The position numbers were made by a program, and so were the translations under genes. Below the pieces are notes generated by a model that was given only the letters and a program-made list of their open reading frames with translations, was not told the DNA's origin and searched no databases. From an uncultured Clostridia bacterium (GTDB lineage Bacteria > Bacillota > Clostridia > Oscillospirales > Feifaniaceae), in contig CAJFTX010000012.1 in assembly GCA_904420075.1 (NCBI GenBank), positions 1 to 64,000 on the forward strand: a stretch of 64,000 nucleotides of DNA. Reading direction: 5' to 3'. Below are positions 1 through 64,000 of the stretch, piece after piece. How positions within the stretch are numbered: the first letter of the stretch is position 1; every line of letters starts with the position of its first letter.

Positions 1-474
1 TCGCTCATCAAGGCGAGAAAGCTTGAGGCGTCGGAGGATCTCGGCTTTGTCGGCGAGGTGACCGACGTCAATCCCGACGTGATTTTAAACGCCTTCTCCG
101 ACGGGTATATCCCGGTGGTCGCGACGGTGGCCGAGGGGGAGGACGGCGAGACCTACAACATCAACGCCGACACCGCGGCGGCGAAGATCGCGGCGGCGGT
201 GGGGGCGGTCAAACTGATCCTGTTGACCGATATCCAGGGCGTGATGCGCGATCCGTCCGACGAGAAGAGTCTCATCCCGGTGATCCGCACCGACGAGGTA
301 AAGGGGCTCGAGGAGAGCGGTGTCATCAAGGGCGGGATGATTCCGAAGATCGAGTGCTGCGTGGACGCGATCGAGTCGGGAGTGCGCCGGGCCCATATCA
401 TCGACGGACGGATTCCCCACTCGATTCTGATCGAGCTTCTGTCGGACGAGGGCATCGGTACAATGATCCACTGA
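1..474 (+). CDS. argB: acetylglutamate kinase, 3' part
   Basis: C-terminal part of N-acetylglutamate kinase, which phosphorylates N-acetylglutamate in arginine synthesis. The frame is open from base 1, so the true start lies upstream of the window and the GTG at 58 is an internal codon. The visible 157 residues include the family stretch DLGFVGEV-TDVNPDVI, the NINADTAA nucleotide and substrate segment, LLTDIQGVM, and the C-terminal GGMIPKIECC motif that belongs to the arginine-sensing region in this family. It is followed, after a gap holding its own promoter, by argD and argF, so it is part of an arginine cluster. Ends in TGA at 472-474. Confidence 0.95.
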   Translation, partial: SLIKARKLEASEDLGFVGEVTDVNPDVILNAFSDGYIPVVATVAEGEDGETYNINADTAAAKIAAAVGAVKLILLTDIQGVMRDPSDEKSLIPVIRTDEVKGLEESGVIKGGMIPKIECCVDAIESGVRRAHIIDGRIPHSILIELLSDEGIGTMIH

Positions 475-704
475 GACGGATTTTTTTGATGCGCCGGATG
501 AGTCGGGTGTGCTATAATAGTCTCAAAAGGCGGGAACAAAATTGAAGATTTTGACCGTTTTGGAGGAGTTCTGCCGAGGGACAGAGACTGAGAGTACAGC
601 GATGTTTTGCGGTAGAACCGCTTTGTAAAGTGCGGCTGGGCCAAAAAGCCCGCGCGCTTTGGGCGTGTAAAAAGCGAGGACGCGGCGAGACGGGAGAGAG
701 AAAG
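475..704 (+). promoter_or_regulatory. internal promoter and long leader of argD-argF
   Basis: The gap between argB and argD holds an extended -10 promoter: TATAAT at 513-518 preceded by TGC. No good -35 is present. Transcripts from here would have a leader of about 180 nt before the argD start. The leader can form small hairpins, for example GCGGT/ACCGC near 611-622 and GGGC/GCCC near 640-653. No T-box, known riboswitch or convincing leader peptide was recognised. An ArgR-type operator was not identified. Confidence 0.55.
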
Positions 705-1898
705 ATGGATTTTAAAAGTATTAAGGCGCGGGACAAGGAGTATATCGCAAACAGCTACAACCGGCAGGACGTCTGGTTTAAGAAGGGACGCGGCGCGCGA
801 CTCTATGACGACCAGAACCGCGAGTATATCGACTTCGCGAGCGGGATCGGGGTTTCCAGCCTTGGCTACGGGGACAAGCAGTATTTGAAAGCGGTCTTAA
901 AACAGCTCGGAAAGCTCTGCCACAGCTCCAACCTCTTTTACACGGCGCCGGACGGACGGCTCGCAGCGCAGCTCTGCCAGCTCTCGGGGATGAAGAAAGT
1001 GTTCTTCTCGAACTCGGGCGCGGAGGCCAACGAGTGCGCCATCAAGGCGGCGAGGAAGTACAGCTTTGATAAGTACGGGGAGGGACGGAGCACGGTTCTC
1101 ACCCTTCGGAATTCTTTCCACGGGCGGACGGTGACCACCCTTGCCGCGACCGGACAGGACAAGTTCCACAACTATTTTTTTCCCTTTACCGAGGGCTTTC
1201 GCTATGTGGACGCGAACGACGTCGGCGGCACGGTGGCGGCGATGGACGATACGGTCTGCGCCGTGATGCTCGAGCCGGTGCAGGGGGAGGGCGGCGTGCT
1301 GCCGCTCTCCGGAGACTATGTGCGCGCGGTGGCGAAGGAGGCGGCGAAGCGGGACATCCTTCTCATTATGGACGAGGTGCAGACCGGTATCGGCCGCACC
1401 GAGAAATTCTTCGGATTCGAGCACTTTGAGGTGAAGCCGGACATTGTGAGCCTCGCCAAGGGCCTCGGCGGCGGGCTGCCGATCGGCGCGACGCTGCTCG
1501 GCGAGAAAGTGGAGCGGGTCTTCGGCTATGGCGACCAGGGGAGCACTTTTGGCGGGAATCCGGTGGTCTGCGCCGGGGCGTGCGAGGTGGTGCGCCGGGT
1601 GTCGCAGCCGGCCTTCCTCGACGAGGTGGCGAAGAAGGGCGCGCTCATCCGGAGCTTTGTGGCGGAGATTCACTCCCCCTATGTGAAGGAGGTCCGCGGC
1701 CGCGGGCTGATGCTCGGGCTCGCGCTCGAGGGGATCGAGGCCGCCGAGCTCTCGAAGAAACTGCTCGCGGCGGGCCTTGTGACGCTGACCGCGGGCGGAA
1801 ATACGCTGAGACTGCTGCCGCCGCTTATCATCAGCGAGAGCGAGATCGAGCGCGGCGTAAAAATTCTTGGAAAGACGCTGAAAGGAATGGAAAAATGA
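705..1898 (+). CDS. argD: acetylornithine aminotransferase
   Basis: PLP-dependent class III aminotransferase making N-acetylornithine from N-acetylglutamate semialdehyde. I choose the ATG at 705 (MDFKSIKARD) because a GGGAGAGAG ribosome site sits just upstream and the protein then has the normal length of 397 residues. The frame is open further upstream to 630. Visible family marks are the FSNSGAEANE glycine-rich PLP phosphate segment, the SFHGRT motif, the LIMDEVQTGIGRT aspartate motif and SLAKGLGGGLPIG with the Schiff-base lysine near residue 252. The stop overlaps the argF start (ATGA at 1895-1898), so translation is coupled. Ornithine aminotransferase is the alternative, but the arg neighbours favour ArgD. 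Confidence 0.95.
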   Translation: MDFKSIKARDKEYIANSYNRQDVWFKKGRGARLYDDQNREYIDFASGIGVSSLGYGDKQYLKAVLKQLGKLCHSSNLFYTAPDGRLAAQLCQLSGMKKVFFSNSGAEANECAIKAARKYSFDKYGEGRSTVLTLRNSFHGRTVTTLAATGQDKFHNYFFPFTEGFRYVDANDVGGTVAAMDDTVCAVMLEPVQGEGGVLPLSGDYVRAVAKEAAKRDILLIMDEVQTGIGRTEKFFGFEHFEVKPDIVSLAKGLGGGLPIGATLLGEKVERVFGYGDQGSTFGGNPVVCAGACEVVRRVSQPAFLDEVAKKGALIRSFVAEIHSPYVKEVRGRGLMLGLALEGIEAAELSKKLLAAGLVTLTAGGNTLRLLPPLIISESEIERGVKILGKTLKGMEK

Positions 1899-2803
1899 TC
1901 GCAGGAAAGAAGGACTTTTTGAAGCTCCTGGACCTGGAGCGTGATGATATTCTGGAGATTCTGGAGCTCGCGGACCGGCTGAAGGGCGGCGAGAAGTGCA
2001 ATGCGCTTGCAGGCAAGTCGGTCGGGCTGATTTTTGAAAAGTCGTCCACCCGCACGAGAGTTTCGTTTGAGGTCGGAGTGCACCAGCTCGGGGGGTACCC
2101 GCTCTTTTTGGCGAGCTCCCACTCGCAGCTCGGCCGCGGCGAGCCGATTGAGGACACCGCCCGGGTGCTCTCGCGGTATCTCGACGGAATTATGATCCGC
2201 ACCTTCGGGCACGACCGGGTGGAGAACCTTGCGAAGTACGCCTCGGTGCCGGTGATCAATGGGCTGACCGACCTCGCACACCCCTGCCAGGTGCTGGCGG
2301 ATCTGCAGACGGTCAGAGAGCACAAGGGCAAGCTCGAGGGGCTGAAGATGGCCTACATCGGCGACGGGAACAACATGGCGAATTCGCTGATCGTCGGCGG
2401 GCTCAAGGTGGGGATGGAAGTCGCCTGCGCGAGTCCGGCGGGCTATGAGCCGGACGCGAGCGTGCGCGCCTATGCGGAGGGCACCGGCAGATTTACGCTG
2501 ACGGCCGACGTCCTCGAGGCGGCGAGAGACGCGGACGTGCTCTTCACCGACGTCTGGGCCTCGATGGGCCAGGAGGAGGAGGCCGAGGAGCGCCGCCGGG
2601 TGTTCGAGGGCGTGTACCAGATCAATGACAAGGTGATGGCCGCCGCGGCGAAGGGTGCGATGGTGCAGCACTGTCTGCCCGCGCACCGCGGGGAGGAGAT
2701 CACGGCCGACGTCTTTGAGGCGCACGCGCGGGAGATCTTCGACGAGGCGGAGAACCGCCTCCACGCGCAGAAGGCCGTCATGGTCAAGTTGATGGGAGAA
2801 TGA
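1895..2803 (+). CDS. argF: ornithine carbamoyltransferase
   Basis: Transfers the carbamoyl group to ornithine to give citrulline, the step after ArgD in the cytoplasmic arginine pathway. The 302-residue protein carries the carbamoyl-phosphate motif STRTR near residue 50, HPCQ near residue 130, and the ornithine-binding HCLPAHRGEE near residue 260. It starts at the ATG inside the ATGA overlap with argD; upstream in-frame codons read through argD and are not a real extension. A strong terminator follows directly, making it the last gene of the arginine transcript. Confidence 0.96.
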   Translation: MIAGKKDFLKLLDLERDDILEILELADRLKGGEKCNALAGKSVGLIFEKSSTRTRVSFEVGVHQLGGYPLFLASSHSQLGRGEPIEDTARVLSRYLDGIMIRTFGHDRVENLAKYASVPVINGLTDLAHPCQVLADLQTVREHKGKLEGLKMAYIGDGNNMANSLIVGGLKVGMEVACASPAGYEPDASVRAYAEGTGRFTLTADVLEAARDADVLFTDVWASMGQEEEAEERRRVFEGVYQINDKVMAAAAKGAMVQHCLPAHRGEEITADVFEAHAREIFDEAENRLHAQKAVMVKLMGE

Positions 2804-2808
2804 AGTTT

Positions 2809-2843
2809 GCGCTATCTCTAATTTGGGATAGCGCTTCTTTTTT
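2809..2843 (+). terminator. terminator of the arg operon
   Basis: Stem GCGCTATC / GATAGCGC with a 10-nt loop followed by TTCTTTTTT, six bases after the argF stop. Classic Rho-independent terminator. Confidence 0.9.
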
Positions 2844-2858
2844 AGGGAGGGATGTTGT

Positions 2859-3707
2859 ATGACCCTTTCCGAGATCCGCGCGATTCCGGCGATCGACATC
2901 CACAGCCACTTCGGCGAGTGGGAGCGGGACGCGGCGCGCGAGCCGGGCCGGGAGCTGATCGCGGGTGGGAGGGCGGAACTGAGAGAGCAGATGCGGCTTT
3001 CCAACATCGCGCTCTCGGTAAATTCCCATTTCTACGGAATTTTTCCGCGCGGCGGAGGGGATGCGGTGGAGGGGAACCGGCGCTGCGTGGCGGCGGTGGA
3101 GCGGGAGGAGAATCTGCTCATGTGGGCGATTTTAAATCCGCTTCAACCGGAGAGCTTTGCGCAGGTGGAAGCGCTTCTGTTGCACCCGAAGTGTATCGGC
3201 ATCAAGCTGCATCCGGAGGAGCACCGCTATCCGATTGCGGACTACGGGGAGCGCATCTACGAGTTCGCGGCGAAGCATCGCGCGGTGATCGACACCCACA
3301 GCGGCGAGGCGCTCAGCATGCCGGAGGAGTTTGCGGTGTTTGCCAACCGCTACCCCGAGGTGACGACTATTGTCTCCCATCTGGGCTGCGGCTATGACGG
3401 CGCCTTTGACCACCAGATCCGCGCTGTTCAGAGGAGCGTGCACGGCAATCTCTATACCGACACATCGAGCGGAAAGTCGCTCTTCTGCAACCTTTTGGAG
3501 CGCGCAGTGCGGGAGATCGGATCGGAGCGGATTCTCTTCGGCACCGATGCGGGCTGCTACTTCAGCCCAATGCAGCGGGCGCGCGTCGACTGTGCGCAGA
3601 TTGGCGACGAGGAGAAGAAAAATATTCTCTACCGCAACGCACTGCGTCTCTTTCCCCGCCTGCGGGAGCGGTATGAACGGATGTGTGAGAAGATGAGAGG
3701 AGAATAG
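2859..3707 (+). CDS. amidohydrolase-family metal-dependent hydrolase
   Basis: A 282-residue TIM-barrel hydrolase of the amidohydrolase-2 type. Metal ligands can be read in order: the DIHSH motif near residue 13, KLHPEEH near 115, DTHSGEA near 147, SHLGCG near 171 and the late GTDAG aspartate near 228. Family members hydrolyse or decarboxylate small cyclic or phenolic substrates, but nothing here shows which substrate. Start ATG 2859 has AGGGAGG seven bases upstream. It stands alone, downstream of the arg terminator and upstream of a ruined Nudix gene, so context gives no help. Confidence 0.8.
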   Translation: MTLSEIRAIPAIDIHSHFGEWERDAAREPGRELIAGGRAELREQMRLSNIALSVNSHFYGIFPRGGGDAVEGNRRCVAAVEREENLLMWAILNPLQPESFAQVEALLLHPKCIGIKLHPEEHRYPIADYGERIYEFAAKHRAVIDTHSGEALSMPEEFAVFANRYPEVTTIVSHLGCGYDGAFDHQIRAVQRSVHGNLYTDTSSGKSLFCNLLERAVREIGSERILFGTDAGCYFSPMQRARVDCAQIGDEEKKNILYRNALRLFPRLRERYERMCEKMRGE

Positions 3708-3715
3708 AATACAAA

Positions 3716-4165
3716 GAGATCTCATTTTTTCGCGGTGAGGACTTTGTTTTTCTCACCGGGCAGGCTGCTGTTCCACGGAGGGAGGGGGCTGCTCCAGAGA
3801 GCGGCGGGTAGCGGCTTCTGTGTGAGTCCCGGCGGGCATGTCGCTTTCGGAGAGACGAGGAGACGCTCGTCCGGGAATTTTGTGAGGAGATGGGGCGGCG
3901 GCTGGCGCTCATCGGAGAGAACTTTTTTCCTGGACGGACGGGATGCCCTTGCCGGCAGGCATCTCTATTACGAGGTGGAGCTTGCGGATGAGCGCCAGAT
4001 CCCGTTCGGGGGGGGATGAGATGGAGGGGGACTACATCCGCTTAAATTTTGCTGGATATCGCTTGACCGGCCGCGGGAGATTATCCTCTATCCGGTGGCG
4101 GTGGCAAAAGAGCTGCCCTCACTTCCGGATGGGATGGAACACTTTTTTTGGTGCGGGAATAAAAA
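3716..4165 (+). pseudogene. Nudix hydrolase, multiply frameshifted
   Basis: No single frame is open, but successive frames join into a typical Nudix protein. An N-terminal piece (FFRGEDFVFLTGQA) is followed by LLFHGGRGLLQRAAGSGF and SPGGHVAFGET in another frame. The second half of the Nudix box (ETLVREFCEEMGRRL) lies in a third frame, then DGRDALAGRHLYYEVELADE, then DRPREIILYPVAVAKELPS and DGMEHFFWC. At least four shifts are needed, two near homopolymers (T run near 3925, G run near 4011-4017). The number of shifts in one gene while all neighbours are intact favours true decay over sequencing error. The original substrate is unknown. Confidence 0.75.
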
Positions 4166-4186
4166 AAGCGCCTCGCTCGGGGCGCT
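4161..4186 (-). terminator. reverse-strand terminator downstream of fruK
   Basis: Read on the minus strand: AGCGCC / GGCGCT stem followed by seven T. It lies about 210 bases beyond the fruK stop and is the first good terminator for that transcript. Confidence 0.65.
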
Positions 4187-4203
4187 GAGATAGAGAGTGT
4201 TGT

Positions 4204-4238
4204 GCAGGGGCGGTTCTGACCACCCCTGCGAATTTTTT
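4204..4238 (+). terminator. forward-strand terminator-like hairpin
   Basis: GCAGGGG / CCCCTGC stem, 12-nt loop, then GAATTTTTT on the plus strand. It would end transcription coming from the amidohydrolase / Nudix remnant side. Confidence 0.6.
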
Positions 4239-4394
4239 AAGCGACATTCTGAGAGGTGCTTGATCCATAGAAGGGGAAGGGGATATCCGGCCAATAGCTT
4301 CTGGCGGTTTTGACGTCGAAAGCCTCGCTGAACTCCGCCTTGCTGCGGCGCACAAACTCCTCGGCAAATAAGAACGGAGCGGGAACCGGTATAT
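4239..4394 (-). other. short unassigned stretch after fruK
   Basis: On the minus strand a frame reads FLFAEEFVRRSKAEFSEAFD and continues to SYWPDIPFPSMDQAP. The composition looks protein-like, but there is no start with a ribosome site and I recognise no family. It may be the residue of a decayed gene or a former fruK extension. Confidence 0.25.
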
Positions 4395-5339
4395 CTACCG
4401 ACTCCCGCTCCGCCTGAGCGATACAATCTTAATTTTTTTCTCCCAGGCGAGAATCTGAGCAGTCTCCGGCATGGTGGGGCCGGGACACTCCACCTTGGCG
4501 GTGGCGACCGCCGAACCGAAGCGCAGACACTCGGCGGGGGAGCCGCCCGTCTCCTGACGGAGCAGAAAGCCGGCGAGCAGACTGTCGCCCGCGCCCACAG
4601 TACTGATCGCCCGCGCGCCCGTGGGAAGCGCGCGCAGCAGCTGGTTTGCTGTGACAAGCGCCGCGCCGTCCGCACCCAGCGAGAGAAGCACCGCGCCGCC
4701 GGTCCGTCCGGCGAGCGCGCGGGCGGCATCGAGCAGCTCTTCCTCTGTGGGACAGGAGAGCTCCGCGTAGCGGGCGAGCTCCTCCGCATTTGGCTTGAGC
4801 AGAGTGGGACCCGCCTCCACCGCGGCGCGGAGGGCGGCGCCGTCCGCGTCCACCGCGACCGCCCGGCAGGACGGGGAGAACTCGCGCACAAAGCGGGCGT
4901 AGCTGTCGTCGGGCGCGCCGTGCGGGAGCGCGCCGCCGAGCACCAGCGTGTCCTCCGGCCCGAGCAGCTCCCGGGTGAGGGTGAGCAGCGCGTCGATCTC
5001 AGTAGTGGAGACTGGGCCTCCCCGGTCGTTGATGTTGGAGAAGCGGCCGCTCTGCTCGGCGATCTGGAGACTGATGCGGGTCTCTGTTACACAGGGGACT
5101 GCGCGGGCGGGAACGCCCTCCTCCGCGAGCAGGGCGGAGAGCTGCGAACCTGTGTAGCCGCCGGCCAGATAGAGGGCGAGCGCCTCTCCCCCGGCGGCAC
5201 ACACCGCGCGCGCGACGTTGATCCCCTTTCCGCCTGCGCGGGTGACGGTGGATCGGGTGCGCATAACAGTGCCCGGGATGAGCTCCTCGAGTACTGAGGT
5301 GCGGTCAACGGCGGGGTTGAGGGATACGGTGAGAATCAT
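4395..5339 (-). CDS. fruK: 1-phosphofructokinase
   Basis: PfkB-family sugar kinase of 314 residues that phosphorylates fructose 1-phosphate (or tagatose 6-phosphate in relatives). Visible marks: start MILTVSLNPAVDRT, the RAGGKGINVARA substrate loop near residues 36-47, KPNAEELA near 187, and the C-terminal anion-hole motif VGAGDSLLAGF near 250. I use ATG 5339 because GGAG stands 8 bases upstream and the LTVSLNPA start is the family norm; the longer open frame to 5579 overlaps the MATE gene. It is 26 bases behind the MATE gene on the same strand, so they are likely co-transcribed. No PTS fructose genes are adjacent. Confidence 0.88.
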   Translation of the reverse strand: MILTVSLNPAVDRTSVLEELIPGTVMRTRSTVTRAGGKGINVARAVCAAGGEALALYLAGGYTGSQLSALLAEEGVPARAVPCVTETRISLQIAEQSGRFSNINDRGGPVSTTEIDALLTLTRELLGPEDTLVLGGALPHGAPDDSYARFVREFSPSCRAVAVDADGAALRAAVEAGPTLLKPNAEELARYAELSCPTEEELLDAARALAGRTGGAVLLSLGADGAALVTANQLLRALPTGARAISTVGAGDSLLAGFLLRQETGGSPAECLRFGSAVATAKVECPGPTMPETAQILAWEKKIKIVSLRRSGSR

Positions 5340-5365
5340 AGGGGAAAACTCCTTTGTAGATTGTA

Positions 5366-6772
5366 CTAAATTTTGATGGTGAGCCACCGGTCGCCCGAGA
5401 GACGATGGATGAGAATGGGTACGCGAACGTGCTGGTCGAGGATAAAGGAGAGCCAGGCGCCTGGCAGTCCCCAGCCAAAGCAATAGAGGAAAAGTGCGCA
5501 GGAAAGCGGCCGCACAAGCATGATGGAAATCAACATGGTCCATGCGACAAAACGGGTGTCCCCGGCGCCGCGAAGACAACCGCTTGTGATCGGTTGGGCG
5601 TTCTGCATCGGAATGGCGACGGCGGCAAGCAGAATCATCGGGACGGTCATTCCGATCAGCGCGGAGTCGTCTGTGAACATTCCGACGATGGGGTACCGGA
5701 AGGTGCAGAAGAGCAGAATGAGCAATCCGGAGACTGCGTATCCCAACCGCTGGGCGAGCTTGGTATAGAGCACCGAGAGGTCGGGCCTGCGGGCGCCTAA
5801 ATTTTGACCGACGAGAGAGGTGGCCGCTACCCCGATCCCGTCGCCGAACGTGTAGCTCAGAGAGAGTATCTGTGCGGTGATCTGGTAGGAGGCAAAGGCC
5901 TCGGTACCGAGGTTTGCAACCATCACCGCATAGAGAAAAAAGCCGGTGCGCATAGCGATCTGTTCGAGCAGAGCGTTGCTCGACAGGTTCCAGAGGGAGC
6001 GAAGCGTTTTTCGGTCAAACCGCCAACGGATACGGGCGGAGAGGGAGAGAAACCCATCCCGATGGAAGAGTGAACGTACCGCAACGACGCAACCCGCCGC
6101 CGTACCGATGGAAGTGGCAAGTGCCGCGCCCGCCACCCCCATTCGAGGAAAGCCGAGATTGCCTTCGATCAGTAAATAGTTGAGCGCAATATTGACTGCG
6201 TTTGCCGTCAGGTTGATTTTCATTGCAACCCGGGTTTGCCCGCAGCCGCGTTGGGCGGCCGAAATATTGAGTGAAATCGCATGAAAAAAGAGGGAGGCCA
6301 TCACGATGCGAAAATAGGTTGAGGAGGGGCCCAGCGTGTCCCTGTTTGCCCCGGCGGCGGCCATCACCTGCGGAGCGAAGAGAATTGCGACGCCGGTAAG
6401 CAGCAATGAGAATCCGGCGGAAAGCATCAGCGTCTGACGCAGGCAGCGGCCGGCGCCATCCCGGTCGCCCTCGCCTTTCCGCCGGGCGATAATGGAGGTG
6501 CAGCCGACATTGATGGCAAAAAAGAGGGTGAGAAAAATGAGCTTTGGCTGGGTGGTGAGCCCGACGGATGAGATTGCGTAGGAGCCGAGACCGCCGACCA
6601 TCATCATGTCGACCATCCCGACTAGCGTCACCAGTACCATCTCGAGCATCGAGGGCCAGGCGATGCGCATCAGCGTCTGTACAGCGCTCTTGGCGCCTGG
6701 GAGCGCACCGCATCGCTTTGAGGGAGGGACCAGCCGATCGGGTGAGAGCAACCGGCCGAGCAAAGCGGTCAT
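5366..6772 (-). CDS. MATE family efflux transporter
   Basis: A 468-residue polytopic membrane protein of the multidrug and toxin extrusion family (DinF/NorM fold), exporting organic cations or drugs with Na+ or H+ exchange. Twelve hydrophobic stretches can be followed, with MATE-like segments such as WPSMLEMVLVTLVGMVDMMMVGGLG near the N-terminus (split here: WPSMLEM, VGMVDMMMVG) and CLRGAGDTRFVAW in the second half. ATG 6772 has AGGGGG upstream. It is the first gene of a likely bicistron with fruK, an unusual pairing. Substrate cannot be inferred. Confidence 0.85.
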   Translation of the reverse strand: MTALLGRLLSPDRLVPPSKRCGALPGAKSAVQTLMRIAWPSMLEMVLVTLVGMVDMMMVGGLGSYAISSVGLTTQPKLIFLTLFFAINVGCTSIIARRKGEGDRDGAGRCLRQTLMLSAGFSLLLTGVAILFAPQVMAAAGANRDTLGPSSTYFRIVMASLFFHAISLNISAAQRGCGQTRVAMKINLTANAVNIALNYLLIEGNLGFPRMGVAGAALATSIGTAAGCVVAVRSLFHRDGFLSLSARIRWRFDRKTLRSLWNLSSNALLEQIAMRTGFFLYAVMVANLGTEAFASYQITAQILSLSYTFGDGIGVAATSLVGQNLGARRPDLSVLYTKLAQRLGYAVSGLLILLFCTFRYPIVGMFTDDSALIGMTVPMILLAAVAIPMQNAQPITSGCLRGAGDTRFVAWTMLISIMLVRPLSCALFLYCFGWGLPGAWLSFILDQHVRVPILIHRLSGDRWLTIKI

Positions 6773-6840
6773 CGGGAATACCCCCTAAAAACAGATTCTT
6801 TTCTATTTTATCATGTTTTCCTGCGTTAATAAACTCTTAA

Positions 6841-6869
6841 TTGCTTTTTGTTTCGGGGGAGCTTATAAT
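6841..6869 (+). promoter_or_regulatory. sigma-A promoter of the DUF1385 gene
   Basis: TTGCTT (6841-6846), 17-base spacer, TATAAT (6864-6869), about 50 bases before the GTG start at 6919. Confidence 0.7.
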
Positions 6870-6918
6870 ATTCTAAAGCGAAAATTTGCGCTAGACTGAA
6901 AAAGAATGGAGTATCGGA

Positions 6919-7917
6919 GTGAGAGATAAAAAGAGTTGTCCGGCGGTTTTCTACGGCGGGCAGGCGCTGCTCGAAGGGGTCATGATGAAGGGGACCCACA
7001 GCTGTGCCTGTGCGGTGCGGTCGCCCGACGGGGAGATCAAAAAGACGATCAGCGAACAGAAGAGCGCCAAAGACCGGGTGAAAATTCTAAAGCTGCCGGT
7101 GCTGCGCGGCGTTGTGAATTTTATCGAGATGCTGAAGCTCGGCTTTCAGACGCTCAACTACTCGGCCGAGGTCTCAGGCCTTGAGGAGGAGGCAAAACCC
7201 GGCAAGGTGGAGACCTTCCTCACTGAGAAGTGCGGCGTATCGATGATGAATGTGGTGATGGGGGTCGCGGGTGTGATCGGCGTGGCGCTCGCGCTGTTTC
7301 TGTTTTTGTTTCTGCCGGCAAAGGTGGTGGGATTTGGTGCCGGAGTGCTGCCCGGCTGGCTGTTGACGGTGATTGAGGGACTGGTGAAGATTTTGATCTT
7401 TGTGCTCTATCTCTTTCTTGTCTCGCGGATGAAAGAGATTCACCGGGTGTTTGAATACCACGGCGCGGAGCACAAGACCATTCACTGCTATGAACACGGG
7501 GAGGAGCTCACCCCCGAAAACGTGAAGAAGTACACCCGTTATCACCCGCGCTGCGGCACAAGCTTTCTTATTTTGACATTGATTGTGAGTATCCTTGTGT
7601 CCTCGCTTGTAACCTGGGACAACGTGCTCATCCGGGTGGCGCTTAAGGTGGTGACTCTGCCGCTGACGATGGGGCTCGCATATGAGCTCATCCGGCTGGC
7701 GGGGAAATACGACAATCCGGTGACACGGGCGATCTCCGCGCCCGGCAAGTGGATGCAGAAGCTGACCACCAATGAGCCGGACGAGAGCGAGATCGAGTGC
7801 GCGATCACCGCGCTCAAGCTGGTGCTCGACCACGAGGGCGTGGAGAGCTTCCCCGAGGTGCGGGAGGGCTGTACAAGAGAGTTTGCGATCGAGAAACAGC
7901 CGGGGGAGGAGACTTGA
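6919..7917 (+). CDS. DUF1385 membrane protein
   Basis: A 332-residue DUF1385 (YqhQ-like) integral membrane protein of unknown function. Family marks seen are YGGQALLEGVMMKG near residue 11, the charged EYHGAEHKTIHCYE motif near residue 180, and HPRCGTSFL just after, with hydrophobic spans around 113-133, 140-163 and 213-255. The GTG start at 6919 has GGAG 8 bases upstream. In Firmicutes this gene is often linked to prmC and prfA. Here prmC follows with a TTGA overlap at 7914-7917, but prfA is absent. The His/Cys motif suggests metal binding, which is unproven. Confidence 0.88.
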   Translation: MRDKKSCPAVFYGGQALLEGVMMKGTHSCACAVRSPDGEIKKTISEQKSAKDRVKILKLPVLRGVVNFIEMLKLGFQTLNYSAEVSGLEEEAKPGKVETFLTEKCGVSMMNVVMGVAGVIGVALALFLFLFLPAKVVGFGAGVLPGWLLTVIEGLVKILIFVLYLFLVSRMKEIHRVFEYHGAEHKTIHCYEHGEELTPENVKKYTRYHPRCGTSFLILTLIVSILVSSLVTWDNVLIRVALKVVTLPLTMGLAYELIRLAGKYDNPVTRAISAPGKWMQKLTTNEPDESEIECAITALKLVLDHEGVESFPEVREGCTREFAIEKQPGEET

Positions 7918-8765
7918 CCGCGCGCTCCCTCTACCGGGAGGCGCGGGCGAGACTCGCAGCGATGTCCGTGAGCGACGCGGAGCTTGTCGCGGGCGAGCTG
8001 ATGCGCGCCTTCTGCGGGGTGAGGCGAGAGGAGCTGCTGCTCTCCGACCGGGAGCTCTCAGAGGAGGAGGAGCGCGCGTTTGCGGCGGCGCTCGAGCGGC
8101 GGCTGTCGGGCGAGCCGCTCCAGTATATCCTCGGGGAGTGGGAGTTCTGCGGGTTTCCGACGAAGGTGCGTCCCGGGGTGCTCATCCCCCGCGGGGACAG
8201 CGAGCACCTCGCGCGGGCGGGCGCCGAGTGGGCGCGCAGGCTGGGAGCCGGTAGGATTCTCGACCTCTGCTGCGGGAGCGGCGCGGTCGGCCTCGCGGCG
8301 GCGAAGCTGAGCGGCGTCCGGGCGACTCTGGTGGACATCTCGGAGCCGGCGCTCGCGCTCGCGGCGGAGAACGCCGCGCTCTACGGAGTTGCCGCGCGTA
8401 CCGTCCGGGCGGATGTGACCCGACCGTTTGAGCTCGGAGAGCGGTTTGCAGTTGTGGTCTGCAATCCGCCCTATATCGCCTATGACGAACGGCTCTCCGC
8501 TGAGGTGACACGGTTTGAGCCTCCGCAGGCGCTCTTTGCGCCGGAGGGAGGCCTTTTCTTCTACCGGCGGCTTGTAGAACTTGCGGACTGCTTTTTGGAG
8601 CGTGCAGGCGTGCTGCTCTTTGAGATCGGGGCGAGCCAGGGCGACGCGGTGGAGCGGCTGATGGAACCGCGCTTTTCCGACCTCTTGCGGCTGCGGGACT
8701 ACGGCGGGCACGACCGGGTGGTAGTTGGCAGATTTCGGGGGACGGCAAAATCGAACATTTGTTGA
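7914..8765 (+). CDS. prmC: release factor N5-glutamine methyltransferase
   Basis: SAM-dependent enzyme that methylates the GGQ glutamine of peptide-chain release factors. The 283-residue protein has an N-terminal helical domain, the SAM motif ILDLCCGSGAVGLAAA near residue 113, and the catalytic NPPY motif (VVCNPPYIAYDERL) near residue 183. I choose TTG 7914, which overlaps the upstream stop (TTGA) and has GGGGGAGGA just before it; ATG 7962 is the alternative. Its last codons and TGA stop lie inside the SOS box of recA, so the gene end doubles as regulatory DNA. Confidence 0.92.
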   Translation: MTARSLYREARARLAAMSVSDAELVAGELMRAFCGVRREELLLSDRELSEEEERAFAAALERRLSGEPLQYILGEWEFCGFPTKVRPGVLIPRGDSEHLARAGAEWARRLGAGRILDLCCGSGAVGLAAAKLSGVRATLVDISEPALALAAENAALYGVAARTVRADVTRPFELGERFAVVVCNPPYIAYDERLSAEVTRFEPPQALFAPEGGLFFYRRLVELADCFLERAGVLLFEIGASQGDAVERLMEPRFSDLLRLRDYGGHDRVVVGRFRGTAKSNIC

Positions 8766-8790
8766 TTTTTGTACGCCGGTGTGGTAAACT
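8752..8790 (+). promoter_or_regulatory. recA promoter with overlapping LexA (SOS) box
   Basis: A Firmicutes-type SOS box CGAACATTTGTTGA (8752-8765; consensus GAAC-N4-GTTC, one mismatch) overlaps the -35 element. The promoter is TTGATT (8762-8767), 17-base spacer, TAAACT (8785-8790) with an extended TGG. LexA bound here would block RNA polymerase. lexA itself is not in the window. Confidence 0.85.
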
Positions 8791-8880
8791 GAAGAGGACG
8801 CCGGAGATGCCGGCGGTAAAACGGAAAGACTCTCTGGCGGGGAGACCGCCGAGCAAATAGCGGTAAAGGGGAATGAGACG

Positions 8881-10008
8881 ATGGTGGACAAGAAAAAGGC
8901 GCTGGAGACGGCGCTCTCTCAGATTGAGAAGCAGTTTGGAAAAGGCGCGGTGATGAAGCTCGGAGAGAATGTGGGGATGAATGTGGACTGCATCCCCACG
9001 GGGTCGGTTGCGCTTGACGAGGCGCTCGGGATCGGCGGCGTGCCGAAGGGGCGCATTGTCGAGATCTACGGGCCGGAGTCCTCGGGTAAGACGACCGTCT
9101 CGCTGCACATCATCGCGGAGGCGCAGAAGATGGGCAGCGATGTCGCCTTTATCGACGCGGAGCACGCGCTCGACCCGGTCTATGCCAAGGCGCTCGGGGT
9201 GGACGTCGACTCGCTGCTCGTCTCCCAGCCGGACACCGGCGAGCAGGCGCTGGAGATCGCGGAGGCGCTGGTACGCAGCGGGGCGATCGAGGTGCTGGTT
9301 GTCGACTCGGTCGCGGCGCTGGTGCCGAAGGCGGAGATCGAGGGCGAGATGGGCGACAGCCACGTCGGCCTGCAGGCGCGTCTGATGAGCCAGGCGCTGC
9401 GGAAACTCGCGGGCGCGATCGCCAAGAGCAACTGCTGCGCGATCTTCATCAACCAGCTGCGCGAGAAGGTGGGCGTGGTCTACGGCAATCCGGAGGTCAC
9501 CACCGGCGGCCGGGCGCTCAAGTTCTACTCCTCGGTGCGCATGGAGGTGCGCCGGGTGGAGGCGATCAAGAACGGCACCGAGATCGTCGGCAACCGCACC
9601 AAGGTCAAGGTGGTCAAAAACAAGGTGGCGCCGCCCTTCAAGCAGGCGGAGTTCGACATCATGTACGGCACCGGCATCTCTCACGAGGGCGAGCTTCTGG
9701 ACCTCGGCGTGAAGTATGGTATCGTCGATAAGGCGGGTTCCTGGTTCAACTACGGGGAGGGCCGTCTCGGCCAGGGCAAGGACAACTCGCGCGAGTTTTT
9801 GAAGAACAATCCGGAGATCGCCGACGAGATCGAGCGGAAGCTCCGCGCCGCGATGCACGGGGAGGACCCGGAGGAGGCGGTTCCCGCGAAGGCCGCGACC
9901 CCGAAGGAGACACCGGCCCCTGCGCCCGCGCCGGAGAAGAGCGCGGGGCGCGCAGCGCGGACCAAAGTGTCCGACGCGGACCTCGACATCTCGGCCGAGG
10001 ATTTTTAA
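8881..10008 (+). CDS. recA: RecA recombinase
   Basis: DNA strand-exchange ATPase and LexA co-protease, 375 residues. Walker [10 protein letters not shown] is at about residues 64-72, the Walker B region [12 protein letters not shown] near 140, the L2 loop [22 protein letters not shown] near 197-218 (read as FINQLREK plus NPEVTTGG), and the C-terminal [13 protein letters not shown] segment. The tail after about 330 is Pro/Ala-rich ([10 protein letters not shown]) and ends in an acidic patch, as in many RecAs. ATG 8881 follows a leader of about 85 nt. recX starts at the base after the stop, so the two are one SOS-regulated operon. Confidence 0.98.
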
Positions 10009-10620
10009 ATGATTCTCAGCGGACTTACGCTGCTCCCGAGCGGCGAGTGCCTGCTCGAGATTGACGGCAAACGGGCGGCGAGTCTCGATTTTCCAAAGGT
10101 GCAAGAGCTGGGGCTCTCCGAGGGGATGGAGCTCCCGCGCGAACTCTGGGAGGAGATCATGGCGCTCTCCGACCTGCGGGCGGCGCGGGAGAGCGCCTTT
10201 CGCTCATTGGCGCACGCCGACTTCTCCGAGGCGGGGCTTACCCGCCGCCTGCGCGAAAAGGGGGTGCGCCCCGAGGACGCAGCGCGCGCGGTGCAGGAGC
10301 TCACGGAGAAGGGGTACCTCTCCGACCGGAATTTCGCCGAGCGGATGGTGCGCGTCTACCGCGATGAGCGCTGCTTTGGGCCGCGCCGGGTGCGGGAGGA
10401 ACTCTACCGCCGCGGAGTACCGCGGGAGCTGATCGACGAGCTGCTCGAGGGGAGCCGGTACGACATCGACGGGTACTGTGAGAAAAAATTCCGCTCCCTC
10501 CCGCGCGATGAGAAGGGCCGCCGAAAGGCGAGCGCCGCGCTCCAGCGCGCGGGCTACGGTTACGAGGAGATCCGGGGAGCGCTTGCGCGCCTCTTCGATG
10601 GGGCGGACGATTTTGAATAA
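10009..10620 (+). CDS. recX: RecA regulator RecX
   Basis: A 203-residue RecX protein that binds and modulates RecA filaments. It consists of three-helix repeats rich in Arg, Glu and Leu, with the family phrases LTRRLREKGV, LTEKGYLSDRNFAERMVR and GPRRVREELYRRGVP in the middle. The N-terminal 50 residues form a small beta-rich extension common in Firmicutes. The ATG directly abuts the recA stop with no spacer, so it is translationally linked. A GC-rich hairpin near 10625-10660 follows but lacks a T-run, so transcription may continue into rimO. Confidence 0.9.
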   Translation: MILSGLTLLPSGECLLEIDGKRAASLDFPKVQELGLSEGMELPRELWEEIMALSDLRAARESAFRSLAHADFSEAGLTRRLREKGVRPEDAARAVQELTEKGYLSDRNFAERMVRVYRDERCFGPRRVREELYRRGVPRELIDELLEGSRYDIDGYCEKKFRSLPRDEKGRRKASAALQRAGYGYEEIRGALARLFDGADDFE

Positions 10621-10689
10621 GAAAAGGGGGACGTCAGCCGATCCGGCGGACGCCCCCCTCTGCGGGACCGCAGGAAAGGGGAAGTTTGT

Positions 10690-12009
10690 TTGACGAAGGT
10701 ATCGTTTATTTTGCTCGGGTGTTCCAAAAACCAGGTGGACGCCGAGGTTATGCTGTCGACGCTGCGTGAGGCGGGGATGGAGCTCTGTTCCGAACCCTCG
10801 GAGAGCGATGTGGTGGTGATCAACACCTGCGGCTTTATCGAGAGCGCGAAGGCGGAGGCGATCGAGAACATCCTCGAGATGGCCGAGCTGAAAAAAGAGG
10901 GCAAGATAAAGGGAATCGTGGTCTCGGGCTGCCTCTCGGAGCGGTACCGGGAGGAGCTGCAGAGCGAGCTGCCGGAGATCGACGCAGTGATCGGCGTCGG
11001 CACGATGGACAGAATCGTGGAGGCGGTGCGCGCGGCAGCCGGGGCGGAGAAGTTTTCCGCGTTTGATTGCCCGGAGCGGGGCGGCCTCGGAGGGAAACGG
11101 ATTCTGACTACGCCGCCCTACTCCGCCTATCTCAAGATCTCGGACGGCTGCAACAACCGGTGCAGCTACTGTGCGATCCCGGCCATCCGGGGAGCACTCC
11201 GCAGCCGCCCGCTCCCGGAGCTTCTGGAGGAGGCGAAATGGCTCGCGGAGCACGGCGTCTCGGAGCTCACGCTCGTGGCGCAGGACACCACCCGCTACGG
11301 GGAGGATCTCTACGGGGAGCCGCGACTTGCGCCTCTGCTGCGGGAGCTCTGCAAGATCGAGGGACTGCACTGGATCCGGGTGCTCTACTGCTATGCTGAC
11401 CGGCTGACCGACGAGCTCATCGAGGTGTTTGCCACCGAGGAGAAGCTCTGCAAATATATTGATATGCCGGTTCAGCACCTGAGCGACCGGATTCTAAAGC
11501 TGATGAACCGCAGGGACACCAAGGCGGAGATTGTCGCGCTTGTAAAGAAGCTGCGGGAGCGCATCCCGGACATCACGCTGCGCACCACGCTGATTGTCGG
11601 CTTCCCCGGCGAGACGACCGAGGACTTCAACGAGCTCTCGGAGGGGGTGAAGCTGCTCAAGTTTGACCGGCTCGGGGTATTCTGCTACTCGCCGGAGGAG
11701 GGAACTCCTGCGGCGCAGATGAGCGGCGTGGTGAGCGAGCGCACCAAGGAGCGCCGCAGCGAGGTGATCATGGAGGAGCAGTACGCCATCGTGGAGCAGA
11801 AGAACGCGCGGATGGTGGGACAGGAGATCGAGGTGCTCTGTGAGGGGTACGACCGGATCGCCGAGTGTTCATTCGGCCGCAGCCGGGCGGACGCGCCGGA
11901 AGTGGACGGCAAGGTGTTCTTTACCGGAGGACGGCCCGCGGAGGGAGAATATGTCACCGTACGGGTGAGTAGTGCGGTGGACTACGATCTCTTCGGCGAA
12001 CTCGTGTAA
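10690..12009 (+). CDS. rimO: ribosomal protein S12 methylthiotransferase
   Basis: Radical-SAM enzyme adding a methylthio group to the conserved Asp of ribosomal protein S12. The 439-residue protein has the N-terminal UPF0004 domain with three cluster cysteines (LGCSKNQ, NTCGFI, SGCLSER), the radical-SAM motif CNNRCSYC near residues 154-161, the LVAQDTTRYG strand, and a C-terminal TRAM domain. Phrases such as RVLYCYADRLTDELI separate it from MiaB. The start is TTG at 10690 with GGGGAAG upstream. It lies between recX and pgsA, an order seen in many Clostridia. Confidence 0.95.
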   Translation: MTKVSFILLGCSKNQVDAEVMLSTLREAGMELCSEPSESDVVVINTCGFIESAKAEAIENILEMAELKKEGKIKGIVVSGCLSERYREELQSELPEIDAVIGVGTMDRIVEAVRAAAGAEKFSAFDCPERGGLGGKRILTTPPYSAYLKISDGCNNRCSYCAIPAIRGALRSRPLPELLEEAKWLAEHGVSELTLVAQDTTRYGEDLYGEPRLAPLLRELCKIEGLHWIRVLYCYADRLTDELIEVFATEEKLCKYIDMPVQHLSDRILKLMNRRDTKAEIVALVKKLRERIPDITLRTTLIVGFPGETTEDFNELSEGVKLLKFDRLGVFCYSPEEGTPAAQMSGVVSERTKERRSEVIMEEQYAIVEQKNARMVGQEIEVLCEGYDRIAECSFGRSRADAPEVDGKVFFTGGRPAEGEYVTVRVSSAVDYDLFGELV

Positions 12010-12035
12010 CCGGCGGAAATCGACCGTTTCCTCGG

Positions 12036-12064
12036 TTGACAAGGCGGAGAGAGGGACATATAAT
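12036..12064 (+). promoter_or_regulatory. sigma-A promoter of pgsA
   Basis: Consensus promoter: TTGACA (12036-12041), 17-base spacer, TATAAT (12059-12064), in the gap between rimO and pgsA. It is among the strongest-looking promoters in the window. Confidence 0.85.
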
Positions 12065-12118
12065 TGATAATACATATCCCGGCCTTTTGGTGCGGCGGGG
12101 GAGAGAGGGGGAGCGCGG

Positions 12119-12649
12119 ATGAACACGGCAAATAAAATAACGGTTGCCCGCATTCTGATGACTCCGGTTTTTATGGCGCTCTTTCTCGCAGGGAACTACT
12201 GGTGTTCGGTGGCGGCGGGAGTTGTCTTTTTGCTTGCGGCGCTGACCGACAAGCTGGACGGACATATCGCCCGGAAGTACGACCAGATTTCGACGCTCGG
12301 AAAATTTCTTGATCCGCTGGCCGACAAGCTGCTGGTGCTCGCGGCGCTTATCTGCATGGTTGAGAAGGGAATGGCGGCGAGCTACCTTGTTGTGATCATC
12401 GTTGCGCGGGAGCTGGTGGTGACCTCCTTCCGTATCATCGCGATGGGCAAGGGTGTGACGCTCGCGGCGGATATCTGGGGCAAGATTAAGACGGTTTTGC
12501 AGATGGCGGCGGTGCTCTGCCTGCTCGTCGAGTGGATCATCTGGCCGGGCAGCTACCTGATCGGTACGGTGGTGCTCTGGATTGCGACCGGCGTCACCAT
12601 TTTGTCGGGTGTGAACTATATCTATAAAAACAGAGAAGTTTTGAAATAG
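12119..12649 (+). CDS. pgsA: CDP-diacylglycerol-glycerol-3-phosphate 3-phosphatidyltransferase
   Basis: Membrane enzyme committing CDP-diacylglycerol to phosphatidylglycerol. The 176-residue protein has the CDP-alcohol phosphotransferase signature with all key Asp residues: TDKLDGHIARKYD near residues 42-54 and GKFLDPLADK near 60-69. Several transmembrane helices follow (VVFLLAAL, YLVVIIVARELVV, LIGTVVLWIATGV). The ATG at 12119 has GGGGGAG upstream. It is transcribed from its own consensus promoter, and the cysE T-box leader begins directly after its stop. Confidence 0.93.
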   Translation: MNTANKITVARILMTPVFMALFLAGNYWCSVAAGVVFLLAALTDKLDGHIARKYDQISTLGKFLDPLADKLLVLAALICMVEKGMAASYLVVIIVARELVVTSFRIIAMGKGVTLAADIWGKIKTVLQMAAVLCLLVEWIIWPGSYLIGTVVLWIATGVTILSGVNYIYKNREVLK

Positions 12650-12654
12650 GCGAG

Positions 12655-12881
12655 AAGCGGTGAGAGTAACCGGCAGCCCACAGCACAGAGAGGGACGACG
12701 CGCGCTGAGAGCGTCCCGCTGCGAAGAGCCGGCGAAGTGCCTCCGTTTGCCCCCGTCTTGAACAGAGCAGTAGGGATGGGCGTCTCCCCGCGTTAAGGGG
12801 CGATTTGAGAAAAAAGTCGGAGTGGAACCGCGTGATGAACGCCTCCGGCCGCGGGGAGACCCGCGGCCGGAGGCGTTTTTT
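12655..12881 (+). promoter_or_regulatory. T-box leader, cysteine-type, of cysE-cysS
   Basis: tRNA-sensing riboswitch. An AGTA loop-E strand near 12664 lies above CCGGC, which pairs with GCCGG (12728-12732). That is followed by GAA and the candidate specifier codon TGC (Cys) at 12738-12740. The T-box core TGGAACCGCG is at 12823-12832. The terminator is a perfect 16-bp stem (12840-12855 with 12860-12875, GAGA loop) plus T-run to 12881. CGCCTCC at its 5' side is shared with the antiterminator. Uncharged tRNA-Cys should open the downstream operon. Confidence 0.9.
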
Positions 12882-12896
12882 AGAAGGGAGAGGGAG

Positions 12897-13550
12897 ATGG
12901 GACTGATACACGATATCCGGTCGATCAAGGAGCGGGACCCGGCGGCGCGTAACGGATTTGAAATCCTGCTTTTGTACACCGGAGTACACGCGCTGATCTG
13001 GTATCGGATCGGACATTTTTTCTGGCGGCTGCACCTGAAATTTCTGGCGAGGCTGACCTCCCAGCTCGGGCGGTGGTTCACCGGGATCGAGATTCATCCG
13101 GGGGCGACCATCGGGCGGGGCCTTTTCATCGACCACGGGATGGGAGTTGTGATCGGGGAGACCGCCGAGATCGGCGACTACTGTACCATCTACCAGGGGG
13201 TGACTCTCGGCGGCACCGGCAAGGAGAAGGGCAAGCGCCACCCCACGCTGGAAAACGGAGTGACGGTCGGTGCGGGTGCCAAGGTGCTCGGCCCGTTCAC
13301 CGTGGGGGAGAACGCGCGGATCGCCGCGGGGGCGGTGGTGCTCTCGGAGGTGCCGAAGAACAGCACCGCAGTCGGCGTCCCGGCGCGGATTGTCCGCAGA
13401 AACGGGGTGAAAGTGAGCGCGGCATCCTGCCTCGACCATGTGCACATTCCCGATCCGGTCTCGCAGGAATTCTGCCGGATGCTGGCCCGGCTGGACGCGC
13501 TCCAGCTCGAGGTGGAGCAGCTGCGGGAAAAGACTGGCGGAGATATGTGA
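12897..13550 (+). CDS. cysE: serine O-acetyltransferase
   Basis: Makes O-acetylserine from serine and acetyl-CoA, the first step of cysteine synthesis. The 217-residue protein has a short helical N-terminus ([20 protein letters not shown]) and a left-handed beta-helix with hexapeptide repeats ([28 protein letters not shown], in segments). It also has the acetyl-CoA loop [12 protein letters not shown] and the C-terminal VGVPARIV. I use ATG 12897 with AGGGAGAGGGAG upstream. A longer open frame to 12822 runs through the T-box terminator and is not real. It is first in the T-box operon with cysS. Confidence 0.95.
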
Positions 13551-13691
13551 AAGAAGCACTACGGCCCCGGAGCGCTGCGGCGTGTCAGACGGCCCTGCGG
13601 ACAGATACAGTGAGACGCGGGAGGACATACCGCAGGGACTGCGGCGCGGATGCGAACCTGTATAGATTTTAAATAAGGGAGAAGAGAGAAC

Positions 13692-15086
13692 ATGAGAGTT
13701 TACAATTCACAGACCCGAAAAAAGGAAGAGTTGATCCCGATCAAGGAGGGAGAGATCTCGATCTATTCCTGCGGGCCGACTGTTTACAACTACTTCCATC
13801 TCGGAAATGCGCGGCCGTTTATCCTGTTCGACTGTCTGCGGAGATATCTGGAGTTCCGCGGATACAAGGTGAACTTTGTGCAGAACTTCACCGATATCGA
13901 CGATAAGATGATCAACCGCGCCAACGAGGAGGGCATCACGGTCAAGGAGCTCGCGGACCGGTTTATCGCCGAGTATTTCAAAGACGCGCAGGGGCTCGGC
14001 ATTAAGGAGGCGACCGTGCACCCCCGCGCCACCGAGAACATCGACGCGATCATCGATATTATTGAGAAACTGATCGAGAAGGGGTACGCCTACGAGAAGA
14101 ACGGCGACGTCTACTACCGCACGAGAAAATTTGCGGAGTATGGCAAGCTCTCACATATGCCGATCGAGGACCTGGAGGCGGGCGCGCGGATCGATGTCTC
14201 GGACGTGAAGGAGGATCCGCTGGATTTCGCGCTCTGGAAGGGGAAGAAGGAGGGTGAGCCCTTCTGGGAGTCCCCCTTCGGCGAGGGGCGGCCGGGCTGG
14301 CACATCGAGTGCTCCGCGATGGCAAATAAGTATCTCGGAAAGACGATCGACATCCACAGCGGCGGGATGGATCTCTCCTTCCCGCACCACGAGAATGAGA
14401 TCGCGCAGAGCGAGGCCGCAAACGGCGTGCCGTTTGCCCACTACTGGATGCACAACGCCTACATCAATATCGACAATCAGAAGATGAGCAAGTCGAAAGG
14501 AAACTTCTTCACCGTGCGGGAGGTCTCGGAGAAGTACGGCTACGAGGTGATCCGCTTCTTCATGCTCTCCTCCCACTACAGGAGCCCGATCAACTTCAGC
14601 GAGGAGATCTTAAAGAGCGCGGCGGCGGGACTTGAGCGACTGAAAAACTGCCGGAGAAATCTCGAATTTCTGCTCGGGGGCGCCGAGGGAGAGCTCACCG
14701 CGGAGGAGAAGCGGCTGCTCGACGGATTTGACCGGTTTGAGACGCGGTTCTGCGAGGTGATGGACGACGACCTGAACACGGCGGACGCCGTCTCGGTCCT
14801 CTTCGACTTCGCCCGGGAGCTCAACATCGCGACCGAGGAGAGAAGGAGCCGCGCCTTTTTGGAGACGGCGCTCGCGAAATTCCTCCGGCTCTGCGATGTG
14901 CTGGGCGTGGTACGCCCCGAGGAGAGAGGCGACGAGGACGAGAAGATCGAGGCGATGGTGAAGGAGCGCGCCGAGGCACGCGCGGCGAAGGACTTCGCCC
15001 GCGCGGACCGGCTGCGCGACGAGCTCACGGCGATGGGAATCGTCATGGAGGACACGAAGGACGGCGTCAAATGGCACCGCGCCTGA
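13692..15086 (+). CDS. cysS: cysteinyl-tRNA synthetase
   Basis: Class Ia aminoacyl-tRNA synthetase charging tRNA-Cys, 464 residues. The ATP-binding HIGH-type motif is HLGN in [16 protein letters not shown] near residue 37, and KMSKSKG is near residue 266. Zinc ligands include the cysteines in YSCGPT and HIECSAM and the histidines in SFPHHENE. The ATG at 13692 has GGGAGAAGAG upstream. It is separated from cysE by 141 bases without a clear terminator, so both should depend on the T-box. The 3' end overlaps mrnC by 16 bases. Confidence 0.97.
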
Positions 15087-15466
15087 GGCCGGAGGCCGCG
15101 CGTGAGCTCGACGGGCTGACGCTCGCCTATCTCGGGGACGCGGTCTACGAGCTGCTGGTGCGGGACTATCTGCTGTCAGAGGCGGTGGAGAAGCCGGCAA
15201 AGCTCCACAAGAAGGCGCTCGCGCTGGTGTCGGCGCCCGCGCAGTTTGAGGCGTATCGGGCGGTCGCTCCGCTGCTGACTGCGGAGGAGGAAGCGGTGTT
15301 TGCCCGCGGACGCAATGCGAAGCTCTCCGGCGGCAAGAGCCACGACCCTGCGGCCCACTGCCACGCGACCGGACTGGAGGCGCTCTTCGGCTATCTCCAT
15401 CTGAGAGGGGAGACGGAGCGGCTGGAGGCGCTCTTCGACGTGATCACAGAGGCGCTCCGGCGGTGA
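15071..15466 (+). CDS. mrnC: Mini-ribonuclease III
   Basis: A 131-residue RNase III catalytic domain without a dsRNA-binding domain, the Mini-III enzyme that matures 23S rRNA in Firmicutes. The catalytic signature LAYLGDAVYELLVRDYLL is near residues 18-35, and the second acidic segment is the HATGLEALFGYLHL helix near residues 97-110. It overlaps the end of cysS by 16 bases, the usual clostridial arrangement, and ends the T-box operon at a convergent terminator. Confidence 0.93.
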   Translation: MAPRLRPEAARELDGLTLAYLGDAVYELLVRDYLLSEAVEKPAKLHKKALALVSAPAQFEAYRAVAPLLTAEEEAVFARGRNAKLSGGKSHDPAAHCHATGLEALFGYLHLRGETERLEALFDVITEALRR

Positions 15467-15472
15467 TATGTA

Positions 15473-15500
15473 AAGAGGGCGCGATATGGCGCGCCCTCTT
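15473..15500. terminator. bidirectional hairpin between mrnC and the Asn-rich peptide gene
   Basis: Perfect 11-bp stem AAGAGGGCGCG / CGCGCCCTCTT with a 6-nt loop, placed between two convergent genes. T-runs are short on both sides, so strength is uncertain. Confidence 0.6.
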
Positions 15501-15548
15501 GTCACATCCATGGCGTCCATAGATCTGACAAAGTCAAACGGATGGGAT

Positions 15549-15680
15549 TTACTTGCAGTTGCTGGCGTTCTTGGCGTTCTGCGCCTTGTTCGACGCGCGG
15601 TTCTGGGCGTTCTGGGCATTCTGCGCCTTCTTCGCCTTGCTGTTTGTGCAATTGCTTGCGTTGCTTGCCTGTCTACTCAT
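15549..15680 (-). CDS. 43-residue Asn/Ala-rich micro-protein
   Basis: A very short reverse-strand gene, below usual length cut-offs. It reads MSRQASNASNCTNSKAKKAQ then repeats AQN and ends in NAKNASNCK. Asn, Ala, Lys and Ser make up almost all of it. AQN recurs in tandem and the pair SNC occurs at both ends. A strong ribosome site AGTGAGGTG stands 8 bases before the ATG. It is flanked by a convergent terminator hairpin, so it is a stand-alone unit. The composition recalls small Asn-rich proteins of spore-forming Clostridia, and a spore-core or coat role is only a guess. The coding strand is supported by the ribosome site and the repeat phase. Confidence 0.7.
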   Translation of the reverse strand: MSRQASNASNCTNSKAKKAQNAQNAQNRASNKAQNAKNASNCK

Positions 15681-15767
15681 TTTTTTCACCTCACTTTATA
15701 GGCCTATTTTGCGCAGAATGGGGACGCCTATACGTGACGGAATCTGATTTTTTGAGGGAATTTTTAG

Positions 15768-17108
15768 ATGTTGCCAAAAGAGTTTGTGGCGCGGATGGAG
15801 CGCCTCTTGGGGGCGGAAGCCCCGGCCTTTTTTGCGGCGCTTAACCGGGCGCCCCAGAAGGGGCTGTATGTCAACCGCCTGCTGCTCAGGGCGGAGCGGC
15901 TGAAGGAGCTGATCCCTTTTTCGCTTCTCCCGTCCCCCTATTCGCCGGACGCCTTTCTGGTGGAGGAGGGGGGACGTCCGGGGGCGCATCCGCTGTTTGC
16001 CGCGGGGGCCTACTATGTCCAGGAGCCGTCCGCCATGTGCGCGGCGGAGGCGCTCGGGGCGGAACCGGGCGAGCGGGTGCTCGACCTCTGCGCTGCGCCG
16101 GGGGGCAAGGCGTGCCGGCTCGCGGGGAGAATCGGCCGGGAGGGACTGCTCGTCGCAAATGAGATCCAGCGCGGGCGGGCGAGGGTACTCGCCTCCAATC
16201 TCGAGCGGATGGGGGCGCGGGCGGTTGTCACCTCGGCGGAGCCGGAGCGGTTGGCGGAGGCGCTGCCCCAGTTTTTTGACCGGGTGATGGTGGACGCGCC
16301 CTGCTCGGGCGAGGGGATGTTCCGCAAGGATGAGGGGGCGGTGTCCGACTGGAGCGAGGCGCATGTGGAGGCCTGTGCGCGCCGCCAGAGCTTCATCCTG
16401 CGCAGCGCCGACCGCGCGCTGCGGCCGGGCGGAGTACTGGTCTACTCCACCTGCACCTTCGCGCCGGAGGAGAATGAGGCGGTGGTGGCGGCCTTTGCTG
16501 CCGAGCGCGGATATACGCTTGAGGAGATCACGGCGTTTCCACACTCGCCGGGATTACGGCTTCCCGGCATACCGGAGGAGATCGCCCGCTGCGCCCGGAT
16601 CTTTCCGCACCGGCAGCCGGGGGAGGGACACTTTGTCGCCCGGCTGAGAAAGGGGGACGCGCCCGCGGAGCGGATACGTCTCCGGCGGGCGGAGCCGCTC
16701 GCAAAAGAACGGCTCGCCCAGTGGGAGCGGCTCTCGGCGGAGCTCACAGGGGGCGGACTCCGCTGTAAGCCGATCCGGTTCGGGGAGTATCTCTACGCCT
16801 ACCCCGAGGAGTTGCCCGCGCCCGAGCAGATCGGGACGATCTGGCCGGGGGTGCAGCTGGCGCGCTGCGAGAGGGGGCGGCTGGAACCCTGCCACCACCT
16901 CTTCAAGGCGTTTGGGGAGCGGGTGCTCCGCTGGATTGATCTCGAGGGGGAGGATGTGGACCGCTTCCTCCGGGGGGAGACCCTCCCCTGCGGGGAGAAG
17001 GGATACTGCGGAGTCCGGTATGAGGGGCTTCCGCTCGGCTTCGGCAAGGCGAGCGGCGGCTGTCTCAAAAATCGGTATCCCAAGGGGCTGCGCACCCTTG
17101 CGAAATAG
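15768..17108 (+). CDS. rsmF: 16S rRNA m5C methyltransferase, RsmF/NOL1-NOP2-sun family
   Basis: SAM-dependent RNA cytosine-C5 methyltransferase of 446 residues. The methylase domain shows YVQEPSAMCAAEAL near residue 83, the SAM motif VLDLCAAPGGKACRLA near 104, and the first cysteine motif VDAPCSGEGMFRKDE near 175. The catalytic STCTFAPEENE is near 227. The C-terminal half (after about 300) is the RsmF-type extension ending in NRYPKGLRTLAK. ATG 15768 has a weak, distant GAGGG. The exact target base cannot be read from sequence; in E. coli RsmF methylates C1407. Confidence 0.85.
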   Translation: MLPKEFVARMERLLGAEAPAFFAALNRAPQKGLYVNRLLLRAERLKELIPFSLLPSPYSPDAFLVEEGGRPGAHPLFAAGAYYVQEPSAMCAAEALGAEPGERVLDLCAAPGGKACRLAGRIGREGLLVANEIQRGRARVLASNLERMGARAVVTSAEPERLAEALPQFFDRVMVDAPCSGEGMFRKDEGAVSDWSEAHVEACARRQSFILRSADRALRPGGVLVYSTCTFAPEENEAVVAAFAAERGYTLEEITAFPHSPGLRLPGIPEEIARCARIFPHRQPGEGHFVARLRKGDAPAERIRLRRAEPLAKERLAQWERLSAELTGGGLRCKPIRFGEYLYAYPEELPAPEQIGTIWPGVQLARCERGRLEPCHHLFKAFGERVLRWIDLEGEDVDRFLRGETLPCGEKGYCGVRYEGLPLGFGKASGGCLKNRYPKGLRTLAK

Positions 17109-17163
17109 AACTTTTTCTGATAAAATAATTTACGTTTGATTTTGAGAAGATGGAGCGGTGACT

Positions 17164-17895
17164 ATGTCAGGACATTCGAAGTGGAATAATATAAAGCACA
17201 AGAAGGAGAAGACCGACGCCCAGCGGGCCAAGGTGTTCACCAAGATCGGCCGTGAGATTTCAATGGCGGTGAAGGCGGGCGGTGGCGACCCTGCGGTCAA
17301 CGGGAAGCTGCGCGACCTCATCGCGAAGGCCAAGCAGAACAACGTCCCAAACGACAATATCGAGCGGCTGATTAAAAAGGCGGCCTCGGTCGGCGGGGAG
17401 GATTACGAGGTGATCTTCTACGAGGGGTACGGCCCCTGCGGTGTGGCGATGATCGTCGAGACGCTGACAGACAACCGCAACCGTACGGCGGGCGACCTGC
17501 GCCACTACTTCGATAAGAACGGCGGCAATCTCGGTGCGAACGGCTCGGTCTCCTGGATGTTTACCGACCGGGGGATGATTGTTATCGAGAAGGCGGGGCT
17601 GGATGCGGACACAGTGATGATGGACGCGCTCGACTCCGGGGCGGCGGACTTCAATGAGGAGGACGAGGTGTTCGAGATTGTGACCGAGCCGGCGGACGTG
17701 GGCGCGGTGCGTGAGGCGCTCGAGGCGAAGGGGTACACTCTGCTCTCCTCCGAGGTGGAGAAGATCCCTTCGACTTACTCCCGTGTGGAGGGAGAGGACA
17801 ACCTCAAGCTGATGCGCCGGCTGATTGACATGCTCGATGACAACGACGACGTGCAGAACGTCTGGCACAACTGGGAGAACGAGGACGAGGAGTAA
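17164..17895 (+). CDS. yebC: YebC/PmpR family protein
   Basis: A 243-residue YebC/TACO1 family protein, reported in different bacteria as a DNA-binding regulator or a factor helping translation. It starts with the invariant MSGHSKWNNIKHKK and has FTKIGREI, the NVPNDNIERLIKKA helix, EGYGPCGVAMIVE and the conserved acidic C-terminus. I choose ATG 17164, not GTG 17158, because GGAG is 8 bases from the ATG but only 2 from the GTG. It stands alone, followed by a strong terminator and by repeats that resemble its own 3' end. Confidence 0.93.
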   Translation: MSGHSKWNNIKHKKEKTDAQRAKVFTKIGREISMAVKAGGGDPAVNGKLRDLIAKAKQNNVPNDNIERLIKKAASVGGEDYEVIFYEGYGPCGVAMIVETLTDNRNRTAGDLRHYFDKNGGNLGANGSVSWMFTDRGMIVIEKAGLDADTVMMDALDSGAADFNEEDEVFEIVTEPADVGAVREALEAKGYTLLSSEVEKIPSTYSRVEGEDNLKLMRRLIDMLDDNDDVQNVWHNWENEDEE

Positions 17896-17952
17896 TTCCC
17901 TCCACTTAAAAACCTGTGATTTTCCCAGTAATTATTTTCGTTTCGAAAAGGG

Positions 17953-17992
17953 AAGCGCGTGCTTTGAAGAATTTCAAAGCACGCGCTTTTTA
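17953..17992 (+). terminator. yebC terminator
   Basis: Perfect 16-bp stem AAGCGCGTGCTTTGAA with its complement, 4-nt loop, then a T-rich tail to 17992. Confidence 0.9.
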
Positions 17993-18032
17993 TTTGTCGA
18001 TAATCTCGAAAATGTTTGAAAATCCACCGATA

Positions 18033-18317
18033 ATCATCGTATTCGACCATTTACCTCACCATATCGTTCGATATACAGCGAGCGATATGGTATCGTACTG
18101 TCTCGTTCGTCCGATGCTGGCCGGCATATCGGACGATAAGGGGGCGGGGGAGTCGTGGACGACGGACTAAATAACTGGAGGAAAGAGGGGATTTAAGTAG
18201 GTGAAGATCAACGAGGAGTAATTCCCTCCGGTGGAATCACCGTAAAAAATCTCACCTGTCTTGGCTGGGACGACAAGAAAAGAGCGTGCTTTGGAATTCA
18301 TCAAAGCGCGCTCTTTT
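18033..18317 (+). repeat. degenerate tandem repeat, copy 1, ending in a hairpin terminator
   Basis: About 285 bases that match the next segment with an offset of 327 (TTCGACC at 18042 and 18369; ATCGTTCGATA at 18063 against ATCGTGCGATA at 18390). The translated frame IVFDHLPHHIVR ... AGISDDKGAGESWT parallels copy 2. The sequence GAGGAGTAATTCCCTCC near 18213 repeats the yebC tail (near 17887), an offset of about 326. It ends in a hairpin (18278-18317, GAGCGTGCTTTG type) resembling the yebC terminator. No intact gene. Inverted repeats ACCATATCG/CGATATGGT and GTCCGAT/ATCGGAC lie inside. Confidence 0.65.
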
Positions 18318-18359
18318 GCATATCGTTATCCCCTGAATCGCTTGAAGACCTCGTTAACA

Positions 18360-18600
18360 GTCATTGTTTTCGACCGCTTTTTGGGGCAAATCGTGCGATA
18401 AATTGCGGGCGGTGTACCTGCTGTGTGAGAGCATTTGGGTGAGACAGGCGGCATATCAGATGGCGGAAGGGCGGGGAAGCTGTGGACGGTCGCACGAATG
18501 AAGCGGGCGAAAGTCAAGGACGACGAATAGCGGATGGCCCTCCCGACCGGAGAAGGTATTGTGGGGGAATACGCCGAAAAGCGGATGCTTTTCGGCGTAT
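18360..18600 (+). repeat. degenerate tandem repeat, copy 2
   Basis: Second copy of the preceding unit. The frame reads VFDRFLGQIVR, stop, then GETGGISDGGRAGKLWTV and ends KVKDDE-stop at 18528-18530, matching VKINEE-stop of copy 1 in position. It ends in a 14-bp hairpin (ATACGCCGAAAAGC and complement, 18569-18600). A second frame (LRAVYLLCESIWVRQAAYQ) also looks protein-like. The unit is probably the ruin of a short gene or an interspersed intergenic element. Confidence 0.6.
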
Positions 18601-19110
18601 GTTGCTTTATGCCCGGAGGGCGGTGCTTGAAAGCGATGGGGCAATGATCGTTGAGCTTCAAGATGGGGAGCTCTGTCCCGCTGTGGGAGAAATCGGTGGA
18701 CCGGCCGGCGGCCCGATTCTCGTACCGCTCTGTTCGGAGCGGAGAGGCGCATATGTGTGCCGGGAAAGGACAGTATACCGCCCGTGCAGTTTGGGAAAAG
18801 CCGGGAGGTGAAGTGGAGAGAGTGAAAAAGTCGCTGTGTACGCTAGCTCGGGCTGAATTACGGTTTTCACTGTGACCGGCAAAAGCAAAAACACCCGTAG
18901 GGGAAAGGACGGATGAGCGATCGCCGGACGCGGGAGAAAACGGACAGGGACTGTGTGAGGACCTTTTGCATCTGCTTCCAATTCACAGAAAGAGCCGGTG
19001 CGAGAAGATAACGTCTCCCGCGTGGATGCGCTCTGAGGAGCGGCACGGAGTAAGAAGGCTGGAGCCCCCTCTGAGGACTCTCTGTGATGCGTCCTCCTGT
19101 TGAGGAGGAC
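18601..19110. other. intergenic stretch without recognisable genes
   Basis: About 510 bases. A 109-residue frame (18482-18811) crosses it but lacks a ribosome site and looks like chance coding in GC-rich DNA. The stretch ends with a GTCCTCC / GGAGGAC hairpin followed by TTGTTTTG at 19091-19118, which may end transcription from upstream and overlaps the next promoter. Confidence 0.4.
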
Positions 19111-19139
19111 TTGTTTTGCTCGGGACGGTGTGCTATAGT
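19111..19139 (+). promoter_or_regulatory. promoter of the small membrane protein gene
   Basis: TTGTTT (19111-19116), 17-base spacer, TATAGT (19134-19139) with extended TGC. Confidence 0.65.
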
Positions 19140-19168
19140 AAATATAATTTGGTGCGGGAGGGGTCTCT

Positions 19169-19384
19169 ATGAAGTCCAAAAATCCGGTGGCACGGGCGCT
19201 CTATATCTGTGGGATTATCGCGGCGATGCTCGGATTCTTAGTGAGTTTGCTGCGGGCGTCGGAGAATGTCACCTATCTTCTGAGCGGCGTATTCCTAACT
19301 GCGATCGTCACCGTACTGCTCTTCGGTCTGGGGGAGATTGTGAATCTGCTCCAGAAGATTTTAGACCGGCTGGAGAACAAATAA
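19169..19384 (+). CDS. small two-helix membrane protein
   Basis: A 71-residue protein with two hydrophobic helices (ARALYICGIIAAMLGFLVSLL, in part, and VFLTAIVTVLLFGLGEIV) and a charged amphipathic C-terminus LLQKILDRLENK. ATG 19169 has GGGAGGGG 8 bases upstream and a good promoter 30 bases further. It is a single-gene unit closed by a terminator. I do not recognise a family. Confidence 0.75.
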   Translation: MKSKNPVARALYICGIIAAMLGFLVSLLRASENVTYLLSGVFLTAIVTVLLFGLGEIVNLLQKILDRLENK

Positions 19385-19423
19385 TTTTGGAGCGGCGCCA
19401 TCCGATGACGGTTTCCGAGAGAG

Positions 19424-19454
19424 AAAACACCCGGGTGAACCACCCGGGTGTTTT
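19424..19454. terminator. bidirectional terminator
   Basis: 14-bp stem AAAACACCCGGGTG with complement and a 3-nt loop. T-runs on both strands serve the membrane protein gene (+) and the RHH gene (-). Confidence 0.85.
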
Positions 19455-19518
19455 CATCTGATTTAGAAAGGCCCACGCCCTTTTTGGTTGCAATCACAGT
19501 GCTGTCAGAGTCAAATGC

Positions 19519-19716
19519 TTAATCTTTGCTGATCTCCAGATTCTTTAAGGCGTAGTGGATGCACAGCGAGATAAGCTCGTTGCGGGTACGTCCGGTTTTG
19601 ATTGCCACATCGTCTAACTCCCGAATCAGGGAGGCGGGCAGGCGTGCGGACACCACTTTGCTCTCGCCGTAGAGCTTCCGGGGATGCACAACAAATTTCT
19701 CTTTCTTTTCGTCCAT
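19519..19716 (-). CDS. ribbon-helix-helix (CopG-like) DNA-binding protein
   Basis: A 65-residue protein with an RHH fold: strand KVVSARLPASLIRELDDVA followed by TGRTRNELISLCIHYALKNL, the normal pattern for small CopG/Arc/MetJ-type regulators. AGGTG stands 8 bases before ATG 19716. No toxin gene is adjacent, so it is more likely a stand-alone repressor than an antitoxin. Targets are unknown; the divergent mnmA promoter region is nearby. Confidence 0.8.
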   Translation of the reverse strand: MDEKKEKFVVHPRKLYGESKVVSARLPASLIRELDDVAIKTGRTRNELISLCIHYALKNLEISKD

Positions 19717-19909
19717 AGTATCACCTGCTTTTACAACAATTTGGAGTTTATAAGATTATCTATTCGTAGTGTATCCTGAATTTTGTAGTTTAAAAATATT
19801 ACGTTTGTCTACATTACCAGTAACTTACTTTTTTGGGATTTTTAGGGTAAAAATTGCCCTCTCAGTGGGGGGCTGTCGGTACAAAATAGATCGGAATGGA
19901 GGTACAGCG

Positions 19910-20929
19910 ATGGGGAGGGTGTTGGTTGCGATGAGCGGTGGAGTGGACAGCTCGGTCGCCGCTGCGCTGCTGCTTGACGCGGGACAGGAAGTGGAAGGGG
20001 CTACGATGCTTCTGCACGGCGGCGCGGGGGAGAGAACAGCGGTACAGGACGCGGAGTCGGTCTGCGCTGTGCTCGGCATTCCGCACCGGGTGCTCGACCT
20101 GCGCGTCCCTTTCGCGCGCTGTGTTATGGAGCCGTTTTTGAGCGAATATCTGCGGGGGAGAACGCCGAACCCCTGCATGTACTGCAACCGGGAGATCAAA
20201 TTCGGCGCGTTCTACACAGCGGCGAGAGAGGCGGGATTTGAACGGATTGCAACCGGACATTACGCCCGGATAGAGGGGGGGCTTGTCCGCCGGCCGGAGC
20301 GGGCGAAAAAGGAACAGACCTATGTGTTTGCGCTGGTGGAGCGGGAGGTGCTCTCCCATCTGCTGCTGCCCTGCGGAGCATATCCCAAAGAGGAGATCCG
20401 TGCGGCTGCGAAACGCTACCGGCTGCCTGTGGCGGAGAAGGCGGACAGCCAGGAGATCTGCTTTATTGAGGACAACGATTACACCGGCTGGATCGAGCGG
20501 CGGTGCGGCGTGCTTCCTGAGGGGGAGTTCCTGGATGAGAACGGCGCGGTGCTGGGACGCCACCGGGGGATCATACACTATACAGTGGGACAGCGAAAGG
20601 GGCTCGGCCTTGCGCTGCCGGAGCCGCGCTTCGTCGGACGGATCGACGCCGCGGCGAACCAAGTGGTGCTGGTGCCGTCGGAACGACTGTACGGCCGGGA
20701 GATGGTGCTTTCCGCGCTCAATTTGCACCTCCCCCTCGAAGATGGGGAACGGATTCTGGCACAGCCGCGGTACAACGCCCGACCGGCGCCGGCACGTTTT
20801 TTTCGCACGGAGCGCGGGGCGCGTATCGTGTTTGACGAGGCGCAGCGGGCGCTGACGCCGGGACAGGTGGCGGCGCTCTATCGGGGGGATACGCTCGCTG
20901 GAGGAGGGGTGATCGATGCCGCCGTTTGA
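19910..20929 (+). CDS. mnmA: tRNA-specific 2-thiouridylase
   Basis: Thiolates U34 of tRNA for Lys, Glu and Gln using ATP and a persulfide donor. The 339-residue protein has the PP-loop VAMSGGVDSSVAAALL near residue 6, the catalytic NPCMYCNREIKF near 90, the GHYARI segment, SQEICFIEDNDY near 180, and the C-terminal GLGLALPEPRFVG beta-barrel start. ATG 19910 has GGAGG 7 bases upstream. Its end overlaps queG by 14 bases, linking two tRNA wobble-base modification genes. Confidence 0.93.
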   Translation: MGRVLVAMSGGVDSSVAAALLLDAGQEVEGATMLLHGGAGERTAVQDAESVCAVLGIPHRVLDLRVPFARCVMEPFLSEYLRGRTPNPCMYCNREIKFGAFYTAAREAGFERIATGHYARIEGGLVRRPERAKKEQTYVFALVEREVLSHLLLPCGAYPKEEIRAAAKRYRLPVAEKADSQEICFIEDNDYTGWIERRCGVLPEGEFLDENGAVLGRHRGIIHYTVGQRKGLGLALPEPRFVGRIDAAANQVVLVPSERLYGREMVLSALNLHLPLEDGERILAQPRYNARPAPARFFRTERGARIVFDEAQRALTPGQVAALYRGDTLAGGGVIDAAV

Positions 20930-21725
20930 GCAGTTTGTGCTGTGGGAGCTGCGTGCGGTGGGGCTGCCATATGCGGCGGTCTGCGATGCGGCGCGGGTGG
21001 CGGACTGTGTGCTACAGGGGTACACACTGCCGTTTTCCCCGCGCTCGGTCGCATTTGTCGCGCTGCCGTATGGGGGCGGGCCGGGCCGGGTCGCGCGCTA
21101 TGCGCGCGGCCGGGATTACCACAGGGTGCTGCCTGAACTGCTGGGGCGGGCGGCGGAGCGCTTGGCATCCCGGTTTCCGCAGTTGCAGTGCCGCGGATAT
21201 ACGGATATCTCCCCCTACCGCGAGGTGGAGGCCGCAGCGCGCGCGGGCCTCGGAGCGCGGCTGCGCAACGGGCTGCTCTATGTGGAGGGGTGTGGAACCT
21301 ACTGTCTCATAGGGGAGCTTGTGATGGACCGTCCACTGGACGGGGAGACGGATGTGCGTGCGATGGAAAACCCCTGCCGGAACTGCGGCCGCTGTGTTGC
21401 GGCCTGTCCCTCCGGCGCGCTTGAGCGGGGGTTTGAGCACTGCCTCTCGGGGGTGACCCAGCAGCGCCGTGAGCTGACCGTCGAGGAGCAGGAGCTGGTG
21501 CGAAGCGTGGGGAGCATCTGGGGCTGTGATATCTGCCAGCAGGTCTGCCCGCTGAATGTGGAACGTCCGGGGGAGAAGGACCCCGATTTTTCTGGACTTG
21601 TCGAGTTATCCGACCGGCAGTTCCGCAAAAAATATGCCGACAGGGCTTTTTCCTACCGGGGAATTCGGCCGCTGCTGCGAAACATTGCGCTCATCGAGGG
21701 GAGAGAAGAGAATGAAGGAGATTAA
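20916..21725 (+). CDS. queG: epoxyqueuosine reductase-like Fe-S protein
   Basis: QueG-family enzyme reducing epoxyqueuosine to queuosine in tRNA. The 269-residue protein carries two [4Fe-4S] motifs: CRNCGRCVAACPSGAL near residue 151 and CDICQQVCPLNVE near 205. VEGCGTYCLIGELV, the substrate strand, precedes them. It is shorter than typical QueG (about 300-380), lacking part of the N-terminal cobalamin-binding region and the C-terminal HEAT domain, so substrate is inferred. It overlaps mnmA by 14 bases and alaA by 14 bases, making a tight three-gene operon. Confidence 0.8.
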   Translation: MPPFEQFVLWELRAVGLPYAAVCDAARVADCVLQGYTLPFSPRSVAFVALPYGGGPGRVARYARGRDYHRVLPELLGRAAERLASRFPQLQCRGYTDISPYREVEAAARAGLGARLRNGLLYVEGCGTYCLIGELVMDRPLDGETDVRAMENPCRNCGRCVAACPSGALERGFEHCLSGVTQQRRELTVEEQELVRSVGSIWGCDICQQVCPLNVERPGEKDPDFSGLVELSDRQFRKKYADRAFSYRGIRPLLRNIALIEGREENEGD

Positions 21726-22938
21726 AAAATCGGAAAAGCTGCAGGGAGTACGGTATGAGATCCGGGGAGCGGTGGCCGATCTCGCCGCACGGATGGAGCG
21801 CGAGGGGGAGAGCATCATCAAGCTCAACATCGGCAATCTCGCGCCCTACGGATTTGACGCGCCGAGCGAGGTAATCGGGGATATGCTGCTCAATCTCCGC
21901 AAGGCGCAGGGATACACCGAATCGAAAGGGATTTTCTCCGCGAGAAAGGCGATCATGCAGTACTATCAGCTGCAGCATCTGCCGAATCTCGATATCGACG
22001 ATATCTATATCGGAAACGGGAGCTCTGAGATGATCATCATGTCGATGCAGGCTCTTTTGAATCCCGAGGACGAGATGCTGGTGCCCTCCCCGGACTATCC
22101 GCTTTGGACGGCGGCGGTAACACTGGCCGGCGGCCGCGCGGTGCACTACCGCTGCGAGGAGCGGGATGAGTTCCAGCCGTCGGTGGAGGATATGCGCGCG
22201 AAGATTACGCCGCGCACGCGGGGAATCATTCTCATCAATCCGAACAATCCGACCGGGGCGTTCTACCCGAGGGAGACGCTGGAGCGGATTGTAGAGCTCG
22301 CGCGGGAGTTTGACCTGATGCTCTTCTCGGATGAGATTTATGATCATCTGCTGATGGACGGCGCCGAGTTCTGTTCTGCGGCGTCGCTCGCGCCCGATCT
22401 CTTCTGCGCGACGCTCGGAGGCGTCTCAAAGTCGCACCGGGTGACCGGCTTCCGCTCGGGGTGGATTGTCTTCTCGGGCAACCGGGAGCGCGGCCGCGAC
22501 TATCTCGACGGGATGAATCTGATGGCGTCCATGCGGCTCTGCAGTAATGCGCCCGCACAGTACATCATTCAGACCTGCATCGGGGGGTACCAGTCGGTCA
22601 GGGAATTTATCGCGCCGGGAGGACGGCTCTATGAGCAGAGGGAGTTCGCTTACCGTATGCTCACCGAGATTCCTGGACTCTCGGTGGTGAAACCGAAAGC
22701 GGCCTTTTATATATTCCCAAAGTATGACAGAGAGCGGTTCGATTTTGAGACGGATGAGGCTATGGCACTCGCTCTGCTCCGGGAGGAGAAGATACTGGTT
22801 GTGCCGGGCAGCGGATTCAACTTCCCCGGAAACGATCACTTCCGTATGACCTATCTGCCCGAGATCAGTACGCTCAAGGTGGTCCGGGAGCGGATGACCC
22901 GCTTTTTTGCCCGGCACGAGAGAGCTTGTGAGCAGTGA
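21712..22938 (+). CDS. alaA: alanine-forming aminotransferase, AlaA-like
   Basis: Fold-type I PLP aminotransferase of 408 residues, strongly resembling E. coli AlaA (glutamate-pyruvate aminotransferase) along its length. Shared phrases include IKKSEKLQGVRYEIRGAV at the start, LKLNIGN-type KLNIGNLAPYGFDAP, QGYTESKGIFSARKAIMQYY, INPNNPTGA, SDEIYDHLLMD and GGYQSVREFIAPGGRLYEQR. The PLP lysine is in GVSKSHRVTGFRSGW near residue 242. ATG 21712 has GAGGGGAGAG upstream. It closes the mnmA-queG-alaA operon with a terminator 40 bases on. Confidence 0.88.
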   Translation: MKEIKKSEKLQGVRYEIRGAVADLAARMEREGESIIKLNIGNLAPYGFDAPSEVIGDMLLNLRKAQGYTESKGIFSARKAIMQYYQLQHLPNLDIDDIYIGNGSSEMIIMSMQALLNPEDEMLVPSPDYPLWTAAVTLAGGRAVHYRCEERDEFQPSVEDMRAKITPRTRGIILINPNNPTGAFYPRETLERIVELAREFDLMLFSDEIYDHLLMDGAEFCSAASLAPDLFCATLGGVSKSHRVTGFRSGWIVFSGNRERGRDYLDGMNLMASMRLCSNAPAQYIIQTCIGGYQSVREFIAPGGRLYEQREFAYRMLTEIPGLSVVKPKAAFYIFPKYDRERFDFETDEAMALALLREEKILVVPGSGFNFPGNDHFRMTYLPEISTLKVVRERMTRFFARHERACEQ

Positions 22939-22979
22939 GAATCTACAAATGTAGTGCGGCAGGACACTATTATAAAAAA

Positions 22980-23014
22980 ACAACGGCCGATTGTCAACCG
23001 GCCGTTGTTTTATT
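22980..23014. terminator. bidirectional terminator between alaA and the XRE repressor gene
   Basis: ACAACGGCCG / CGGCCGTTGT stem, 9-nt loop, with A-run before and T-run after. Confidence 0.85.
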
Positions 23015-23033
23015 TGATCTTAAAAAGTGTAAT

Positions 23034-23525
23034 TTAGAGAGGGAGATAGCAGCCGATCACCACGCCGAGCGGAGTGCCCTGCGCCGCGGTGCCGATCGAA
23101 AAGTATCCGGCCCGGTTGAGCAGGCAGAGCGCATCCGCCGCCGGGGCAGAGTTTCGCCGTACGATTAAAAAATCACCGGTTTGAGCACGCTTTATGCGCA
23201 TATCGTCATCCGTGATCCGCACAGCAAACAGCTGCCCAATCGGGGGAAACGGACCTTCAGGCCCGGAGATCACCGGCAGCTCCTCGGGAGGTTCCGCTAG
23301 AGAGGCGGAGGGGAGGCACTCGCCGTTTAAAATCCAGACCGGGGAGACGCCGAGCACTTCTGCGATCGCGGTGAGAACGGGGAATTTTGGCCGCCGGATC
23401 TCACCGCTCTCGTAGCGGGATATGGTGGACTTTGTAACCTGAATTCGGTCCGCCACCTGCTGCTGTGTGAGATTTTGCGCCCTGCGCGCCGCAGCAATAC
23501 GGGCGCCCATCTGTTCTGTCGTCAC
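23034..23525 (-). CDS. CI-like XRE repressor with S24-like C-terminus
   Basis: A 163-residue phage-type repressor. Residues 1-65 form an XRE helix-turn-helix (LTQQQVADRIQVTKSTISRYE). Residues 90-163 match the S24/LexA-CI C-terminal fold (FAVRITDDDMRIKRAQTGDFLIVRR ... LGVVIGCY, shown in parts). The position of the catalytic serine (usually DDSM) is Asp in TDDDM, so self-cleavage should be lost. GTG 23525 has GAGGTG 7 bases upstream. It diverges from a three-gene phage-like operon and probably controls it and itself. Confidence 0.85.
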   Translation of the reverse strand: MTTEQMGARIAAARRAQNLTQQQVADRIQVTKSTISRYESGEIRRPKFPVLTAIAEVLGVSPVWILNGECLPSASLAEPPEELPVISGPEGPFPPIGQLFAVRITDDDMRIKRAQTGDFLIVRRNSAPAADALCLLNRAGYFSIGTAAQGTPLGVVIGCYLPL

Positions 23526-23545
23526 GTCGCACCTCGGTTTTTCAA

Positions 23546-23699
23546 AAGTAATTTCATTATATCACAAAAAGAGAACGCCGCAGAGATAAGAGAGGTCTTT
23601 CGGAGCGGATGAGAGCTTCCGGATTTTTGCGGGGGATGTTCTCCAAACGGTCCAAAACCCCTGATGTGCTCAATCTTTTGTGAAATGATTATATCACAA
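23546..23699 (-). promoter_or_regulatory. two operator/promoter boxes upstream of the XRE repressor
   Basis: Two related 22-bp boxes at 23546-23567 and 23678-23699. The second is a near-perfect palindrome TTGTGA-N10-TCACAA; the first shares its right half ATTATATCACAA. Each contains an extended -10 (TGA then TATAAT) on the minus strand (23556-23561 and 23688-23693), so binding would cover two repressor promoters. Autoregulation is inferred. Confidence 0.6.
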
Positions 23700-23851
23700 T
23701 TCAGAGCGCTTCGTATCCCGTCACCCGCAGCCTCGGGAGAGGAGAAAAAACGCTTTCCGGAACAATATTTCGTCTCGCAATAAGCCCATTATACCCCGAT
23801 TTATTTCATATTGCAACAACAGGGGTGGGTGTCGACAGGGCTGACTATGGG

Positions 23852-23898
23852 TTGACAGATTGTGGCAAATTGGGTATCCTATAGTTGCGCAGCGCAAC
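23852..23898 (+). promoter_or_regulatory. promoter and palindromic operator of the phage-like operon
   Basis: TTGACA (23852-23857), 17-base spacer, TATCCT (23875-23880). The perfect 15-bp palindrome GTTGCGCAGCGCAAC follows at 23884-23898, at the expected transcription start. Its position fits a repressor operator. Confidence 0.6.
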
Positions 23899-23926
23899 AA
23901 ATCTCCCGGAGATTCGAGGAAAGTGA

Positions 23927-24103
23927 ATGAAAAATAGGTGTGAGAGGTGCATCTACTGGCGGCCGCTCGGCTCGTTTGAGCTCTATGCGTGTCACTATGC
24001 ACTTGTGTGCGGGAAAGCGAGACGGAAGCGGGCGGAGGAATGTGACCTCGGGAGGGAAAAAGATGATGGAAAAGGAATTTGCTCAGAGGCGCAGTCCCTG
24101 TGA
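23927..24103 (+). CDS. Cys-rich micro-protein 1, phage-type
   Basis: A 58-residue basic protein: MKNRCERCIYWRPLGSFELY, then ACHYALVCGKARRKRAEECD and a polar tail. The cysteines (CERC, ACH, VCG, ECD) suggest a zinc-binding fold, and the pattern CxxCxYWR ... ACH ... ECD resembles small Cys proteins found next to phage late regulators in Clostridia. GAGGAAAG stands 6 bases upstream of ATG 23927. It overlaps the next gene by 41 bases. Function unknown. Confidence 0.65.
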   Translation: MKNRCERCIYWRPLGSFELYACHYALVCGKARRKRAEECDLGREKDDGKGICSEAQSL

Positions 24104-24206
24104 GGGATGTGTGAGAAACTGTACAAACTATAAGCGGTGCAGCCAGTTTCGCAAGTGGTTTTCAGGCCGGTGGAACGAGATCCGCAGGGAGTATCACCGT
24201 GCATGA
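24063..24206 (+). CDS. Cys-rich micro-protein 2, phage-type
   Basis: A 47-residue protein with four cysteines in CEGCVRNCTNYKRC followed by an aromatic/basic helix FRKWFSGRWNEIRREYH. Start ATG 24063 (or 24066) has GGGAGGGA just upstream. Its stop overlaps the next start (ATGA at 24203-24206). The fold looks like a small zinc knuckle; phage neighbours suggest a prophage origin. Confidence 0.65.
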   Translation: MMEKEFAQRRSPCEGCVRNCTNYKRCSQFRKWFSGRWNEIRREYHRA

Positions 24207-24556
24207 CAAAGGAAGAACTCTCGCAATATGGCTATCTCCGTGTCGAGATTGCGGAGCTTGAATACCGGCTCTGCAATTTGGAGCGACTCGGGGGAAAAAA
24301 AGAGAGCGCGGAGCTGCCCAAACTTTATCGGACGCTGTTTGAGCGCCGGGAGCGATGCTGTCGGGAGCTCCTGCGGCTGGAGCGCTTTCTCTCCTCGGTG
24401 GAGGACAGCAGGATACGGCTGATTCTCTCGCTCCGCTACGCGGAAAATCTGAGCTGGAGACAGGTGGCTCTGGCGATCGGAGAGCGGGATGAACAATTTC
24501 CACGGAGACTCCACAACCGTTTTTTGAAAAGCACAGAGCAGAGACGCCGTGAGTAG
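24203..24556 (+). CDS. DUF1492-like phage sigma/ArpU-type regulator
   Basis: A 117-residue protein resembling DUF1492 phage transcription regulators. The N-terminal coiled coil (EIAELEYRLCNLERL) is followed near residue 70 by a sigma-region-4-like helix-turn-helix: RIRLILSLRYAENLSWRQVA then LHNRFLK. Such proteins switch on late or packaging genes in Gram-positive phages, but none are present here. The ATG is coupled to the previous gene by ATGA. The real start is 24203; the longer frame to 24137 overlaps micro-protein 2. Confidence 0.78.
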   Translation: MTKEELSQYGYLRVEIAELEYRLCNLERLGGKKESAELPKLYRTLFERRERCCRELLRLERFLSSVEDSRIRLILSLRYAENLSWRQVALAIGERDEQFPRRLHNRFLKSTEQRRRE

Positions 24557-24574
24557 CGGCGTCTCTGCTCTTTT
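24536..24574 (+). terminator. terminator of the phage-like operon
   Basis: Perfect 14-bp stem GAGCAGAGACGCCG with complement, 7-nt loop, TTTT. The left arm lies within the last codons of the DUF1492 gene. Confidence 0.85.
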
Positions 24575-24837
24575 CGCGTTAGAAATTGTGAGAAGGAGTA
24601 CCCAAAACCGAACTTTTGTGTTATAATAAACATTTGTGATATAGGAATAACTGCCGCCCGCCCTGCGGCGGAATCGCTGTGCGTGGGGGAAGCGTACCTG
24701 TTCTGTGCAGAGCGGCGGAGACGAAACGGCCGTGTAAAGCCGTGTGGGCAGCAGAGGCTACGGCGGAGAGGTGCGGCGTGGTCTGGAGGAGAACTGTCCG
24801 GGGAGAACCCGGATGAGATGGAGGAGGGAGCCCTCGG

Positions 24838-27273
24838 ATGGCAGCGAAGAAAAGTGCGCCGAAGCGCGGCGCGACACGGGGAAAGAAGGCCCCGGCGAAG
24901 AGACCCGCAGGACGGCGGAGAAAAGGGGACAACAGAGCGGGGCGTCAGATCGCGGCGCTCTGCATTATTGTGGCGGGCGTTTTGATTTTGCTCGGCCTGG
25001 TATTTGACAGCACGGGCCTGTTCGGCAGCTTTTTTAAAAATTTGCTGCTCGGTCTGTTCGGCGGAGGGGCATACCCCTTCCCGCTTGTGCTCATTTTTGG
25101 AGGCGTGTTTCTCGCGGTGGGCCGGGAGCGAAAGGGCTCGCTTGTGAAGCTCTATGCCGCGCTCGCGCTGCAGCTGCTCATCCCGACGATTTTGCAGATT
25201 TTCCATCCGCTCCCCGCGAGCGCCGACTTCGGCGGATTTCTTTCGGAGCTCTACCGTCTCGGGCAGCAGTGCGCCTCGGGCGGCGTTGTGGGAGGTCTGA
25301 TCGGCGCGGGACTTCTCAAGTTGTTCGATGTGGTGGGGTCGGTGATTGTACTGGTGGTACTCTGCCTTGTGGACCTCATTCTGCTCTCGGGACTCACACT
25401 CGAGCGGATTACAGACTTCTTTTTTCCGAAAGAGGGGGACGAGCCGGAGGAGTTGGAGGAACCGGAGCGCCCGAGACGGGCGGCGGAGCCGGACTTTGCC
25501 CCGGTGCGGCTCACCAGAGGCAAGAAAAAGCCGCGTATTGATATCCCGCTCGACGGGAGGAAGAAGCGTCCGCGTCCGGCCCCTGTGGAGGACGATGTGG
25601 CGCCCTTCCCGCTGGCGGATGAGCCGCACCCGGCGGAGCCGGAGCCTGTGACGCCGGAACCCGCCGAAAAACAGCCGGAGGCGGAGTACGACGCGCTCTT
25701 TGCCCGCGCGCTGGAGCCGAAGGAGCCCAAGATCACCAAGGAGGAGATCAAAGGGGAGGAGATGAAGATTGCGGACGAGCTCTCCCGCGCGGCGGAGAGC
25801 GAGCGGCCGGTCTATCTCTATCCGTCGACCGATCTGCTGTGCCAGGATACGAGCGGCGGGGATCGCGGCTCGGCGGACGAGCTGAGGGCAAATGCGACCA
25901 AGATCGTCGAGACGCTGAAGAGCTTCGGGGTGGAAACCAAGATCATCAACGTCGCGAAGGGGCCGGCGGTCACCCGCTATGAGCTGCAGCCGAGCGTCGG
26001 CGTGAAGATCAGTAAGATCACCTCGCTTGCGGACGACATCGCCCTCTCGCTCGCGGCGGTCGGCGTGCGGATTGAGGCACCGATCCCCGGTAAGGCTGCG
26101 GTGGGAATCGAGGTGCCGAACAAGAAGGTGAACACCGTCTATATCCGGGATCTCCTGGAGTCGGCGGCGTTCAAAAATGCGCAGAGCAAGCTCACCTTCG
26201 CCATCGGCGAGGACTTGGCGGGCCAGGATATCGTGGGGGATATTGGCAAGATGCCGCACATGCTGATTGCGGGTGCGACCGGGTCCGGAAAATCGGTCTG
26301 TATCAATACGCTGATCACGAGTCTGCTCTATAAGGCGTCGCCCGAGGAGGTGCGGCTGGTGATGGTCGACCCAAAGGTGGTGGAGCTCGGGGTCTATAAC
26401 GGCATCCCGCATCTGCTGATTCCGGTGGTGACCGAACCGAAAAAGGCGGCGGGCGCGCTCAACTGGAGTCTCGGCGAAATGGAGCGGCGCTATAAGCTGT
26501 TCGCGGAGAAAGGGGTGCGTGATCTCAAGGGATACAATCAGCTCGCAGTGGGGGATGAGGAGCTCTCGACCATGCCCCACATTGTGATTATCATCGACGA
26601 GCTTGCCGACCTGATGATGACCTCGCCGAAGGATGTGGAGGACGCGATCTGCCGGCTCGCGCAGAAGGCGCGCGCCGCGGGAATGCACCTCGTAATCGCG
26701 ACCCAGCGCCCCTCGGTGGACGTCATCACCGGTACGATCAAGGCGAACATCCCCTCGAGAATTGCGTTTGCCGTCTCCTCGGCGGTGGACTCGCGCACCA
26801 TTCTCGACATGGGCGGCGCGGAGAAGCTGCTCGGCAAGGGCGATATGCTCTACTATCCCGTGGGGGCGGCGAAGCCCATCCGGGTACAGGGGTGCTTCGT
26901 CAGCGACGGCGAGGTGGAGAATGTGGTCGGCTTTGTTAAGGCGAGCGCGGGCGCGGAGTATGACCAGACGGTGATCGACTCGATCAACGCCTCGGCGGAG
27001 AAGGGGAGCGGTGCTGCGGCCTCCAGCGGCGACGGCGAGGAGGACGAGATGCTCGACGCGGCGATCGACGTCGTGGTGGACAGCGGCATGGCGAGCACCT
27101 CGATGCTCCAGCGCCGGCTGAAGCTCGGCTACGCCCGGGCCTCGCGGCTGATCGACGAGATGGAGGCGAGAGGGATCGTCGGTCCCTTCGAGGGGTCGAA
27201 GCCGCGCACTGTCAAGATTACGAAGGACCAGTGGGCGGAGATGCGGATGAGAAAGCTGGATGAGCAGGGATAA
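24838..27273 (+). CDS. ftsK: DNA translocase FtsK/SpoIIIE
   Basis: Hexameric septal DNA pump of 811 residues. A basic N-terminus is followed by about four transmembrane helices (residues 38-190), a Pro/Glu-rich linker (200-320), the translocase core and a C-terminal gamma winged helix (MLDAAIDVVVDSGMASTSML ... RRLKLGYARASRLIDEME, last 75 residues). Walker A is GATGSGKSV near residue 482, and Walker B is VIIIDELADLMM near 585. ATG 24838 has GGAGGGAG upstream. An extended -10 (TATAAT at 24622-24627) may start its transcript. In a spore former this protein pumps DNA into the forespore. Confidence 0.95.
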   Translation: MAAKKSAPKRGATRGKKAPAKRPAGRRRKGDNRAGRQIAALCIIVAGVLILLGLVFDSTGLFGSFFKNLLLGLFGGGAYPFPLVLIFGGVFLAVGRERKGSLVKLYAALALQLLIPTILQIFHPLPASADFGGFLSELYRLGQQCASGGVVGGLIGAGLLKLFDVVGSVIVLVVLCLVDLILLSGLTLERITDFFFPKEGDEPEELEEPERPRRAAEPDFAPVRLTRGKKKPRIDIPLDGRKKRPRPAPVEDDVAPFPLADEPHPAEPEPVTPEPAEKQPEAEYDALFARALEPKEPKITKEEIKGEEMKIADELSRAAESERPVYLYPSTDLLCQDTSGGDRGSADELRANATKIVETLKSFGVETKIINVAKGPAVTRYELQPSVGVKISKITSLADDIALSLAAVGVRIEAPIPGKAAVGIEVPNKKVNTVYIRDLLESAAFKNAQSKLTFAIGEDLAGQDIVGDIGKMPHMLIAGATGSGKSVCINTLITSLLYKASPEEVRLVMVDPKVVELGVYNGIPHLLIPVVTEPKKAAGALNWSLGEMERRYKLFAEKGVRDLKGYNQLAVGDEELSTMPHIVIIIDELADLMMTSPKDVEDAICRLAQKARAAGMHLVIATQRPSVDVITGTIKANIPSRIAFAVSSAVDSRTILDMGGAEKLLGKGDMLYYPVGAAKPIRVQGCFVSDGEVENVVGFVKASAGAEYDQTVIDSINASAEKGSGAAASSGDGEEDEMLDAAIDVVVDSGMASTSMLQRRLKLGYARASRLIDEMEARGIVGPFEGSKPRTVKITKDQWAEMRMRKLDEQG

Positions 27274-27299
27274 CGTCCGGCGGGTTTGGGAGGCTTTTG

Positions 27300-29243
27300 A
27301 TGGATTCTTTTGAATTTTTGCCGGTGACAAGAGCGGATATGGAGCGGCGCGGGATCGAGCAGCTCGACTTTATCTGCGTAACGGGAGACGCCTATGTGGA
27401 TCACCCGTCCTTTGCGATGCCGCTGATCGCCCGCGTGCTCGAGAGCGAGGGATTTGAAGTCGGAATGATCGCTCAGCCGGACGTCAAAAAAGATGCGGAT
27501 TTCACCCGGTTCGGCGCGCCGCGGCTCGGCTTTTTTGTCAATGCGGGAAATATCGACTCGATGGTGGCGCACTACACCGCGGCGAAAAAACGGCGGCACG
27601 ACGACCTCTACACCCCCGGGGGAAAGGCGGGGCGGCGGCCCGACCGGGCGGTCACTGTCTACACGAAGATTCTGCGCCGGCTCTATCCGGATGCGGCGAT
27701 TGTGATCGGCGGGATCGAGGCGAGCCTGCGCCGCTTCGCCCACTACGACTACTGGGACGACCGGGTGCGCCCCTCGATTCTCGCGGAGGCGCCCGCGGAT
27801 CTTCTCATCTACGGGATGGGGGAGCGGCAGACCCGGGAGATCGCAAAACTGCTCGCGCGCGGGGTTCCGGTAAAAAAGCTCACCTCGATTCGCGGGACCT
27901 GCGCGCTTGTGGAGGAGGCGGGAGGGGCGAACTGCCCCTCTTTTCTGGAGGTCTCGCGGGACAAGACGGCCTACGCCCGCTCGGTAAAAGAGCAATATGA
28001 GCGGATGGACTTCCACTGTGAGGAGCCGCTCTGCCAGGATCAGACGGGGGCTCCGCTCTGCGGCGAGAGGGAAGCGCGCCGGGTGCTGCGGCAGAATCCG
28101 CCCGCGCCGCCCCTCTCCACCGAGGAGCTCGACGCGGTATATGAGCTGCCGTTTCAAAACGCCTACCACCCCATCTACGAGGGGATGGGAGGCGTGCCCG
28201 CCATCCAGGAGGTGGAGTTTTCGATCACCCACAACCGGGGCTGTTTCGGCAGCTGCAACTTCTGCGCACTCGCCTTCCACCAGGGGCGGGCGGTTACATC
28301 GCGGAGCCACGAGTCGGTGCTGCGCGAGGCGGAGCGCCTGACGAAGAAGAAGAACTTCAAGGGCTATATCCACGACGTCGGCGGGCCGACCGCGAATTTC
28401 CGCCGGTCGGCCTGCAAAAAGACGGACGAGGTCGGGGCCTGCCCGGGGCGCAAGTGCCTCGCGCCCACCCCGTGCAAAAATCTGGAGGTCTCCCATCGGG
28501 ACTACCTCGAACTGCTGCGCAAGCTGCGCGCGCTGAAGGGGGTCAAACGGGTCTTTATCCGCTCGGGTATCCGCTACGACTATCTGACCTATGACGAGGA
28601 CCCCTCCTTCTTCCGGGAGCTGGTGCAGTACCATGTGAGCGGACAACTGAAGGTGGCGCCGGAGCACATCTCGGACAAGGTGCTGCGCTATATGGGAAAG
28701 CCCTCGGTGCGGGTCTATAACGAGTTTGAAAAGCGGTACTATAAATATTGCAAAGAGTATAAAAAAGAGCAATATCTCGTGCCGTATCTGATGAGCTCCC
28801 ATCCTGGGAGCACGCTGCGGGAGGCGGTGGAGCTTGCGCTCTATCTGAAGCGGCACAACATGCGCCCCGAACAGGTACAGGATTTCTATCCGACGCCGGG
28901 GACCATCTCAACCTGTATGTTTTACACCGGACTCGATCCGATGACGATGAAGCCGGTCTATGTACCGCGCAGCCCGGAGGAGAAGGCGATGCAGAGGGCG
29001 CTGCTCCAGTACAGCCGCCCGGAGAACCGGGAGATCGTCCGCACCGCGCTGCGCAGGGCGGGCAGAGAGGACCTGATCGGTTTCGGGCCGAACTGCCTCG
29101 TGCCGCCGGAGAGCGGGAGAGGGGGGAGAGCTCCGAGAGATGGAACGAGAGGCCCCGCTTTGAGCGGCCGGAGCGCCCCCCGGCGCGGGGGCGGTGCGCC
29201 CGCAAAGGGAAGAAAAAACTCCGCAAGGTCGAGAAGAAAATAG
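27300..29243 (+). CDS. YgiQ family radical SAM protein
   Basis: A 647-residue YgiQ-type radical SAM enzyme of unknown substrate. The N-terminal domain begins with FLPVTRADM and includes VIGGIEASLRRFAHYDYWDD. The radical-SAM motif is NRGCFGSCNFCAL near residues 315-325 (CFGSCNFC), followed by further cysteines in SACKKTDEVGACPGRKC and TPCKN. It ends with DUF3362-like QVQDFYPTPGTIST and a Gly/Arg/Pro-rich low-complexity tail of about 50 residues. ATG 27300 has GGGAGG 6 bases upstream; TTG 27297 is adjacent and not needed. It follows ftsK by 26 bases. Confidence 0.92.
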   Translation: MDSFEFLPVTRADMERRGIEQLDFICVTGDAYVDHPSFAMPLIARVLESEGFEVGMIAQPDVKKDADFTRFGAPRLGFFVNAGNIDSMVAHYTAAKKRRHDDLYTPGGKAGRRPDRAVTVYTKILRRLYPDAAIVIGGIEASLRRFAHYDYWDDRVRPSILAEAPADLLIYGMGERQTREIAKLLARGVPVKKLTSIRGTCALVEEAGGANCPSFLEVSRDKTAYARSVKEQYERMDFHCEEPLCQDQTGAPLCGEREARRVLRQNPPAPPLSTEELDAVYELPFQNAYHPIYEGMGGVPAIQEVEFSITHNRGCFGSCNFCALAFHQGRAVTSRSHESVLREAERLTKKKNFKGYIHDVGGPTANFRRSACKKTDEVGACPGRKCLAPTPCKNLEVSHRDYLELLRKLRALKGVKRVFIRSGIRYDYLTYDEDPSFFRELVQYHVSGQLKVAPEHISDKVLRYMGKPSVRVYNEFEKRYYKYCKEYKKEQYLVPYLMSSHPGSTLREAVELALYLKRHNMRPEQVQDFYPTPGTISTCMFYTGLDPMTMKPVYVPRSPEEKAMQRALLQYSRPENREIVRTALRRAGREDLIGFGPNCLVPPESGRGGRAPRDGTRGPALSGRSAPRRGGGAPAKGRKNSARSRRK

Positions 29244-29249
29244 AGGAAA

Positions 29250-29480
29250 ATCCCGCGTTCAGAGAACGTCCCGCCAGGAGACCGGCGCCGGAGCTGGGGC
29301 GAAGCTGCAATTTTCTGTAAGAGCCGCGCCGGCTGCCTGTGTATCAGCGCTTCTATAGAGCAGGCTGATTCCAATGGGCGTTTAGGGGGGTGGAACCGCA
29401 GCTGCAAAGTCAGATGAGAACTTTCCCCCTCGAGGGGAAGTGGATCGGACTCCCTGCCGGACAGCAGCTGTGTGTTTGAA
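29250..29480 (+). other. structured, T-box-like orphan segment
   Basis: No gene. The segment contains TGGAACCGCA (29391-29400), one base off the T-box core, preceded by a G-run. A TCCCCCT element about 35 bases later could pair with that G-run, and a TTCCCC/GGGGAA hairpin would compete with it. This copies the antiterminator/terminator logic of a T-box, but there is no T-run, no clear AGTA loop and no gene downstream on this strand. It could be a decayed leader or chance. Confidence 0.3.
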
Positions 29481-29494
29481 ATATGGGGACAGAG

Positions 29495-29538
29495 AAAACC
29501 GCTGTGTAAAAGAGCTGCTCTTTTACACAGCGGTTTTT
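29495..29538. terminator. bidirectional terminator downstream of mtnN
   Basis: About 20-bp nearly perfect stem beginning AAAACCGCTGTGTAAAAGAG, with a tiny loop and a T-run after. It serves mtnN on the minus strand and anything entering from ygiQ on the plus strand. Confidence 0.9.
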
Positions 29539-29553
29539 CTACGGGTGGAATGT

Positions 29554-30267
29554 TTATTGCGCTCCGGCTGATTCGGCGGAGCGCTGCTCCAACTCCTCGA
29601 GCAGCAGCAGCACGATCTCTGCGGAGCGCTTCGTGGCGGCGGCGCAGTTCTGCTCAAACTGGGCGAGTCCGGCGTGGTCGGCGGTGTCGGTGACCGCCCG
29701 CAGCGAGAGAAAGGGAATCCGGTTGACATAGCAGACGTGCGCGATCCCCGCGCTCTCCATGTCGACCGCGAGCGGGGCGTATTTTGAGAGAATTTCCTCA
29801 CGGCCGCGCTCGGAGATGAACTGCTCGCCTGTGACCGTCCTGCCGAAACGCAGAGGGGCGGCGGTCCGCTTTTGCACCGCTCTCGCGGCGGCGAGCAGCG
29901 CCGCGTCCGCCTCAAAGTAGATCGAAGACATCCAGGGATGGAACTCGGTCAGAATGTCGTCCGCCACGTCGTGATAGGCCACGTGCGTGGAGACGACTGT
30001 GTCAAGAAGCTGTACCGCGGGATCCATTCCGCCGGCGGTGCCCGCGCTCAGAATGGCGTCCACCCGGTAGCGGTCGATGAGAATCTGGGCCGCGAGCGCG
30101 GCGTTCACCTTGCAGACGCCGCTGTAGAGCGCGACCACCTGCGTACGGCCGATATTGCCCTCGTGAAAGGTGAGCATAGCGTGCCGGGAGAGATGCTCTC
30201 CCCGTATCCGGGGGAGAAAGGGGGCGAGCTCGTCATCCGAGGCGCAGAGAATTCCGATTTTTTTCAT
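29554..30267 (-). CDS. mtnN: 5'-methylthioadenosine/S-adenosylhomocysteine nucleosidase
   Basis: Splits adenine from MTA and SAH, recycling by-products of SAM use. The 237-residue protein has the MTAN hallmarks: MKKIGILCASDDEL start, ALYSGVCKVNAALAAQILID, SAGTAGGMDPAVQLLDTVVS, and the catalytic VDMESAGIAHVCY near residue 169 with RAVTDTAD containing the late catalytic Asp. ATG 30267 has AAGGAGG upstream. It stands alone with a strong terminator. Confidence 0.92.
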   Translation of the reverse strand: MKKIGILCASDDELAPFLPRIRGEHLSRHAMLTFHEGNIGRTQVVALYSGVCKVNAALAAQILIDRYRVDAILSAGTAGGMDPAVQLLDTVVSTHVAYHDVADDILTEFHPWMSSIYFEADAALLAAARAVQKRTAAPLRFGRTVTGEQFISERGREEILSKYAPLAVDMESAGIAHVCYVNRIPFLSLRAVTDTADHAGLAQFEQNCAAATKRSAEIVLLLLEELEQRSAESAGAQ

Positions 30268-30332
30268 AAGACCTCCTTACGGCGAAATAAATAAAACGGG
30301 AGGGCTGCTTTACAGCAACACCAGATAAAGAA

Positions 30333-30385
30333 GTATTTATGTAAGATACGGTGCAACTCAGTAAAAGAAGTTGCGTCGTATCTTT
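30333..30385. terminator. long imperfect hairpin
   Basis: GATACG ... GCAACT pairs with AGTTGC ... CGTATC across a 9-nt loop, with T-run on the plus strand. It could end transcription between the AT-rich island and mtnN. Confidence 0.5.
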
Positions 30386-30389
30386 TTGT

Positions 30390-30521
30390 TTATGCTACAG
30401 ATTTGAAGTCTTGCGGGGTTTTGCGTATTTTCTCCACCGTATCAGGATTTGAATGTTGCTTTTTATATTTGGGATAACTCCTCGGCTTCTGAGGGAGTTG
30501 TAATTTTAATTGATAAACTGG
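30390..30521 (-). pseudogene. C-terminal remnant of an unidentified protein
   Basis: A reverse-strand frame without a start reads PQKPRSYPKYKKQHSNPDTV then EKIRKTPQDFKSVA-stop. About 43 lysine-rich residues are open in frame directly downstream of the methyltransferase. It looks like the tail of a gene cut by insertion or deletion. I do not recognise the family with confidence. Confidence 0.35.
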
Positions 30522-30526
30522 TTATT

Positions 30527-31315
30527 CTATTCCTTTCTGAAAACATCTAACATATGTGCCGTGGCACCAGCCATATCTTTGCGTTCACAGATGCAAAGAT
30601 GATACTTCATATACATCTCAAACGTTTTCTCGTCCATTTCATCAACTGCGCTTCCGATAAAACGTGTCAGCATATCGGTTCCTATATAGTGAAGCCTTTC
30701 GGTACTGAAATGGCTCATCAGCTCGTTGACATCTTCCTGTCGGTAAAGTGCAAATACTTCTTTAGGAGTTGAACTGAGCTTGAAGGTTTCAAAGTCGACC
30801 AAATCATTATGTTTTCCGCTCTGAAACCCGCCGCGCTGAAAACCAAAGTGATATACGGTAATATCGTTATTGCAATATGCCGCAAATACAATGCCGCCTT
30901 TCCTGGTTACACGAATCGCCTCGCTCATAGCAGCAAACTTATCCTCATCGGTATAGAGATGATACATAGGGCCCAACAGAAGTGTGATGTCATACTGATC
31001 TGAAGCAATATTCTGAAGGTTTACGGCATCGCCTTGTTGAACCGTAATGTGCTCTCCATCCTTCGTATTTGTCCGGAAAACTTCAATGTTCCGCTCCATC
31101 AGCTCCACGGCATCTACGTGATACCCCTTCTGTGCGAAATAGTGAGAATATCGACCGGTGCCCGCGCCGATCTCAAGGAGCCGCATGCCGGGTTTCAGAT
31201 ATTTCTCGACATAATGAATCGTAGTCAGAAACTCGACCATACCGCGCTTGGAAGTCAGACGTGCGTCTTCGTTGTGTGTAGTGTAGTAGTTTGTGAGTGC
31301 TTCCATTCTCTCCAT
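30527..31315 (-). CDS. class I SAM-dependent methyltransferase under attenuator control
   Basis: A 262-residue Rossmann-fold methyltransferase. Motif I is LLEIGAGTGRYSHYF near residue 49, motif II YHVDAVELMERNIEVF, and motif IV ITLLLGPMYHLYTDEDK near 110. The C-terminal third (RQEDVNELMSHF ... MLTRFIGSAVDEM) is a helical cap; substrate unknown. ATG 31315 has GGGAGG 7 bases upstream; the frame opens slightly earlier. Codon use is much more AT-rich than neighbours. Upstream lie a promoter, a 36-residue leader peptide and a terminator hairpin, an arrangement known from inducible antibiotic-resistance genes. No resistance function is shown. Confidence 0.85.
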   Translation of the reverse strand: MERMEALTNYYTTHNEDARLTSKRGMVEFLTTIHYVEKYLKPGMRLLEIGAGTGRYSHYFAQKGYHVDAVELMERNIEVFRTNTKDGEHITVQQGDAVNLQNIASDQYDITLLLGPMYHLYTDEDKFAAMSEAIRVTRKGGIVFAAYCNNDITVYHFGFQRGGFQSGKHNDLVDFETFKLSSTPKEVFALYRQEDVNELMSHFSTERLHYIGTDMLTRFIGSAVDEMDEKTFEMYMKYHLCICERKDMAGATAHMLDVFRKE

Positions 31316-31337
31316 GACTCTACCTCCCAAAAGATAT

Positions 31338-31378
31338 CAAAAACGGTGCAAATCGAAAATTCCCTCGACTTGCACCGT
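31338..31378 (-). terminator. attenuator between leader peptide and methyltransferase
   Basis: On the minus strand ACGGTGCAA ... TTGCACCGT with an extended TCGA/TCGA inner stem, then TTTTT, 20 bases before the methyltransferase ribosome site. As it lies between leader and gene it must be read through for expression. Confidence 0.8.
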
Positions 31379-31411
31379 CAATATCCTAAAGCCTTATAAT
31401 CCTATCACAGA

Positions 31412-31522
31412 CTATACTGGAATTTGGGTACGACAATACAAGACTGATGAATCCCAATAACGGATATGTGCGCCGCGCATAGTAATAGTGTTGACGTTAA
31501 GAGCAAAGATACTGACTAACAT
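31412..31522 (-). CDS. 36-residue leader peptide of the methyltransferase
   Basis: A short gene beginning MLVSIFALNVNTITM and ending WDSSVLYCRTQIPV. AAAGGAG stands 7 bases before ATG 31522, which is itself about 35 bases behind a consensus promoter. It is followed by the attenuator hairpin and then the methyltransferase. Ribosome stalling or slow translation on this peptide would be expected to decide whether the terminator forms. Too short for a family call. Confidence 0.75.
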   Translation of the reverse strand: MLVSIFALNVNTITMRGAHIRYWDSSVLYCRTQIPV

Positions 31523-31557
31523 TGCCGTACTCCTTTCAAAAGAATGAATTAAAGCGT

Positions 31558-31586
31558 AATATATCGTAATTTCATGAGTTTGTCAA
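31558..31586 (-). promoter_or_regulatory. sigma-A promoter of the leader peptide-methyltransferase unit
   Basis: Minus strand TTGACA (31581-31586), 17-base spacer, TATATT (31558-31563). Confidence 0.8.
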
Positions 31587-31653
31587 TATCCCCAAATGTG
31601 AAAATAGCAGCAAGGAACATCCCTGCACCGCTTTCTTTCAGCTATAGATCAAG

Positions 31654-31967
31654 TCATTGTTGAATCTCCATTGTTCTGGTTCGAATGTTGCCTATTCGAC
31701 ACACGCCATGCTTTGGCCTTTCTGTCACTTCCTCGCGCTCCGAGCTCTGTTTTACAAGCTGGAAGAATATTTCTTCTGCCTGTTTATCAATGTCGGCAAG
31801 ATAGCCTTCAGCTTGCAGGCGGTCAGCAGATTATTCTGCGGCGTGTCCGTAGATATCTCCTGTACCGAGGCACGAGATTTGATAATCACCCTGTATTCAT
31901 ATCCAACACCCGTCTGCTCAAATAAACGGATGTCTCCTTGTACCATCCATCGCTCCTGTTTGCCCAT
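31654..31967 (-). pseudogene. TnpV transposon protein remnant
   Basis: Joined frames give a typical TnpV, a small protein of clostridial mobile elements. The upstream frame holds IRLFEQTGVGYEY. After a shift come IQGDYQISCLGTGDIYGHAAE, a stop codon, then LQAEGYLADIDKQAEEIFFQ, LVKQSSEREEVTE and a worn IGNIRTRTMEI tail before TGA at 31654. The original start may be the ATG at 31967. One frameshift and one in-frame stop mark it as dead. It shows the AT-rich patch is a relic of a mobile element. Confidence 0.7.
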
Positions 31968-32039
31968 TTTTGACTTCCTGTTCCTACATGGTAGCAAAGG
32001 AGTCCTTGACCTGGCGAATGTGTGAATTCCATTTAAGCG

Positions 32040-32082
32040 AAAAAAAGACAGCACGGAAAGCATTTCTGCCTTCTGCGCTGCC
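32040..32082 (-). terminator. probable terminator of the SLH gene
   Basis: Minus strand GGCAGCGC pairs with GTGCTGTC (two wobbles), followed by seven T. It is about 90 bases beyond the SLH stop. Confidence 0.5.
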
Positions 32083-32173
32083 TTTTGCCTTCGCTAACGC
32101 TGGCTGTATTTGACAGTTGTTTAAATTCCTGCTTTATGAGGCAAGCTCTACAGCCCTCCCGTTTCTGGGAACA

Positions 32174-33823
32174 TTAGGCAATAAAATCGTTGGATTGCGG
32201 GGTGAGATAGGCGATCAGATAGATGATCTCACCGTTGTTGTCGACCACAAAATCGACACAGTAATTCTCAAAAAAGTCCACCGAGAAGAGCAGATCAGAG
32301 CTGGCTCCGAGCGAGGCGCCCGTCACCGTTTCACCGAGGACGTCCCCGTCGACCAAAGTGATCACCGCCCGGTCGGAGAGCTCAATGAAGCGGTAATGGT
32401 CAGGATCAGAATAGTAGCTGTAATGTGTGCCGGTTGAGACAGATTCGGTCGATTCGATCTCCGCGCGGCCGTCCTTGCCGATCGGCGCAATGGTGAGAAG
32501 ATTGTCGTTTGCCTGAATCAGCGAGGCGCGGTAGAAGGTGTAGCCGGTGCCGGTGGGGCTCATCTCAAACGAGCTGAGGTCGGTGATCATGGCGCCGTCC
32601 TGCCCGTTGGCGACAGCGGTGTTCATATCCGATTCGGTGTAGTAAATTCTGCGAACAGTCCCCTGGTCGCCGAGCTCGGCGCAGACCACGCCGCCCTCCG
32701 GAATCTCGGTGATCGGATCGTCGCTGAGGAAGAGCTTCTCAACGGGGAAAGGCTTGCTGTTGTCATAGGCTTCGGAGTAGTACCAGCGGAGTTCTCCGTT
32801 TACAGCCAGCTGTACGCCGAGCTTCTGCTGGTTTTCACCGGCTGCGACGGTTTGCGTCTCCCCGGTGAATACCGCGAAGCGGTTGTAGAAGGTCTCTATC
32901 GCCGTGTCGCTCTCAAGCGTCACGGAGACATCCTTGGAGAGCGCGACCTCGCCGCGGACAAAGAGAAGGGTGATTGTCGCTGAGCCCGGCTGGGTGGATT
33001 TGAGTGAGATTACTCCGTCCTTGACCTCAAAAAGACCGGTCGGATCGCTCTTGAGAGAGAAATTAAGGGAGACACTCAGATCCTTCCGGGTGCCGAGCTG
33101 ATCCAGAATGAGCGCGGTGACATCCCCGGTCTCAGTACCGGCGGGGAGGGTCGCGCTGTCGCCGAAACGCGCCGCCTCGAGCGCGACGAGCTGCTCGTTG
33201 GCGGTCGTAATGTATTCTACCGCACGGTCGAGGATGACGACAGCCTCCGCGCGGGTGACCGGGTCGTTCGGTTTGAAGGTGCCGTCCTCATAGCCGTTAA
33301 TAATGCCGGCCGAGGCGGCGATCAGAATATCGTTTTGCAGCTCCTCGGGCACGTCGGAGATGTCGCTGAAGCTTATGTCGCCGGTGGGCTTGGTACCGGA
33401 GAGACCGAGCGCGCGCACAGCCGACGAGGCGACCTCGGCGCGGGTGGCGTCCCGGTGCGGCTCAAAGGAGCCGTCTTTCCCCGGGAGCAGCTCGGTGACC
33501 GACTCGATATAGCTGTAGGACCACTTGTCCGCGGGGACATCCCCGTAGCTCGGGGTGTCCGGAGTCTGCTCCGGCAGCTCGAAGCCGAGCACCAGAATTT
33601 TGGCGAGCTGCTCCCGGGTGACCGGACTGTCCGGCGCGAACAGGCCGTCTCCAATACCGCCGACAATGCCGGCCTTTGCAAACTTTTCGATGGCCGTAGC
33701 GGCCCAGTCAAACTCCGGCCCCACGTCGGAAAAGTGCTCGCTCGCCGCGGCGGGAAGCGCCGCGGAGGCGAGCATCACAGTTCCGAGGGAGAGGGAGAGA
33801 ATACGCTTTGTGAACTGATTCAT
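32174..33823 (-). CDS. S-layer homology (SLH) domain surface protein
   Basis: A secreted 549-residue protein. Residues 1-28 are a signal peptide (KRILSLSLGTVMLASAALPAAAS). Three SLH domains follow at about 30-75 (FSDVGPEFDWAATAIEKFAK ... FAPDSPVTREQLAKIL), 90-140 and 150-200 (GYEDGTFKPNDPVTRAEAVV). These bind pyruvylated wall polysaccharide. The C-terminal 340 residues are beta-rich and unassigned, with an invasin/Ig-like stretch around 230-300. ATG 33823 has AAAGGAGG upstream; the longer frame to 33874 lacks one. It is a single gene next to the mobile remnant and the tRNA. Confidence 0.88.
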   Translation of the reverse strand: MNQFTKRILSLSLGTVMLASAALPAAASEHFSDVGPEFDWAATAIEKFAKAGIVGGIGDGLFAPDSPVTREQLAKILVLGFELPEQTPDTPSYGDVPADKWSYSYIESVTELLPGKDGSFEPHRDATRAEVASSAVRALGLSGTKPTGDISFSDISDVPEELQNDILIAASAGIINGYEDGTFKPNDPVTRAEAVVILDRAVEYITTANEQLVALEAARFGDSATLPAGTETGDVTALILDQLGTRKDLSVSLNFSLKSDPTGLFEVKDGVISLKSTQPGSATITLLFVRGEVALSKDVSVTLESDTAIETFYNRFAVFTGETQTVAAGENQQKLGVQLAVNGELRWYYSEAYDNSKPFPVEKLFLSDDPITEIPEGGVVCAELGDQGTVRRIYYTESDMNTAVANGQDGAMITDLSSFEMSPTGTGYTFYRASLIQANDNLLTIAPIGKDGRAEIESTESVSTGTHYSYYSDPDHYRFIELSDRAVITLVDGDVLGETVTGASLGASSDLLFSVDFFENYCVDFVVDNNGEIIYLIAYLTPQSNDFIA

Positions 33824-33931
33824 AGAAAGACCTCCTTTTGACAGGCTTTTGTGGTAACAATTATAATATAACACCTTCTAAAAAGAAAGACGTGAACGGA
33901 TTAAAAATTGTTCCAAAAAGAAGGACGCTGT

Positions 33932-33960
33932 TTGACAAAAGTTAGGGTTTCTGCTAAAAT
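33932..33960 (+). promoter_or_regulatory. promoter of tRNA-Leu
   Basis: TTGACA (33932-33937), 17-base spacer, TAAAAT (33955-33960), 12 bases before the tRNA. Confidence 0.85.
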
Positions 33961-33972
33961 AAACAGGCATTT

Positions 33973-34056
33973 GCGGGCGTGGCGGAATTGGCAGACGCGC
34001 CAGACTTAGGATCTGGTGTCTCCGACGTGCAGGTTCAAGTCCTGTCGCCCGCACCA
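33973..34056 (+). tRNA. tRNA-Leu (anticodon UAG)
   Basis: Acceptor GCGGGCG pairs with CGCCCGC. The anticodon loop CTTAGGA within CCAGA/TCTGG gives anticodon TAG (leucine CUN). A long variable arm (TGTCTCCGACGTGCA) marks a class II tRNA, and the T-loop is GGTTCAAGTCC. The CCA end is encoded. tRNA genes are common integration sites; no attachment repeat was found on its 3' side. Confidence 0.95.
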
Positions 34057-34074
34057 CTGTGTTGCGGGCCGCAG

Positions 34075-34317
34075 GGGGCCCGCGACCGCTTGCTTTTATA
34101 GTAAGGACGTTCGAACCCTATCGGCGCCTCTCTTCTGGGGGAGCGAAACCGAACGCCGTCCGATGTGACGGAGCGGGCGGATTCAAAACAGTGAGAAAAA
34201 TAGGATACGGGCAGTTCGTGACCATCCTGCCTGAGAGGCCCGGCTTCGGGCCTTCCAAATCAAAACTAGGGAAGGAAGTACGAAACAGGTGCGCCCATCC
34301 TTGGGCGCGCCTTTTTG
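34075..34317 (+). promoter_or_regulatory. structured leader with terminator before the QueL-like gene
   Basis: About 240 bases with several stable hairpins: CCGTC/GACGG near 34152, GGCAG/CTGCC near 34214-34236, and AGGCCCG/CGGGCCT near 34238-34256. The last is followed by the A-rich tail AAATCAAAACTAGGG. It ends in a terminator (GGTGCGCCC/GGGCGCGCC, TTTTT, 34289-34317) only six bases before the start codon. A terminator so placed implies attenuation. The downstream genes and the A-rich tail make a preQ1-type riboswitch a candidate, but I could not match a consensus. Confidence 0.45.
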
Positions 34318-34322
34318 TGTGT

Positions 34323-35018
34323 ATGGAGAGATATAGTAAAATTTTAGAGAAGAAAAAAAGAGAGATTGTATTGCTCCGAGGACGGGGATGTGTCTATCGG
34401 AGATGTGCGTTCTGTGACTACCATCTGGACCGGTGTGCAGATGAGCGGGAGAATTTTGAGCTGAACCGCGCGGTGCTGGGGCGGGTTACAGGGGAGTTTG
34501 AGGAGTTGGAGGTAATCAACAGCGGCTCCGTATTTGAACTGGACGTCGAGACGCTTGCGCTTTTGAAACAGATCTGCCGTGAAAAAGGGATTCGAACCCT
34601 CCACTTTGAGGCGCACGCGCTCTACCGCGAGAAAATTCCAGCGCTCCGGCGGGATTTTTCAGAGTTCCAGCTGAAAATGAAGCTGGGGCTTGAGACATTT
34701 GACTATGAGCTCCGGGAGGGCGTGCTGAAAAAGGGGATACGCGAACGCGATGCGGCGGCGATCAGCAGGGCGTTTGACGAGGCGAATTTCCTCTTTGGAA
34801 TTGAGGGACAGAGCCTCCTGTCCATGCGGCGCGACATTGAGCTCGGGCTTGCGCACTTCGAGCGCATCTGTATCAACCTCATGTGTGAAAACTCGACCCC
34901 AATCAGGCCGGACGCCGGAGTGATCTCCTGCTTTGTAAAGGAGCTCTACCCACGGTATAAAGAGGACGAGCGGGTGGACATCTTGCTGAACAATACGGAT
35001 TTTGGAGTGGGGGATTGA
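34323..35018 (+). CDS. radical SAM protein, probable queuine lyase (QueL-like)
   Basis: A 231-residue short radical-SAM protein. The cluster motif is the spaced form GRGCVYRRCAFCDYHLD (C-x4-C-x2-C, residues 23-31) rather than the usual C-x3-C-x2-C. It continues with INSGSVFELD, LHFEAHALYREKI, LKMKLGLETFDYELRE and GIEGQSLLSM. Size, operon with a YhhQ transporter and gut-Clostridia context fit QueL, which releases preQ1 from queuine in Clostridioides difficile; this assignment is by context, not by tested homology. ATG 34323 lies just after the terminator, without a clear ribosome site. The earlier open frame runs through the structured leader. Confidence 0.6.
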   Translation: MERYSKILEKKKREIVLLRGRGCVYRRCAFCDYHLDRCADERENFELNRAVLGRVTGEFEELEVINSGSVFELDVETLALLKQICREKGIRTLHFEAHALYREKIPALRRDFSEFQLKMKLGLETFDYELREGVLKKGIRERDAAAISRAFDEANFLFGIEGQSLLSMRRDIELGLAHFERICINLMCENSTPIRPDAGVISCFVKELYPRYKEDERVDILLNNTDFGVGD

Positions 35019-35019
35019 G

Positions 35020-35727
35020 ATGGGAAACGAACTCTTGCTGGCGGGATCGGTGCTGTTTATCTTTTCAGCAGTGCTGCTCGGCTACCGGCTTTTTGGGAGA
35101 GCGGGGCTGTACTGCGTATCGGTTGTTGCGACGGTGCTCGCCAATATCGAGGTGCTGATTCTCGTAAACGCCTTTGGAATGGAACAGACGCTCGGAAATG
35201 TGCTGTTTGCGGCGACCTTTTTGATTACGGATATCCTCTCAGAATGCGAGGGGAAGCGGGCTGCGAACCGGGCGGTGTGGCTGGGACTGTTCGCTTCGCT
35301 GTTCTTTCTGCTGCTCAGTCAGAGCTGGCTGCTCTATCTCCCGAGCGAGGGGGACTGGGCGCTGGGGCCGATCAGAGAGATCTTCTCCAACACGCCGAGA
35401 ATGCTCATTTCGTCGCTCGCGGTCTATGCGATCAGTCAGATGTTTGATGTGTGGCTCTACCACCGCTGGTGGCAGTTTACGGAGAAACGGTGCGGTGACA
35501 GACGGCGGTTTCTCTGGTTGAGAAATAACGGCTCTACACTGATCAGTCAGTTTTTGAACACCTTTCTGTTCACGGCGTTTGCGTTTTATGGAACCTATGA
35601 CAGCGGGACGCTGTTCTCCATTTTCCTGTCGAGCTATGTGATTTTTATTTTCACCTCGCTGCTCGATACGCCGGTGCTCTATCTCGCGCGAAAGATTGGA
35701 GACCGGAGAGAAAAGAGCGCGACCTGA
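35020..35727 (+). CDS. queuosine precursor transporter, YhhQ family
   Basis: A 235-residue membrane protein of the YhhQ/VUT-1 family that imports preQ0, preQ1 or queuine. It has about six hydrophobic helices and the family pattern VLANIEVLILVNAFG, NVLFAATFLITDILSECEGKRAANRAV, YAISQMFDVWLYHRWW and LRNNGSTLISQFLNT (quoted in parts). ATG 35020 starts one base after the radical SAM stop, with GGGGGA upstream. The pair is closed by a terminator. Together with queG (20.9 kb) it supports queuosine salvage. Confidence 0.87.
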   Translation: MGNELLLAGSVLFIFSAVLLGYRLFGRAGLYCVSVVATVLANIEVLILVNAFGMEQTLGNVLFAATFLITDILSECEGKRAANRAVWLGLFASLFFLLLSQSWLLYLPSEGDWALGPIREIFSNTPRMLISSLAVYAISQMFDVWLYHRWWQFTEKRCGDRRRFLWLRNNGSTLISQFLNTFLFTAFAFYGTYDSGTLFSIFLSSYVIFIFTSLLDTPVLYLARKIGDRREKSAT

Positions 35728-35734
35728 CCGCTCA

Positions 35735-35770
35735 AGAGAGGCCGCCGATGGGCGGCCTCTCTGTTCTTTT
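35735..35770 (+). terminator. terminator of the queuine-salvage pair
   Basis: Perfect 12-bp stem AGAGAGGCCGCC with complement, GATG loop, then GTTCTTTT. Confidence 0.88.
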
Positions 35771-35805
35771 GGCCCGGCGAGCTGCGAAACGTTTTGAAAG
35801 AGGGG

Positions 35806-35857
35806 TTGACAGCCGAGGGCAGACGGATTATAATAAACCTATAAAACATATAGGTTT
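35806..35857 (+). promoter_or_regulatory. cysK promoter with adjacent palindromic operator
   Basis: TTGACA (35806-35811), 17-base spacer, TATAAT (35829-35834). A perfect palindrome follows directly, AAACCTATA-N5-TATAGGTTT (35835-35857), covering the transcription start. Its placement fits repression; an Rrf2/CymR-type cysteine regulator is the natural candidate. Confidence 0.75.
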
Positions 35858-35882
35858 ATGGCGAGACGGGGGAGAGGCGGCA

Positions 35883-35936
35883 ATGGGACAAAAATACGGC
35901 ATGAAACGATGTTGCAGTGAGGTCTGTGCTCAGTAA
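35883..35936 (+). CDS. 17-residue Cys-rich leader peptide of cysK
   Basis: A short gene, MGQKYGMKRCCSEVCAQ, three cysteines in 17 residues, with GGGGGAGAGG 7 bases upstream of ATG 35883. It lies in the leader of cysK, 33 bases before that start. Cysteine codons in a row before a cysteine-synthesis gene suggest attenuation sensing Cys-tRNA. No terminator hairpin separates it from cysK, so control would be translational or Rho-linked. Confidence 0.65.
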   Translation: MGQKYGMKRCCSEVCAQ

Positions 35937-35969
35937 CCGTTTATCTTTGAGGAAAGGGAGATCAACTGA

Positions 35970-36899
35970 ATGAGAATTGTCGATAGAATTACAGACTTGA
36001 TCGGCGGGACGCCGCTGCTGAAACTGAACAACTACAGCAGAGAGAAGGGGCTTGAGGCGAGCATTTATGGGAAATTGGAGTACTTCAACCCCGCCGGAAG
36101 CGTGAAGGACAGAATCGCCAGAGCGATGGTGGACGACGCGGAGGCGAGAGGGCTGCTGAAGCCGGGAGCGGTGATCATTGAGCCGACCAGCGGCAACACG
36201 GGAATTGGCCTTGCGGCGGTCGCCGCATCGAGAGGCTATCGGATCATCCTGACGATGCCGGAGACGATGAGCGTAGAGCGCCGCAATCTGTTGAAGGCGT
36301 ACGGGGCGGAGCTGGTGCTCACCGAAGGGGCGAAGGGGATGAGAGGCGCGATCGAAAAAGCGCAGGAGCTCGCGGCCGAGACGCCGAACAGCTTCATTCC
36401 CAGCCAGTTTACCAATGCGGCAAATCCGGCGGTGCACCGCGGCACCACGGGTCCTGAGATTTGGGAGGACACCGACGGGACGGTGGATATCTTTGTCGCG
36501 GGCGTCGGCACCGGCGGTACAATTTCAGGGGTCGGAGAATACCTGAAGAGCAGGAACCCGGATATCAAGGTGGTGGCTGTCGAGCCCGCCGGTTCGCCGG
36601 TGCTCTCCAAAGGTGCGGCCGGACCCCACAAAATTCAGGGGATCGGCGCCGGTTTTATACCGGATACGCTGGACACCGGGGTCTACGACGAGATTATCCC
36701 TGTGGAGGATCAGGACGCCTTTGAGACCGGACGTACTCTCGCGAGAAAAGAGGGCGTGCTGGTCGGAATCTCCTCCGGGGCTGCGGTCTGGGCGGCGACT
36801 GAGCTTGCAAAACGGCCGGAGAACCGGGGGAAGAGAATCGTCGTACTGCTGCCGGACACCGGGGAGCGCTATCTGTCCACCCCTATGTTTGCAGAATAG
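35970..36899 (+). CDS. cysK: cysteine synthase (O-acetylserine sulfhydrylase)
   Basis: PLP enzyme making cysteine from O-acetylserine and sulfide, 309 residues, continuing the pathway begun by cysE. The PLP lysine is in [11 protein letters not shown] near residue 44, the substrate loop [12 protein letters not shown] is near 71, the phosphate loop [12 protein letters not shown] near 178, and the PLP-ring serine is in GISSGAA near 266. ATG 35970 has AAAGGGAG 8 bases upstream. It has its own promoter, operator and Cys-rich leader peptide, and a strong terminator after it. Confidence 0.96.
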
Positions 36900-36909
36900 G
36901 TTCGAGAGA

Positions 36910-36940
36910 GAAGCGGGGAGCACGCTCCCCGCTTCTTTTT
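36910..36940 (+). terminator. cysK terminator
   Basis: Perfect 11-bp stem GAAGCGGGGAG with complement, CACG loop, TTTTT. Confidence 0.92.
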
Positions 36941-37026
36941 GCGACTGAAACTGCGCGGCGATCGGACGCAGATCCCGCGCATTCTATTTCAACAGGGGGG
37001 CACATAAAATATAGGGAGGTGATCAC

Positions 37027-37512
37027 ATGAGAGAACTGACCTATAACCGTGAGGCGGTCCTTGCCTATGCGGAGAAGTGGGCGTTCGGCCGAAACCCGGC
37101 CTATCTGGATTTTGAGACGCTCGGCGGGGACTGCACAAACTATGCCTCGCAGTGCATCTATGCGGGCAGTGGAGTAATGAATCCCACTCCGGTGACCGGC
37201 TGGTTCTACTACTCGAGCAGCAACCGTACCGCCTCCTGGACAGGGGTGGAGTATCTCTACCGCTTTCTGGTGAACAACAGCGGGGTGGGGCCTTACGCGC
37301 AGGAGGTGGATGAGAGCGGAGCGGAACCCGGAGACATCGTACAGCTCGGGAGAGAGGACGGCAGTTTCTATCACTCGCCGGTTGTCGTCGCAAAACGGGA
37401 TGGGAGACTCTATGTCGCGGCGCACTCGTTTGACGCGTACATGCGGCCGCTGGACAGTTATCTGTTTGCAAAATCACGATTTTTACATATCTGCGGAGTG
37501 AGAAATTGGTAG
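37027..37512 (+). CDS. putative amidase-domain protein
   Basis: A 161-residue protein that is essentially one amidase-6-type domain (papain-like fold). The expected catalytic pieces are visible: GGDCTNYASQCIYAG near residue 34 with the nucleophile Cys, YHSPVVVAK near 117 with the His, and YVAAHSFDAYMRPL near 130. No signal peptide or membrane helix is present, so it acts inside the cell, mother cell or forespore. ATG 37027 has AGGGAGGTG upstream. Such proteins are frequent in spore-forming Clostridia; substrate unknown. Confidence 0.8.
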   Translation: MRELTYNREAVLAYAEKWAFGRNPAYLDFETLGGDCTNYASQCIYAGSGVMNPTPVTGWFYYSSSNRTASWTGVEYLYRFLVNNSGVGPYAQEVDESGAEPGDIVQLGREDGSFYHSPVVVAKRDGRLYVAAHSFDAYMRPLDSYLFAKSRFLHICGVRNW

Positions 37513-37536
37513 AAGCTGCAAAAGCGGAAAAAACCA

Positions 37537-37565
37537 TTGACATCTTGCGGTACGAACCCTATATT
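37537..37565 (+). promoter_or_regulatory. promoter of the TIM-like/yjbQ pair
   Basis: TTGACA (37537-37542), 17-base spacer, TATATT (37560-37565). Confidence 0.85.
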
Positions 37566-37649
37566 ATTAAGTGGAAGTATTTGCCCAGAGCGTTAATTTT
37601 TTCGGGATAATACAAATTGGAATTTTGTAAAGGAAAGGTAGTGTTTCGG

Positions 37650-38348
37650 ATGAAGCGCAAAATCAGAACCCCGTATTTTGAAATTGGGATAAAGAACTAT
37701 GTCTATGGAGACAAGGTGCTGGAGCTCGCAAAGGTTGCGGACGCGGCGGCTGAGAAGTATGACATTGATATCCTGTTTATTGTGCCCTGTGTGGAGCTGC
37801 GCAGAGTCGTTGAGAACACGAAGAACCTGATTGTGCTCGCGCCGTATATGGATACGCTGCGCCCGGGCCGCGGCATGGCGGATATCCTCCCCGAGGGGAT
37901 CAAGGCGGCCGGCGCCGCCGGCGTAGTGGTCAACCACTGCGAGAAGCCGATGTCGCTGCCGCAGATCAAGAAGACGATCGACCGCGCAAACGAGCTCGAC
38001 CTCCTCTCCTTTGCCTGTGCGGACTCGATCGCCGAGGCGCGCGCGATTGCCGAGCTGCACCCCGATATCATCAATCCGGAGCCGACCGATATCATCGGTT
38101 CGGGTACCGCGAGCGACATGAGCTACGTCATGGAGTCGATCAAGGTGATCAAGGCGATCGACCCGAACATCATGGTCGAGCAGGCGGCGGGTATTACCAA
38201 CGGCCAGCAGGTTTATGATTTCATCATGGCCGGTTCTGAGGCGGCCGGTTCCGCTTCGGGCATCTTCAACGCGCCGGACCCCTATGCGATGGTGGATGAG
38301 ATGGTCGCCGCGACAAGAAGAGCGGCGGACGATCTGAAGAAAAAATAA
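37650..38348 (+). CDS. triosephosphate isomerase-like protein
   Basis: A 232-residue single-domain TIM barrel similar to the short (archaeal-type) triosephosphate isomerases. Visible: an N-terminal FEIGIKNYVYGDKVLELAK, the region VVVNHCEKPMSLPQIKKTID where TIMs carry the catalytic His, EPTDIIGSG with the catalytic-Glu equivalent near residue 150, and QAAGITNGQQV as phosphate loop. Such genes are found paired with yjbQ and are probably isomerases of unusual sugar phosphates; a normal tpiA should exist elsewhere. ATG 37650 is chosen. An in-frame GTG at 37641 is closer to AAAGGAAAGG and equally possible. Confidence 0.72.
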   Translation: MKRKIRTPYFEIGIKNYVYGDKVLELAKVADAAAEKYDIDILFIVPCVELRRVVENTKNLIVLAPYMDTLRPGRGMADILPEGIKAAGAAGVVVNHCEKPMSLPQIKKTIDRANELDLLSFACADSIAEARAIAELHPDIINPEPTDIIGSGTASDMSYVMESIKVIKAIDPNIMVEQAAGITNGQQVYDFIMAGSEAAGSASGIFNAPDPYAMVDEMVAATRRAADDLKKK

Positions 38349-38468
38349 GCGGGCGTCCCGCCCTGTTTTTGCGGGCTGTGCTGCGGGTTCTGCGCGGTGC
38401 ACCTGCGCTTTGGAAATGATGCTGTGGGTAACTTTCGGCGAGTGCCTACAGAAAAAATGGAGGAGACT

Positions 38469-38966
38469 ATGAAGATTTTTAGAGAGACAGTCAAGGCCCA
38501 GTCCACCGGTATGCGTCCGACATTCCACAAAATCACCGATCAGGTGAAGGATATCGTCGCCCGCTCCGGCATTCAGAACGGTTTTGTGCTGGTGTATTCG
38601 CACCACACCACCTGCTCGGTTGTGACCCAGGAGGATTCGTTCGACATGGCGTACACCGGACTCGAGTATATGCAGCAGGATCTGGTGGATATCTTCGAGG
38701 AGATGATTCCGCAGTGCCGTCATGAGGGACAGTATATGCATCCGGGTCCCAAGGCTACGGTGTTCGCGGCGGAGCACGGCGAGGACTCCACCGGAGTCAT
38801 CAATACCGACGCGCATCTGCGCTCGATGTTTATGGGCAGAAGCGAGTCGATCGTGATTGCGGACGGCGCAATGGATCTCGGCGAGTTCGGCCACATCTAC
38901 TTTATCGATTTTGACTGGACGCGTCCGCGTGAGCGCACCGTTCAGGTTCAGGTGATCGGCGAATAA
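38469..38966 (+). CDS. YjbQ family protein
   Basis: A 165-residue YjbQ/UPF0047 protein, a trimeric small enzyme family with weak thiamine-phosphate synthase activity reported in E. coli. The conserved core is seen: VYSHHTTCSVVTQED near residue 44, DAHLRSMFMGRSESIVIADGAM (in parts), and the terminal IYFIDFDWTRPRERTVQVQVIGE (in parts). It is somewhat longer than the usual 130-140 residues through an insertion around residues 70-110. ATG 38469 has TGGAGGAG upstream. It follows the TIM-like gene by 120 bases and ends at a terminator, so the two form one unit. Confidence 0.88.
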   Translation: MKIFRETVKAQSTGMRPTFHKITDQVKDIVARSGIQNGFVLVYSHHTTCSVVTQEDSFDMAYTGLEYMQQDLVDIFEEMIPQCRHEGQYMHPGPKATVFAAEHGEDSTGVINTDAHLRSMFMGRSESIVIADGAMDLGEFGHIYFIDFDWTRPRERTVQVQVIGE

Positions 38967-38990
38967 GCCTCACCGGAGAGCGGTGATACA

Positions 38991-39030
38991 GACGGGAGAT
39001 AGATGGAACTCTATCTCCCGTCTTTTTTTT
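38991..39030 (+). terminator. terminator of the TIM-like/yjbQ unit
   Basis: Perfect 13-bp stem GACGGGAGATAGA with complement, 6-nt loop, eight T. Confidence 0.93.
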
Positions 39031-39042
39031 GTTTTGACAAAT

Positions 39043-39071
39043 TTGACGAATTTGGGAAAAGATGATATTAT
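39043..39071 (+). promoter_or_regulatory. promoter of the deacetylase pair
   Basis: TTGACG (39043-39048), 17-base spacer, TATTAT (39066-39071) with extended TGA. Confidence 0.75.
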
Positions 39072-39118
39072 TTTGTGCATATAAAGCATAAAAGTGGTTG
39101 AATAGGAGTTGGATTTTG

Positions 39119-39976
39119 ATGCAGAGGAGCGGGCGAATACGGCTGATACAGATGGCGGTCTGTCTGCTCTGCTGCCTGTGCCTGGCGGGGTGTGTGCGCG
39201 CGGAGGTGCCAGAGGGAGTACAAGTTCCAATTCTGCTCTACCACCACTTTAGTGAGCAGGGAAGTGGGGTCACGCCTGAGACGTTTGAACTGCATATGAG
39301 AACCCTTGCAGAGGCGGGATACACTGCGGTGACATTTGATCAGCTGGTGAATTATGTGCAGAGGAGAGGGGAACTGCCGGAGCGTCCGGTCTGTATTACG
39401 ATGGATGACGGCTATCTCAGCAACTACGAGATCGCCTGGCCGATTTTGGAGCGCTACGGTATGAAAGCCACCATTTTTGTGATCGGGTCCTCGGTCGGCC
39501 ATACGGAGCGATACAAGGATACGGAATATCCGATCACGCCGCACTTCACCTGGGAACAGGGACGGGAGATGGTGCGCTCCGGCACGGTTGATTTACAGTG
39601 TCATACCTATGATATGCACCAGTGGGCGCCCTATGAGGAGAGGAGTCCGGCGCGGGAGAATGTGCTGCCGCTCGAAGGGGAATCGGAACAGGAGTACGCG
39701 GCGGCGCTTGTGGAGGATATCGAGGCATTTCAGCGCGACTACAGAGAAGCGCTGGGGAAACGGGCCGACGTCCTCGCCTATCCCGGAGGACAGTACAGTG
39801 AACAGGCGGAGAAAATTGTGCGAGAACAGGGCTTTTTGGCGACAGTGACCTCGGACGCCTCGCGGGAAAACTGGATTTTTGAAGGAAAGCCGGAGAGCCT
39901 CTACGGACTCGGACGGAAAAATATTGAGGAGAGCGTGACGGCGGAACAGCTTTTAGAGATGGTCAAGTGTGAGTGA
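39119..39976 (+). CDS. polysaccharide deacetylase lipoprotein
   Basis: A 285-residue CE4-type deacetylase. The first 23 residues are a lipoprotein signal (VCLLCCLCLAGC, lipobox LAGC), so it sits on the outer face of the membrane. The NodB domain shows VPILLYHHFSEQ, the metal motif TMDDGYLSNYE, and the HTYDMHQW histidine pair for the zinc site, then LAYPGGQYSEQA. It probably removes acetyl groups from peptidoglycan or wall glycan. ATG 39119 is used; an upstream TTG (39098) is open but not needed. A close paralogue follows directly. Confidence 0.87.
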   Translation: MQRSGRIRLIQMAVCLLCCLCLAGCVRAEVPEGVQVPILLYHHFSEQGSGVTPETFELHMRTLAEAGYTAVTFDQLVNYVQRRGELPERPVCITMDDGYLSNYEIAWPILERYGMKATIFVIGSSVGHTERYKDTEYPITPHFTWEQGREMVRSGTVDLQCHTYDMHQWAPYEERSPARENVLPLEGESEQEYAAALVEDIEAFQRDYREALGKRADVLAYPGGQYSEQAEKIVREQGFLATVTSDASRENWIFEGKPESLYGLGRKNIEESVTAEQLLEMVKCE

Positions 39977-40013
39977 AACTTCGCGCAGCGCGCCGCAAAA
40001 GGGGAGGAGAAAA

Positions 40014-40889
40014 ATGGGGATAAAGCAGACGGGCCGAAAAATCGGGTGGATTCTATGTATAACGATGTGCCTGGCGGGTCTGCTGTTTGTTGGGCTGAGC
40101 AGCGGCGGGCTGGGAGTTCCGGCGGAGGTGCGCGTCCCGATCTTGCTCTACCACCATATTACAGAGGAGGTGACAGGAAAAGATGTGGAGCTCTCGCCGG
40201 AGACATTTGAGCTGCATATGGAGGCTCTTGCAAAGGCGGGGTACACCGCGGTGACATTCGATCAGCTGGTGGGCTATGTGGAGCGGGGAGAGCGGCTGCC
40301 GGAGCGTCCGGTCTGTATCACGATGGACGACGGATATCTCAGCAACTATGAGCTCGCCTGGCCGATTTTGGAGCGCTGCGGGATGAAAGCCACGGTCTTT
40401 CTGATCGGGAGCTGTGTGGGGCACACTTACTATAAGGATACCGAGTTCCCGGTGACCCCGTATTTCAGCTGGGAGCAGGGCAGAGAGATGCTGCATTCCG
40501 GTGTGATCGATCTACAATGTCACACCTATGACCTGCACCAGTGGGAACCGTTTGAACCGGAGGGACCGGTGCGGAAAAATATTTTGCCGCTGCCGGGCGA
40601 GACAGAGGAGGCCTATACCCGCGTGGTGACGGAGGATTTGCGGCAGTTTCAGCGGGTATATGAGGCGGAGCTGGGGAGGCGGGCCTATGTCCTTGCGTAT
40701 CCCGAAGGGAAATACAATGAGCTCGCGGAGCGAATCGTCCGCGCAGAGGGGTTTTCGGTGACGGTGAGCACTGATGTCCACCGGGAGAACCTGCTGAAGA
40801 GAGGGGAGAGAGAGAGCCTCTATGAGCTCGGCAGGATCAATGTTGAGGCGGATATGACGGCGGAGGAATTGCTGGAGCAGATCGAGTAG
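40014..40889 (+). CDS. polysaccharide deacetylase, membrane-anchored paralogue
   Basis: A 291-residue paralogue of the preceding gene, nearly colinear over the catalytic domain (VPILLYHHITEE, TMDDGYLSNYELAWPILERC, HTYDLHQWEPF, LAYPEGKYNELA). Unlike its partner it has no lipobox. The N-terminus (IGWILCITMCLAGLLFVGLS) is a plain membrane anchor. The pair arose by tandem duplication and then changed anchoring. ATG 40014 has GGGGAGGAG upstream, and the gene starts 37 bases after its neighbour. Confidence 0.87.
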   Translation: MGIKQTGRKIGWILCITMCLAGLLFVGLSSGGLGVPAEVRVPILLYHHITEEVTGKDVELSPETFELHMEALAKAGYTAVTFDQLVGYVERGERLPERPVCITMDDGYLSNYELAWPILERCGMKATVFLIGSCVGHTYYKDTEFPVTPYFSWEQGREMLHSGVIDLQCHTYDLHQWEPFEPEGPVRKNILPLPGETEEAYTRVVTEDLRQFQRVYEAELGRRAYVLAYPEGKYNELAERIVRAEGFSVTVSTDVHRENLLKRGERESLYELGRINVEADMTAEELLEQIE

Positions 40890-41034
40890 GCGGCTTTTTG
40901 TATGCGGGGCGCGGCGCCGGCCGCTAACAAGACAATATGTCAGTCTCTGAATTTTTATGGAAGTAAAAAGAGATGGGGATAATAAACGCGGCGATGCCGA
41001 AGATGGAGCCTGGGAGACAGAGCTGTTTCGGTTG

Positions 41035-41070
41035 AAAAAAGGTGTGACGAAAGTTCGTCACACCTTTTTT
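41035..41070. terminator. bidirectional terminator between converging units
   Basis: A-run, GGTGTGACGAA / TTCGTCACACC stem with a 2-nt loop, T-run. It separates the deacetylases (+) from the carbohydrate operon (-). Confidence 0.9.
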
Positions 41071-41071
41071 A

Positions 41072-42238
41072 TTATAGTTTGATCGACTGCTCGGAGAGCG
41101 GCATGTTTTTGCGAAAGTGGGGCATCTCCATTGTCCGGCCGCCGTTGACAACCGAGAGCTCGGAGAGCAGGCCGGCAGCCGTCCATTCGCACGCCTGATA
41201 GACGTCGATCTCCGGCGGCTTTTTACCGAGTACGGCGTCCACGAAATCCTGCACGATGAAGAAGTCCCCGCCGTGGTGACCGGCGGCCTTCTGCTCTTCG
41301 GTTGCGCTACGATAGCGCTCGGGCAGCAGGTGGCTGAAGTCGGAGAGCGGCCGCCACTTGGCGCTGTCGGTGTCCGGATCGAAATCCGAGAGCCAGAGTT
41401 TGTGCTGATCGCCGAGTCCGCGAGGCGCCTCGACGACCCCTTTGGTTCCCTGGAGCTGATAGTAGGCCATGTTGTGGGGGCGCATGGAGAGACAGTCGAG
41501 CCGGATACGCAACAGCTTGCCGCTCGCGAGCTGGCAGAGGGTGACCGAGGTGTCCTCCTGGCGCAGCTCGGGCGCGACGTGGTGGCCGCTTGAGAAGGTG
41601 GCGACGCTCGCGATCCGGTCCCCTTCAAACCACTGCATCAGCGGACCGATGCTGTGGGTCGGATAGAAGAGACCGCGCTTACCGAGCTGCCAGTATTTCC
41701 GCCAGGTGTAGGCGCCGTGTATCTCGTCCGGCGTGGGTTTATGGAGGCCGGTTTTGAGCGAGGCCTGATGAAGCAGGCCCTTGATCTCGTGCAGATACTC
41801 GCCCTCGCCGTAGTAGATCTCGCCGAACAGGCCCTTTTTTACCATGGCGCGGATGAGCTGATTCTCGGGGCTGTAGCAGTAGTTTTCGGCGAACATATAG
41901 ACCTTTCCAGAGCGCTCCACGCTCTCGATCAGCCACCAGAGCTCATCCATTGTGACCCCGGCGGTCACCTCGGAGAAGACGTGCTTGCCCGCGTCGAGCG
42001 CGGCGATCGCCTGTGGAACGTGGCACTGCATCGGCGTTGCGATCACGACGGCGTCGATGTCACTCTCGAGCATATCCTCGAAAATGCGGTAGGTGTGCGG
42101 GATGTGATGGGCCTCGCTGACCTCCTGTAAGAGGGCGGCGTCGAGGTCGCAAATCGCGGTTACCTCCACCCCGTCGATCGCCTGAAAGCCGAGCAGAGTG
42201 GAGAGCCCGCGCGCGCCGGCGATTCCGATTTTTAACAT
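41072..42238 (-). CDS. Gfo/Idh/MocA family oxidoreductase
   Basis: A 388-residue NAD(P)-dependent sugar or inositol-type dehydrogenase. The Rossmann fold starts at KIGIAGARGLS and runs to about residue 120, with IDAVVIATPMQCHVPQA. The usual EKP motif is EVT here (HVFSEVTAGVTMDE), so the lysine normally needed near the active site is missing from that position. The second domain contains YPTHSIGPLMQWFEGD and HHGGDFFIVQDFVDAV. ATG 42238 has GGAGG upstream. It is last in the importer operon, 15 bases after the permease, so it likely acts on the imported compound. Confidence 0.85.
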   Translation of the reverse strand: MLKIGIAGARGLSTLLGFQAIDGVEVTAICDLDAALLQEVSEAHHIPHTYRIFEDMLESDIDAVVIATPMQCHVPQAIAALDAGKHVFSEVTAGVTMDELWWLIESVERSGKVYMFAENYCYSPENQLIRAMVKKGLFGEIYYGEGEYLHEIKGLLHQASLKTGLHKPTPDEIHGAYTWRKYWQLGKRGLFYPTHSIGPLMQWFEGDRIASVATFSSGHHVAPELRQEDTSVTLCQLASGKLLRIRLDCLSMRPHNMAYYQLQGTKGVVEAPRGLGDQHKLWLSDFDPDTDSAKWRPLSDFSHLLPERYRSATEEQKAAGHHGGDFFIVQDFVDAVLGKKPPEIDVYQACEWTAAGLLSELSVVNGGRTMEMPHFRKNMPLSEQSIKL

Positions 42239-42253
42239 GAGGAGTCCTCCTTT

Positions 42254-43135
42254 TTACTCTTTGACCGAGCCGATCATGATGCCGGAGACAAAGTATTTTT
42301 GCAAGAAGGGATAGACGCACATGACCGGAATGATGGTGATGACGGTGAACGCCATCTTGAGCGATTGGCTATTGACGAGGGCTGCGCTGCCTGCGCTCCG
42401 AGCGCCCTCCAGTGTCTGACTCATCTGCGCTGCGACCGTGTTGTAGAGCACGTACTGAATGGTATAGAGATGCGGACTCATCGAGTTATAGAGCTGGGTA
42501 TCCATCAGAGAGTTCCAGTGGGTGAGGGCGGAGAAGAGAATCACTGCGGCGTTGACCGGGAGGCAGATGGGGAGAATGACCCGGAAGTAAGCGGTCAGCT
42601 CGTTGCCGCCGTCGATCAGCACCGCCTCCTCCATCGAGGGAGGAATGCTCTCCATGTAGTTTTTCATCAATACGATGTTGAAGGGGACGACTAACATCGG
42701 AATGATATAGACCCAGAACGTGTTGGTGAGTCCCAACGTCTGATAGGTGAGATAGATGGGGATGGTACCCGCGTTGAAGTACATGGTGAAGATGATGAAG
42801 ACGCGGAAAAACCGGCCGGCAATCAGATGTGTTTTGCTGAGTACATAAGCTGCCATACCGCTGACGAGCAGCATACCGGCGGAACCGAGCACGCTGCGCT
42901 CAACAGAGATGAGCAGCGAAGAGTAGACCGCCTCTGTCTCAAACGCTGTTTTGAACGATTCGAGAGTGAATCCCTTTGGCCAGAGGAGCAGAGAGCCCGT
43001 GGTCTGACTCGGAGTGCTGAGCGAGCAGGTGATCACATACCAGAAGGGATAGAGTACCAGGACGAGGATAATGAGCATGAGTAGAGTGTTGAGTATGTCA
43101 AAAAGAATTCCGCCGACGCTCCGTTTTCTTTTCAT
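42254..43135 (-). CDS. carbohydrate ABC transporter permease, LplC/YtcP-like
   Basis: A 293-residue inner-membrane permease with six helices, of the MalG/LplC class. The cytoplasmic EAA loop that docks the ATPase is MEEAVLIDGGNELTAYFRVILPICLP near residue 185 (quoted as EEAVLIDGGNEL and VILPICLP). The N-terminal RSVGGILFDILNTLLMLIILVLVLYPFWYV region is typical for this subfamily. It follows the LplB-like permease by 12 bases. No ATPase gene is nearby, as usual for this class, which shares an MsmX-type ATPase. Confidence 0.9.
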   Translation of the reverse strand: MKRKRSVGGILFDILNTLLMLIILVLVLYPFWYVITCSLSTPSQTTGSLLLWPKGFTLESFKTAFETEAVYSSLLISVERSVLGSAGMLLVSGMAAYVLSKTHLIAGRFFRVFIIFTMYFNAGTIPIYLTYQTLGLTNTFWVYIIPMLVVPFNIVLMKNYMESIPPSMEEAVLIDGGNELTAYFRVILPICLPVNAAVILFSALTHWNSLMDTQLYNSMSPHLYTIQYVLYNTVAAQMSQTLEGARSAGSAALVNSQSLKMAFTVITIIPVMCVYPFLQKYFVSGIMIGSVKE

Positions 43136-43147
43136 CGTATCCCCCCC

Positions 43148-44113
43148 TTAGAAAACCGAGGTGTCGCTCAACTTCTTCACCGTCTTGTTGACCACGACGA
43201 GCACGATGATACTGACGAGCGTCTTTAGAATACCGACGGCTGTTGCATACGGGTAGTCGAGCTGCTGTAGACCGAATTTATAGATATACATGTCGAGGAC
43301 CTCCATCGTCTCCCAGTTGGTCGCGTTTGTGAAGACGAAAAACTGTTCGAGATTGTTGGAGAAAATCCAACCGCTGTTCATAATGAGCAGAATAGAGGCG
43401 GTTGGAATAAGATTCGGCAGCGTGATATACCAGATCTTTGCGAACCGGCCTGCACCGTCGAGCGAGGCGGACTCATATTGTTCCTGCGGGATACCGCTGA
43501 TGGTAGCGAGAAAGATGATACAGTTATATCCCGTGTGCTTAAAGAGGTTTAAAACGATCATAAGCCCCCAGGAATACTTGGCGGAGCCGAGAATATTAAA
43601 GCCCTTTTCGATCACGCCGAGCGAGACGAGCAGCTGATTGATCGCGCCCGAGTTCACGGCGAAAAGCGCCCAGACGATCGAATACATGATTACCCAGGAG
43701 ATGAAATACGGGAAAAAGAGGATGGTCTGGACAAATTTTGCTCCCGGTTTCCAGAGCAGTTCCCGCAACAGAACGGACAGGACGAGCGCCACCGTGATAT
43801 TGATGACAATAGTGAGCCCGTTGATGACGAGCGTGTTTCGGATGAGATATCCGAGATCCGAGCTCTCAAACAGAAGACGGGAAAACTGCCTAAGACCTAC
43901 AAAGTCTCCGCCGAAGAGGGAGTCCCCCACATGATAGTCGGTGAAAGCGAGCCACCACCCGACGAGAGGCAGATAGCAGAGTACCGCCGTTAACAGAAAG
44001 GCCGGGCAGAGCATGAGCAGAAGATATTTCTGACGGTTGAGCCGGGTAAAAAGACGACTGGAACCGAAACGCCCGCTGTGGACGGAAGTTTTTTGAGAAC
44101 TGAGAACAGACAA
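43148..44113 (-). CDS. carbohydrate ABC transporter permease, LplB-like
   Basis: A 321-residue permease with six helices, partner of the LplC-like protein. The EAA loop reads EQYESASLDGAGRFAKIWYI near residue 215. Subfamily features include LLLMLCPAFLLTAVLCYLPL at the first helix and the C-terminal LDMYIYKFGLQQLDYPYATAV stretch. ATG 44113 has GGAGGAGT upstream. It lies 135 bases after the binding protein, with a GC-rich hairpin in between that may lower permease expression relative to the binding protein. Confidence 0.9.
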   Translation of the reverse strand: MSVLSSQKTSVHSGRFGSSRLFTRLNRQKYLLLMLCPAFLLTAVLCYLPLVGWWLAFTDYHVGDSLFGGDFVGLRQFSRLLFESSDLGYLIRNTLVINGLTIVINITVALVLSVLLRELLWKPGAKFVQTILFFPYFISWVIMYSIVWALFAVNSGAINQLLVSLGVIEKGFNILGSAKYSWGLMIVLNLFKHTGYNCIIFLATISGIPQEQYESASLDGAGRFAKIWYITLPNLIPTASILLIMNSGWIFSNNLEQFFVFTNATNWETMEVLDMYIYKFGLQQLDYPYATAVGILKTLVSIIVLVVVNKTVKKLSDTSVF

Positions 44114-44248
44114 GATGACTCCTCCTTTGCGGACAAAGACGCAGACGGTTGGGGGCGGCGTCCCTGCCGGAGCATTTTTTCACGGTTCTAAGGGAGCTGA
44201 GCGGCGAAATGGATAGCGCCCAGCCCCCTTTTTGAGAGGGGAGCGCTG

Positions 44249-45961
44249 TCAGCGCAGTTCCTCCGGTATCTCGGAGTACAGCCGATTGAGCTCGTCGATG
44301 ACCGACTGGTGATCGAGTTTGTCATACTCTGCCATCGCGTCGCTGTAGACCTGCTCAAATTCCTGTTCGGATTCGGCGAGCACCATGCGGGCGGACCATT
44401 TGGTCCGGACTTCCACCATCTTGGCGGCGGTTTTGCCGAGATCACTTGTGGGATCAATCGAGACCGAGCTTGCAGCTCCGGCGGAGACCAGCGTGCCGTT
44501 TTGTTCCCACCAGGCCTGCGAACTCTCCCAGCCGAGATTCTGATAGACTTCCTTCTGACGGTCGGTGAGGGTCGCTTCGTCTTTGTAGACCGGCTCATAG
44601 AGCAGCCCGTGGAACTGGCCGTCCGCCGCCCTGGTCTGGAAAATCGGAAGTCCTGCGAGGATGGAGGCCGTGCTCGACACGCAGACGCCGGTCTCCTTCA
44701 TGAAAGCCACCGAATCGGTACCGGCTTTCAGCAATGCGTCGGTCGGAACGCGTTTGCCGTCCTCGACCGTATAGTGCTCCCCCTCGAATCCGCTGCGCAT
44801 CATGATCTGGCCCTCGTCGCTTGAGGCCCACTCGATGATCTCCAGCAGCTTTTCGGGCTGTTTACATTTGTCGGTCAGGCCCCATGAGGCGTAGGGGCGG
44901 GAGACCTCCTCGCGCAGCATACGTTTCTGACCGGCTGCCACCTGGGAGGTGGATTGGATCGGAACCTGGACGTACTGCAGGTCAGAGAGGCCGTTGCTGA
45001 CGAGTCCCTCGTTGATCTGGGCGCTGTCGAAACTGACATACCAGATCGAGAGGGGGACGCCCTGCTGAGCTTTCTCAATGGTGCGGTCGTTGGTGTCGGT
45101 GAAACACTCCTCGTCGAGCAGCCCTTCGCGGTACAGCCTGTTGAAAAACTGGAAAGACTCCTTGACCTCCGGATTTTTAAAGTAGTCCTCGAATTTCCTT
45201 GTCTTGACGTTAAAGGTGTAGCTGTCGTTACTGATGGGGAGATAGGTGTCGCCCTTCTCATAGAGGATGGGCAGAATACCCTGAACGCCGTAAGACTCCG
45301 CGCCGGGCATCGTCATGCCGACGGTCGCCTGGCCGCTCTCCGTGGTGGGGTGGTTTTCTTTTGCCTCCCTTAAAAAATCGATCCACTCGTCGGTGGTGAG
45401 AGGAAGCTCCCAGTTGGCCTCCTCCAGCAGGTCGGAGCGCACCAGCAGATCACAGATGTCGAGTGACTCGCTTGGAATTTCAAGCTCCCAGTTATAGAGC
45501 TTGCCGTCGTCGCTGTTGAGCCGCCAGTAGGGGATGTTTTTTACAAATCGCGCCGTGAATTCCGGCATATCCTCGAGATAGGGGTCGAGCTCGATCAGCT
45601 TGCCGGCGTTGATATAGCTTTTGACGATGTCCTGGCGTTGCATCTGCTGCATTTCGCCGTAGTCGTTGGAGGCCAGCATCAGACTCTGCTTCTCGCGCAT
45701 ATCGCCCGCATACTGAATATACTCAAAATCGACGCCGAAGGTATCGAGAATATACTTTCCAACCTCCGTCTCAGAACTTTTGGTGGGGTATGCGGCTCCG
45801 GCGGGAACGAGCACTTGCACGGTATAGACGCCGTCGTCTGTGCCGGAGTCTCCACCCGGGTCGGCTTCGCCCTTTGAGCAGGCGGAGAGACTTGCCGCTA
45901 GGACGACTGTGAGCGCACAGGCGAGAACTCTGCCGAGCGTATCATTTACCTTGTGTTTCAT
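44249..45961 (-). CDS. extracellular sugar-binding lipoprotein, LplA/YtcQ-like
   Basis: A 570-residue solute-binding lipoprotein for the importer. Signal and lipobox: RVLACALTVVLAASLSAC followed by a Gly/Asp-rich linker. The large two-lobed domain has family phrases LASNDYGEMQ, DPYLEDMPEFTARF, DEWIDFLREAKE and SSDEGQIMMRSGFEGEHYTVEDG (in parts). The LplA subfamily usually binds oligosaccharides, often plant or host-derived uronates or rhamnose-type glycans, but the ligand here is open. ATG 45961 has GGAGGTG upstream, and a TATAAT lies near 46013-46018 on the minus strand. Confidence 0.9.
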   Translation of the reverse strand: MKHKVNDTLGRVLACALTVVLAASLSACSKGEADPGGDSGTDDGVYTVQVLVPAGAAYPTKSSETEVGKYILDTFGVDFEYIQYAGDMREKQSLMLASNDYGEMQQMQRQDIVKSYINAGKLIELDPYLEDMPEFTARFVKNIPYWRLNSDDGKLYNWELEIPSESLDICDLLVRSDLLEEANWELPLTTDEWIDFLREAKENHPTTESGQATVGMTMPGAESYGVQGILPILYEKGDTYLPISNDSYTFNVKTRKFEDYFKNPEVKESFQFFNRLYREGLLDEECFTDTNDRTIEKAQQGVPLSIWYVSFDSAQINEGLVSNGLSDLQYVQVPIQSTSQVAAGQKRMLREEVSRPYASWGLTDKCKQPEKLLEIIEWASSDEGQIMMRSGFEGEHYTVEDGKRVPTDALLKAGTDSVAFMKETGVCVSSTASILAGLPIFQTRAADGQFHGLLYEPVYKDEATLTDRQKEVYQNLGWESSQAWWEQNGTLVSAGAASSVSIDPTSDLGKTAAKMVEVRTKWSARMVLAESEQEFEQVYSDAMAEYDKLDHQSVIDELNRLYSEIPEELR

Positions 45962-46097
45962 AACAGCACCTCCTTATTTGTCCGGACGAATATTGTGGAT
46001 TTTGTCTATATTTAAATTATAAAATAACATATTTTTGTGCGAAACATGCAAAAACATACTTCGTTCACAAATAAGACATGAAAAATTAAACTTTTCG

Positions 46098-46131
46098 AAA
46101 AAAAGAGACGGCAGGGGAGGCCTGCCGTCTC
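46098..46131 (-). terminator. terminator of the two-component operon
   Basis: Minus strand GAGACGGCAGG / CCTGCCGTCTC with a 5-nt loop and seven T, at the end of the response regulator gene. It separates regulators from the importer transcript. Confidence 0.88.
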
Positions 46132-46903
46132 AGGTGAGATGTGTTGCTCGGTATTCGGTGGGGGTCATGCCGGTTTTTGCCTTGAACATCCGATAGAAGT
46201 AGTTGAGATCATGGTAGCCGACGTTTTCGGAGATCTCGTAGATCCGAAGATCCGGGAGACGCAGCAGCTCCGATGCGCGTTCGATGCGCAGCGTGTTGAG
46301 ATAGTCGGTGAAACGCTGTCCGGTCGAAGCTTTGAACAGACGGCCGAGATAGACCGCATTCATATAGAATACGTCCGCAATAGCGGTGAGGCTGATGTCG
46401 CGGTTGTAGTGTTCGTCGATATATCGGAGAACCGCTTTCATCAGATCGGGAGAGGCGAGCGGCGGGGGATCGACGGAGGGCGGCTCACAGGCGGCGGAGG
46501 GAGCCGGCGGAGCAGGCGCGGGACCGCGGGAGGCCAGGACGCCGCGCACCCGTTCGAGCGCCTTTACCAGCAGATGGTCGTTGATCGGTTTGAGCAGATA
46601 GTGCGAGACGCCGGATTCGATCGCGCGGCGGGCGTATTCAAATTCGGGGAAGGCGGAGAGAATGATGATCTCTCCGGGAAAATGCTCCTGCCGGAGCGCC
46701 TCGATCAGCTGGATGCCGTCGATGCCGGGCATGCGGACGTCGGTGAGGACGAGATCGAAAGGAGCGGTATGAATCCGCTCGAGCGCCTGGCGTCCGCTCG
46801 CCGCGCTGCCGGCGACGGTGAAGCCGTACTCCTCCCAGAGGATGAGCTTTGAGAGCCCCTGTCGGACAGCCTTCTCGTCGTCTACAATCAGAACACGGTA
46901 CAT
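46130..46903 (-). CDS. AraC-type response regulator, YesN-like
   Basis: A 257-residue regulator. The receiver domain (1-120) has IVDDEKAV, the phospho-acceptor Asp in LVLTDVRMPGIDG near residue 54, and LLKPI near 105. An Ala/Pro-rich linker leads to an AraC DNA-binding domain (150-257) with ISLTAIADVFYMNAVYLGRLFK and the second helix-turn-helix RIYEISENVGYHDLNYFYRMFK (in parts). ATG 46903 shares a base with the kinase stop; TTG 46906 is not needed. It presumably activates the adjacent sugar-binding protein promoter. Confidence 0.93.
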   Translation of the reverse strand: MYRVLIVDDEKAVRQGLSKLILWEEYGFTVAGSAASGRQALERIHTAPFDLVLTDVRMPGIDGIQLIEALRQEHFPGEIIILSAFPEFEYARRAIESGVSHYLLKPINDHLLVKALERVRGVLASRGPAPAPPAPSAACEPPSVDPPPLASPDLMKAVLRYIDEHYNRDISLTAIADVFYMNAVYLGRLFKASTGQRFTDYLNTLRIERASELLRLPDLRIYEISENVGYHDLNYFYRMFKAKTGMTPTEYRATHLT

Positions 46904-48735
46904 CAAAATCTCTCCTTCCTGTCCGGCCCCGGCCGGGTGCGAATGACGGGGAGCGTGACCTCGATTTCGGTTCCGCGCCCCTGTTTGCTCCAGATCTGCA
47001 TCCCGTAGTCCGCCCCGTAGAGCAGGCGGATGCGGTTTTGCACATTTTTGAGACCGAGCTTTGTATATCCCTCCGAGGGGGAGAGACCGGGGGCGGCGAT
47101 ATGCGCTTTGAGCCGGGTGAGCTCCTCCTCTGACATTCCCACGCCGTCGTCCGTCACAGTGAGGTGGAGGGCGCCCCCGCGCTCGGCGAGCTCCACGACC
47201 ACTGTGCCGCGCCCCTCCTTCGGCTCCAACCCGTGGAACACGGCGTTCTCCACCAGCGGTTGCAGGATAAGCCGGGGGAGAAAGAGCGCGCCGAGCTCCT
47301 CTGAGAGATAGGTTTGAAGCTGAATTCTGTTTCCAAAACGGTAGCGCTGGATCGACATATATTTCTTGACAAAGCGCAGCTCCTCCCGCACGGTGACGAA
47401 GTCCGACTCGGGATTTAAGTACTCGCGGATACTCTCGGCGAAGGTCTGCATCACATCCGCGGTCCTCCGGTCGCCCTGCAGCAGCAGATTCATCCGGATG
47501 GATTCCAGCGTGTTGAAGAGGAAATGCGGGTTGATCTGTCCCTTGAGCGCGAGAATTTCGGCCTCTTTCTTCTCGGTCTCGATTGTCTGTACGGCGAGCT
47601 TGCTCTCCATGATGCGGAGATTGGCCTCGTAGACGGTATGGATCAGCGTGTCGATCTTCTCTGCCATGTAGTTGAAGTCCCGGCCGATCCGCCCGATCTC
47701 GTCCCCGCCGGACACCTGCACCCGGGTGCGAAAATCGCCGCGGGCGATCCGGTGGATGCTGCCGGTCAGAGCTGCGAGCCGTCCGGTAATACTCGCGGAG
47801 ACCAGCGCGATCAGCAGCAGGGATAGGCCGAGGCAGACGAGACAGAGCAGTCCGCTGGAGGAGATGATCTGCCCGAAGTCCGCGAGCAGATCATCCTGCG
47901 GGATGAAGTAGAGCAGCTTCCAGTCCGCGATACCGAGATCGTTTCGGGTGAGCGTCTCCTCCATACGGATATAGTTTTTTCCGCCGTAGGATACCGCATA
48001 CCCGGCGGGGACGTGAGCTGCGGTGCGGAAGGGGACCCCGTCAAACGGGGCGCCCAGCAGCTCGCGCTCGGTCGAGGAGAGGATGACGCCGCGGTCATCC
48101 ACGAGAAAGACCATGTGCTCCGCCTCCTCGCTGACGAGCGCGTGGAGCGCTTGTTCATCCAGAAAGAGAGCGAGCACCATCTTCTCGGCGGGCGCCTCCG
48201 GACGCACGACGTCGGTGTAGCAACAGAGGCGGGAGGCGCTGTCGTCGACCGGGGCCCAGTGATAGAGTGCGTCGGTGCGCGTGGGATCGTACCAGCTGGA
48301 CCGCTCGAGCGCCTCAAGGCGGTTGTTCACCTCGGAGGAGAAGCGGACGGTGGGGTTGTCGTTATAGATTTTAAAGCTGCGTCACTCCTGCCGGAACCCG
48401 CTGGAGTACTGCCGAAGCACGGGGGCGACCACATCGAGATAGCTCTCAAGTCCCTCCGCGGGCTTGCCGTGCGGCGTATCGAGATACTGCCAGAGCGGCT
48501 GATAGGAGAGAAGCAGGTCGATGGTCTCCACCTGATCCTCAAACAGGTTGAAGTAATTTTCGCGCAGCTGGGCAAAGTTGCTGCGGGAGGCGTCCACCCG
48601 GCGGCTCACCGACGTCTCATACAGACGGGCGGTGAGCAGTGCGGTGATGAGCAGCACCGGCAGAATAGAGATGATCGCGCAGGAGATCATCAGCTTTTTT
48701 CGGATCGAAATATTCGATAAGAGTTCCCGCTTCAT
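46903..48735 (-). pseudogene. sensor histidine kinase, YesM-like, interrupted by an in-frame TGA
   Basis: A 610-codon kinase gene broken only by TGA at 48382-48384 (codon 118); both sides are in the same frame and belong together. The first part has a membrane helix (KLMISCAIISILPVLLITAL) and the start of a sensor domain ending SSGFRQE. After the stop RSFKIYNDNPTVRF continues the sensor, then a second helix, HAMP, the His-kinase box INPHFLFNTLESIRMNLL and the ATPase motifs LILQPLVENAVFHG and VTDDGVGM. ATG 48735 has GGAGGG upstream. TGG to TGA by one base change or a sequencing error are equally simple explanations. Confidence 0.85.
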
Positions 48736-48774
48736 AGGTCCCTCCTGTGCGCTGAAAAATTTGAACGGTTTGCC

Positions 48775-48840
48775 TTGCAACTTCTATTATAGTAGCGTAT
48801 GATGAGTTTATAAAGCAGTTTATAAAATTAGTTTTATAAA
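48775..48840 (+). promoter_or_regulatory. promoter and triple TTTATAAA operator of the ROK gene
   Basis: TTGCAA (48775-48780), 17-base spacer, TATGAT (48798-48803). Three palindromic boxes TTTATAAA follow at 48807, 48819 and 48833, just before the start codon. The same box occurs twice before the GDPD operon, so the ROK protein is the probable binder. Confidence 0.75.
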
Positions 48841-48855
48841 AGTTGAGGGCCGGTT

Positions 48856-49971
48856 ATGAATAAAATTACCAATGCGGAGATCAAACGGAGCAACCGCACC
48901 CATATCTACCAGCTGCTTCACCGCGGCGGAGCGCTCTCCCGACAGGATATCGTGCAGGAGCTGCGGCTCTGTCTGCCGACGGTGACGCAGAACCTGAATA
49001 AGCTGATAGAGGAGGGGCTGGTCCGGGAGGCCGGTTCGGTCGGCAATACCGGCGGCCGGCGGGCGAAGGTCTACTCTGTTGTCCCGGAGGCGCGGGTGGC
49101 GGTCGGCGTGGACGTCACGGCGGACCATCTGACGGCGGTCGCTGTGGATCTGACCGGTTCGGTGATCGGAACGAGGCGGATGTGCAGATCGTTTGCGCGC
49201 AGCGAGGCCGATCTGCGCGCCGTCGGAGAGCTGGTCTCGGAGTTGGTGGAGGGGAAAGAGCTGCGCCCGGAACAGATTCTGGGAGTTGGAATCGGGCTTC
49301 CGGCGCTGGTTACCGCGGATAACAGGGAGGTTTTCTACGGCAAGATTTTGCAGATCGACGGGACGACCCGCGAGGAATTTGCCGCCTATCTGCCATATCC
49401 GGTGGCGCTTGTGAACGACGCGAACGCCGCGGGATTTGCGGAGGTGTGGGCCGGGAGCGGACAGGAGAGCAGCTTCTATCTGATGCTGAGCAACAATGTC
49501 GGCGGCTCGGTGCTGATCGGCGGGGAGGTCTATCCGGGCGAGAGCATCCACAGCGGGGAGGCGGGCCATCTGACCCTCTATCCGGGGGGCAGGGAGTGCT
49601 ACTGCGGACAGCGGGGCTGCGTGGACCCCTACTGCTCCGCGGTGGCGCTCACCGGCGGGGAGGAGCTCGACCGGTTTTTCGAGCGGCTCGCCGCGGCGGA
49701 GGCGGAGGCGCTCGCCGCGTGGGAGAAGTATACCGACGATCTGGCAATCGTGGTGAACAATCTGCGGCTGCTATTTGATTGCAGAATGGTACTCGGCGGC
49801 TATGTGGGCGCGCGGATGGCGCCCTATCTGGCGCAGTTCCGGGAGAAGGTGGCGCGGCGCAGCTCCTTTGACTATCCGCCGGAGACGGTGGACGTCTGCC
49901 GCACCCGCACTGAGCCGATCGCCGCGGGTGCGGCGCTCGGTTTTGTCGCGAATTTTTTAAAAGAGATCTGA
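48856..49971 (+). CDS. ROK family transcriptional regulator
   Basis: A 371-residue NagC/XylR-type regulator. Residues 1-75 form a winged helix (NRTHIYQLLHRGGALSRQDIV ... LPTVTQNLNKLIEEGL). The ROK domain follows with VAVGVDVTADHL, the IGLPALV segment, NDANAAGFAEVW, and the zinc/ROK signature GEAGHLTLYPGGRECYCGQRGCVDPYCS (GEAGH, CYCGQRGC). The ROK fold binds a sugar or sugar phosphate that should release it from the TTTATAAA boxes. ATG 48856 has GAGGG upstream. It is divergent from the two-component operon, and a terminator follows. Confidence 0.92.
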   Translation: MNKITNAEIKRSNRTHIYQLLHRGGALSRQDIVQELRLCLPTVTQNLNKLIEEGLVREAGSVGNTGGRRAKVYSVVPEARVAVGVDVTADHLTAVAVDLTGSVIGTRRMCRSFARSEADLRAVGELVSELVEGKELRPEQILGVGIGLPALVTADNREVFYGKILQIDGTTREEFAAYLPYPVALVNDANAAGFAEVWAGSGQESSFYLMLSNNVGGSVLIGGEVYPGESIHSGEAGHLTLYPGGRECYCGQRGCVDPYCSAVALTGGEELDRFFERLAAAEAEALAAWEKYTDDLAIVVNNLRLLFDCRMVLGGYVGARMAPYLAQFREKVARRSSFDYPPETVDVCRTRTEPIAAGAALGFVANFLKEI

Positions 49972-49985
49972 CCGTATCCGGGTGA

Positions 49986-50020
49986 GCGGGTCCGTCCTCT
50001 TGAGGCGGACCCGCTTTTTT
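49986..50020 (+). terminator. terminator of the ROK gene
   Basis: GCGGGTCCG / CGGACCCGC stem, 11-nt loop, six T. Confidence 0.9.
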
Positions 50021-50134
50021 CTGTCTCAATTCCGTGCTCCAGATGTCTCCAGAGCCTTGTGTGGTAAAGACGGAAGCGGCATAGGAACACAGAAGGGAAT
50101 CGGGAATTTTCTTTTTCGGATACATGTTTCCGGC

Positions 50135-50198
50135 TTGACATTCACGAGGGCGGTGCTATAATCATAATATAAACTGTTTTATAAATCGAGTTTATAAA
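50135..50198 (+). promoter_or_regulatory. promoter and paired TTTATAAA operator of the GDPD operon
   Basis: TTGACA (50135-50140), 16-base spacer, TATAAT (50157-50162) with extended TGC. Two TTTATAAA boxes (50178-50185, 50191-50198) with 5 bases between form one larger palindrome immediately before the ribosome site. Confidence 0.8.
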
Positions 50199-50216
50199 AC
50201 GAAAAGAGGGATTCCG

Positions 50217-50951
50217 ATGAAGCGACCGATCATCCCGGTGGTGGGCCATCGGGGCGCGGCGGCGCTCTGGCCGGAGAATACGATGTACGCCTTCCGGGAG
50301 GCGGAGAAACTCGGGGTAGACGGGCTGGAGACCGACATCCGGATGACGCGGGATGGGGAGCTGGTGCTCTGCCATGACGAGCGGGTGGACCGGACGACCG
50401 ACGGCACGGGGCGGGTGTGCGACCTCTCGCTGCGGGAGCTGCGCGCGCTGGATGCGGGCCGCCCGTTCTGCGGCGGGCCCACCGGGCTGCGAATTCCGAC
50501 GCTTGAGGCGTTTCTCGACTGGGCGGCGGGGACCGGGCTCTTTCTAAATCTCGAGATCAAGGACGCCCGGCGGGAGACGGTGGAAAAGACGATGCGGACG
50601 ATCGACCGGTACCGGCTGGCGGGGCGCTATGTGATCACAAGCTTTGATCTGGAGGTCTGCCGCCATGTCCGCGCGGAGTTCGGCGCGCCGGTGCAGGGCT
50701 TTGTCCACGGGCGGCTGATCAACGACAGGCCCGACGCCTATAGGCTTTTCTATGCGGTTGGGATCGGGCTTGCCGAGCTCTCAAGAGAGCTCGTGCGGGA
50801 ACTGCGGGAGGAGGGGCTTCGCCCCTGGTGCTGGTGCCCGGACACCGAGCAGCAGGTACGCCGGGCGGTCGACTGCGGAGCGGAGCTCTGTACCTGTAAC
50901 GATCCCCGTCCGGCGCTTGCGCTGCTGCGGAGAGAGGGTCTCCACCCCTGA
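50217..50951 (+). CDS. glycerophosphodiester phosphodiesterase
   Basis: A 244-residue GDPD that cleaves glycerophosphodiesters to glycerol 3-phosphate and an alcohol. The catalytic set is present: VVGHRGAAALWPENTMYAF with HR and the first Glu near residue 20, GLETDIRMTRDGELVLCHDERVDRTTDG with ETD and the second His near 53 (in parts), and LEIKD near 115. No signal peptide, so it is cytoplasmic and acts on an imported diester. ATG 50217 has AAGAGGG upstream. It opens a four-gene catabolic operon under the TTTATAAA operator. Confidence 0.9.
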   Translation: MKRPIIPVVGHRGAAALWPENTMYAFREAEKLGVDGLETDIRMTRDGELVLCHDERVDRTTDGTGRVCDLSLRELRALDAGRPFCGGPTGLRIPTLEAFLDWAAGTGLFLNLEIKDARRETVEKTMRTIDRYRLAGRYVITSFDLEVCRHVRAEFGAPVQGFVHGRLINDRPDAYRLFYAVGIGLAELSRELVRELREEGLRPWCWCPDTEQQVRRAVDCGAELCTCNDPRPALALLRREGLHP

Positions 50952-51097
50952 GCGCCGCAAATCGGGGGAGAAGGCCTTGAAACAGGGGAGTGCCGGACGC
51001 TGGAATACTGCTTCGGTGTTCTCCCGGAGAGTCCATCAGCTTATCAGACGGTCCGTTTCCTGCGGCGGGGCGGGCCCACAGAAAGGGAGGAGACGAG

Positions 51098-52174
51098 ATG
51101 ACACAGATTCCGAAGACGATGCGGGCGCTGGTCGCATACAGCGCGAATGACTACCGGCTGGAGACCGCGTGGCCGGTGCCTGAGTGCGGGACGGACGACA
51201 TCCTGATCAAGACCGAGGGGTGCGGCATCTGCGCCGGGGATCTCAAGTGCCGCCACGGGGCCGCGATGTTCTGGGGGGACGAGGTGCAGCCCGCGTGGGT
51301 GGAGCCGCCCTTCGTTCCGGGACACGAATTTATCGGCGTTGTGGCGGCGGTGGGCGCGCATGTCACAGGGGTAGCGGTGGGAGACCGGGTGACGGCAGAC
51401 CAGATTGTCCCCTGCGGGGAGTGCCGCTTCTGTAAGGATGGACACTACTGGATGTGCCAGCGTCACCATATCTTCGGCTTTTTTGAGGACTGCTGCGGCG
51501 GGATGGCCGAGTATGTCCGATTGCCGAAGGGCGCAGTGGTGCACCGGGTGCCGAAGGAGCTGCCGCTCGAGCGGGCGCTGCTCATCGAACCGTACGCCTG
51601 CTCCAAGCACTGTGTCGACCGGGCGCAGATCGGCTGCGAGGATGTGGTGGTGCTCTCGGGGGCGGGGACGCTCGGGCTCGGGATGCTCACCTATGCGAAG
51701 ATGCGCCACCCGGCGAAATTGATTGTGCTCGACATGCGTCCGGAGCGGCTCGAAAAAGCGAAGGAGTTCGGCGCGGATCTCGTCTGGAACCCCGCGGAGA
51801 TGGACGTAGTAGCGGCGATCCTGGAGCTCACGGACGGCTACGGCTGCGACGTCTATATCGAGGCGACGGGGCATCCCTCCTCGGTGGTGCAGGGGATGCA
51901 GATGATCCGCAAGCTCGGGCGGTTTGTCGAGTTCTCGGTCTTCGGCGCGCCGGCCACCCTCGACTGGTCGATCATCGGGGACCGCAAGGAGCTGGATGTG
52001 CTGGGGGCGCATCTCAGCCCCTACTGTTATCCGTTTGTCATCGAACACATCGCGGACGGCTCGCTCGCGACCGAGGGGGTGGTCTCGGCCATCTTCCCGC
52101 TGGAGCGGTGGGCGGAGGCCTTCGAGGCGGCGGCCGGCGCGCATGGGGAGCTCAAAGTTGCGCTCCGGTTCTGA
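51098..52174 (+). CDS. zinc-dependent medium-chain polyol dehydrogenase
   Basis: A 358-residue MDR alcohol dehydrogenase. Catalytic zinc ligands: Cys in EGCGICAGDLKC near residue 42 and His-Glu in VPGHEFIGVV near 72. The structural zinc lobe is CGECRFCKDGHYWMC near 107-121. The NAD motif is SGAGTLGLGM near 188, followed by VLDMRPERLEKA. Length and phrases such as IEPYACSKHCVDRA recall dehydrogenases of short polyols (erythritol/threitol type); the substrate is not proven. ATG 51098 has AAGGGAGGAG upstream. Nested between GDPD and a kinase, it probably oxidises the freed polyol. Confidence 0.85.
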   Translation: MTQIPKTMRALVAYSANDYRLETAWPVPECGTDDILIKTEGCGICAGDLKCRHGAAMFWGDEVQPAWVEPPFVPGHEFIGVVAAVGAHVTGVAVGDRVTADQIVPCGECRFCKDGHYWMCQRHHIFGFFEDCCGGMAEYVRLPKGAVVHRVPKELPLERALLIEPYACSKHCVDRAQIGCEDVVVLSGAGTLGLGMLTYAKMRHPAKLIVLDMRPERLEKAKEFGADLVWNPAEMDVVAAILELTDGYGCDVYIEATGHPSSVVQGMQMIRKLGRFVEFSVFGAPATLDWSIIGDRKELDVLGAHLSPYCYPFVIEHIADGSLATEGVVSAIFPLERWAEAFEAAAGAHGELKVALRF

Positions 52175-52823
52175 GGAGGGGCGGCTCGTCCTCTTTGATA
52201 TGGACGGCGTGCTGTTTGACAGCGAACCGCTCCATCTGAGGGCGAAGCGCGAACTGCTCGGACGGGCGGAGGTGGAGCTGCCGGAGCTTACGGCCTCCGT
52301 TGGCGTGAGCAACCGGCGCTTCTGGGAGGAGATGCGGACGCGCTTTTCTCTGCGGGAGAGCCCGGAGCAGCTCGCGCAGCGACAGACCGAGCGGGTGCTT
52401 GCGCTGCTCGAACGGGAGGGACGCCCCTCCGAGGGGCTTTTGGAGCTGCTCTCCTTTCTGGAGCGGGCGGGCGTCCGCTCGGCTGTCGCCTCCTCCTCGC
52501 CCCGCCGGCTCTGCGAGGGGGCGCTCCGCCGCCTCGGCCTTTGGAGGCGTTTCTGCGCGCTCAGCTGCGGGGATGAAGTGCCGGGAGAGAAGCCTGCGCC
52601 CGACGTCTATCTGCGCGCGCTCGCGCTCTGCGGCTGCGCCCCTGCGCACGCCGTCGCGGTGGAGGACTCGAGCACAGGTATCGCCGCGGCGCGGGCGGCA
52701 GGGCTTTTTTGCATTGGCTACAGAAATCCCACCTCAGGCGTCCAGAATCTTGCGAGGGCGGACTGCACGGTGGACCATCTGTTAGAAATTCCAGCGATTT
52801 TGGAGGGACTATGGACTATTTGA
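52158..52823 (+). CDS. HAD family phosphatase, beta-phosphoglucomutase-like
   Basis: A 221-residue HAD enzyme, subfamily with helical cap (PGMB/GS1-like). Motif I is LFDMDGVLFDSEPLH near residue 14, with motif II SSS in AVASSSPRRL near 111, motif III lysine in GEKPAPDVYLRAL near 146, and motif IV VEDSSTGI near 172. It is either a sugar-phosphate phosphatase or a mutase. I choose TTG 52158 because GGAG lies 8 bases upstream; ATG 52143 is in frame but lacks one. It overlaps both neighbours (17 and 13 bases), showing coupled expression. Confidence 0.82.
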   Translation: MRSGSEEGRLVLFDMDGVLFDSEPLHLRAKRELLGRAEVELPELTASVGVSNRRFWEEMRTRFSLRESPEQLAQRQTERVLALLEREGRPSEGLLELLSFLERAGVRSAVASSSPRRLCEGALRRLGLWRRFCALSCGDEVPGEKPAPDVYLRALALCGCAPAHAVAVEDSSTGIAAARAAGLFCIGYRNPTSGVQNLARADCTVDHLLEIPAILEGLWTI

Positions 52824-54337
52824 TTGGCACGGACATCGGCACGTCCGGTACCAAGACGGTGCTGATGGACCTTCGGGGAAATCTGATTGCGCAGGAGCTT
52901 GTGACCTACGATTTGCTGACGCCGCGGCCGCTCTGGGCGGAACAGTGGCCGGAGGTGTGGCTCTCGGCCGCGAAACGCTCGATCCGCCGGACGGTGGAGC
53001 GGGCGGGTGTGCCCGCGAACCGGGTGCGGGGGCTCTGTATCAGCGGGCTCTACGGGGGCTCCGGTGTCCCGCTCGACCGGGAGATGCGGCCGGTGCGCCC
53101 CTGTATCATCTGGATGGACCGCCGCGCGGAGGAGGAGAGCCGGTGGGTGCGGGAACACATCCCGGAAAAGCGGCTGCGGCGGATTACCCACAACGGGACC
53201 GACCCCTACTACGGCTATCTCAAGCAGCTCTGGATCAAACGGCACGAGCCGGAGAACTGGGAGAAAATCAAGCTCTTTCTCCCGCCGAACGCCTATGTCA
53301 TCTACTGCCTCACGGGGGAGGTCGCGATCGACTACTCCTCGGCGGGTAATCTCGGGGGCGTCTTTGACATGGAGCGGCGCGCCTGGTCGGAGGAGATGCT
53401 GGAGGCGCTCGGTATCCCGCGCTCAATGATGCCGGAGCGGCTGGTGGCCTCGAGCGAGGTGGTCGGACCGCTCCGGGCGGAGGCCGCGCGCGAACTCGGC
53501 CTGCCCGCAGGGATGCCGGTCTGTGCGGGCGGGGTGGACTGCGGCGTCGCCGCGTTCGGGCTCGGGGTGTTTGAGCCGGGCGAGTATGTGGCGGCAGTGG
53601 GGACCTCGATGTGCGCGGCGCTCATCCACGACCGTCCGATTCCGGCGGAGGGGCTGATCGAGTGGCCGTATGTTCTCGACCCGCTGCGGCTTTCCTACTC
53701 CTTCGGCGGCGGGGCGACGGCGGGCGCGGTCGTCAAGTGGTTTCGCGACACCTTTGCGGCGGAGGAACGGGAGGCGGAGTGCGCGGGCGGAGAGAGCGCC
53801 TACGCGGCGCTCGACCGCGCGGCGTCCGAGATTCCGCCCGGCTCGGGCGGGCTTGTGGTGCTGCCCTATTTTATGGGGGAGCGGAGCCCGCTCTGGGACA
53901 CCGACGCGAAGGGAGTGATTTTTGGGCTCTCCCTCTCGCATACGAGAGCGCACATCTACCGTGCGTTTCTGGAGGCGGTGGCCTATTCGCTGCGTCACAC
54001 GGTGGAGGCGGCGGGGGAGTGCGCGGGGGACTATATCCTGCTTGCGGGCGGGGTGAGCCGCTCGCCGCTCTGGCGGCAGATCTTTGCCGATGTGACCGGA
54101 TATCCGGTGGTCTGCCCGCTCTGCGACGTGGAGGCAAATCTCGGAGATGTGATGCTCGCCGGGCTCGGTACCGGCTGCCTGACCCTCGAGGAGCTGCGCG
54201 GCTGGCGGACCCGGGCGGAGCCGGTCCGGCCGAATCCGGAGGCAAGTGCGGTCTATGACCGGTACTACCGGATCTACCGTGCGCTCTACGGAGATTTGAA
54301 AGGCGAGATGCGGGAGCTCTCAAGGCTCCAAAATTAG
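52811..54337 (+). CDS. FGGY family carbohydrate kinase
   Basis: A 508-residue sugar or polyol kinase of the xylulokinase/glycerol kinase fold. N-terminal phosphate loop YLIGTDIGTSGTKTVLMD, substrate region IIWMDRRAEEES near residue 98, DYSSAGNLGGVFD near 176, the hinge GGVDCGVAAFGLGV, and the C-terminal FGGY motif region AGGVSRSPLWRQIFADVTGYPV near 415. Sugar specificity cannot be read. ATG 52811 has GGAGGGA upstream. It is the last gene of the operon; phosphorylating the dehydrogenase product (a ketose) would be a coherent role. Confidence 0.9.
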   Translation: MDYLIGTDIGTSGTKTVLMDLRGNLIAQELVTYDLLTPRPLWAEQWPEVWLSAAKRSIRRTVERAGVPANRVRGLCISGLYGGSGVPLDREMRPVRPCIIWMDRRAEEESRWVREHIPEKRLRRITHNGTDPYYGYLKQLWIKRHEPENWEKIKLFLPPNAYVIYCLTGEVAIDYSSAGNLGGVFDMERRAWSEEMLEALGIPRSMMPERLVASSEVVGPLRAEAARELGLPAGMPVCAGGVDCGVAAFGLGVFEPGEYVAAVGTSMCAALIHDRPIPAEGLIEWPYVLDPLRLSYSFGGGATAGAVVKWFRDTFAAEEREAECAGGESAYAALDRAASEIPPGSGGLVVLPYFMGERSPLWDTDAKGVIFGLSLSHTRAHIYRAFLEAVAYSLRHTVEAAGECAGDYILLAGGVSRSPLWRQIFADVTGYPVVCPLCDVEANLGDVMLAGLGTGCLTLEELRGWRTRAEPVRPNPEASAVYDRYYRIYRALYGDLKGEMRELSRLQN

Positions 54338-54342
54338 CACAG

Positions 54343-54374
54343 AAAAAACCCCCGGTTTGAGCCGGGGGTTTTTG
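54343..54374. terminator. bidirectional terminator after the kinase
   Basis: Six A, CCCCCGG / CCGGGGG stem, five T on the plus strand and six on the minus strand. It also serves the reverse hypothetical gene. Confidence 0.9.
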
Positions 54375-54451
54375 CACACGCGGAGAGGGACGTACGCTCC
54401 AAAGAGGTGCGGAGGACTTTCGCACCCGCTCCGCCGGTGCGGGAGGAAGAC

Positions 54452-54901
54452 TTAGCAGAGATAGACCTGCGGCGCGCAGAGGGTGCAGGCGGTGACCCGG
54501 CCAGAGAACTCCAGAGAGACATGTGCGCTCTCGGCCCCCTCGGGACAGTTGAAATGTTCAAGCAGCGGACGAAACTCGGAGCAGATCCGCCCGGCGATCT
54601 CCCGCCGGACGGTCTGAAGCAGGTCGTCCGCTGCGCTGTAGAAGGCGGCGGTGAGCGAAGCGCTCTGGACCTCGATTGCGCGGAGAAAGAGCCCCCAGCG
54701 GAGCGCTTTCGCCCCGCGCAGGCCGATCGGCGGTTCATAGAGAAAAAGGCCGGTGTAGGCCACCCCATTCGGAATGGTGACGCTGCAGGTGCGGTACCCG
54801 TTGTGGGTAAAGTTGTCGTAGGTGAGTCCGTAGCAGGAAAAGTGCTCCGGTCCCCCGGCGGGGCCGGGGTGTAGCCGGGAATTTTGAATCTGATTTTCCA
54901 C
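54452..54901 (-). CDS. hypothetical protein
   Basis: A 149-residue frame with a normal globular composition (HFSCYGLTYDNFTHNGYRT, SVTIPNGVAYTGLFLYEPP, then a helical AFYSAADDLLQTVRREIAGRI and a Cys-containing end TLCAPQVYLC). Start GTG 54901 has GGGGAGGGG about 10 bases upstream, and the terminator at 54343-54374 follows. No signal peptide or motif. I recognise no family; the ribosome site, terminator and composition make it more likely real than chance. Confidence 0.55.
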   Translation of the reverse strand: MENQIQNSRLHPGPAGGPEHFSCYGLTYDNFTHNGYRTCSVTIPNGVAYTGLFLYEPPIGLRGAKALRWGLFLRAIEVQSASLTAAFYSAADDLLQTVRREIAGRICSEFRPLLEHFNCPEGAESAHVSLEFSGRVTACTLCAPQVYLC

Positions 54902-55312
54902 TGGGGTGTTCCCCTCCCCTCAAAACTGCGCCCCAGTCTATCCTATGCCGGGAGGTGGGAAAAGGTCCGCCCGCTTTCGGGCACTCCGGTGGAGAGCGGG
55001 CACTCGCGGGAAATCACAGATTGGGGAAGGAGCAGATTTCTCCACGGCATGGCGCTGTTTTGATCCCTGTGGAGAGAGAAAAGCATCTCGCTGGGACCGT
55101 CAATTATATCACTTTTTTCTGTGGGGAGAGGGGGATTTTGGTGGACTGTGCCGGAGAGTGCTTCCTCGATTTTGTACAGAGGCCTTTTTGGTGAGCGACG
55201 TCCCTCTTTTCGGGGGTATGAGATGGAGGTTGTCTCTGCGGCGAGGGTGGTTCTGTGCCGGCGGGAGAAAGCGCCGCCATTTGGGGAGGGAGAAAAAATG
55301 CGGATTTACGGT
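54902..55312. other. intergenic stretch, possible MutT fragment
   Basis: No complete gene. A short plus-strand frame at 55223 reads MEVVSAARVVLCRREKAPPF, which resembles the first residues of a MutT/Nudix protein but stops being recognisable afterwards. The rest shows no structure beyond G-rich runs. A small AT-rich spot with TTATAT near 55103 could be a promoter remnant. Confidence 0.3.
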
Positions 55313-55350
55313 GAAAAAACGGACGGCGCCTCCGTGAAGAGGCGCCGTCC
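55313..55350 (-). terminator. terminator of the ABC exporter operon
   Basis: Minus strand GGACGGCGCCTC / GAGGCGCCGTCC with a 6-nt loop then GTTTTTTC, 30 bases beyond the last exporter gene. Confidence 0.9.
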
Positions 55351-55380
55351 GGCGAGCAGATGAAATGGTGTGAGGGCCTT

Positions 55381-57132
55381 TTATTTTGCAAACTGACTCT
55401 GATAGAGCTCGGCGTAGAAACCGCCCTGCGCGAGCAGACTCTCGTGGGTGCCCTGCTCCACGATCTGCCCCTTGTTCATCACCAGGATGAGATCGGCCTC
55501 GCGGATGGTGGAGAGGCGGTGGGCGACGATGAAGCTGGTCCGTCCCTCCATCAGTCTGGCAAACGCCTCCTGAATTTTGAGCTCGGTGCGGGTGTCGATC
55601 GAGCTTGTGGCCTCGTCGAGAATCAACATCGGCGGGGCGCAGAGCATGATCCGGGCAATACAGAGCAGCTGCTTCTGCCCCTGGGAGAGACTGCCGCCGT
55701 CCTCGGGAATGACGGTGTCGTACCCCTCGGGCAGCTTTTTGATAAAGCTGTGCGCGTGGGCCGCCTTTGCGGCGGAGATCAGCTCCTCCTCGGTGGCGTC
55801 CGGCCGGCCGAGGGTGATGTTTTCGCGCACGGTGCCCTCCTTGAGCCAGGTGTCCTGCAGTACCATACCGTAGCCGCGGCGGAGACTCTCGCGGGTAATC
55901 TCCCGGATATCGGTGCCGTCGACCGAGATGGAGCCGCCGGTCACCTCGTAAAACCGCATGAGCAGATTGATCAGCGTCGTCTTACCGCAGCCGGTGGGGC
56001 CGACCAGGGCGATTCGCTGCCCGGGGCGTACCGAGAGGTTGAAGTTCTCGATGAGCGGCCGGTCGGGGCGGTAGGAGAAGGAGACGCCGCGCGCCGCCAC
56101 CGCGCCCGCGGGGTGGTCGAGCACTCGGGCCCCAGGGGCGTCGGGCGTCTCGAGCGGCTCGTCGAGCAGGGCGAAGATCCGCCCGGCGCACGCGAGCGCA
56201 TTTTGCAGCTCGGTCACAACGCCGGAGATCTCATTGAAGGGTTTTGTGTACTGATTTGCGTAGGAGAGCAGGGCGGAGAGACTGCCGACGGTGATCCCGC
56301 CGCCGAGGGCGACGAGCGCCCCCACCGTCCCCACGCCCGCGTAGACCAGCCCGTTGATAAAGCGGGTGGAGGGATTGGTGACCGAGGAGTAAAAAATCGC
56401 GCGCAGCGAGACCTTCTCGAGCCGGTCGTTGATCTCGTCGAAGGCGCGCTCGCTCTCGGTCTCGTGGGAAAAGGCCTGCACCACCTTCTGGTTGCCGACC
56501 ATCTCGTCGATAAGAGCTGTCTGCTCCGCTCGGGTCTCCGACTGGCGGAAGAAGAGCGAGTAGGTCCGCTTTGCGACAAAGCTCGCCACAAAGAGGGAGA
56601 GAGGGGTGACAAGCAGCACCACAAGCGCGATTTGCAGGTTGATCGCGAGCATGAAGCCGAGCGTGCCGAGAATGGTGAGCACACCGGAGAAGAGCTGGGT
56701 AAATCCCATCAGCAGCCCGTCGGCGAACTGATCCACGTCGGCGATCACACGGCTGACCGTTTCGCCCGCGGGATGGCTGTCAAGGTAGGAGAGCGGAAGA
56801 CGCTGAAGGTGGGCGATCGCCTCGTTGCGGATGTCCCGCACCGTGCGGAAGGTGATCCGGTTGTTGCAGAGATTCATCAGCCACTGGGCGGCGGCCGTGA
56901 GCAGAATGACACCCACCATGCGGAAGATGAGGCCGGACAGGGCCGAAAAGTCCACCCGGCCGGCGGCGACGATCTGATCGACCGCCTCGCCGATGAGAAT
57001 CGGAAGATAGAGGGTGAGCGCCACCGAAACGGCGGCGAAGAGCAGCGATAAAAATACCATCGCCCGATGGGGACGCAGATAGTGCATCAGCTGCCGCAGC
57101 GTCTGCAGCTGTGTCTTTCTCTTTTCTTTCAC
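55381..57132 (-). CDS. ABC exporter half-transporter with canonical ATP site residues
   Basis: A 583-residue type IV ABC exporter: six membrane helices (1-320) fused to an ATPase domain. Walker A LVGPTGCGKTTLINLL near residue 375, signature SLSQGQKQLL near 477, Walker B MLILDEATSSIDTRTE near 498 with catalytic Glu, H-loop IVAHRLSTI near 532. The signature is LSQGQ rather than LSGGQ. GTG 57132 overlaps the partner stop (GTGA) and has GGAGG upstream. It pairs with the next gene as a heterodimer of the LmrCD/BmrCD type; substrate (drug, lipid or peptide) is unknown. Confidence 0.9.
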   Translation of the reverse strand: MKEKRKTQLQTLRQLMHYLRPHRAMVFLSLLFAAVSVALTLYLPILIGEAVDQIVAAGRVDFSALSGLIFRMVGVILLTAAAQWLMNLCNNRITFRTVRDIRNEAIAHLQRLPLSYLDSHPAGETVSRVIADVDQFADGLLMGFTQLFSGVLTILGTLGFMLAINLQIALVVLLVTPLSLFVASFVAKRTYSLFFRQSETRAEQTALIDEMVGNQKVVQAFSHETESERAFDEINDRLEKVSLRAIFYSSVTNPSTRFINGLVYAGVGTVGALVALGGGITVGSLSALLSYANQYTKPFNEISGVVTELQNALACAGRIFALLDEPLETPDAPGARVLDHPAGAVAARGVSFSYRPDRPLIENFNLSVRPGQRIALVGPTGCGKTTLINLLMRFYEVTGGSISVDGTDIREITRESLRRGYGMVLQDTWLKEGTVRENITLGRPDATEEELISAAKAAHAHSFIKKLPEGYDTVIPEDGGSLSQGQKQLLCIARIMLCAPPMLILDEATSSIDTRTELKIQEAFARLMEGRTSFIVAHRLSTIREADLILVMNKGQIVEQGTHESLLAQGGFYAELYQSQFAK

Positions 57133-58865
57133 TTCTCATCCACCTCCTTCGGAAACTGGGAGTAGTAGATCTCCTGATAGACCGGACAGCTGCGCAGCAG
57201 GGTGTCGTGGTCGCCGAGGCCGACGATCTGTCCGTCGTCCAGCACAACAATGCGGTCGGCGTGACGGACTGAGGCGGCCCGCTGAGAGACGATGAAGACG
57301 GTCATCCTTCCCGGAAGTTCCCGGATGGCGCGGCGGAGCCGGGCATCGGTCGCAAAGTCGAGGGCGGAGGCGCTATCGTCCAGAATCAGGATCTCGGGGG
57401 AGCGTACCAGAGCTCTCGCAATGGTGAGCCGCTGCCGCTGTCCGCCGGAGAGATTGCGTCCCCCCTGGGAGACGGGAGAGGAAAGCCCGCCGCGCTCCTC
57501 TACGAAGTCGAGCGCCTGGGCGGCGCGCAGCGCCTCCAGGAGCTCCTCGTCGGAGGCGTCTGCCCTGCCCCAGAGCAGATTCTCGCGGACCGTCCCCTGA
57601 AAGAGCACTGCCTTTTGCGGGACGAGTCCGACCTTCCGGCGCAGCTGCTCGAGCGGGTAGTCGCGCGCATCCACGCCCGAGAGCCGCACCGAGCCCTCCG
57701 TCGGGTCGTAGAAGCGGGGGATGAGGTTCACAACAGAGCTCTTGCCCGAGCCGGTGCCGCCGATGAGACCGATCGTCTCGCCCGGAGCGGCGGAGAAGTG
57801 GATGTCGGAGAGGGCGAGGTCGCCCGTCTCGCCGTAGCGCAGCGAGCAGTGCTCGAAGGAGACGGCCGGTGCCTCCGGGTCCGGCCGGACGCCGTCCGGC
57901 AGCGCTGCCGGGGAGGAGAGCCCGCCCGGAAGTTCCAGCACCGCCTCAAGCCGTCCGGCGCAGGCGACCGATTTGGTCACGGTGATGATGAGATTGGCGA
58001 GCTTGACGAGCTCCACCAAAATCTGTGACATGTAGTTCACGAGAGCGACCACCGCACCCTGGGTGATAAAGCCGCCGTCCACCCGGATCGCCCCGGTCCA
58101 GAGCAGCGCGAGGGTGGCGGCGTTGATGACGACGTAGGTCAGCGGATTCATGAGCCCCGAGATCCGCCCGACAAACTGCTGCACCGCGACGAGCGCGCCG
58201 TTCTTCTCGCGGAAATCGGCCGTCTCGTCCTCCTCCTTACCGAAGGCGCGCAGTACCCGCGCGCCGGTCAGCGTCTCGCGGGTGAGGCCGAGCAGTCGGT
58301 CCAGCCGCTGCTGGACCTTGCGGTAGAGCGGGATGGAGACAAGCATGATCGCAAATACCACGACCGACAGCACCGGGATGGTGACCACGAAAACGAGCGC
58401 CGCCTGCCAGTCGACCGTAAAGGCCATGACCATCGCCCCGAGTACGATAAAGGGCGAGCGCAAAAAGAGGCGCAGCACCATGTTGAGCCCGTTCTGCACG
58501 AGGTTTATGTCGCTTGTGAGCCGGGTGATGAGGGTGGTGGCGCCGATCCGGTCGAGCGCCCCGAAGGAGAGGGACTGAATCTTTGCAAAGAGGGCGTGGC
58601 GCAGCCGGGCGGAAAAGCCCACCGCAGCTTTTGCAGCGAAATACTGTGCGGTGAGCGAACAGACAAGCCCCACCGCGCCCAGCGCGACGAGCAGGACGCA
58701 CATCCGCGCGATGTGCCCTCGGTCGCCCGAGCCGATACCCCGGTCGATGATCGAGGCCATCACCAGCGGCACCAGCAGCTCAAACGACGCCTCGAGCAGT
58801 TTGAAGAGAGGGCCGAGCACGCTCTCCTTTTTGTAGGGGGCGAGAAAGGGGGCAAGCTTTTTCAT
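57129..58865 (-). CDS. ABC exporter half-transporter with degenerate ATP site
   Basis: A 578-residue partner of the other half-transporter. Six membrane helices, then Walker A LIGGTGSGKSSVVNLI near residue 368, signature NLSGGQRQRL near 471, and Walker B ILILDDSASALDFATD near 493, where Asp replaces the catalytic Glu. The H-loop has Gln (IVSQRAASV) instead of His. These two changes are the normal mark of the non-hydrolysing site in heterodimeric exporters. ATG 58865 has CGGAGGA upstream. It is divergent from a LysR regulator 115 bases away. Confidence 0.9.
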   Translation of the reverse strand: MKKLAPFLAPYKKESVLGPLFKLLEASFELLVPLVMASIIDRGIGSGDRGHIARMCVLLVALGAVGLVCSLTAQYFAAKAAVGFSARLRHALFAKIQSLSFGALDRIGATTLITRLTSDINLVQNGLNMVLRLFLRSPFIVLGAMVMAFTVDWQAALVFVVTIPVLSVVVFAIMLVSIPLYRKVQQRLDRLLGLTRETLTGARVLRAFGKEEDETADFREKNGALVAVQQFVGRISGLMNPLTYVVINAATLALLWTGAIRVDGGFITQGAVVALVNYMSQILVELVKLANLIITVTKSVACAGRLEAVLELPGGLSSPAALPDGVRPDPEAPAVSFEHCSLRYGETGDLALSDIHFSAAPGETIGLIGGTGSGKSSVVNLIPRFYDPTEGSVRLSGVDARDYPLEQLRRKVGLVPQKAVLFQGTVRENLLWGRADASDEELLEALRAAQALDFVEERGGLSSPVSQGGRNLSGGQRQRLTIARALVRSPEILILDDSASALDFATDARLRRAIRELPGRMTVFIVSQRAASVRHADRIVVLDDGQIVGLGDHDTLLRSCPVYQEIYYSQFPKEVDEK

Positions 58866-58980
58866 AAAAAATCCTCCGAACGGGTTGTCTTTTGCCGCTC
58901 TCTATCGTATCATAAAATTAAGTATATGAAAATTATCTATAAAATATAGAAATCATACGGATTTAATATGGGGTGAGCGG

Positions 58981-59880
58981 GTGGAACTGCGGCAGCTGCG
59001 GTATTTTCTTGCGGTGCTTGAGGAGGGGAACCTCTCCCGGGCGGCGAAAAAACTCAATATGTCTCAGCCGCCGCTGAGCACCCAGATGAAGCTGCTGGAA
59101 GGAGAACTCGGATGCGAGCTCTTTTTGCGGGGGGCGCGGCGGGTCACGCCGACCGGCGCCGGTCGGCTGCTCTATGAACGGGCGAAAGCGATTACGGCGC
59201 TCTGTGACGAGACTGAGCAGGCAGTGCGGGAGTACGGCGAGGGGATCGCCGGAGCACTGCGGCTCGGGGTGGTGTCATCGGTGAGCGCGAGGGTGGCGCA
59301 GGAGTGGGCGCCCGCCTTTCAGCGAGAATATCCCGGCATCCGGTTCGACCTCTTCGAGGCCAACAGCTATCAGCTGCTCGACCAGGTACGCTCCGGCTCG
59401 GTGGAGCTCGCGGTGGTGCGCACCCCCTTCCCGGAGGAGGGGGTGATGGTGACGCCCCTCGAGCGGGAGCGGATGCTCGCGGTCGGCCGCGCGGAGTTTT
59501 TTGAGGGGCTTGCGTCGCCGCTCCGGCTCGCGGCGCTCGGAGATCGGCCGCTGATCCTCTACCGGAGGTGGGAGCGGATTTTGCTCGAGGAGCTGGAGCG
59601 GGCCGGTGTGCGGCCGCAGATCGTCTGCCGCAACGACGACGCGCGCACCACTGTGCTCTGGGCGGACGCGGGGCTCGGTATCGGGATTGTCCCGGCTTCG
59701 GCGGCGGCGCTGCTGCGCGGGGAGGGGACGCTCAGTCTCCCGCTTGCGGACGGGGAGACCAGCTCGCAGATCGCGCTTGTCAGCGGGCGCGCGGCCCCGC
59801 TCTCCGGGGTCGGTCGGGCGTTTTTGGAATTTATCAGGGAACATTTTTTGGAGGGGAGAGACGATGAACACGCTGTTTGA
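58981..59880 (+). CDS. LysR family transcriptional regulator
   Basis: A 299-residue LysR regulator. Winged helix at 1-60 (MELRQLRYFLAVLEEGNLSR, AAKKLNMSQPPLSTQMKLLE) and a periplasmic-binding-like effector domain from about 90 (LRLGVVSSVSARVAQEW, FDLFEANSYQLLDQVRSGSVELAVVRT in parts). The GTG start at 58981 is the family-typical position; only GGGGTGAGCGG precedes it. Divergent orientation suggests that it controls the ABC exporter genes; the AT-rich gap 58890-58970 would hold its site. It overlaps the next gene by 17 bases. Confidence 0.9.
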   Translation: MELRQLRYFLAVLEEGNLSRAAKKLNMSQPPLSTQMKLLEGELGCELFLRGARRVTPTGAGRLLYERAKAITALCDETEQAVREYGEGIAGALRLGVVSSVSARVAQEWAPAFQREYPGIRFDLFEANSYQLLDQVRSGSVELAVVRTPFPEEGVMVTPLERERMLAVGRAEFFEGLASPLRLAALGDRPLILYRRWERILLEELERAGVRPQIVCRNDDARTTVLWADAGLGIGIVPASAAALLRGEGTLSLPLADGETSSQIALVSGRAAPLSGVGRAFLEFIREHFLEGRDDEHAV

Positions 59881-60973
59881 CTATCTCGTATGGCGCGGGG
59901 ATCTGACGCTCAGACAATCGCCCTTCTGTGCGGTGGACGGGCTGATTTTGAACTGCCTTTCCTACTTCCCGTTCGACGGCGTGGTGGGAGAGGAGGCGGT
60001 CTCTCTCGCAGCGGCGGCGAAACAGGCGCTCGCGCTTCCGGCGGAGCTGCGCCCGGTGCGCGCGCCGGAGGACTTGAAACTGCTCGAGGCTCTGCGGGAC
60101 AGCCCGCGCTTTCAGGGGATGAAGCTGTTCGCTTATCGAAACCGACGAAATCTCACAGAGGAAAAACAGTTTGCGGCGCTCACGGTGGACACTGGAGACG
60201 GTACGCTCTATCTCGCATTTCGCGGGACGGACGACACGCTCGTCGGCTGGAAAGAGGATTTCAACATGAGCTATCTTGAGACGGTCCCCGCCCAGAGAGA
60301 GGCGGCGGCCTATCTCATGGAGATCGCGGGGAAAAGTGGAAAGCCTCTGCGGCTCGGCGGCCACTCCAAGGGCGGAAACCTCGCGGTGTATGCGGCGGCG
60401 CGGGCCAGACCGGAGGTGAGGGGCCGCATTCTGGAGATTTTTGACAACGACGGACCCGGCTTTACGGAGCGGTTTTTGAAGAGCGCCGGTTACCGCGACA
60501 TCCGAGGCAGGGTGCAGGTGTTTTTGCCGCAGTCGTCGGTGGTGGGAATGCTCTTTTCTCACGCGGAGGACTATACGGTGGTGCACAGCGGCCAGGTTGG
60601 CGTCATGCAGCACGACCCCTACTCCTGGGAGGTGCGGGGGGCGGATTTTGTGACTCTGGAGCGGGTGACGGCGGGCAGCCGATTCATCGACCGGACGATC
60701 CGGGATTGGATTTCCAGAATGAGCGTCTCCGAGCGGGAGCGGCTGTTTGACGCGCTTTACAGCGTGCTCGGCGCGACAGGGGCGGAGACGTGGAGCGAGC
60801 TCTCCGCCAGCTGGTTTCAGAATGCGCGCGCGATGCTCCAGAAGTGCGTGGAACTGGACGCGGAGAGCCGCAGGATGATCGGCCGGACAATCACGCAATT
60901 ACTGCGCGCCTCCACCGGTTCGCTGCGGGAGCTGCTCCCCGGCCGTGGTACAAAAGAGAGACATCTCCCTTGA
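59864..60973 (+). CDS. DUF2974 / Mbeg1-like alpha/beta hydrolase
   Basis: A 369-residue DUF2974 protein with an alpha/beta-hydrolase core. The nucleophile elbow is LGGHSKGGNLAVYAA (G-x-S-x-G, Ser near residue 165), preceded by LYLAFRGTDDTLVGWKEDFNMSY, the oxyanion part. DNDGPGF and a late HDPYSWEV histidine could complete the triad. No signal peptide or membrane segment. ATG 59864 has GGAGGGGAG upstream and overlaps LysR. Family members in Firmicutes are thought to be lipases or esterases, none well defined. Confidence 0.85.
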   Translation: MNTLFDYLVWRGDLTLRQSPFCAVDGLILNCLSYFPFDGVVGEEAVSLAAAAKQALALPAELRPVRAPEDLKLLEALRDSPRFQGMKLFAYRNRRNLTEEKQFAALTVDTGDGTLYLAFRGTDDTLVGWKEDFNMSYLETVPAQREAAAYLMEIAGKSGKPLRLGGHSKGGNLAVYAAARARPEVRGRILEIFDNDGPGFTERFLKSAGYRDIRGRVQVFLPQSSVVGMLFSHAEDYTVVHSGQVGVMQHDPYSWEVRGADFVTLERVTAGSRFIDRTIRDWISRMSVSERERLFDALYSVLGATGAETWSELSASWFQNARAMLQKCVELDAESRRMIGRTITQLLRASTGSLRELLPGRGTKERHLP

Positions 60974-60998
60974 AATCATAGAAAACAGATGGTATTAT
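60970..60998 (+). promoter_or_regulatory. promoter of the Rrf2 gene
   Basis: TTGAAA (60970-60975), 17-base spacer, TATTAT (60993-60998), 20 bases before the ATG. The -35 overlaps the end of the DUF2974 gene. Confidence 0.75.
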
Positions 60999-61018
60999 AG
61001 AGAAAAGGGGGACGGCGG

Positions 61019-61474
61019 ATGAAAATATCGACAAAAGGACGTTATGCGCTGCGGATGATGACAGATTTGGCGGCAGCGCCGAGAGACCGGCTTGTTGCGC
61101 TGGGAGAGATCGCCGAGCGGCAGCAGATCTCAAAGAAATATTTGGAGCAGATTGTCCCGATGCTGGTGCGGGCGGGTCTGCTGCGCGCGAGCCGGGGATT
61201 TCAGGGGGGATATCAGCTGGTGAAGGAGCCCGTGCGGTATACGGTCGGCGAGATTTTACGGGTCACTGAGGGGAACCTCGCGCCGATCGCTTGCCTTGAA
61301 CCGGAGGTGAATCCCTGTCCGCGAAAAGCGGAGTGCAGAGTGCTCCCGATCTGGGAGGGGCTTTACCGGACGATTACTGAGTATCTTGAGGGGATTACGC
61401 TGCAGGATATTCTCGACCGGGGCGTGGAAAAGACGCTCTGCATCGGAAACGAAACAAAAAAGGTCCCGCTTTAG
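61019..61474 (+). CDS. Rrf2 family transcriptional regulator with three Fe-S-type cysteines
   Basis: A 151-residue Rrf2 regulator. Winged helix: MKISTKGRYALRMMTDLA, QQISKKYLEQIVPMLVRAGLL and the wing RASRGFQGGYQL. Cysteines ACLEPEVNPCPRKAEC (C-x7-C-x5-C) near residues 91-106 match the IscR-type cluster position, so Fe-S sensing is likely; CymR-like regulators often lack them. No cysteine desulfurase or suf gene follows, unlike the usual order. Possible target: the palindrome before cysK. ATG 61019 follows GGGGGACGG. Confidence 0.88.
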   Translation: MKISTKGRYALRMMTDLAAAPRDRLVALGEIAERQQISKKYLEQIVPMLVRAGLLRASRGFQGGYQLVKEPVRYTVGEILRVTEGNLAPIACLEPEVNPCPRKAECRVLPIWEGLYRTITEYLEGITLQDILDRGVEKTLCIGNETKKVPL

Positions 61475-61479
61475 AGGCT

Positions 61480-61496
61480 CACTTCGTAAGGAAGTG
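61480..61496. repeat. left flank hairpin of the AT-rich cassette
   Basis: Palindrome CACTTCGTAAGGAAGTG, six-base arms. A near-identical copy occurs at 62486-62502 on the other side of the AT-rich segment. Confidence 0.6.
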
Positions 61497-61535
61497 CGCA
61501 AAGCATATAAAAAATATTGCTCATAAGGATAACAC

Positions 61536-61574
61536 AAGCCGATAGATTCATTTTTCAGAAGAGTCTATCGGCTT
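61536..61574. terminator. bidirectional terminator after Rrf2 and the methyltransferase
   Basis: AAGCCGATAGA / TCTATCGGCTT stem with a 17-nt loop, between convergent genes. Confidence 0.75.
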
Positions 61575-61578
61575 TATC

Positions 61579-62172
61579 TCATTCCTTTGTACAAACAAAA
61601 ATGTGTGCAAATTCTGTTTCTATACAGTCTAATAATGTTAATCCGGATTTCTTTATGCAGTTCTTCATATCGGCAGGAGAGTCGGGATAAATCTCTAGTT
61701 TTCTACTCCCATAATCAATATATTTATTTTGATTTTTATCAATAGATAGAACAAATCGTCCGGATGGATTTAACAAAGAATAAATTCGGTTGATACATTT
61801 TTGTTTCTCTTCAATGTGCATAAAGGTCAATGAAGAATATACAGCGTCAAAACAAACGCTGAAGTTGTGCTGCATAAAATCATCGCAAATCAGTTCTATA
61901 TTTTGATAGATTGATAAATTATGTTTTGCCCTTTCAATTGTTTTAGGGGATATATCTATACCATAAAATTTTTTGCATAATGGTACGGTTTTGATTGCAA
62001 TTCGGCCGGTTCCAACGCCGATTTCTAAAACATTTTTTGTTCTGTTAAGTTCTATTGCATCTATCAATACTTGGCCATCCCACTGATCCATATATTCTTT
62101 CATGGGCTTGGTGTCGTACACCGGGTCGTTATTTTCTTCAATGAGTTTATCATAATGTTCAATTACATCCAT
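61579..62172 (-). CDS. class I SAM-dependent methyltransferase, AT-rich
   Basis: A 197-residue methyltransferase. Motif I VLEIGVGTGRIAIKT near residue 48, YGIDISPKTIERAK near 70, and the acidic motif FDAVYSSLTFMHIEE near 108, ending in a short beta strand HIFVCTKE. Codons are strikingly AT-rich compared with Rrf2 and MATE on either side, a sign of transfer. ATG 62172 has AGAGGG upstream. Substrate unknown; similar small methyltransferases are annotated as UbiE-like or tellurite-like without evidence. Confidence 0.85.
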   Translation of the reverse strand: MDVIEHYDKLIEENNDPVYDTKPMKEYMDQWDGQVLIDAIELNRTKNVLEIGVGTGRIAIKTVPLCKKFYGIDISPKTIERAKHNLSIYQNIELICDDFMQHNFSVCFDAVYSSLTFMHIEEKQKCINRIYSLLNPSGRFVLSIDKNQNKYIDYGSRKLEIYPDSPADMKNCIKKSGLTLLDCIETEFAHIFVCTKE

Positions 62173-62531
62173 ACAATTCCCTCTTCCTGAGTAGAGCTGC
62201 TATTTTGTTATAGTGCAATACTTCTTTTTTTTGTACTGATGGAAAATAACTTAAAACAAGGATTTTGACATAAAAATCCGATACTTGCTAAGATCGAGGG
62301 CACAGAAGTGATACTTCAAGCTGATGCTTGAAATTATAGTTTCCTTTCGGAAAGAGATATTGCAACCTTGTGATTGCAGTGTTATTATATTTGCCCATAA
62401 AACTGCGGCGGACAATATCACGATGTGAAACTTAATATTACTGCGTAGCAGTATAACTCGCCGTCAGGCGAATATAACTGTGACACACTTCACAAGGAAG
62501 TGTGTCACTAGCGGGCCCTTTTTCATAGGGT
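62173..62531. other. AT-rich intergenic block with a series of short hairpins
   Basis: No gene. From about 62420 short palindromes follow each other: TACTGCGTAGCAGTA, TCGCCGTCAGGCGA and GTGACACACTTC/GAAGTGTGTCAC, joined by TATAAC linkers. Further left are CTTCAAGC/GCTTGAA and TTTCC/GGAAA hairpins. This dense hairpin block looks like the end of a small mobile element. Confidence 0.5.
62486..62502. repeat. right flank hairpin of the AT-rich cassette
   Basis: CACTTCACAAGGAAGTG, extended outward to TGACACACTTC/GAAGTGTGTCA. Matches the left-flank hairpin at 61480 in 15 of 17 positions. Confidence 0.6.
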
Positions 62532-63896
62532 CTATTGAATGACTCTGCGTTTTTTCCAGCTGCCGCGGAGGTATCTCGGGATAAAGAAAGCGGCGCGCAC
62601 CACCCAGTCGCCGATCATAGCGAGCCACACGCCGAGCAGCCCGAGTCCGAGACCCCAGGAGCAGGCGAGCAGATAGGACAGCCCGACCCGGCAGAGGAAC
62701 ATCGCGCACTGGGAGACGGCCATTGTAAAGATCGAGTCGCCCGCAGCGCGTAGTGCATTCGGCAGAACGAAGGCCACAGGCCAGAGGAAGATGTTTCCAA
62801 TGGCGCAGACCTGGAGCAACTCGGTCGCCATCGCCATGGCTTCGGGAGTGAGGTGAAAGAGACCGACGAAAAATCCGGCGAAGAACAGCTGAATAAGGCT
62901 GAGCGTACCCATGCAGAGATAGGAGACGCCGAGCAGCGATTTTGTATAGCGGGAGGCCTGCTCCGGCTCGCTTGCGCCCATACACTGTCCGACGACGGTG
63001 AGCAGTCCAAGACCGAGAGCCGAGCCCGGGACGTTGACCACCCCGGCGATACTGTTGGCGATGGCGTTGGCGGCCACGGCGGAGGTGCCGAAGGTGGTGA
63101 TGAGATTCAGCACCAGCAGCTTACCGACCTGGAACATCCCGTTTTCGAGTCCGTTCGGGACGCCGATGAGCAGAATGCTCTTGATCATGCTCCTGTGAAA
63201 CCGGAAGTGACGGAAATCCTTCGGGTGAAGCCCGTGTTCCGCCCGGCTGAGCAGAAAAAGAACCACCGCCGCCGCCGCGATGCGGGAGACGAGCGTGCCA
63301 ATGCCGGCGCCCGCGGCGCCCATTTGAAACCCGTAGATCAAAATGGCGTTGACCGAGATGTTGATGAGGTTGACAAGCAGGGTGCAGTACATCGAGACCT
63401 TGCTGTTGCCCTTCGCGCGGAAGATCGCTGCGCCCGAGTTGTAGATCGCGATAAAGGGATAGGCGGACGCGGTGAGCAAGAAGTAGATAAGGGCGCTCTC
63501 CATCACGGCGGGTTCGGTCTGCCCGAAGATGAGCGAGAGGATGTGCTGCTGGAAGATGAGCCCCACGGCCATCAGCACCAGCGAGACCAGAAGGGTGACG
63601 CCGAGCAGCTGCTCGGAGGCGAGCTTGGCATTTTCCTCATCGCGGCGGCCGAGATACTGCGCGACCACCACGGCGCCGCCGGTGGAGAGCGCCGCAAACA
63701 CCTGGATGAGCAGAAGGTTGATGTTATCGACCAGCGAGACGCCGGAGACGGCGGCCTCGCCTGCAGTGGTGACCATGACGGTGTCGGCCATGCCGACGGT
63801 CATCTGGAGCAGCTGCTCGATCACGAGCGGAACAATCAGCCGCAGCAGTGAGTCGCGGGTAAAAAGCGGTTTTGACTCCGCTAGACTTCCTTCCAT
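62532..63896 (-). CDS. MATE family efflux transporter
   Basis: A 454-residue MATE transporter, distinct from the one at 5.4 kb. Twelve helices can be followed, with family phrases QMTVGMADTVMVTTAGEAAVSGVSLVD (parts), VVVAQYLGRRDEENAK, FRAKGNSKVSMYCTLLVNLINI (parts) and NALRAAGDSIFTM. ATG 63896 has GGAG 9 bases upstream; the frame opens 14 codons earlier without a ribosome site. It lies just outside the AT-rich cassette and has native GC-rich codons. Substrate unknown. Confidence 0.88.
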   Translation of the reverse strand: MEGSLAESKPLFTRDSLLRLIVPLVIEQLLQMTVGMADTVMVTTAGEAAVSGVSLVDNINLLLIQVFAALSTGGAVVVAQYLGRRDEENAKLASEQLLGVTLLVSLVLMAVGLIFQQHILSLIFGQTEPAVMESALIYFLLTASAYPFIAIYNSGAAIFRAKGNSKVSMYCTLLVNLINISVNAILIYGFQMGAAGAGIGTLVSRIAAAAVVLFLLSRAEHGLHPKDFRHFRFHRSMIKSILLIGVPNGLENGMFQVGKLLVLNLITTFGTSAVAANAIANSIAGVVNVPGSALGLGLLTVVGQCMGASEPEQASRYTKSLLGVSYLCMGTLSLIQLFFAGFFVGLFHLTPEAMAMATELLQVCAIGNIFLWPVAFVLPNALRAAGDSIFTMAVSQCAMFLCRVGLSYLLACSWGLGLGLLGVWLAMIGDWVVRAAFFIPRYLRGSWKKRRVIQ

Positions 63897-63915
63897 GGAG
63901 AAAAACTCCTTTCGA

Positions 63916-64000
63916 TCAGTCCAGTGTGAGATAGGCACAGAGGGCGGTGAAGGCGAAGGCCGAGGTGCGCTCCGCGTTTTCGGCGTACTCCCTGCCGGAG
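63916..64000 (-). CDS. C-terminal end of an unidentified protein
   Basis: A minus-strand frame open to the window edge reads SGREYAENAERTSAFAFTAL then CAYLTLD-stop (TGA at 63916-63918). It ends 19 bases before the MATE start, so the two could share a transcript. Too little is visible to name it. Confidence 0.4.
   Translation of the reverse strand, partial: SGREYAENAERTSAFAFTALCAYLTLD

Follow-up and report, generated by a model that had tools for sequence, protein, structure and literature searches.

A leader RNA that is probably a ribosome-mediated transcription attenuator was found on the minus strand of the window (the whole stretch of 64,000 nucleotides that was analyzed), where its sequence and those of its relatives suggest that it would turn on a detoxification-type methyltransferase when ribosomes slow in a leader open reading frame (ORF). 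Comparison of related loci confirms that the layout is genuine and broadly conserved and makes this leader a candidate for ribosome-mediated attenuation, which is a known kind of control, and the leader family itself is apparently undescribed as far as the literature and databases searched show.

Organization of the locus

The features of the locus are listed below, with regions 1 to 4 denoting the segments that take part in the pairings 1:2, 2:3, and 3:4.

31558..31586 (-), sigma-70-type promoter TTGACA-17-TATATT, with 11 of 12 consensus matches
31521..31536 (-), leader ribosome site and region 1 (AAAGGAGTACGGCAAT)
31530-31521 (-), pairing segment of region 1 (GTACGGCAAT), partner of region 2
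31412..31522 (-), leader ORF of 36 codons (MLVSIFALNVNTITMRGAHIRYWDSSVLYCRTQIPV), with AAAGGAG ahead of the ATG at 31522
31454..31456 (-), Trp codon 23 (TGG), predicted last point at which a ribosome still permits the antiterminator
31428..31442 (-), region 2 (CTTGTATTGTCGTAC), partner of region 1 or region 3
31369..31379 (-), region 3 (GACGGTGCAAG), 5' arm of the terminator and antiterminator partner of region 2
31336..31379 (-), intrinsic terminator (regions 3:4) with T-run; stem at 31379-31342, 17 pairs, loop of 4
30527..31315 (-), MT262, an intact class I SAM-dependent methyltransferase of 262 amino acids, with GGGAGG and ATG at 31315
~30438..30519 (-), start of a decayed GNAT acetyltransferase gene, recognized by DNA identity to the gene in relatives
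~31653..31815 (-), TnpV relic with broken frame (PF14198, E value of 4.6e-7)

A preliminary description of this DNA had claimed a promoter, a ribosome site with a 36-codon ORF, a terminator hairpin with a T-run, and GGGAGG followed by a class I methyltransferase, and all of these were confirmed: the promoter at 31586-31558, the ORF at 31522-31412, the hairpin with 17 pairs and a loop of 4, and the methyltransferase as an intact gene whose product matches Pfam Methyltransf_25 with an E value of 8e-15. The AT-richness described for the block was likewise evident, at 39 to 46% GC against ~60% for the surrounding DNA. Promoter-like matches within the window were not above chance (3 found versus 4.3 expected); the layout is more than chance because it is conserved across relatives. 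The promoter is near-identical at locus L064, and a similar one is visible in most relatives. The fold of the leader RNA outscored 200 of 200 shuffled sequences (z score of -3.6).

The dead TnpV gene reported upstream was also recovered, with its frame broken. What had been read downstream as the truncated tail of a lysine-rich protein turned out to be an off-frame reading of the decayed GNAT acetyltransferase start, which has 73 to 85% DNA identity to the gene behind the methyltransferase in L060, L019, L063, and others; in relatives this GNAT gene is intact behind the methyltransferase. The proposal that the cassette had been mobilized on a TnpV element was not supported as a general rule. 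In the window the TnpV gene is present as a broken relic alone, and among the other fetched loci L064 alone has a TnpV block next to it, which makes TnpV no general carrier. At L064, which comes from another family of the same order, the sequence from the TnpV relic through the promoter and leader to the terminator can be aligned with that of the window (upstream 610 bases, ~72% identity), and an S66 peptidase gene occupies the place of the methyltransferase gene. Judged by this alignment, the two loci hold a single regulatory block ahead of two different genes. A search for an empty site via the flanking nucleosidase gene found no syntenic copy in same-family genomes.

The broken TnpV and GNAT parts, together with the single copy of the leader element and no other found in a search of the host's own genome, would fit a decaying cassette that is no longer relevant to its host, a reading that would leave the mechanism in relatives unaffected. 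We consider such decay unlikely, as the promoter, leader, pairings, terminator, and ribosome site are intact and the methyltransferase frame is intact with its catalytic motif included.

The methyltransferase and the distribution of its leader

AlphaFold2 predicted a confident class I fold for MT262 (mean pLDDT of 93.8). The nearest solved folds, with TM-scores of ~0.6 to 0.7, were TM1389, the tRNA methylase CmoM, and small-molecule methylases such as RebM; MT262 shares the class I fold with these proteins, but its identity to them is 13 to 19%, and no shared substrate can be inferred. The structure-based search for rRNA or drug methylases proposed earlier returned class I folds of a generic kind without assigning a specific substrate class. 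An Erm or RsmA rRNA adenine methylase was tried as a candidate and rejected, with 26.5 bits for Erm against an NCBIfam cut-off of 212 and 26.5 for KsgA against 171.

In a single scan, 84,980 species genomes yielded 56 methyltransferase loci, with proteins 37 to 89% identical and nearly all from gut Clostridia known from metagenomes. A related leader lies upstream of the methyltransferase in 41 of the 55 testable relatives, and about fourteen are without one. A leaderless relative at L038 (positions 1355-4083) has a GNAT-like gene behind it and sits between apparent rimM and trmD genes, in a core rRNA/tRNA processing operon. No leader was found at a plasmid-labeled relative in Subdoligranulum variabile (52%) or at a phage-labeled relative (36%).

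A covariance model built from 39 of the methyltransferase leaders detected the element with good scores in ~50 of the 394 genomes of the host's order. Class- and phylum-wide searches with the model gave few matches, mostly weak, and strong matches were almost restricted to the host's order; three family-level searches added further elements. Among the Rfam covariance models, no family matched the window or the six relatives searched. The earlier view of an attenuator-type regulated leader was upheld across gut Clostridia, in which start, hairpin, and gene order are kept. The refutation that had been proposed, a lack of conserved peptide start, frame, and hairpin in homologous loci, did not come about, with the proviso that the reading frame varies through region 2 although the start, the open frame, and the Trp codon are kept.

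Other genes behind the same leader

Several kinds of GNAT acetyltransferase are also encoded behind the leader, along with an S66 and an S51 peptidase, a nucleosidase-like protein, a protein that carries a "PHAVGK" motif but matches nothing in Pfam, and further methyltransferases, some of them GNAT-methyltransferase and GrpB-methyltransferase fusions. The leader further precedes a protein of the streptomycin adenylyltransferase type, which scores 348 bits with PF04439 yet falls below the NCBIfam ANT(6) cut-off. At least one of these gene types was flagged in the fetched stretch at 46 of the 56 methyltransferase loci, a count that is inflated because one query was a methyltransferase that matches MT262. 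The leader keeps company with resistance-type enzymes, in agreement with the resistance context that had been suggested. Because that company consists of GNAT and ANT(6)-type enzymes, we lean toward MT262 being a modifier of a translation inhibitor; a link to antibiotics is plausible.

Several of these loci have unusual arrangements. Tandem leaders precede two different methyltransferases at L023 (positions 653-2867), the first without a Trp codon and the second with one. At L103, L104, L106, and L113, the first ORF encodes a GNAT-methyltransferase fusion, and there is no Trp at the switching point. At L143 (positions 1501-2310), the place expected for the regulated gene, immediately after the leader, is taken by an IS200/IS605-like transposase gene.

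Alternative RNA pairings

Region 1, which consists of the ribosome site and leader start, is complementary to region 2, which lies toward the end of the ORF. The latter is also complementary to region 3, and region 3 to region 4. Pairs changed on both sides numbered 5 of 10 for 1:2, 8 of 11 for 2:3, and 12 of 14 for 3:4, and on most measures the covariation of all three pairings exceeds that of shuffled and slid controls. Because the covariance-model alignment, A2, splits region 2, the 2:3 pairing was tested by partner swapping, which is independent of alignment. Across 93 elements, a region fitted its own partner better than swapped ones (P = 4e-12 for 2:3 and 7e-14 for 1:2). The antiterminator (2:3) and the terminator (3:4) are mutually exclusive, as these covarying helices share region 3.

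The terminator was always present in the minimum-energy fold of the full-length leader, and in the truncated transcript without a ribosome 2:3 was favored over 1:2 in most leaders. The off state would therefore rest on folding order and not on equilibrium.

Besides the TGG, the most conserved positions lie in the pairing arms and the ribosome site. Strong conservation of the RNA with little conservation of the peptide could point to a riboswitch or an RNA that binds a protein, with no role for the short ORF, but conservation of this kind leaves no obvious unpaired aptamer core, an in-frame TGG despite a varying frame requires translation, and Rfam gave no match for the sequences searched. We regard this explanation as highly improbable.

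Translation of the leader ORF and the Trp codon

An in-frame Trp codon stands just before region 2 in 39 of 40 methyltransferase leaders. Most loci have the region 2 box in frame 0, about ten have it in frame 1, and one has it in frame 2. The spacing between TGG and box changes accordingly (-9, -10, and -8), which keeps the TGG in frame. The leader frame is open in 75 of 75 non-redundant leaders, which follows from the search itself, since an open frame behind a ribosome site was the criterion for choosing ORFs; the other two frames are open in 12 and 17. The in-frame Trp and the mostly closed other frames suggest that the leader ORF is translated. The peptide is variable apart from Trp, and substitutions by codon position (18, 32, and 27) show no third-position excess, so the peptide itself is hardly constrained. 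With a variable peptide and an in-frame TGG, selection therefore seems to act on the reading frame and on the Trp codon, not on the peptide.

The arrest-type leader peptide known from inducible resistance genes consequently proved a poor model here, because the peptide is unconserved except for one Trp codon. An erm-like arrest peptide, with which the nascent chain and one drug would jointly stall the ribosome, would share the same kind of layout of leader, attenuator, and methyltransferase gene. Unlike in erm-type leaders, however, there is no conserved arrest motif, Trp alone being conserved, and the region 2 frames differ among relatives; we find an arrest peptide improbable. The locus also differs from erm translational attenuation in that the 17-pair stem and its T-run lie upstream of the gene's ribosome site and do not mask that site.

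Leaders were folded with a ribosome mask covering 15 nucleotides upstream and 15 to 16 nucleotides downstream of the P-site, in transcripts ending at region 3. For the window, P-site codons 1 to 22 permitted 2:3, and codon 23 (Trp) onward did not. Among 48 leaders, 2:3 formed in 45 with Trp in the A site, in 35 with Trp in the P site, and in 5 one codon later, with almost no 2:3 beyond that. In this folding model, the Trp codon marks the switching point.

An in-frame Trp was present in 56 of 57 leaders of the MT262 family versus 15 of 40 leaders of other genes, counts that are uncorrected for kinship. Among non-redundant leaders the counts were 42 of 43 versus 10 of 32 (Fisher P = 2e-10), leader kinship again being uncorrected. 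L155 was counted as "other" in this test and later proved to belong to the MT262 family. At L069 (positions 1501-1706, minus strand), a Trp-type leader with Gly replacing Trp lies ahead of a "PHAVGK" protein and not a methyltransferase.

Proposed mechanism

Comparison of the relatives has shown conservation of the three pairings, of the open leader frame, and of both the presence and the position of the Trp codon, and the following mechanism builds on this conservation. If no ribosome translates the leader, region 1 would pair with region 2 upon the synthesis of the latter, and transcription would stop at the terminator 3:4. A ribosome held between the start codon and the position with Trp codon 23 in the A site would leave region 2 free, and region 2 could then pair with region 3 before region 4 exists, allowing RNA polymerase to continue into the gene. 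A ribosome past the Trp codon would cover region 2, and the terminator would form. The decision would be kinetic, made through the order of folding during transcription. We infer that the signal is slow translation, caused by a drug or by lack of charged Trp-tRNA, and the methyltransferase would presumably inactivate the inducing agent or protect against it. Two counterpoints are that a ribosome within the ORF leaves 1:2 physically unblocked and that some fourteen methyltransferase relatives lack the leader.

Among the features of the system, the Trp codon stands out as both the most unusual and the easiest to test. A sharper form of the attenuator explanation makes this codon itself the sensor: the leader would report ribosomes waiting for Trp-tRNA, owing to a shortage of charged Trp-tRNA, an inhibitor of TrpRS, or a drug that arrests at an incoming Trp, and the methyltransferase would answer that threat. 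The enrichment of Trp in MT262-family leaders agrees with this, as does the location of Trp at the last permissive ribosome position, with the remaining peptide free to vary. Classical amino acid attenuators, however, have several codons for the amino acid, and here there is a single one; the four GNAT-methyltransferase fusion leaders have no Trp before region 2, no Trp-related gene was found behind the leader, and kinship was not removed from the enrichment test. A Trp sensor is accordingly possible but somewhat doubtful. It can be put forward tentatively that a Trp-gated attenuator specifically pairs one methyltransferase class with a threat that leaves ribosomes waiting for Trp-tRNA, while Trp-less sister leaders serve other detoxification genes; if this is true, such leaders could be used to track down as yet unrecognized resistance genes in gut Clostridia.

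Comparison with known attenuators

The attenuator proposed here resembles in layout the bmrB leader of Bacillus subtilis, a leader ORF with three alternative stem-loops ahead of the drug resistance ABC transporter operon bmrCD, in which ribosome-targeting drugs slow leader translation and so prevent termination (PMC4191407). Unlike bmrB, the leader family described here serves many unrelated modifying enzymes, and its MT262-family members have a fixed Trp codon. The trp attenuator of Escherichia coli, with its regions 1 to 4 and Trp codons in the leader (summarized in PMC4191407), has in common with our leader the 1:2, 2:3, and 3:4 pairings and leader Trp codons. In contrast to trp, region 1 here comprises the ribosome site and start of the leader, the Trp codon is usually single, and the controlled gene is one for a methyltransferase and not for Trp synthesis. 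A leader peptide and attenuation are also described for the B. subtilis resistance methyltransferase gene yxjB (tlrB), whose product methylates 23S rRNA (PMC6851288). The two systems are alike in having a leader peptide and attenuator before a methyltransferase gene, but MT262, unlike YxjB, falls far below the cut-offs of the rRNA methylase models that it matched.

Implications

A single family of translation-sensing leaders is apparently common to many unrelated modifying enzymes, in bacteria mostly known from metagenomes alone. Should it respond to translation inhibitors, the leader would mark inducible resistance genes, some of them from protein families that the searched resistance models do not name. 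The fixed Trp codon would then be a direct, testable clue to the agent that the methyltransferase guards against.

Follow-up and report, generated by a model that had tools for sequence, protein, structure and literature searches.

A putative ROK-controlled carbohydrate locus joining an LplABC-type importer to a GDPD, dehydrogenase, phosphatase and FGGY kinase operon

Which substrate is used by a locus that places a carbohydrate importer opposite a phosphodiesterase, a dehydrogenase, a phosphatase and a ketose kinase, and do its two arms serve one purpose? The locus lies in a window of 64,000 nucleotides, the whole stretch analysed, from an uncultured Clostridia bacterium. The genome has a size of 1.9 Mb and a completeness of 93.5%, and a gene apparently missing from it may be an assembly gap. 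Literature searches returned no account of a locus with these genes. The reading preferred here, tentatively and with somewhat less than even confidence, is a ROK-controlled carbohydrate regulon for import, polyol release by GDPD and HAD, oxidation, and phosphorylation into the pentose-phosphate pathway.

Layout of the locus

All genes of the initial annotation were recovered in ORF and domain checks, with YesMN, LplABC and Gfo on the minus strand and ROK, GDPD, MDR, HAD and FGGY on the plus strand (Table 1). The overlapping operon that it described is real for MDR/HAD (17 nt) and HAD/FGGY (13 nt), whereas 146 nt separate GDPD from MDR. ROK shares the strand of the GDPD operon, but it ends in a strong terminator of its own, and GDPD starts from its own promoter. 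The better MDR start is the ATG at 51098, preceded by GGGAGGAGACGAG. The arrangement is beyond chance, as seen in the operator boxes, the promoter and the synteny in other genomes.

Table 1. Features of the locus, with positions in the window.
Feature	Position	Strand	Domains or matches
Gfo/Idh/MocA enzyme, GH109-type C-terminal domain; possible NAD-dependent glycosidase or oxidoreductase	41072..42238	-	PF21252, PF01408
LplC-type ABC permease	42254..43135	-	PF00528; 46% identical permease in L148
LplB-type ABC permease	43148..44113	-	PF00528; 47% in L148
LplA/AlgQ-type solute-binding lipoprotein	44249..45961	-	PDB 9pmy, AlgQ1 matches
YesN-type response regulator, receiver and AraC HTH	46130..46906	-	PF00072, PF12833
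YesM-type sensor kinase, interrupted by in-frame TGA	about 46903..48735	-	His_kinase, HATPase_c, HAMP
Minus-arm promoter	48786..48814	-	TTTATA-17-TATAAT, 10/12
Operator region 1 (putative), three TTTATAAA boxes between YesM and ROK	48807..48840	.	
ROK-family (NagC/XylR-type) regulator, presumed owner of operator	48856..49971	+	PF00480
Intrinsic terminator 3' of ROK	49984..50016	+	13-pair stem, 9 GC pairs, T tail
Consensus sigma-70 promoter, GDPD operon	50135..50162	+	TTGACA-16-TATAAT, 12/12
Operator region 2 (putative), two TTTATAAA boxes just downstream of GDPD -10	50178..50198	.	
GDPD, cytoplasmic glycerophosphodiester phosphodiesterase-like	50217..50951	+	PF03009
Zinc-dependent MDR polyol dehydrogenase	51098..52174	+	PF08240, PF00107
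HAD phosphatase, beta-PGM/HxpB/CbbY group	52158(TTG)..52823	+	HAD_2, Hydrolase
FGGY ketose kinase	52811..54337	+	FGGY_N, FGGY_C

An in-frame TGA (48384-48382) splits YesM into two parts that share one frame, the N-terminal one at 48382-48735 and a remainder with a GTG start at 46903-48330. The Pfam domains His_kinase, HATPase_c and HAMP all fall within the remainder. TGA is a normal stop in this host, since GDPD and MDR terminate with it.

Operator boxes and the two arms

The ROK regulator (PF00480, 113 bits) has the wHTH plus ROK domain architecture of a sugar repressor; its N-terminal wHTH matches are significant yet weak, below their curated cut-offs. Across the 1.9-Mb genome, the paired box TTTATAAA-N4-6-TTTATAAA is confined to the divergent YesM/ROK promoter and the stretch 5' of GDPD, and a reversed-pattern control search of the genome gave 0 matches. 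The window has 5 TTTATAAA boxes (0.16 expected). The minus-arm -35 (48814-48809) sits inside operator region 1, and the GDPD-side pair follows closely on the perfect sigma-70 promoter. Neighbourhoods of MDR were compared in 80 homologous loci (67-77% identity), 24 of which hold a linked ROK homologue at 39-52%. The same box stands 5' of MDR in the ROK-linked loci L016, L023, L025 and L028 (Paenibacillus, Clostridia; shuffles mean 0), and the strict pattern was found in 0 of the 56 ROK-less MDR loci. From this co-occurrence, ROK is presumed to bind the TTTATAAA pairs. Because the paired boxes are exclusive to the two promoters in this genome, the two arms appear to form a single ROK regulon, in keeping with the connection first proposed between them.

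It is improbable that the arms lie side by side without a functional tie, as a YesMN-LplABC-Gfo glycan system and a separate ROK-GDPD-MDR-HAD-FGGY system. Such independence would suit L148, in which LplC/LplB-like permeases adjoin YesMN and a binding protein with a different Gfo, as well as the ROK-MDR-AraB loci of Paenibacillus and the GH109-like Gfo homologues that elsewhere stand apart from this operon, in other settings. The genome-unique operator pairs common to both promoters argue against it, and so does L047, where LplABC, YesM-type regulators, MDR and a close FGGY lie together; the same set spans the adjacent stretches L006/L126.

The importer/Gfo arm of the proposed regulon is predicted to deliver some carbohydrate. 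Its binding protein resembles oligosaccharide binders (PDB 9pmy, E 2e-21; AlgQ1, E 3e-9) and has a homologue (39%) in just 1 of 390 other genomes of the class. Oligosaccharides, not small phosphodiesters, are the usual ligands of LplA/AlgQ-type binding proteins. The Gfo enzyme scored 69.7 bits to PF21252 (cut-off 27) and 49.7 bits to PF01408. Its alignment to PDB 2ixa (E 9e-38) keeps the YPTH and GxYxH motifs and changes the GHGG region to GHHGG, and the activity is a prediction. Homologues at 56-72% were found in 12 of the 390 other genomes.

Dehydrogenase and kinase

The dehydrogenase carries both zinc MDR domains, PF08240 (ADH_N) and PF00107 (ADH_zinc_N), and has the ligands of both the catalytic and the structural zinc; Cys, GHE, CGECRFCKDGHYWMC and LIEP motifs stand in its translation. 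It scored 183 bits against L-threonine 3-dehydrogenase (TIGR00692), below the cut-off of 458. The family ranges over Clostridia, Paenibacillus, Spirochaetes and Synergistetes; solved structures included no close characterised relative, and no paper on the substrate was found.

An FGGY ketose kinase stands near MDR in 38 of the 80 loci, at a distance of 3 kb or less in 37; just six matches fall at 3-10 kb. Some of these neighbours are true AraB L-ribulokinases (707-710 bits, cut-off 583), and others near MDR are an UlaE-family L-ribulose-5-P 3-epimerase and an AraD-like 4-epimerase. The frequent kinase, together with AraB, UlaE and AraD in several loci, argues for the chemistry predicted in the initial annotation, from polyol to ketose to ketose phosphate. 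Since the adjoining kinases represent four or more FGGY subfamilies, products may vary among MDR loci. On the MDR tree, LyxK-like and AraB labels cluster and F10 and F15 labels are scattered; the product made in the window can therefore not be read from it. A 3-keto-glycoside reading, drawn from apparent Gfo gene pairs near MDR, was rejected when cluster 1 proved on reading the sequences to consist mostly of ABC ATPases.

The window kinase belongs to the FGGY superfamily (FGGY_N 199 bits, FGGY_C 127 bits, over cut-off). It scored 325.7 bits against xylulokinase XylB (TIGR01312, equivalog cut-off 380.25) and 117 bits against L-fuculokinase FucK (TIGR02628, 470.9). Naming it by family was abandoned, every NCBIfam equivalog cut-off having been missed. 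Homologues at 64-70% occur in the MDR- or LplABC-linked loci L029, L038, L047 and L126. Relatives at 49-50% adjoin the L-fucose isomerase FucI in L128 and L129, which points to fuculose or D-ribulose as candidate substrates, not to one fixed pentulose.

An inositol or hexose derivative is a very improbable substrate. GDPD would then free inositol from glycerophosphoinositol, MDR would be a cyclitol dehydrogenase like Thermotoga IolM, and ROK would act like IolR. Inositol genes in Thermotoga are under a ROK regulator (PMC3750489), and the iol operon of Thermotoga maritima (IolR, IolM) shares with the locus a ROK regulator, a zinc MDR, a Gfo enzyme and an ABC importer. MDR has 175 bits to scyllo-inosose 3-dehydrogenase (IolM, NF041097), far below the cut-off of 450, and the weak IolG similarity of Gfo lies far below 355. 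In the locus, FGGY, GDPD and HAD replace the inositol-specific downstream genes, and a cyclitol route does not match MDR neighbours such as FGGY kinases and pentulose-phosphate epimerases.

Phosphodiesterase, phosphatase and the proposed route

GDPD matched PF03009 with 131 bits, and its HRG, ExD, H and LEIK (E-K) motifs are intact and invariant in alignment A1. Against the equivalog PRK09454 (UgpQ) it reached 108.9 bits, below 264. The window-type subtype was found in just 4 of 391 genomes of the class, in 3 of them within MDR/FGGY/HAD-type operons; the fourth genome has MDR and a close FGGY elsewhere. GDPD is missing from 75 of the 80 MDR loci, and the dehydrogenase thus clearly works without it. 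HAD has HAD_2 and Hydrolase domains and scored 96 bits to HxpB (cut-off 191). Similar HADs (37-41%) occur near MDR in L016, L018, L024 and L067, directly beside it and without GDPD in L016 and L024, and likewise without GDPD in L067.

These GDPD-free loci, and the glycan-related look of the binding protein and Gfo, lend appreciable though minority probability to a nutrient that is simply a glycoside or a sugar alcohol and contains no phosphodiester. The polyol or sugar would come from the importer/Gfo arm, MDR and FGGY would catabolise it, HAD would be a repair phosphatase for polyol phosphates from kinase side reactions, and GDPD a passenger recovering glycerol-3-phosphate from lipid turnover. 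A passenger role fits poorly with a GDPD that is the only copy in the genome, that is the first gene 3' of the operator-controlled promoter, and whose subtype recurs in MDR-FGGY-HAD operons.

In the preferred reading of a ROK-controlled regulon, ROK on the TTTATAAA boxes would block the minus-arm promoter (over -35) and the GDPD promoter (just after -10) when inducer is absent. With inducer, LplABC would take up a carbohydrate that carries a polyol or arrives together with one, and the GH109-like Gfo enzyme would possibly trim this carbohydrate. In the cytoplasm, GDPD would cleave a glycerophospho-polyol, and HAD would strip any phosphate that remained on the polyol. MDR would oxidise the free polyol, at best guess a pentitol (ribitol or an arabitol), with NAD+ to a 2-ketopentose, and the FGGY kinase would phosphorylate this ketopentose. 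Direct entry of the product into the pentose-phosphate pathway is proposed because no AraD/FucA-type class II aldolase was found in the 93.5% complete genome. Gene content, the boxes with their uniqueness, promoters and synteny are observed; the substrates at each step, the cleavage of a phosphodiester and the direction of HAD action are predicted from them.

The route resembles bacterial pentitol catabolism by ribitol or arabitol dehydrogenase and ribulokinase or xylulokinase, with dehydrogenase and FGGY kinase in one operon and a polyol, here by prediction, turned into a ketose and its phosphate. The locus, known from its genes, differs by the added GDPD and HAD, the apparent ROK control, the LplABC/YesMN importer and the GH109-like enzyme. 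It has in common with GlpQ/UgpQ scavenging of glycerophosphodiesters, and with L035 and L055, that a carbohydrate ABC importer accompanies GDPD; in contrast, its GDPD falls short of PRK09454, the importer is LplABC-type and a polyol branch follows. The shared operator, frequent kinase partner and recurring GDPD/HAD pair make a small, well-defined enzyme set for assay. The phosphodiester reading, if true, would mean that anaerobes can salvage polyol phosphates out of the envelopes of other cells.

A narrower version is unlikely: a dedicated, ROK-regulated use of glycerophospho-pentitols, e.g. ribitol- or arabitol-containing teichoic acid-like polymer fragments of neighbouring cells, with import, GH109-type trimming, GDPD/HAD release, oxidation and phosphorylation into the pentose-phosphate pathway. 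Its outline would be shared with Ruminiclostridium.

In favour of the wider, preferred reading, two Ruminiclostridium species have an MDR-AraB-GDPD-MgtC-HAD operon (L018 = L163, R. papyrosolvens; L162, a sister species); papers found reported no function for it. The expected conservation beyond this genome therefore applies to the set of MDR, FGGY, GDPD and HAD, not to its order. The four enzyme families are the same (MDR 71%, HAD 41-42%, GDPD 38-39%), whereas the Ruminiclostridium FGGY is of the true L-ribulokinase subfamily, and the importer and regulator (LacI-type upstream) are different.

Gene layout and shared operators

Gene calls in the window (contig C12:1-64000; assembly of 1.90 Mb in 95 contigs, 93.5% complete) bore out the gene content of the initial annotation, whose observation of the locus is sound. 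The described overlap of the GDPD, MDR dehydrogenase, HAD and FGGY kinase genes holds for MDR/HAD and HAD/FGGY, but GDPD and MDR lie 146 nt apart. The GC content of the whole locus (60.5%; plus arm 65.4%) is close to that of the window (59.5%). The reading frame of the YesM sensor kinase gene is interrupted by a TGA. TGA is an ordinary stop codon in this locus; therefore, it may be a real nonsense codon with a broken two-component sensor in the organism, or an assembly error.

Features of the two arms, in gene order, and of their surroundings
Feature	Position	Strand	Remark
YesM		-	in-frame TGA at 48384-48382
YesN		-
Binding protein	44249-45961	-
LplB		-
LplC		-
Gfo/Idh/MocA enzyme (Gfo)	41072-42238	-
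First operator	48807-48840		YesM-ROK interval
ROK regulator	48856-49971	+	followed by terminator, then GDPD promoter
Second operator	50178-50198		just 3' of -10 of GDPD promoter
GDPD	50217-50951	+	146-nt gap to MDR
MDR	51098-52174	+
HAD	52158-52823	+	TTG start within 3' end of MDR
FGGY kinase	52811-54337	+	start codon within 3' end of HAD
Triosephosphate-isomerase-like	37617-38348	+	PF00121, 44 bits
YjbQ-like	38397-38966	+	by eye; 3' of preceding gene
Tandem polysaccharide-deacetylase lipoproteins (PgaB/IcaB-like)	39098-39976, 39969-40889	+	adjoin Gfo end, convergent with Gfo
149-aa ORF	54452-54901	-	past FGGY; no Pfam match
Methyltransferase-like	61579-62172	-	GC3 0.30 (very low; window GC 59%); possible recent arrival

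The window contains five copies of the box TTTATAAA (0.16 expected), all within the two operators. A genome-wide search for pairs spaced by 1-6 nt found no further site, and the reversed-pattern control gave 0 matches. The GDPD promoter is a 12/12 sigma-70 match, and the -35 of the minus-arm promoter falls within the first operator. With genome-unique paired boxes at both promoters, the case for shared control of both arms is stronger than could be known from reading the window. ROK homologues (39-52% identical) are found near MDR in 24 other loci. Paired boxes follow the MDR promoter on its 3' side in three Paenibacillus loci (L016, L023, L028) and one of Clostridia (L025). The strict pattern is present in 4/24 ROK-linked MDR loci (shuffles 0) and in 0/56 MDR loci lacking ROK. 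Diverged versions, e.g. TGTAAAACGGATTTACA, were seen by eye, with no statistical test, in Lachnospiraceae. The window ROK is the predicted binder of the TTTATAAA boxes.

Dehydrogenase and kinase

The 80 MDR relatives kept (67-77% identity) come from Clostridia, Paenibacillus, Spirochaetes, Synergistetes and one Coriobacteriia MAG. An FGGY kinase is present in 38 of these loci, in 37 within 3 kb of MDR; matches at 3-10 kb, the internal control for chance linkage, number only six. These kinases belong to several FGGY subfamilies. The two tested against the NCBIfam cut-off of 583 bits, from L028 (707 bits) and L018 (710 bits), are true L-ribulokinases. MDR loci with LyxK-like kinases also encode an L-ribulose-5-P 3-epimerase and an AraD-like 4-epimerase. 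Given the L-ribulokinases and epimerases, enzymes of the dehydrogenase family probably form a pentulose and, judged by these gene neighbours, probably act on a pentitol. The proposed oxidation and phosphorylation of a polyol is retained as a likely polyol-to-ketose-phosphate core of the plus arm, backed by the MDR-FGGY linkage; the phosphodiester or teichoic-acid part of the proposal is hypothetical.

Relatives of the window kinase at 64-70% (L029, L038, L047, L126) have no adjoining epimerase, while those at 49-50% adjoin L-fucose isomerase, an enzyme also acting on D-arabinose. This makes D-ribulose a reasonable guess as candidate substrate. In L128:7844-14377, one 49% relative is flanked by L-fucose isomerase/mutarotase-like and propanediol-dehydratase-like genes, suggesting that the branch includes fuculokinases. 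No class II aldolase family member, and hence no AraD or FucA route, was found in the window's own genome (93.5% complete), so the kinase product should enter the pentose-phosphate pathway directly.

GDPD and HAD

The window GDPD, the sole one in its genome, has intact catalytic motifs. An alignment of it with three MDR-linked GDPDs strongly matched 4/391 class genomes, a count that is not independent, the alignment having been built with window and L018 sequences. These are the window genome, G180 and two Ruminiclostridium species (L162, assigned through its shared genus handle, and L163, the same contig stretch as L018). In G180, GDPD stands by itself, but the genome also encodes MDR and the 65% FGGY. 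The matches show the window type as a rare, operon-linked subtype. The set of GDPD, MDR, FGGY and HAD recurs in both Ruminiclostridium species (MDR, AraB and GDPD 95-99% identical between them), but in the order MDR-AraB-GDPD-MgtC-HAD, which differs from the window, and GDPD is present in only 5/80 MDR loci.

HADs of the window's group were found in four MDR loci: directly 3' of MDR in L016 and L024, and at a distance of 2.7-3.3 kb in L067 and L018. The motif GYxNPxSGxQ is shared in three of these four relatives. HAD accompanies MDR in loci lacking GDPD as well, leaving room for a role of HAD as repair phosphatase.

Minus arm and distribution

The closest sequence matches of the binding protein are 9pmy and AlgQ-type oligosaccharide binders. 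One further genome carries YesMN-LplABC (36-47%), accompanied by a different Gfo. The window Gfo resembles GH109. Its homologues at 56-72% in 12 other genomes mostly adjoin other gene types, e.g. acetyltransferase, PHP and YdjC-like proteins. In L149-L157, this type of Gfo forms a recurring unit with an acetyltransferase-like gene of ~174-190 aa and PHP/amidohydrolase or YdjC-like genes.

Conservation of the gene set beyond this genome is partial: MDR and a close FGGY are accompanied by LplABC and YesM-type genes in L047 and, spread over one contig, in L006 and L126, but window-type Gfo and GDPD are absent from these loci. The pairing of the arms is, on these neighbourhoods, not confined to the window genome. 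A search of 147 genomes placed MDR in the window genome and in a single other member of its order, with 0/7 other family members carrying it; therefore, the locus is patchy and was probably gained or often lost.
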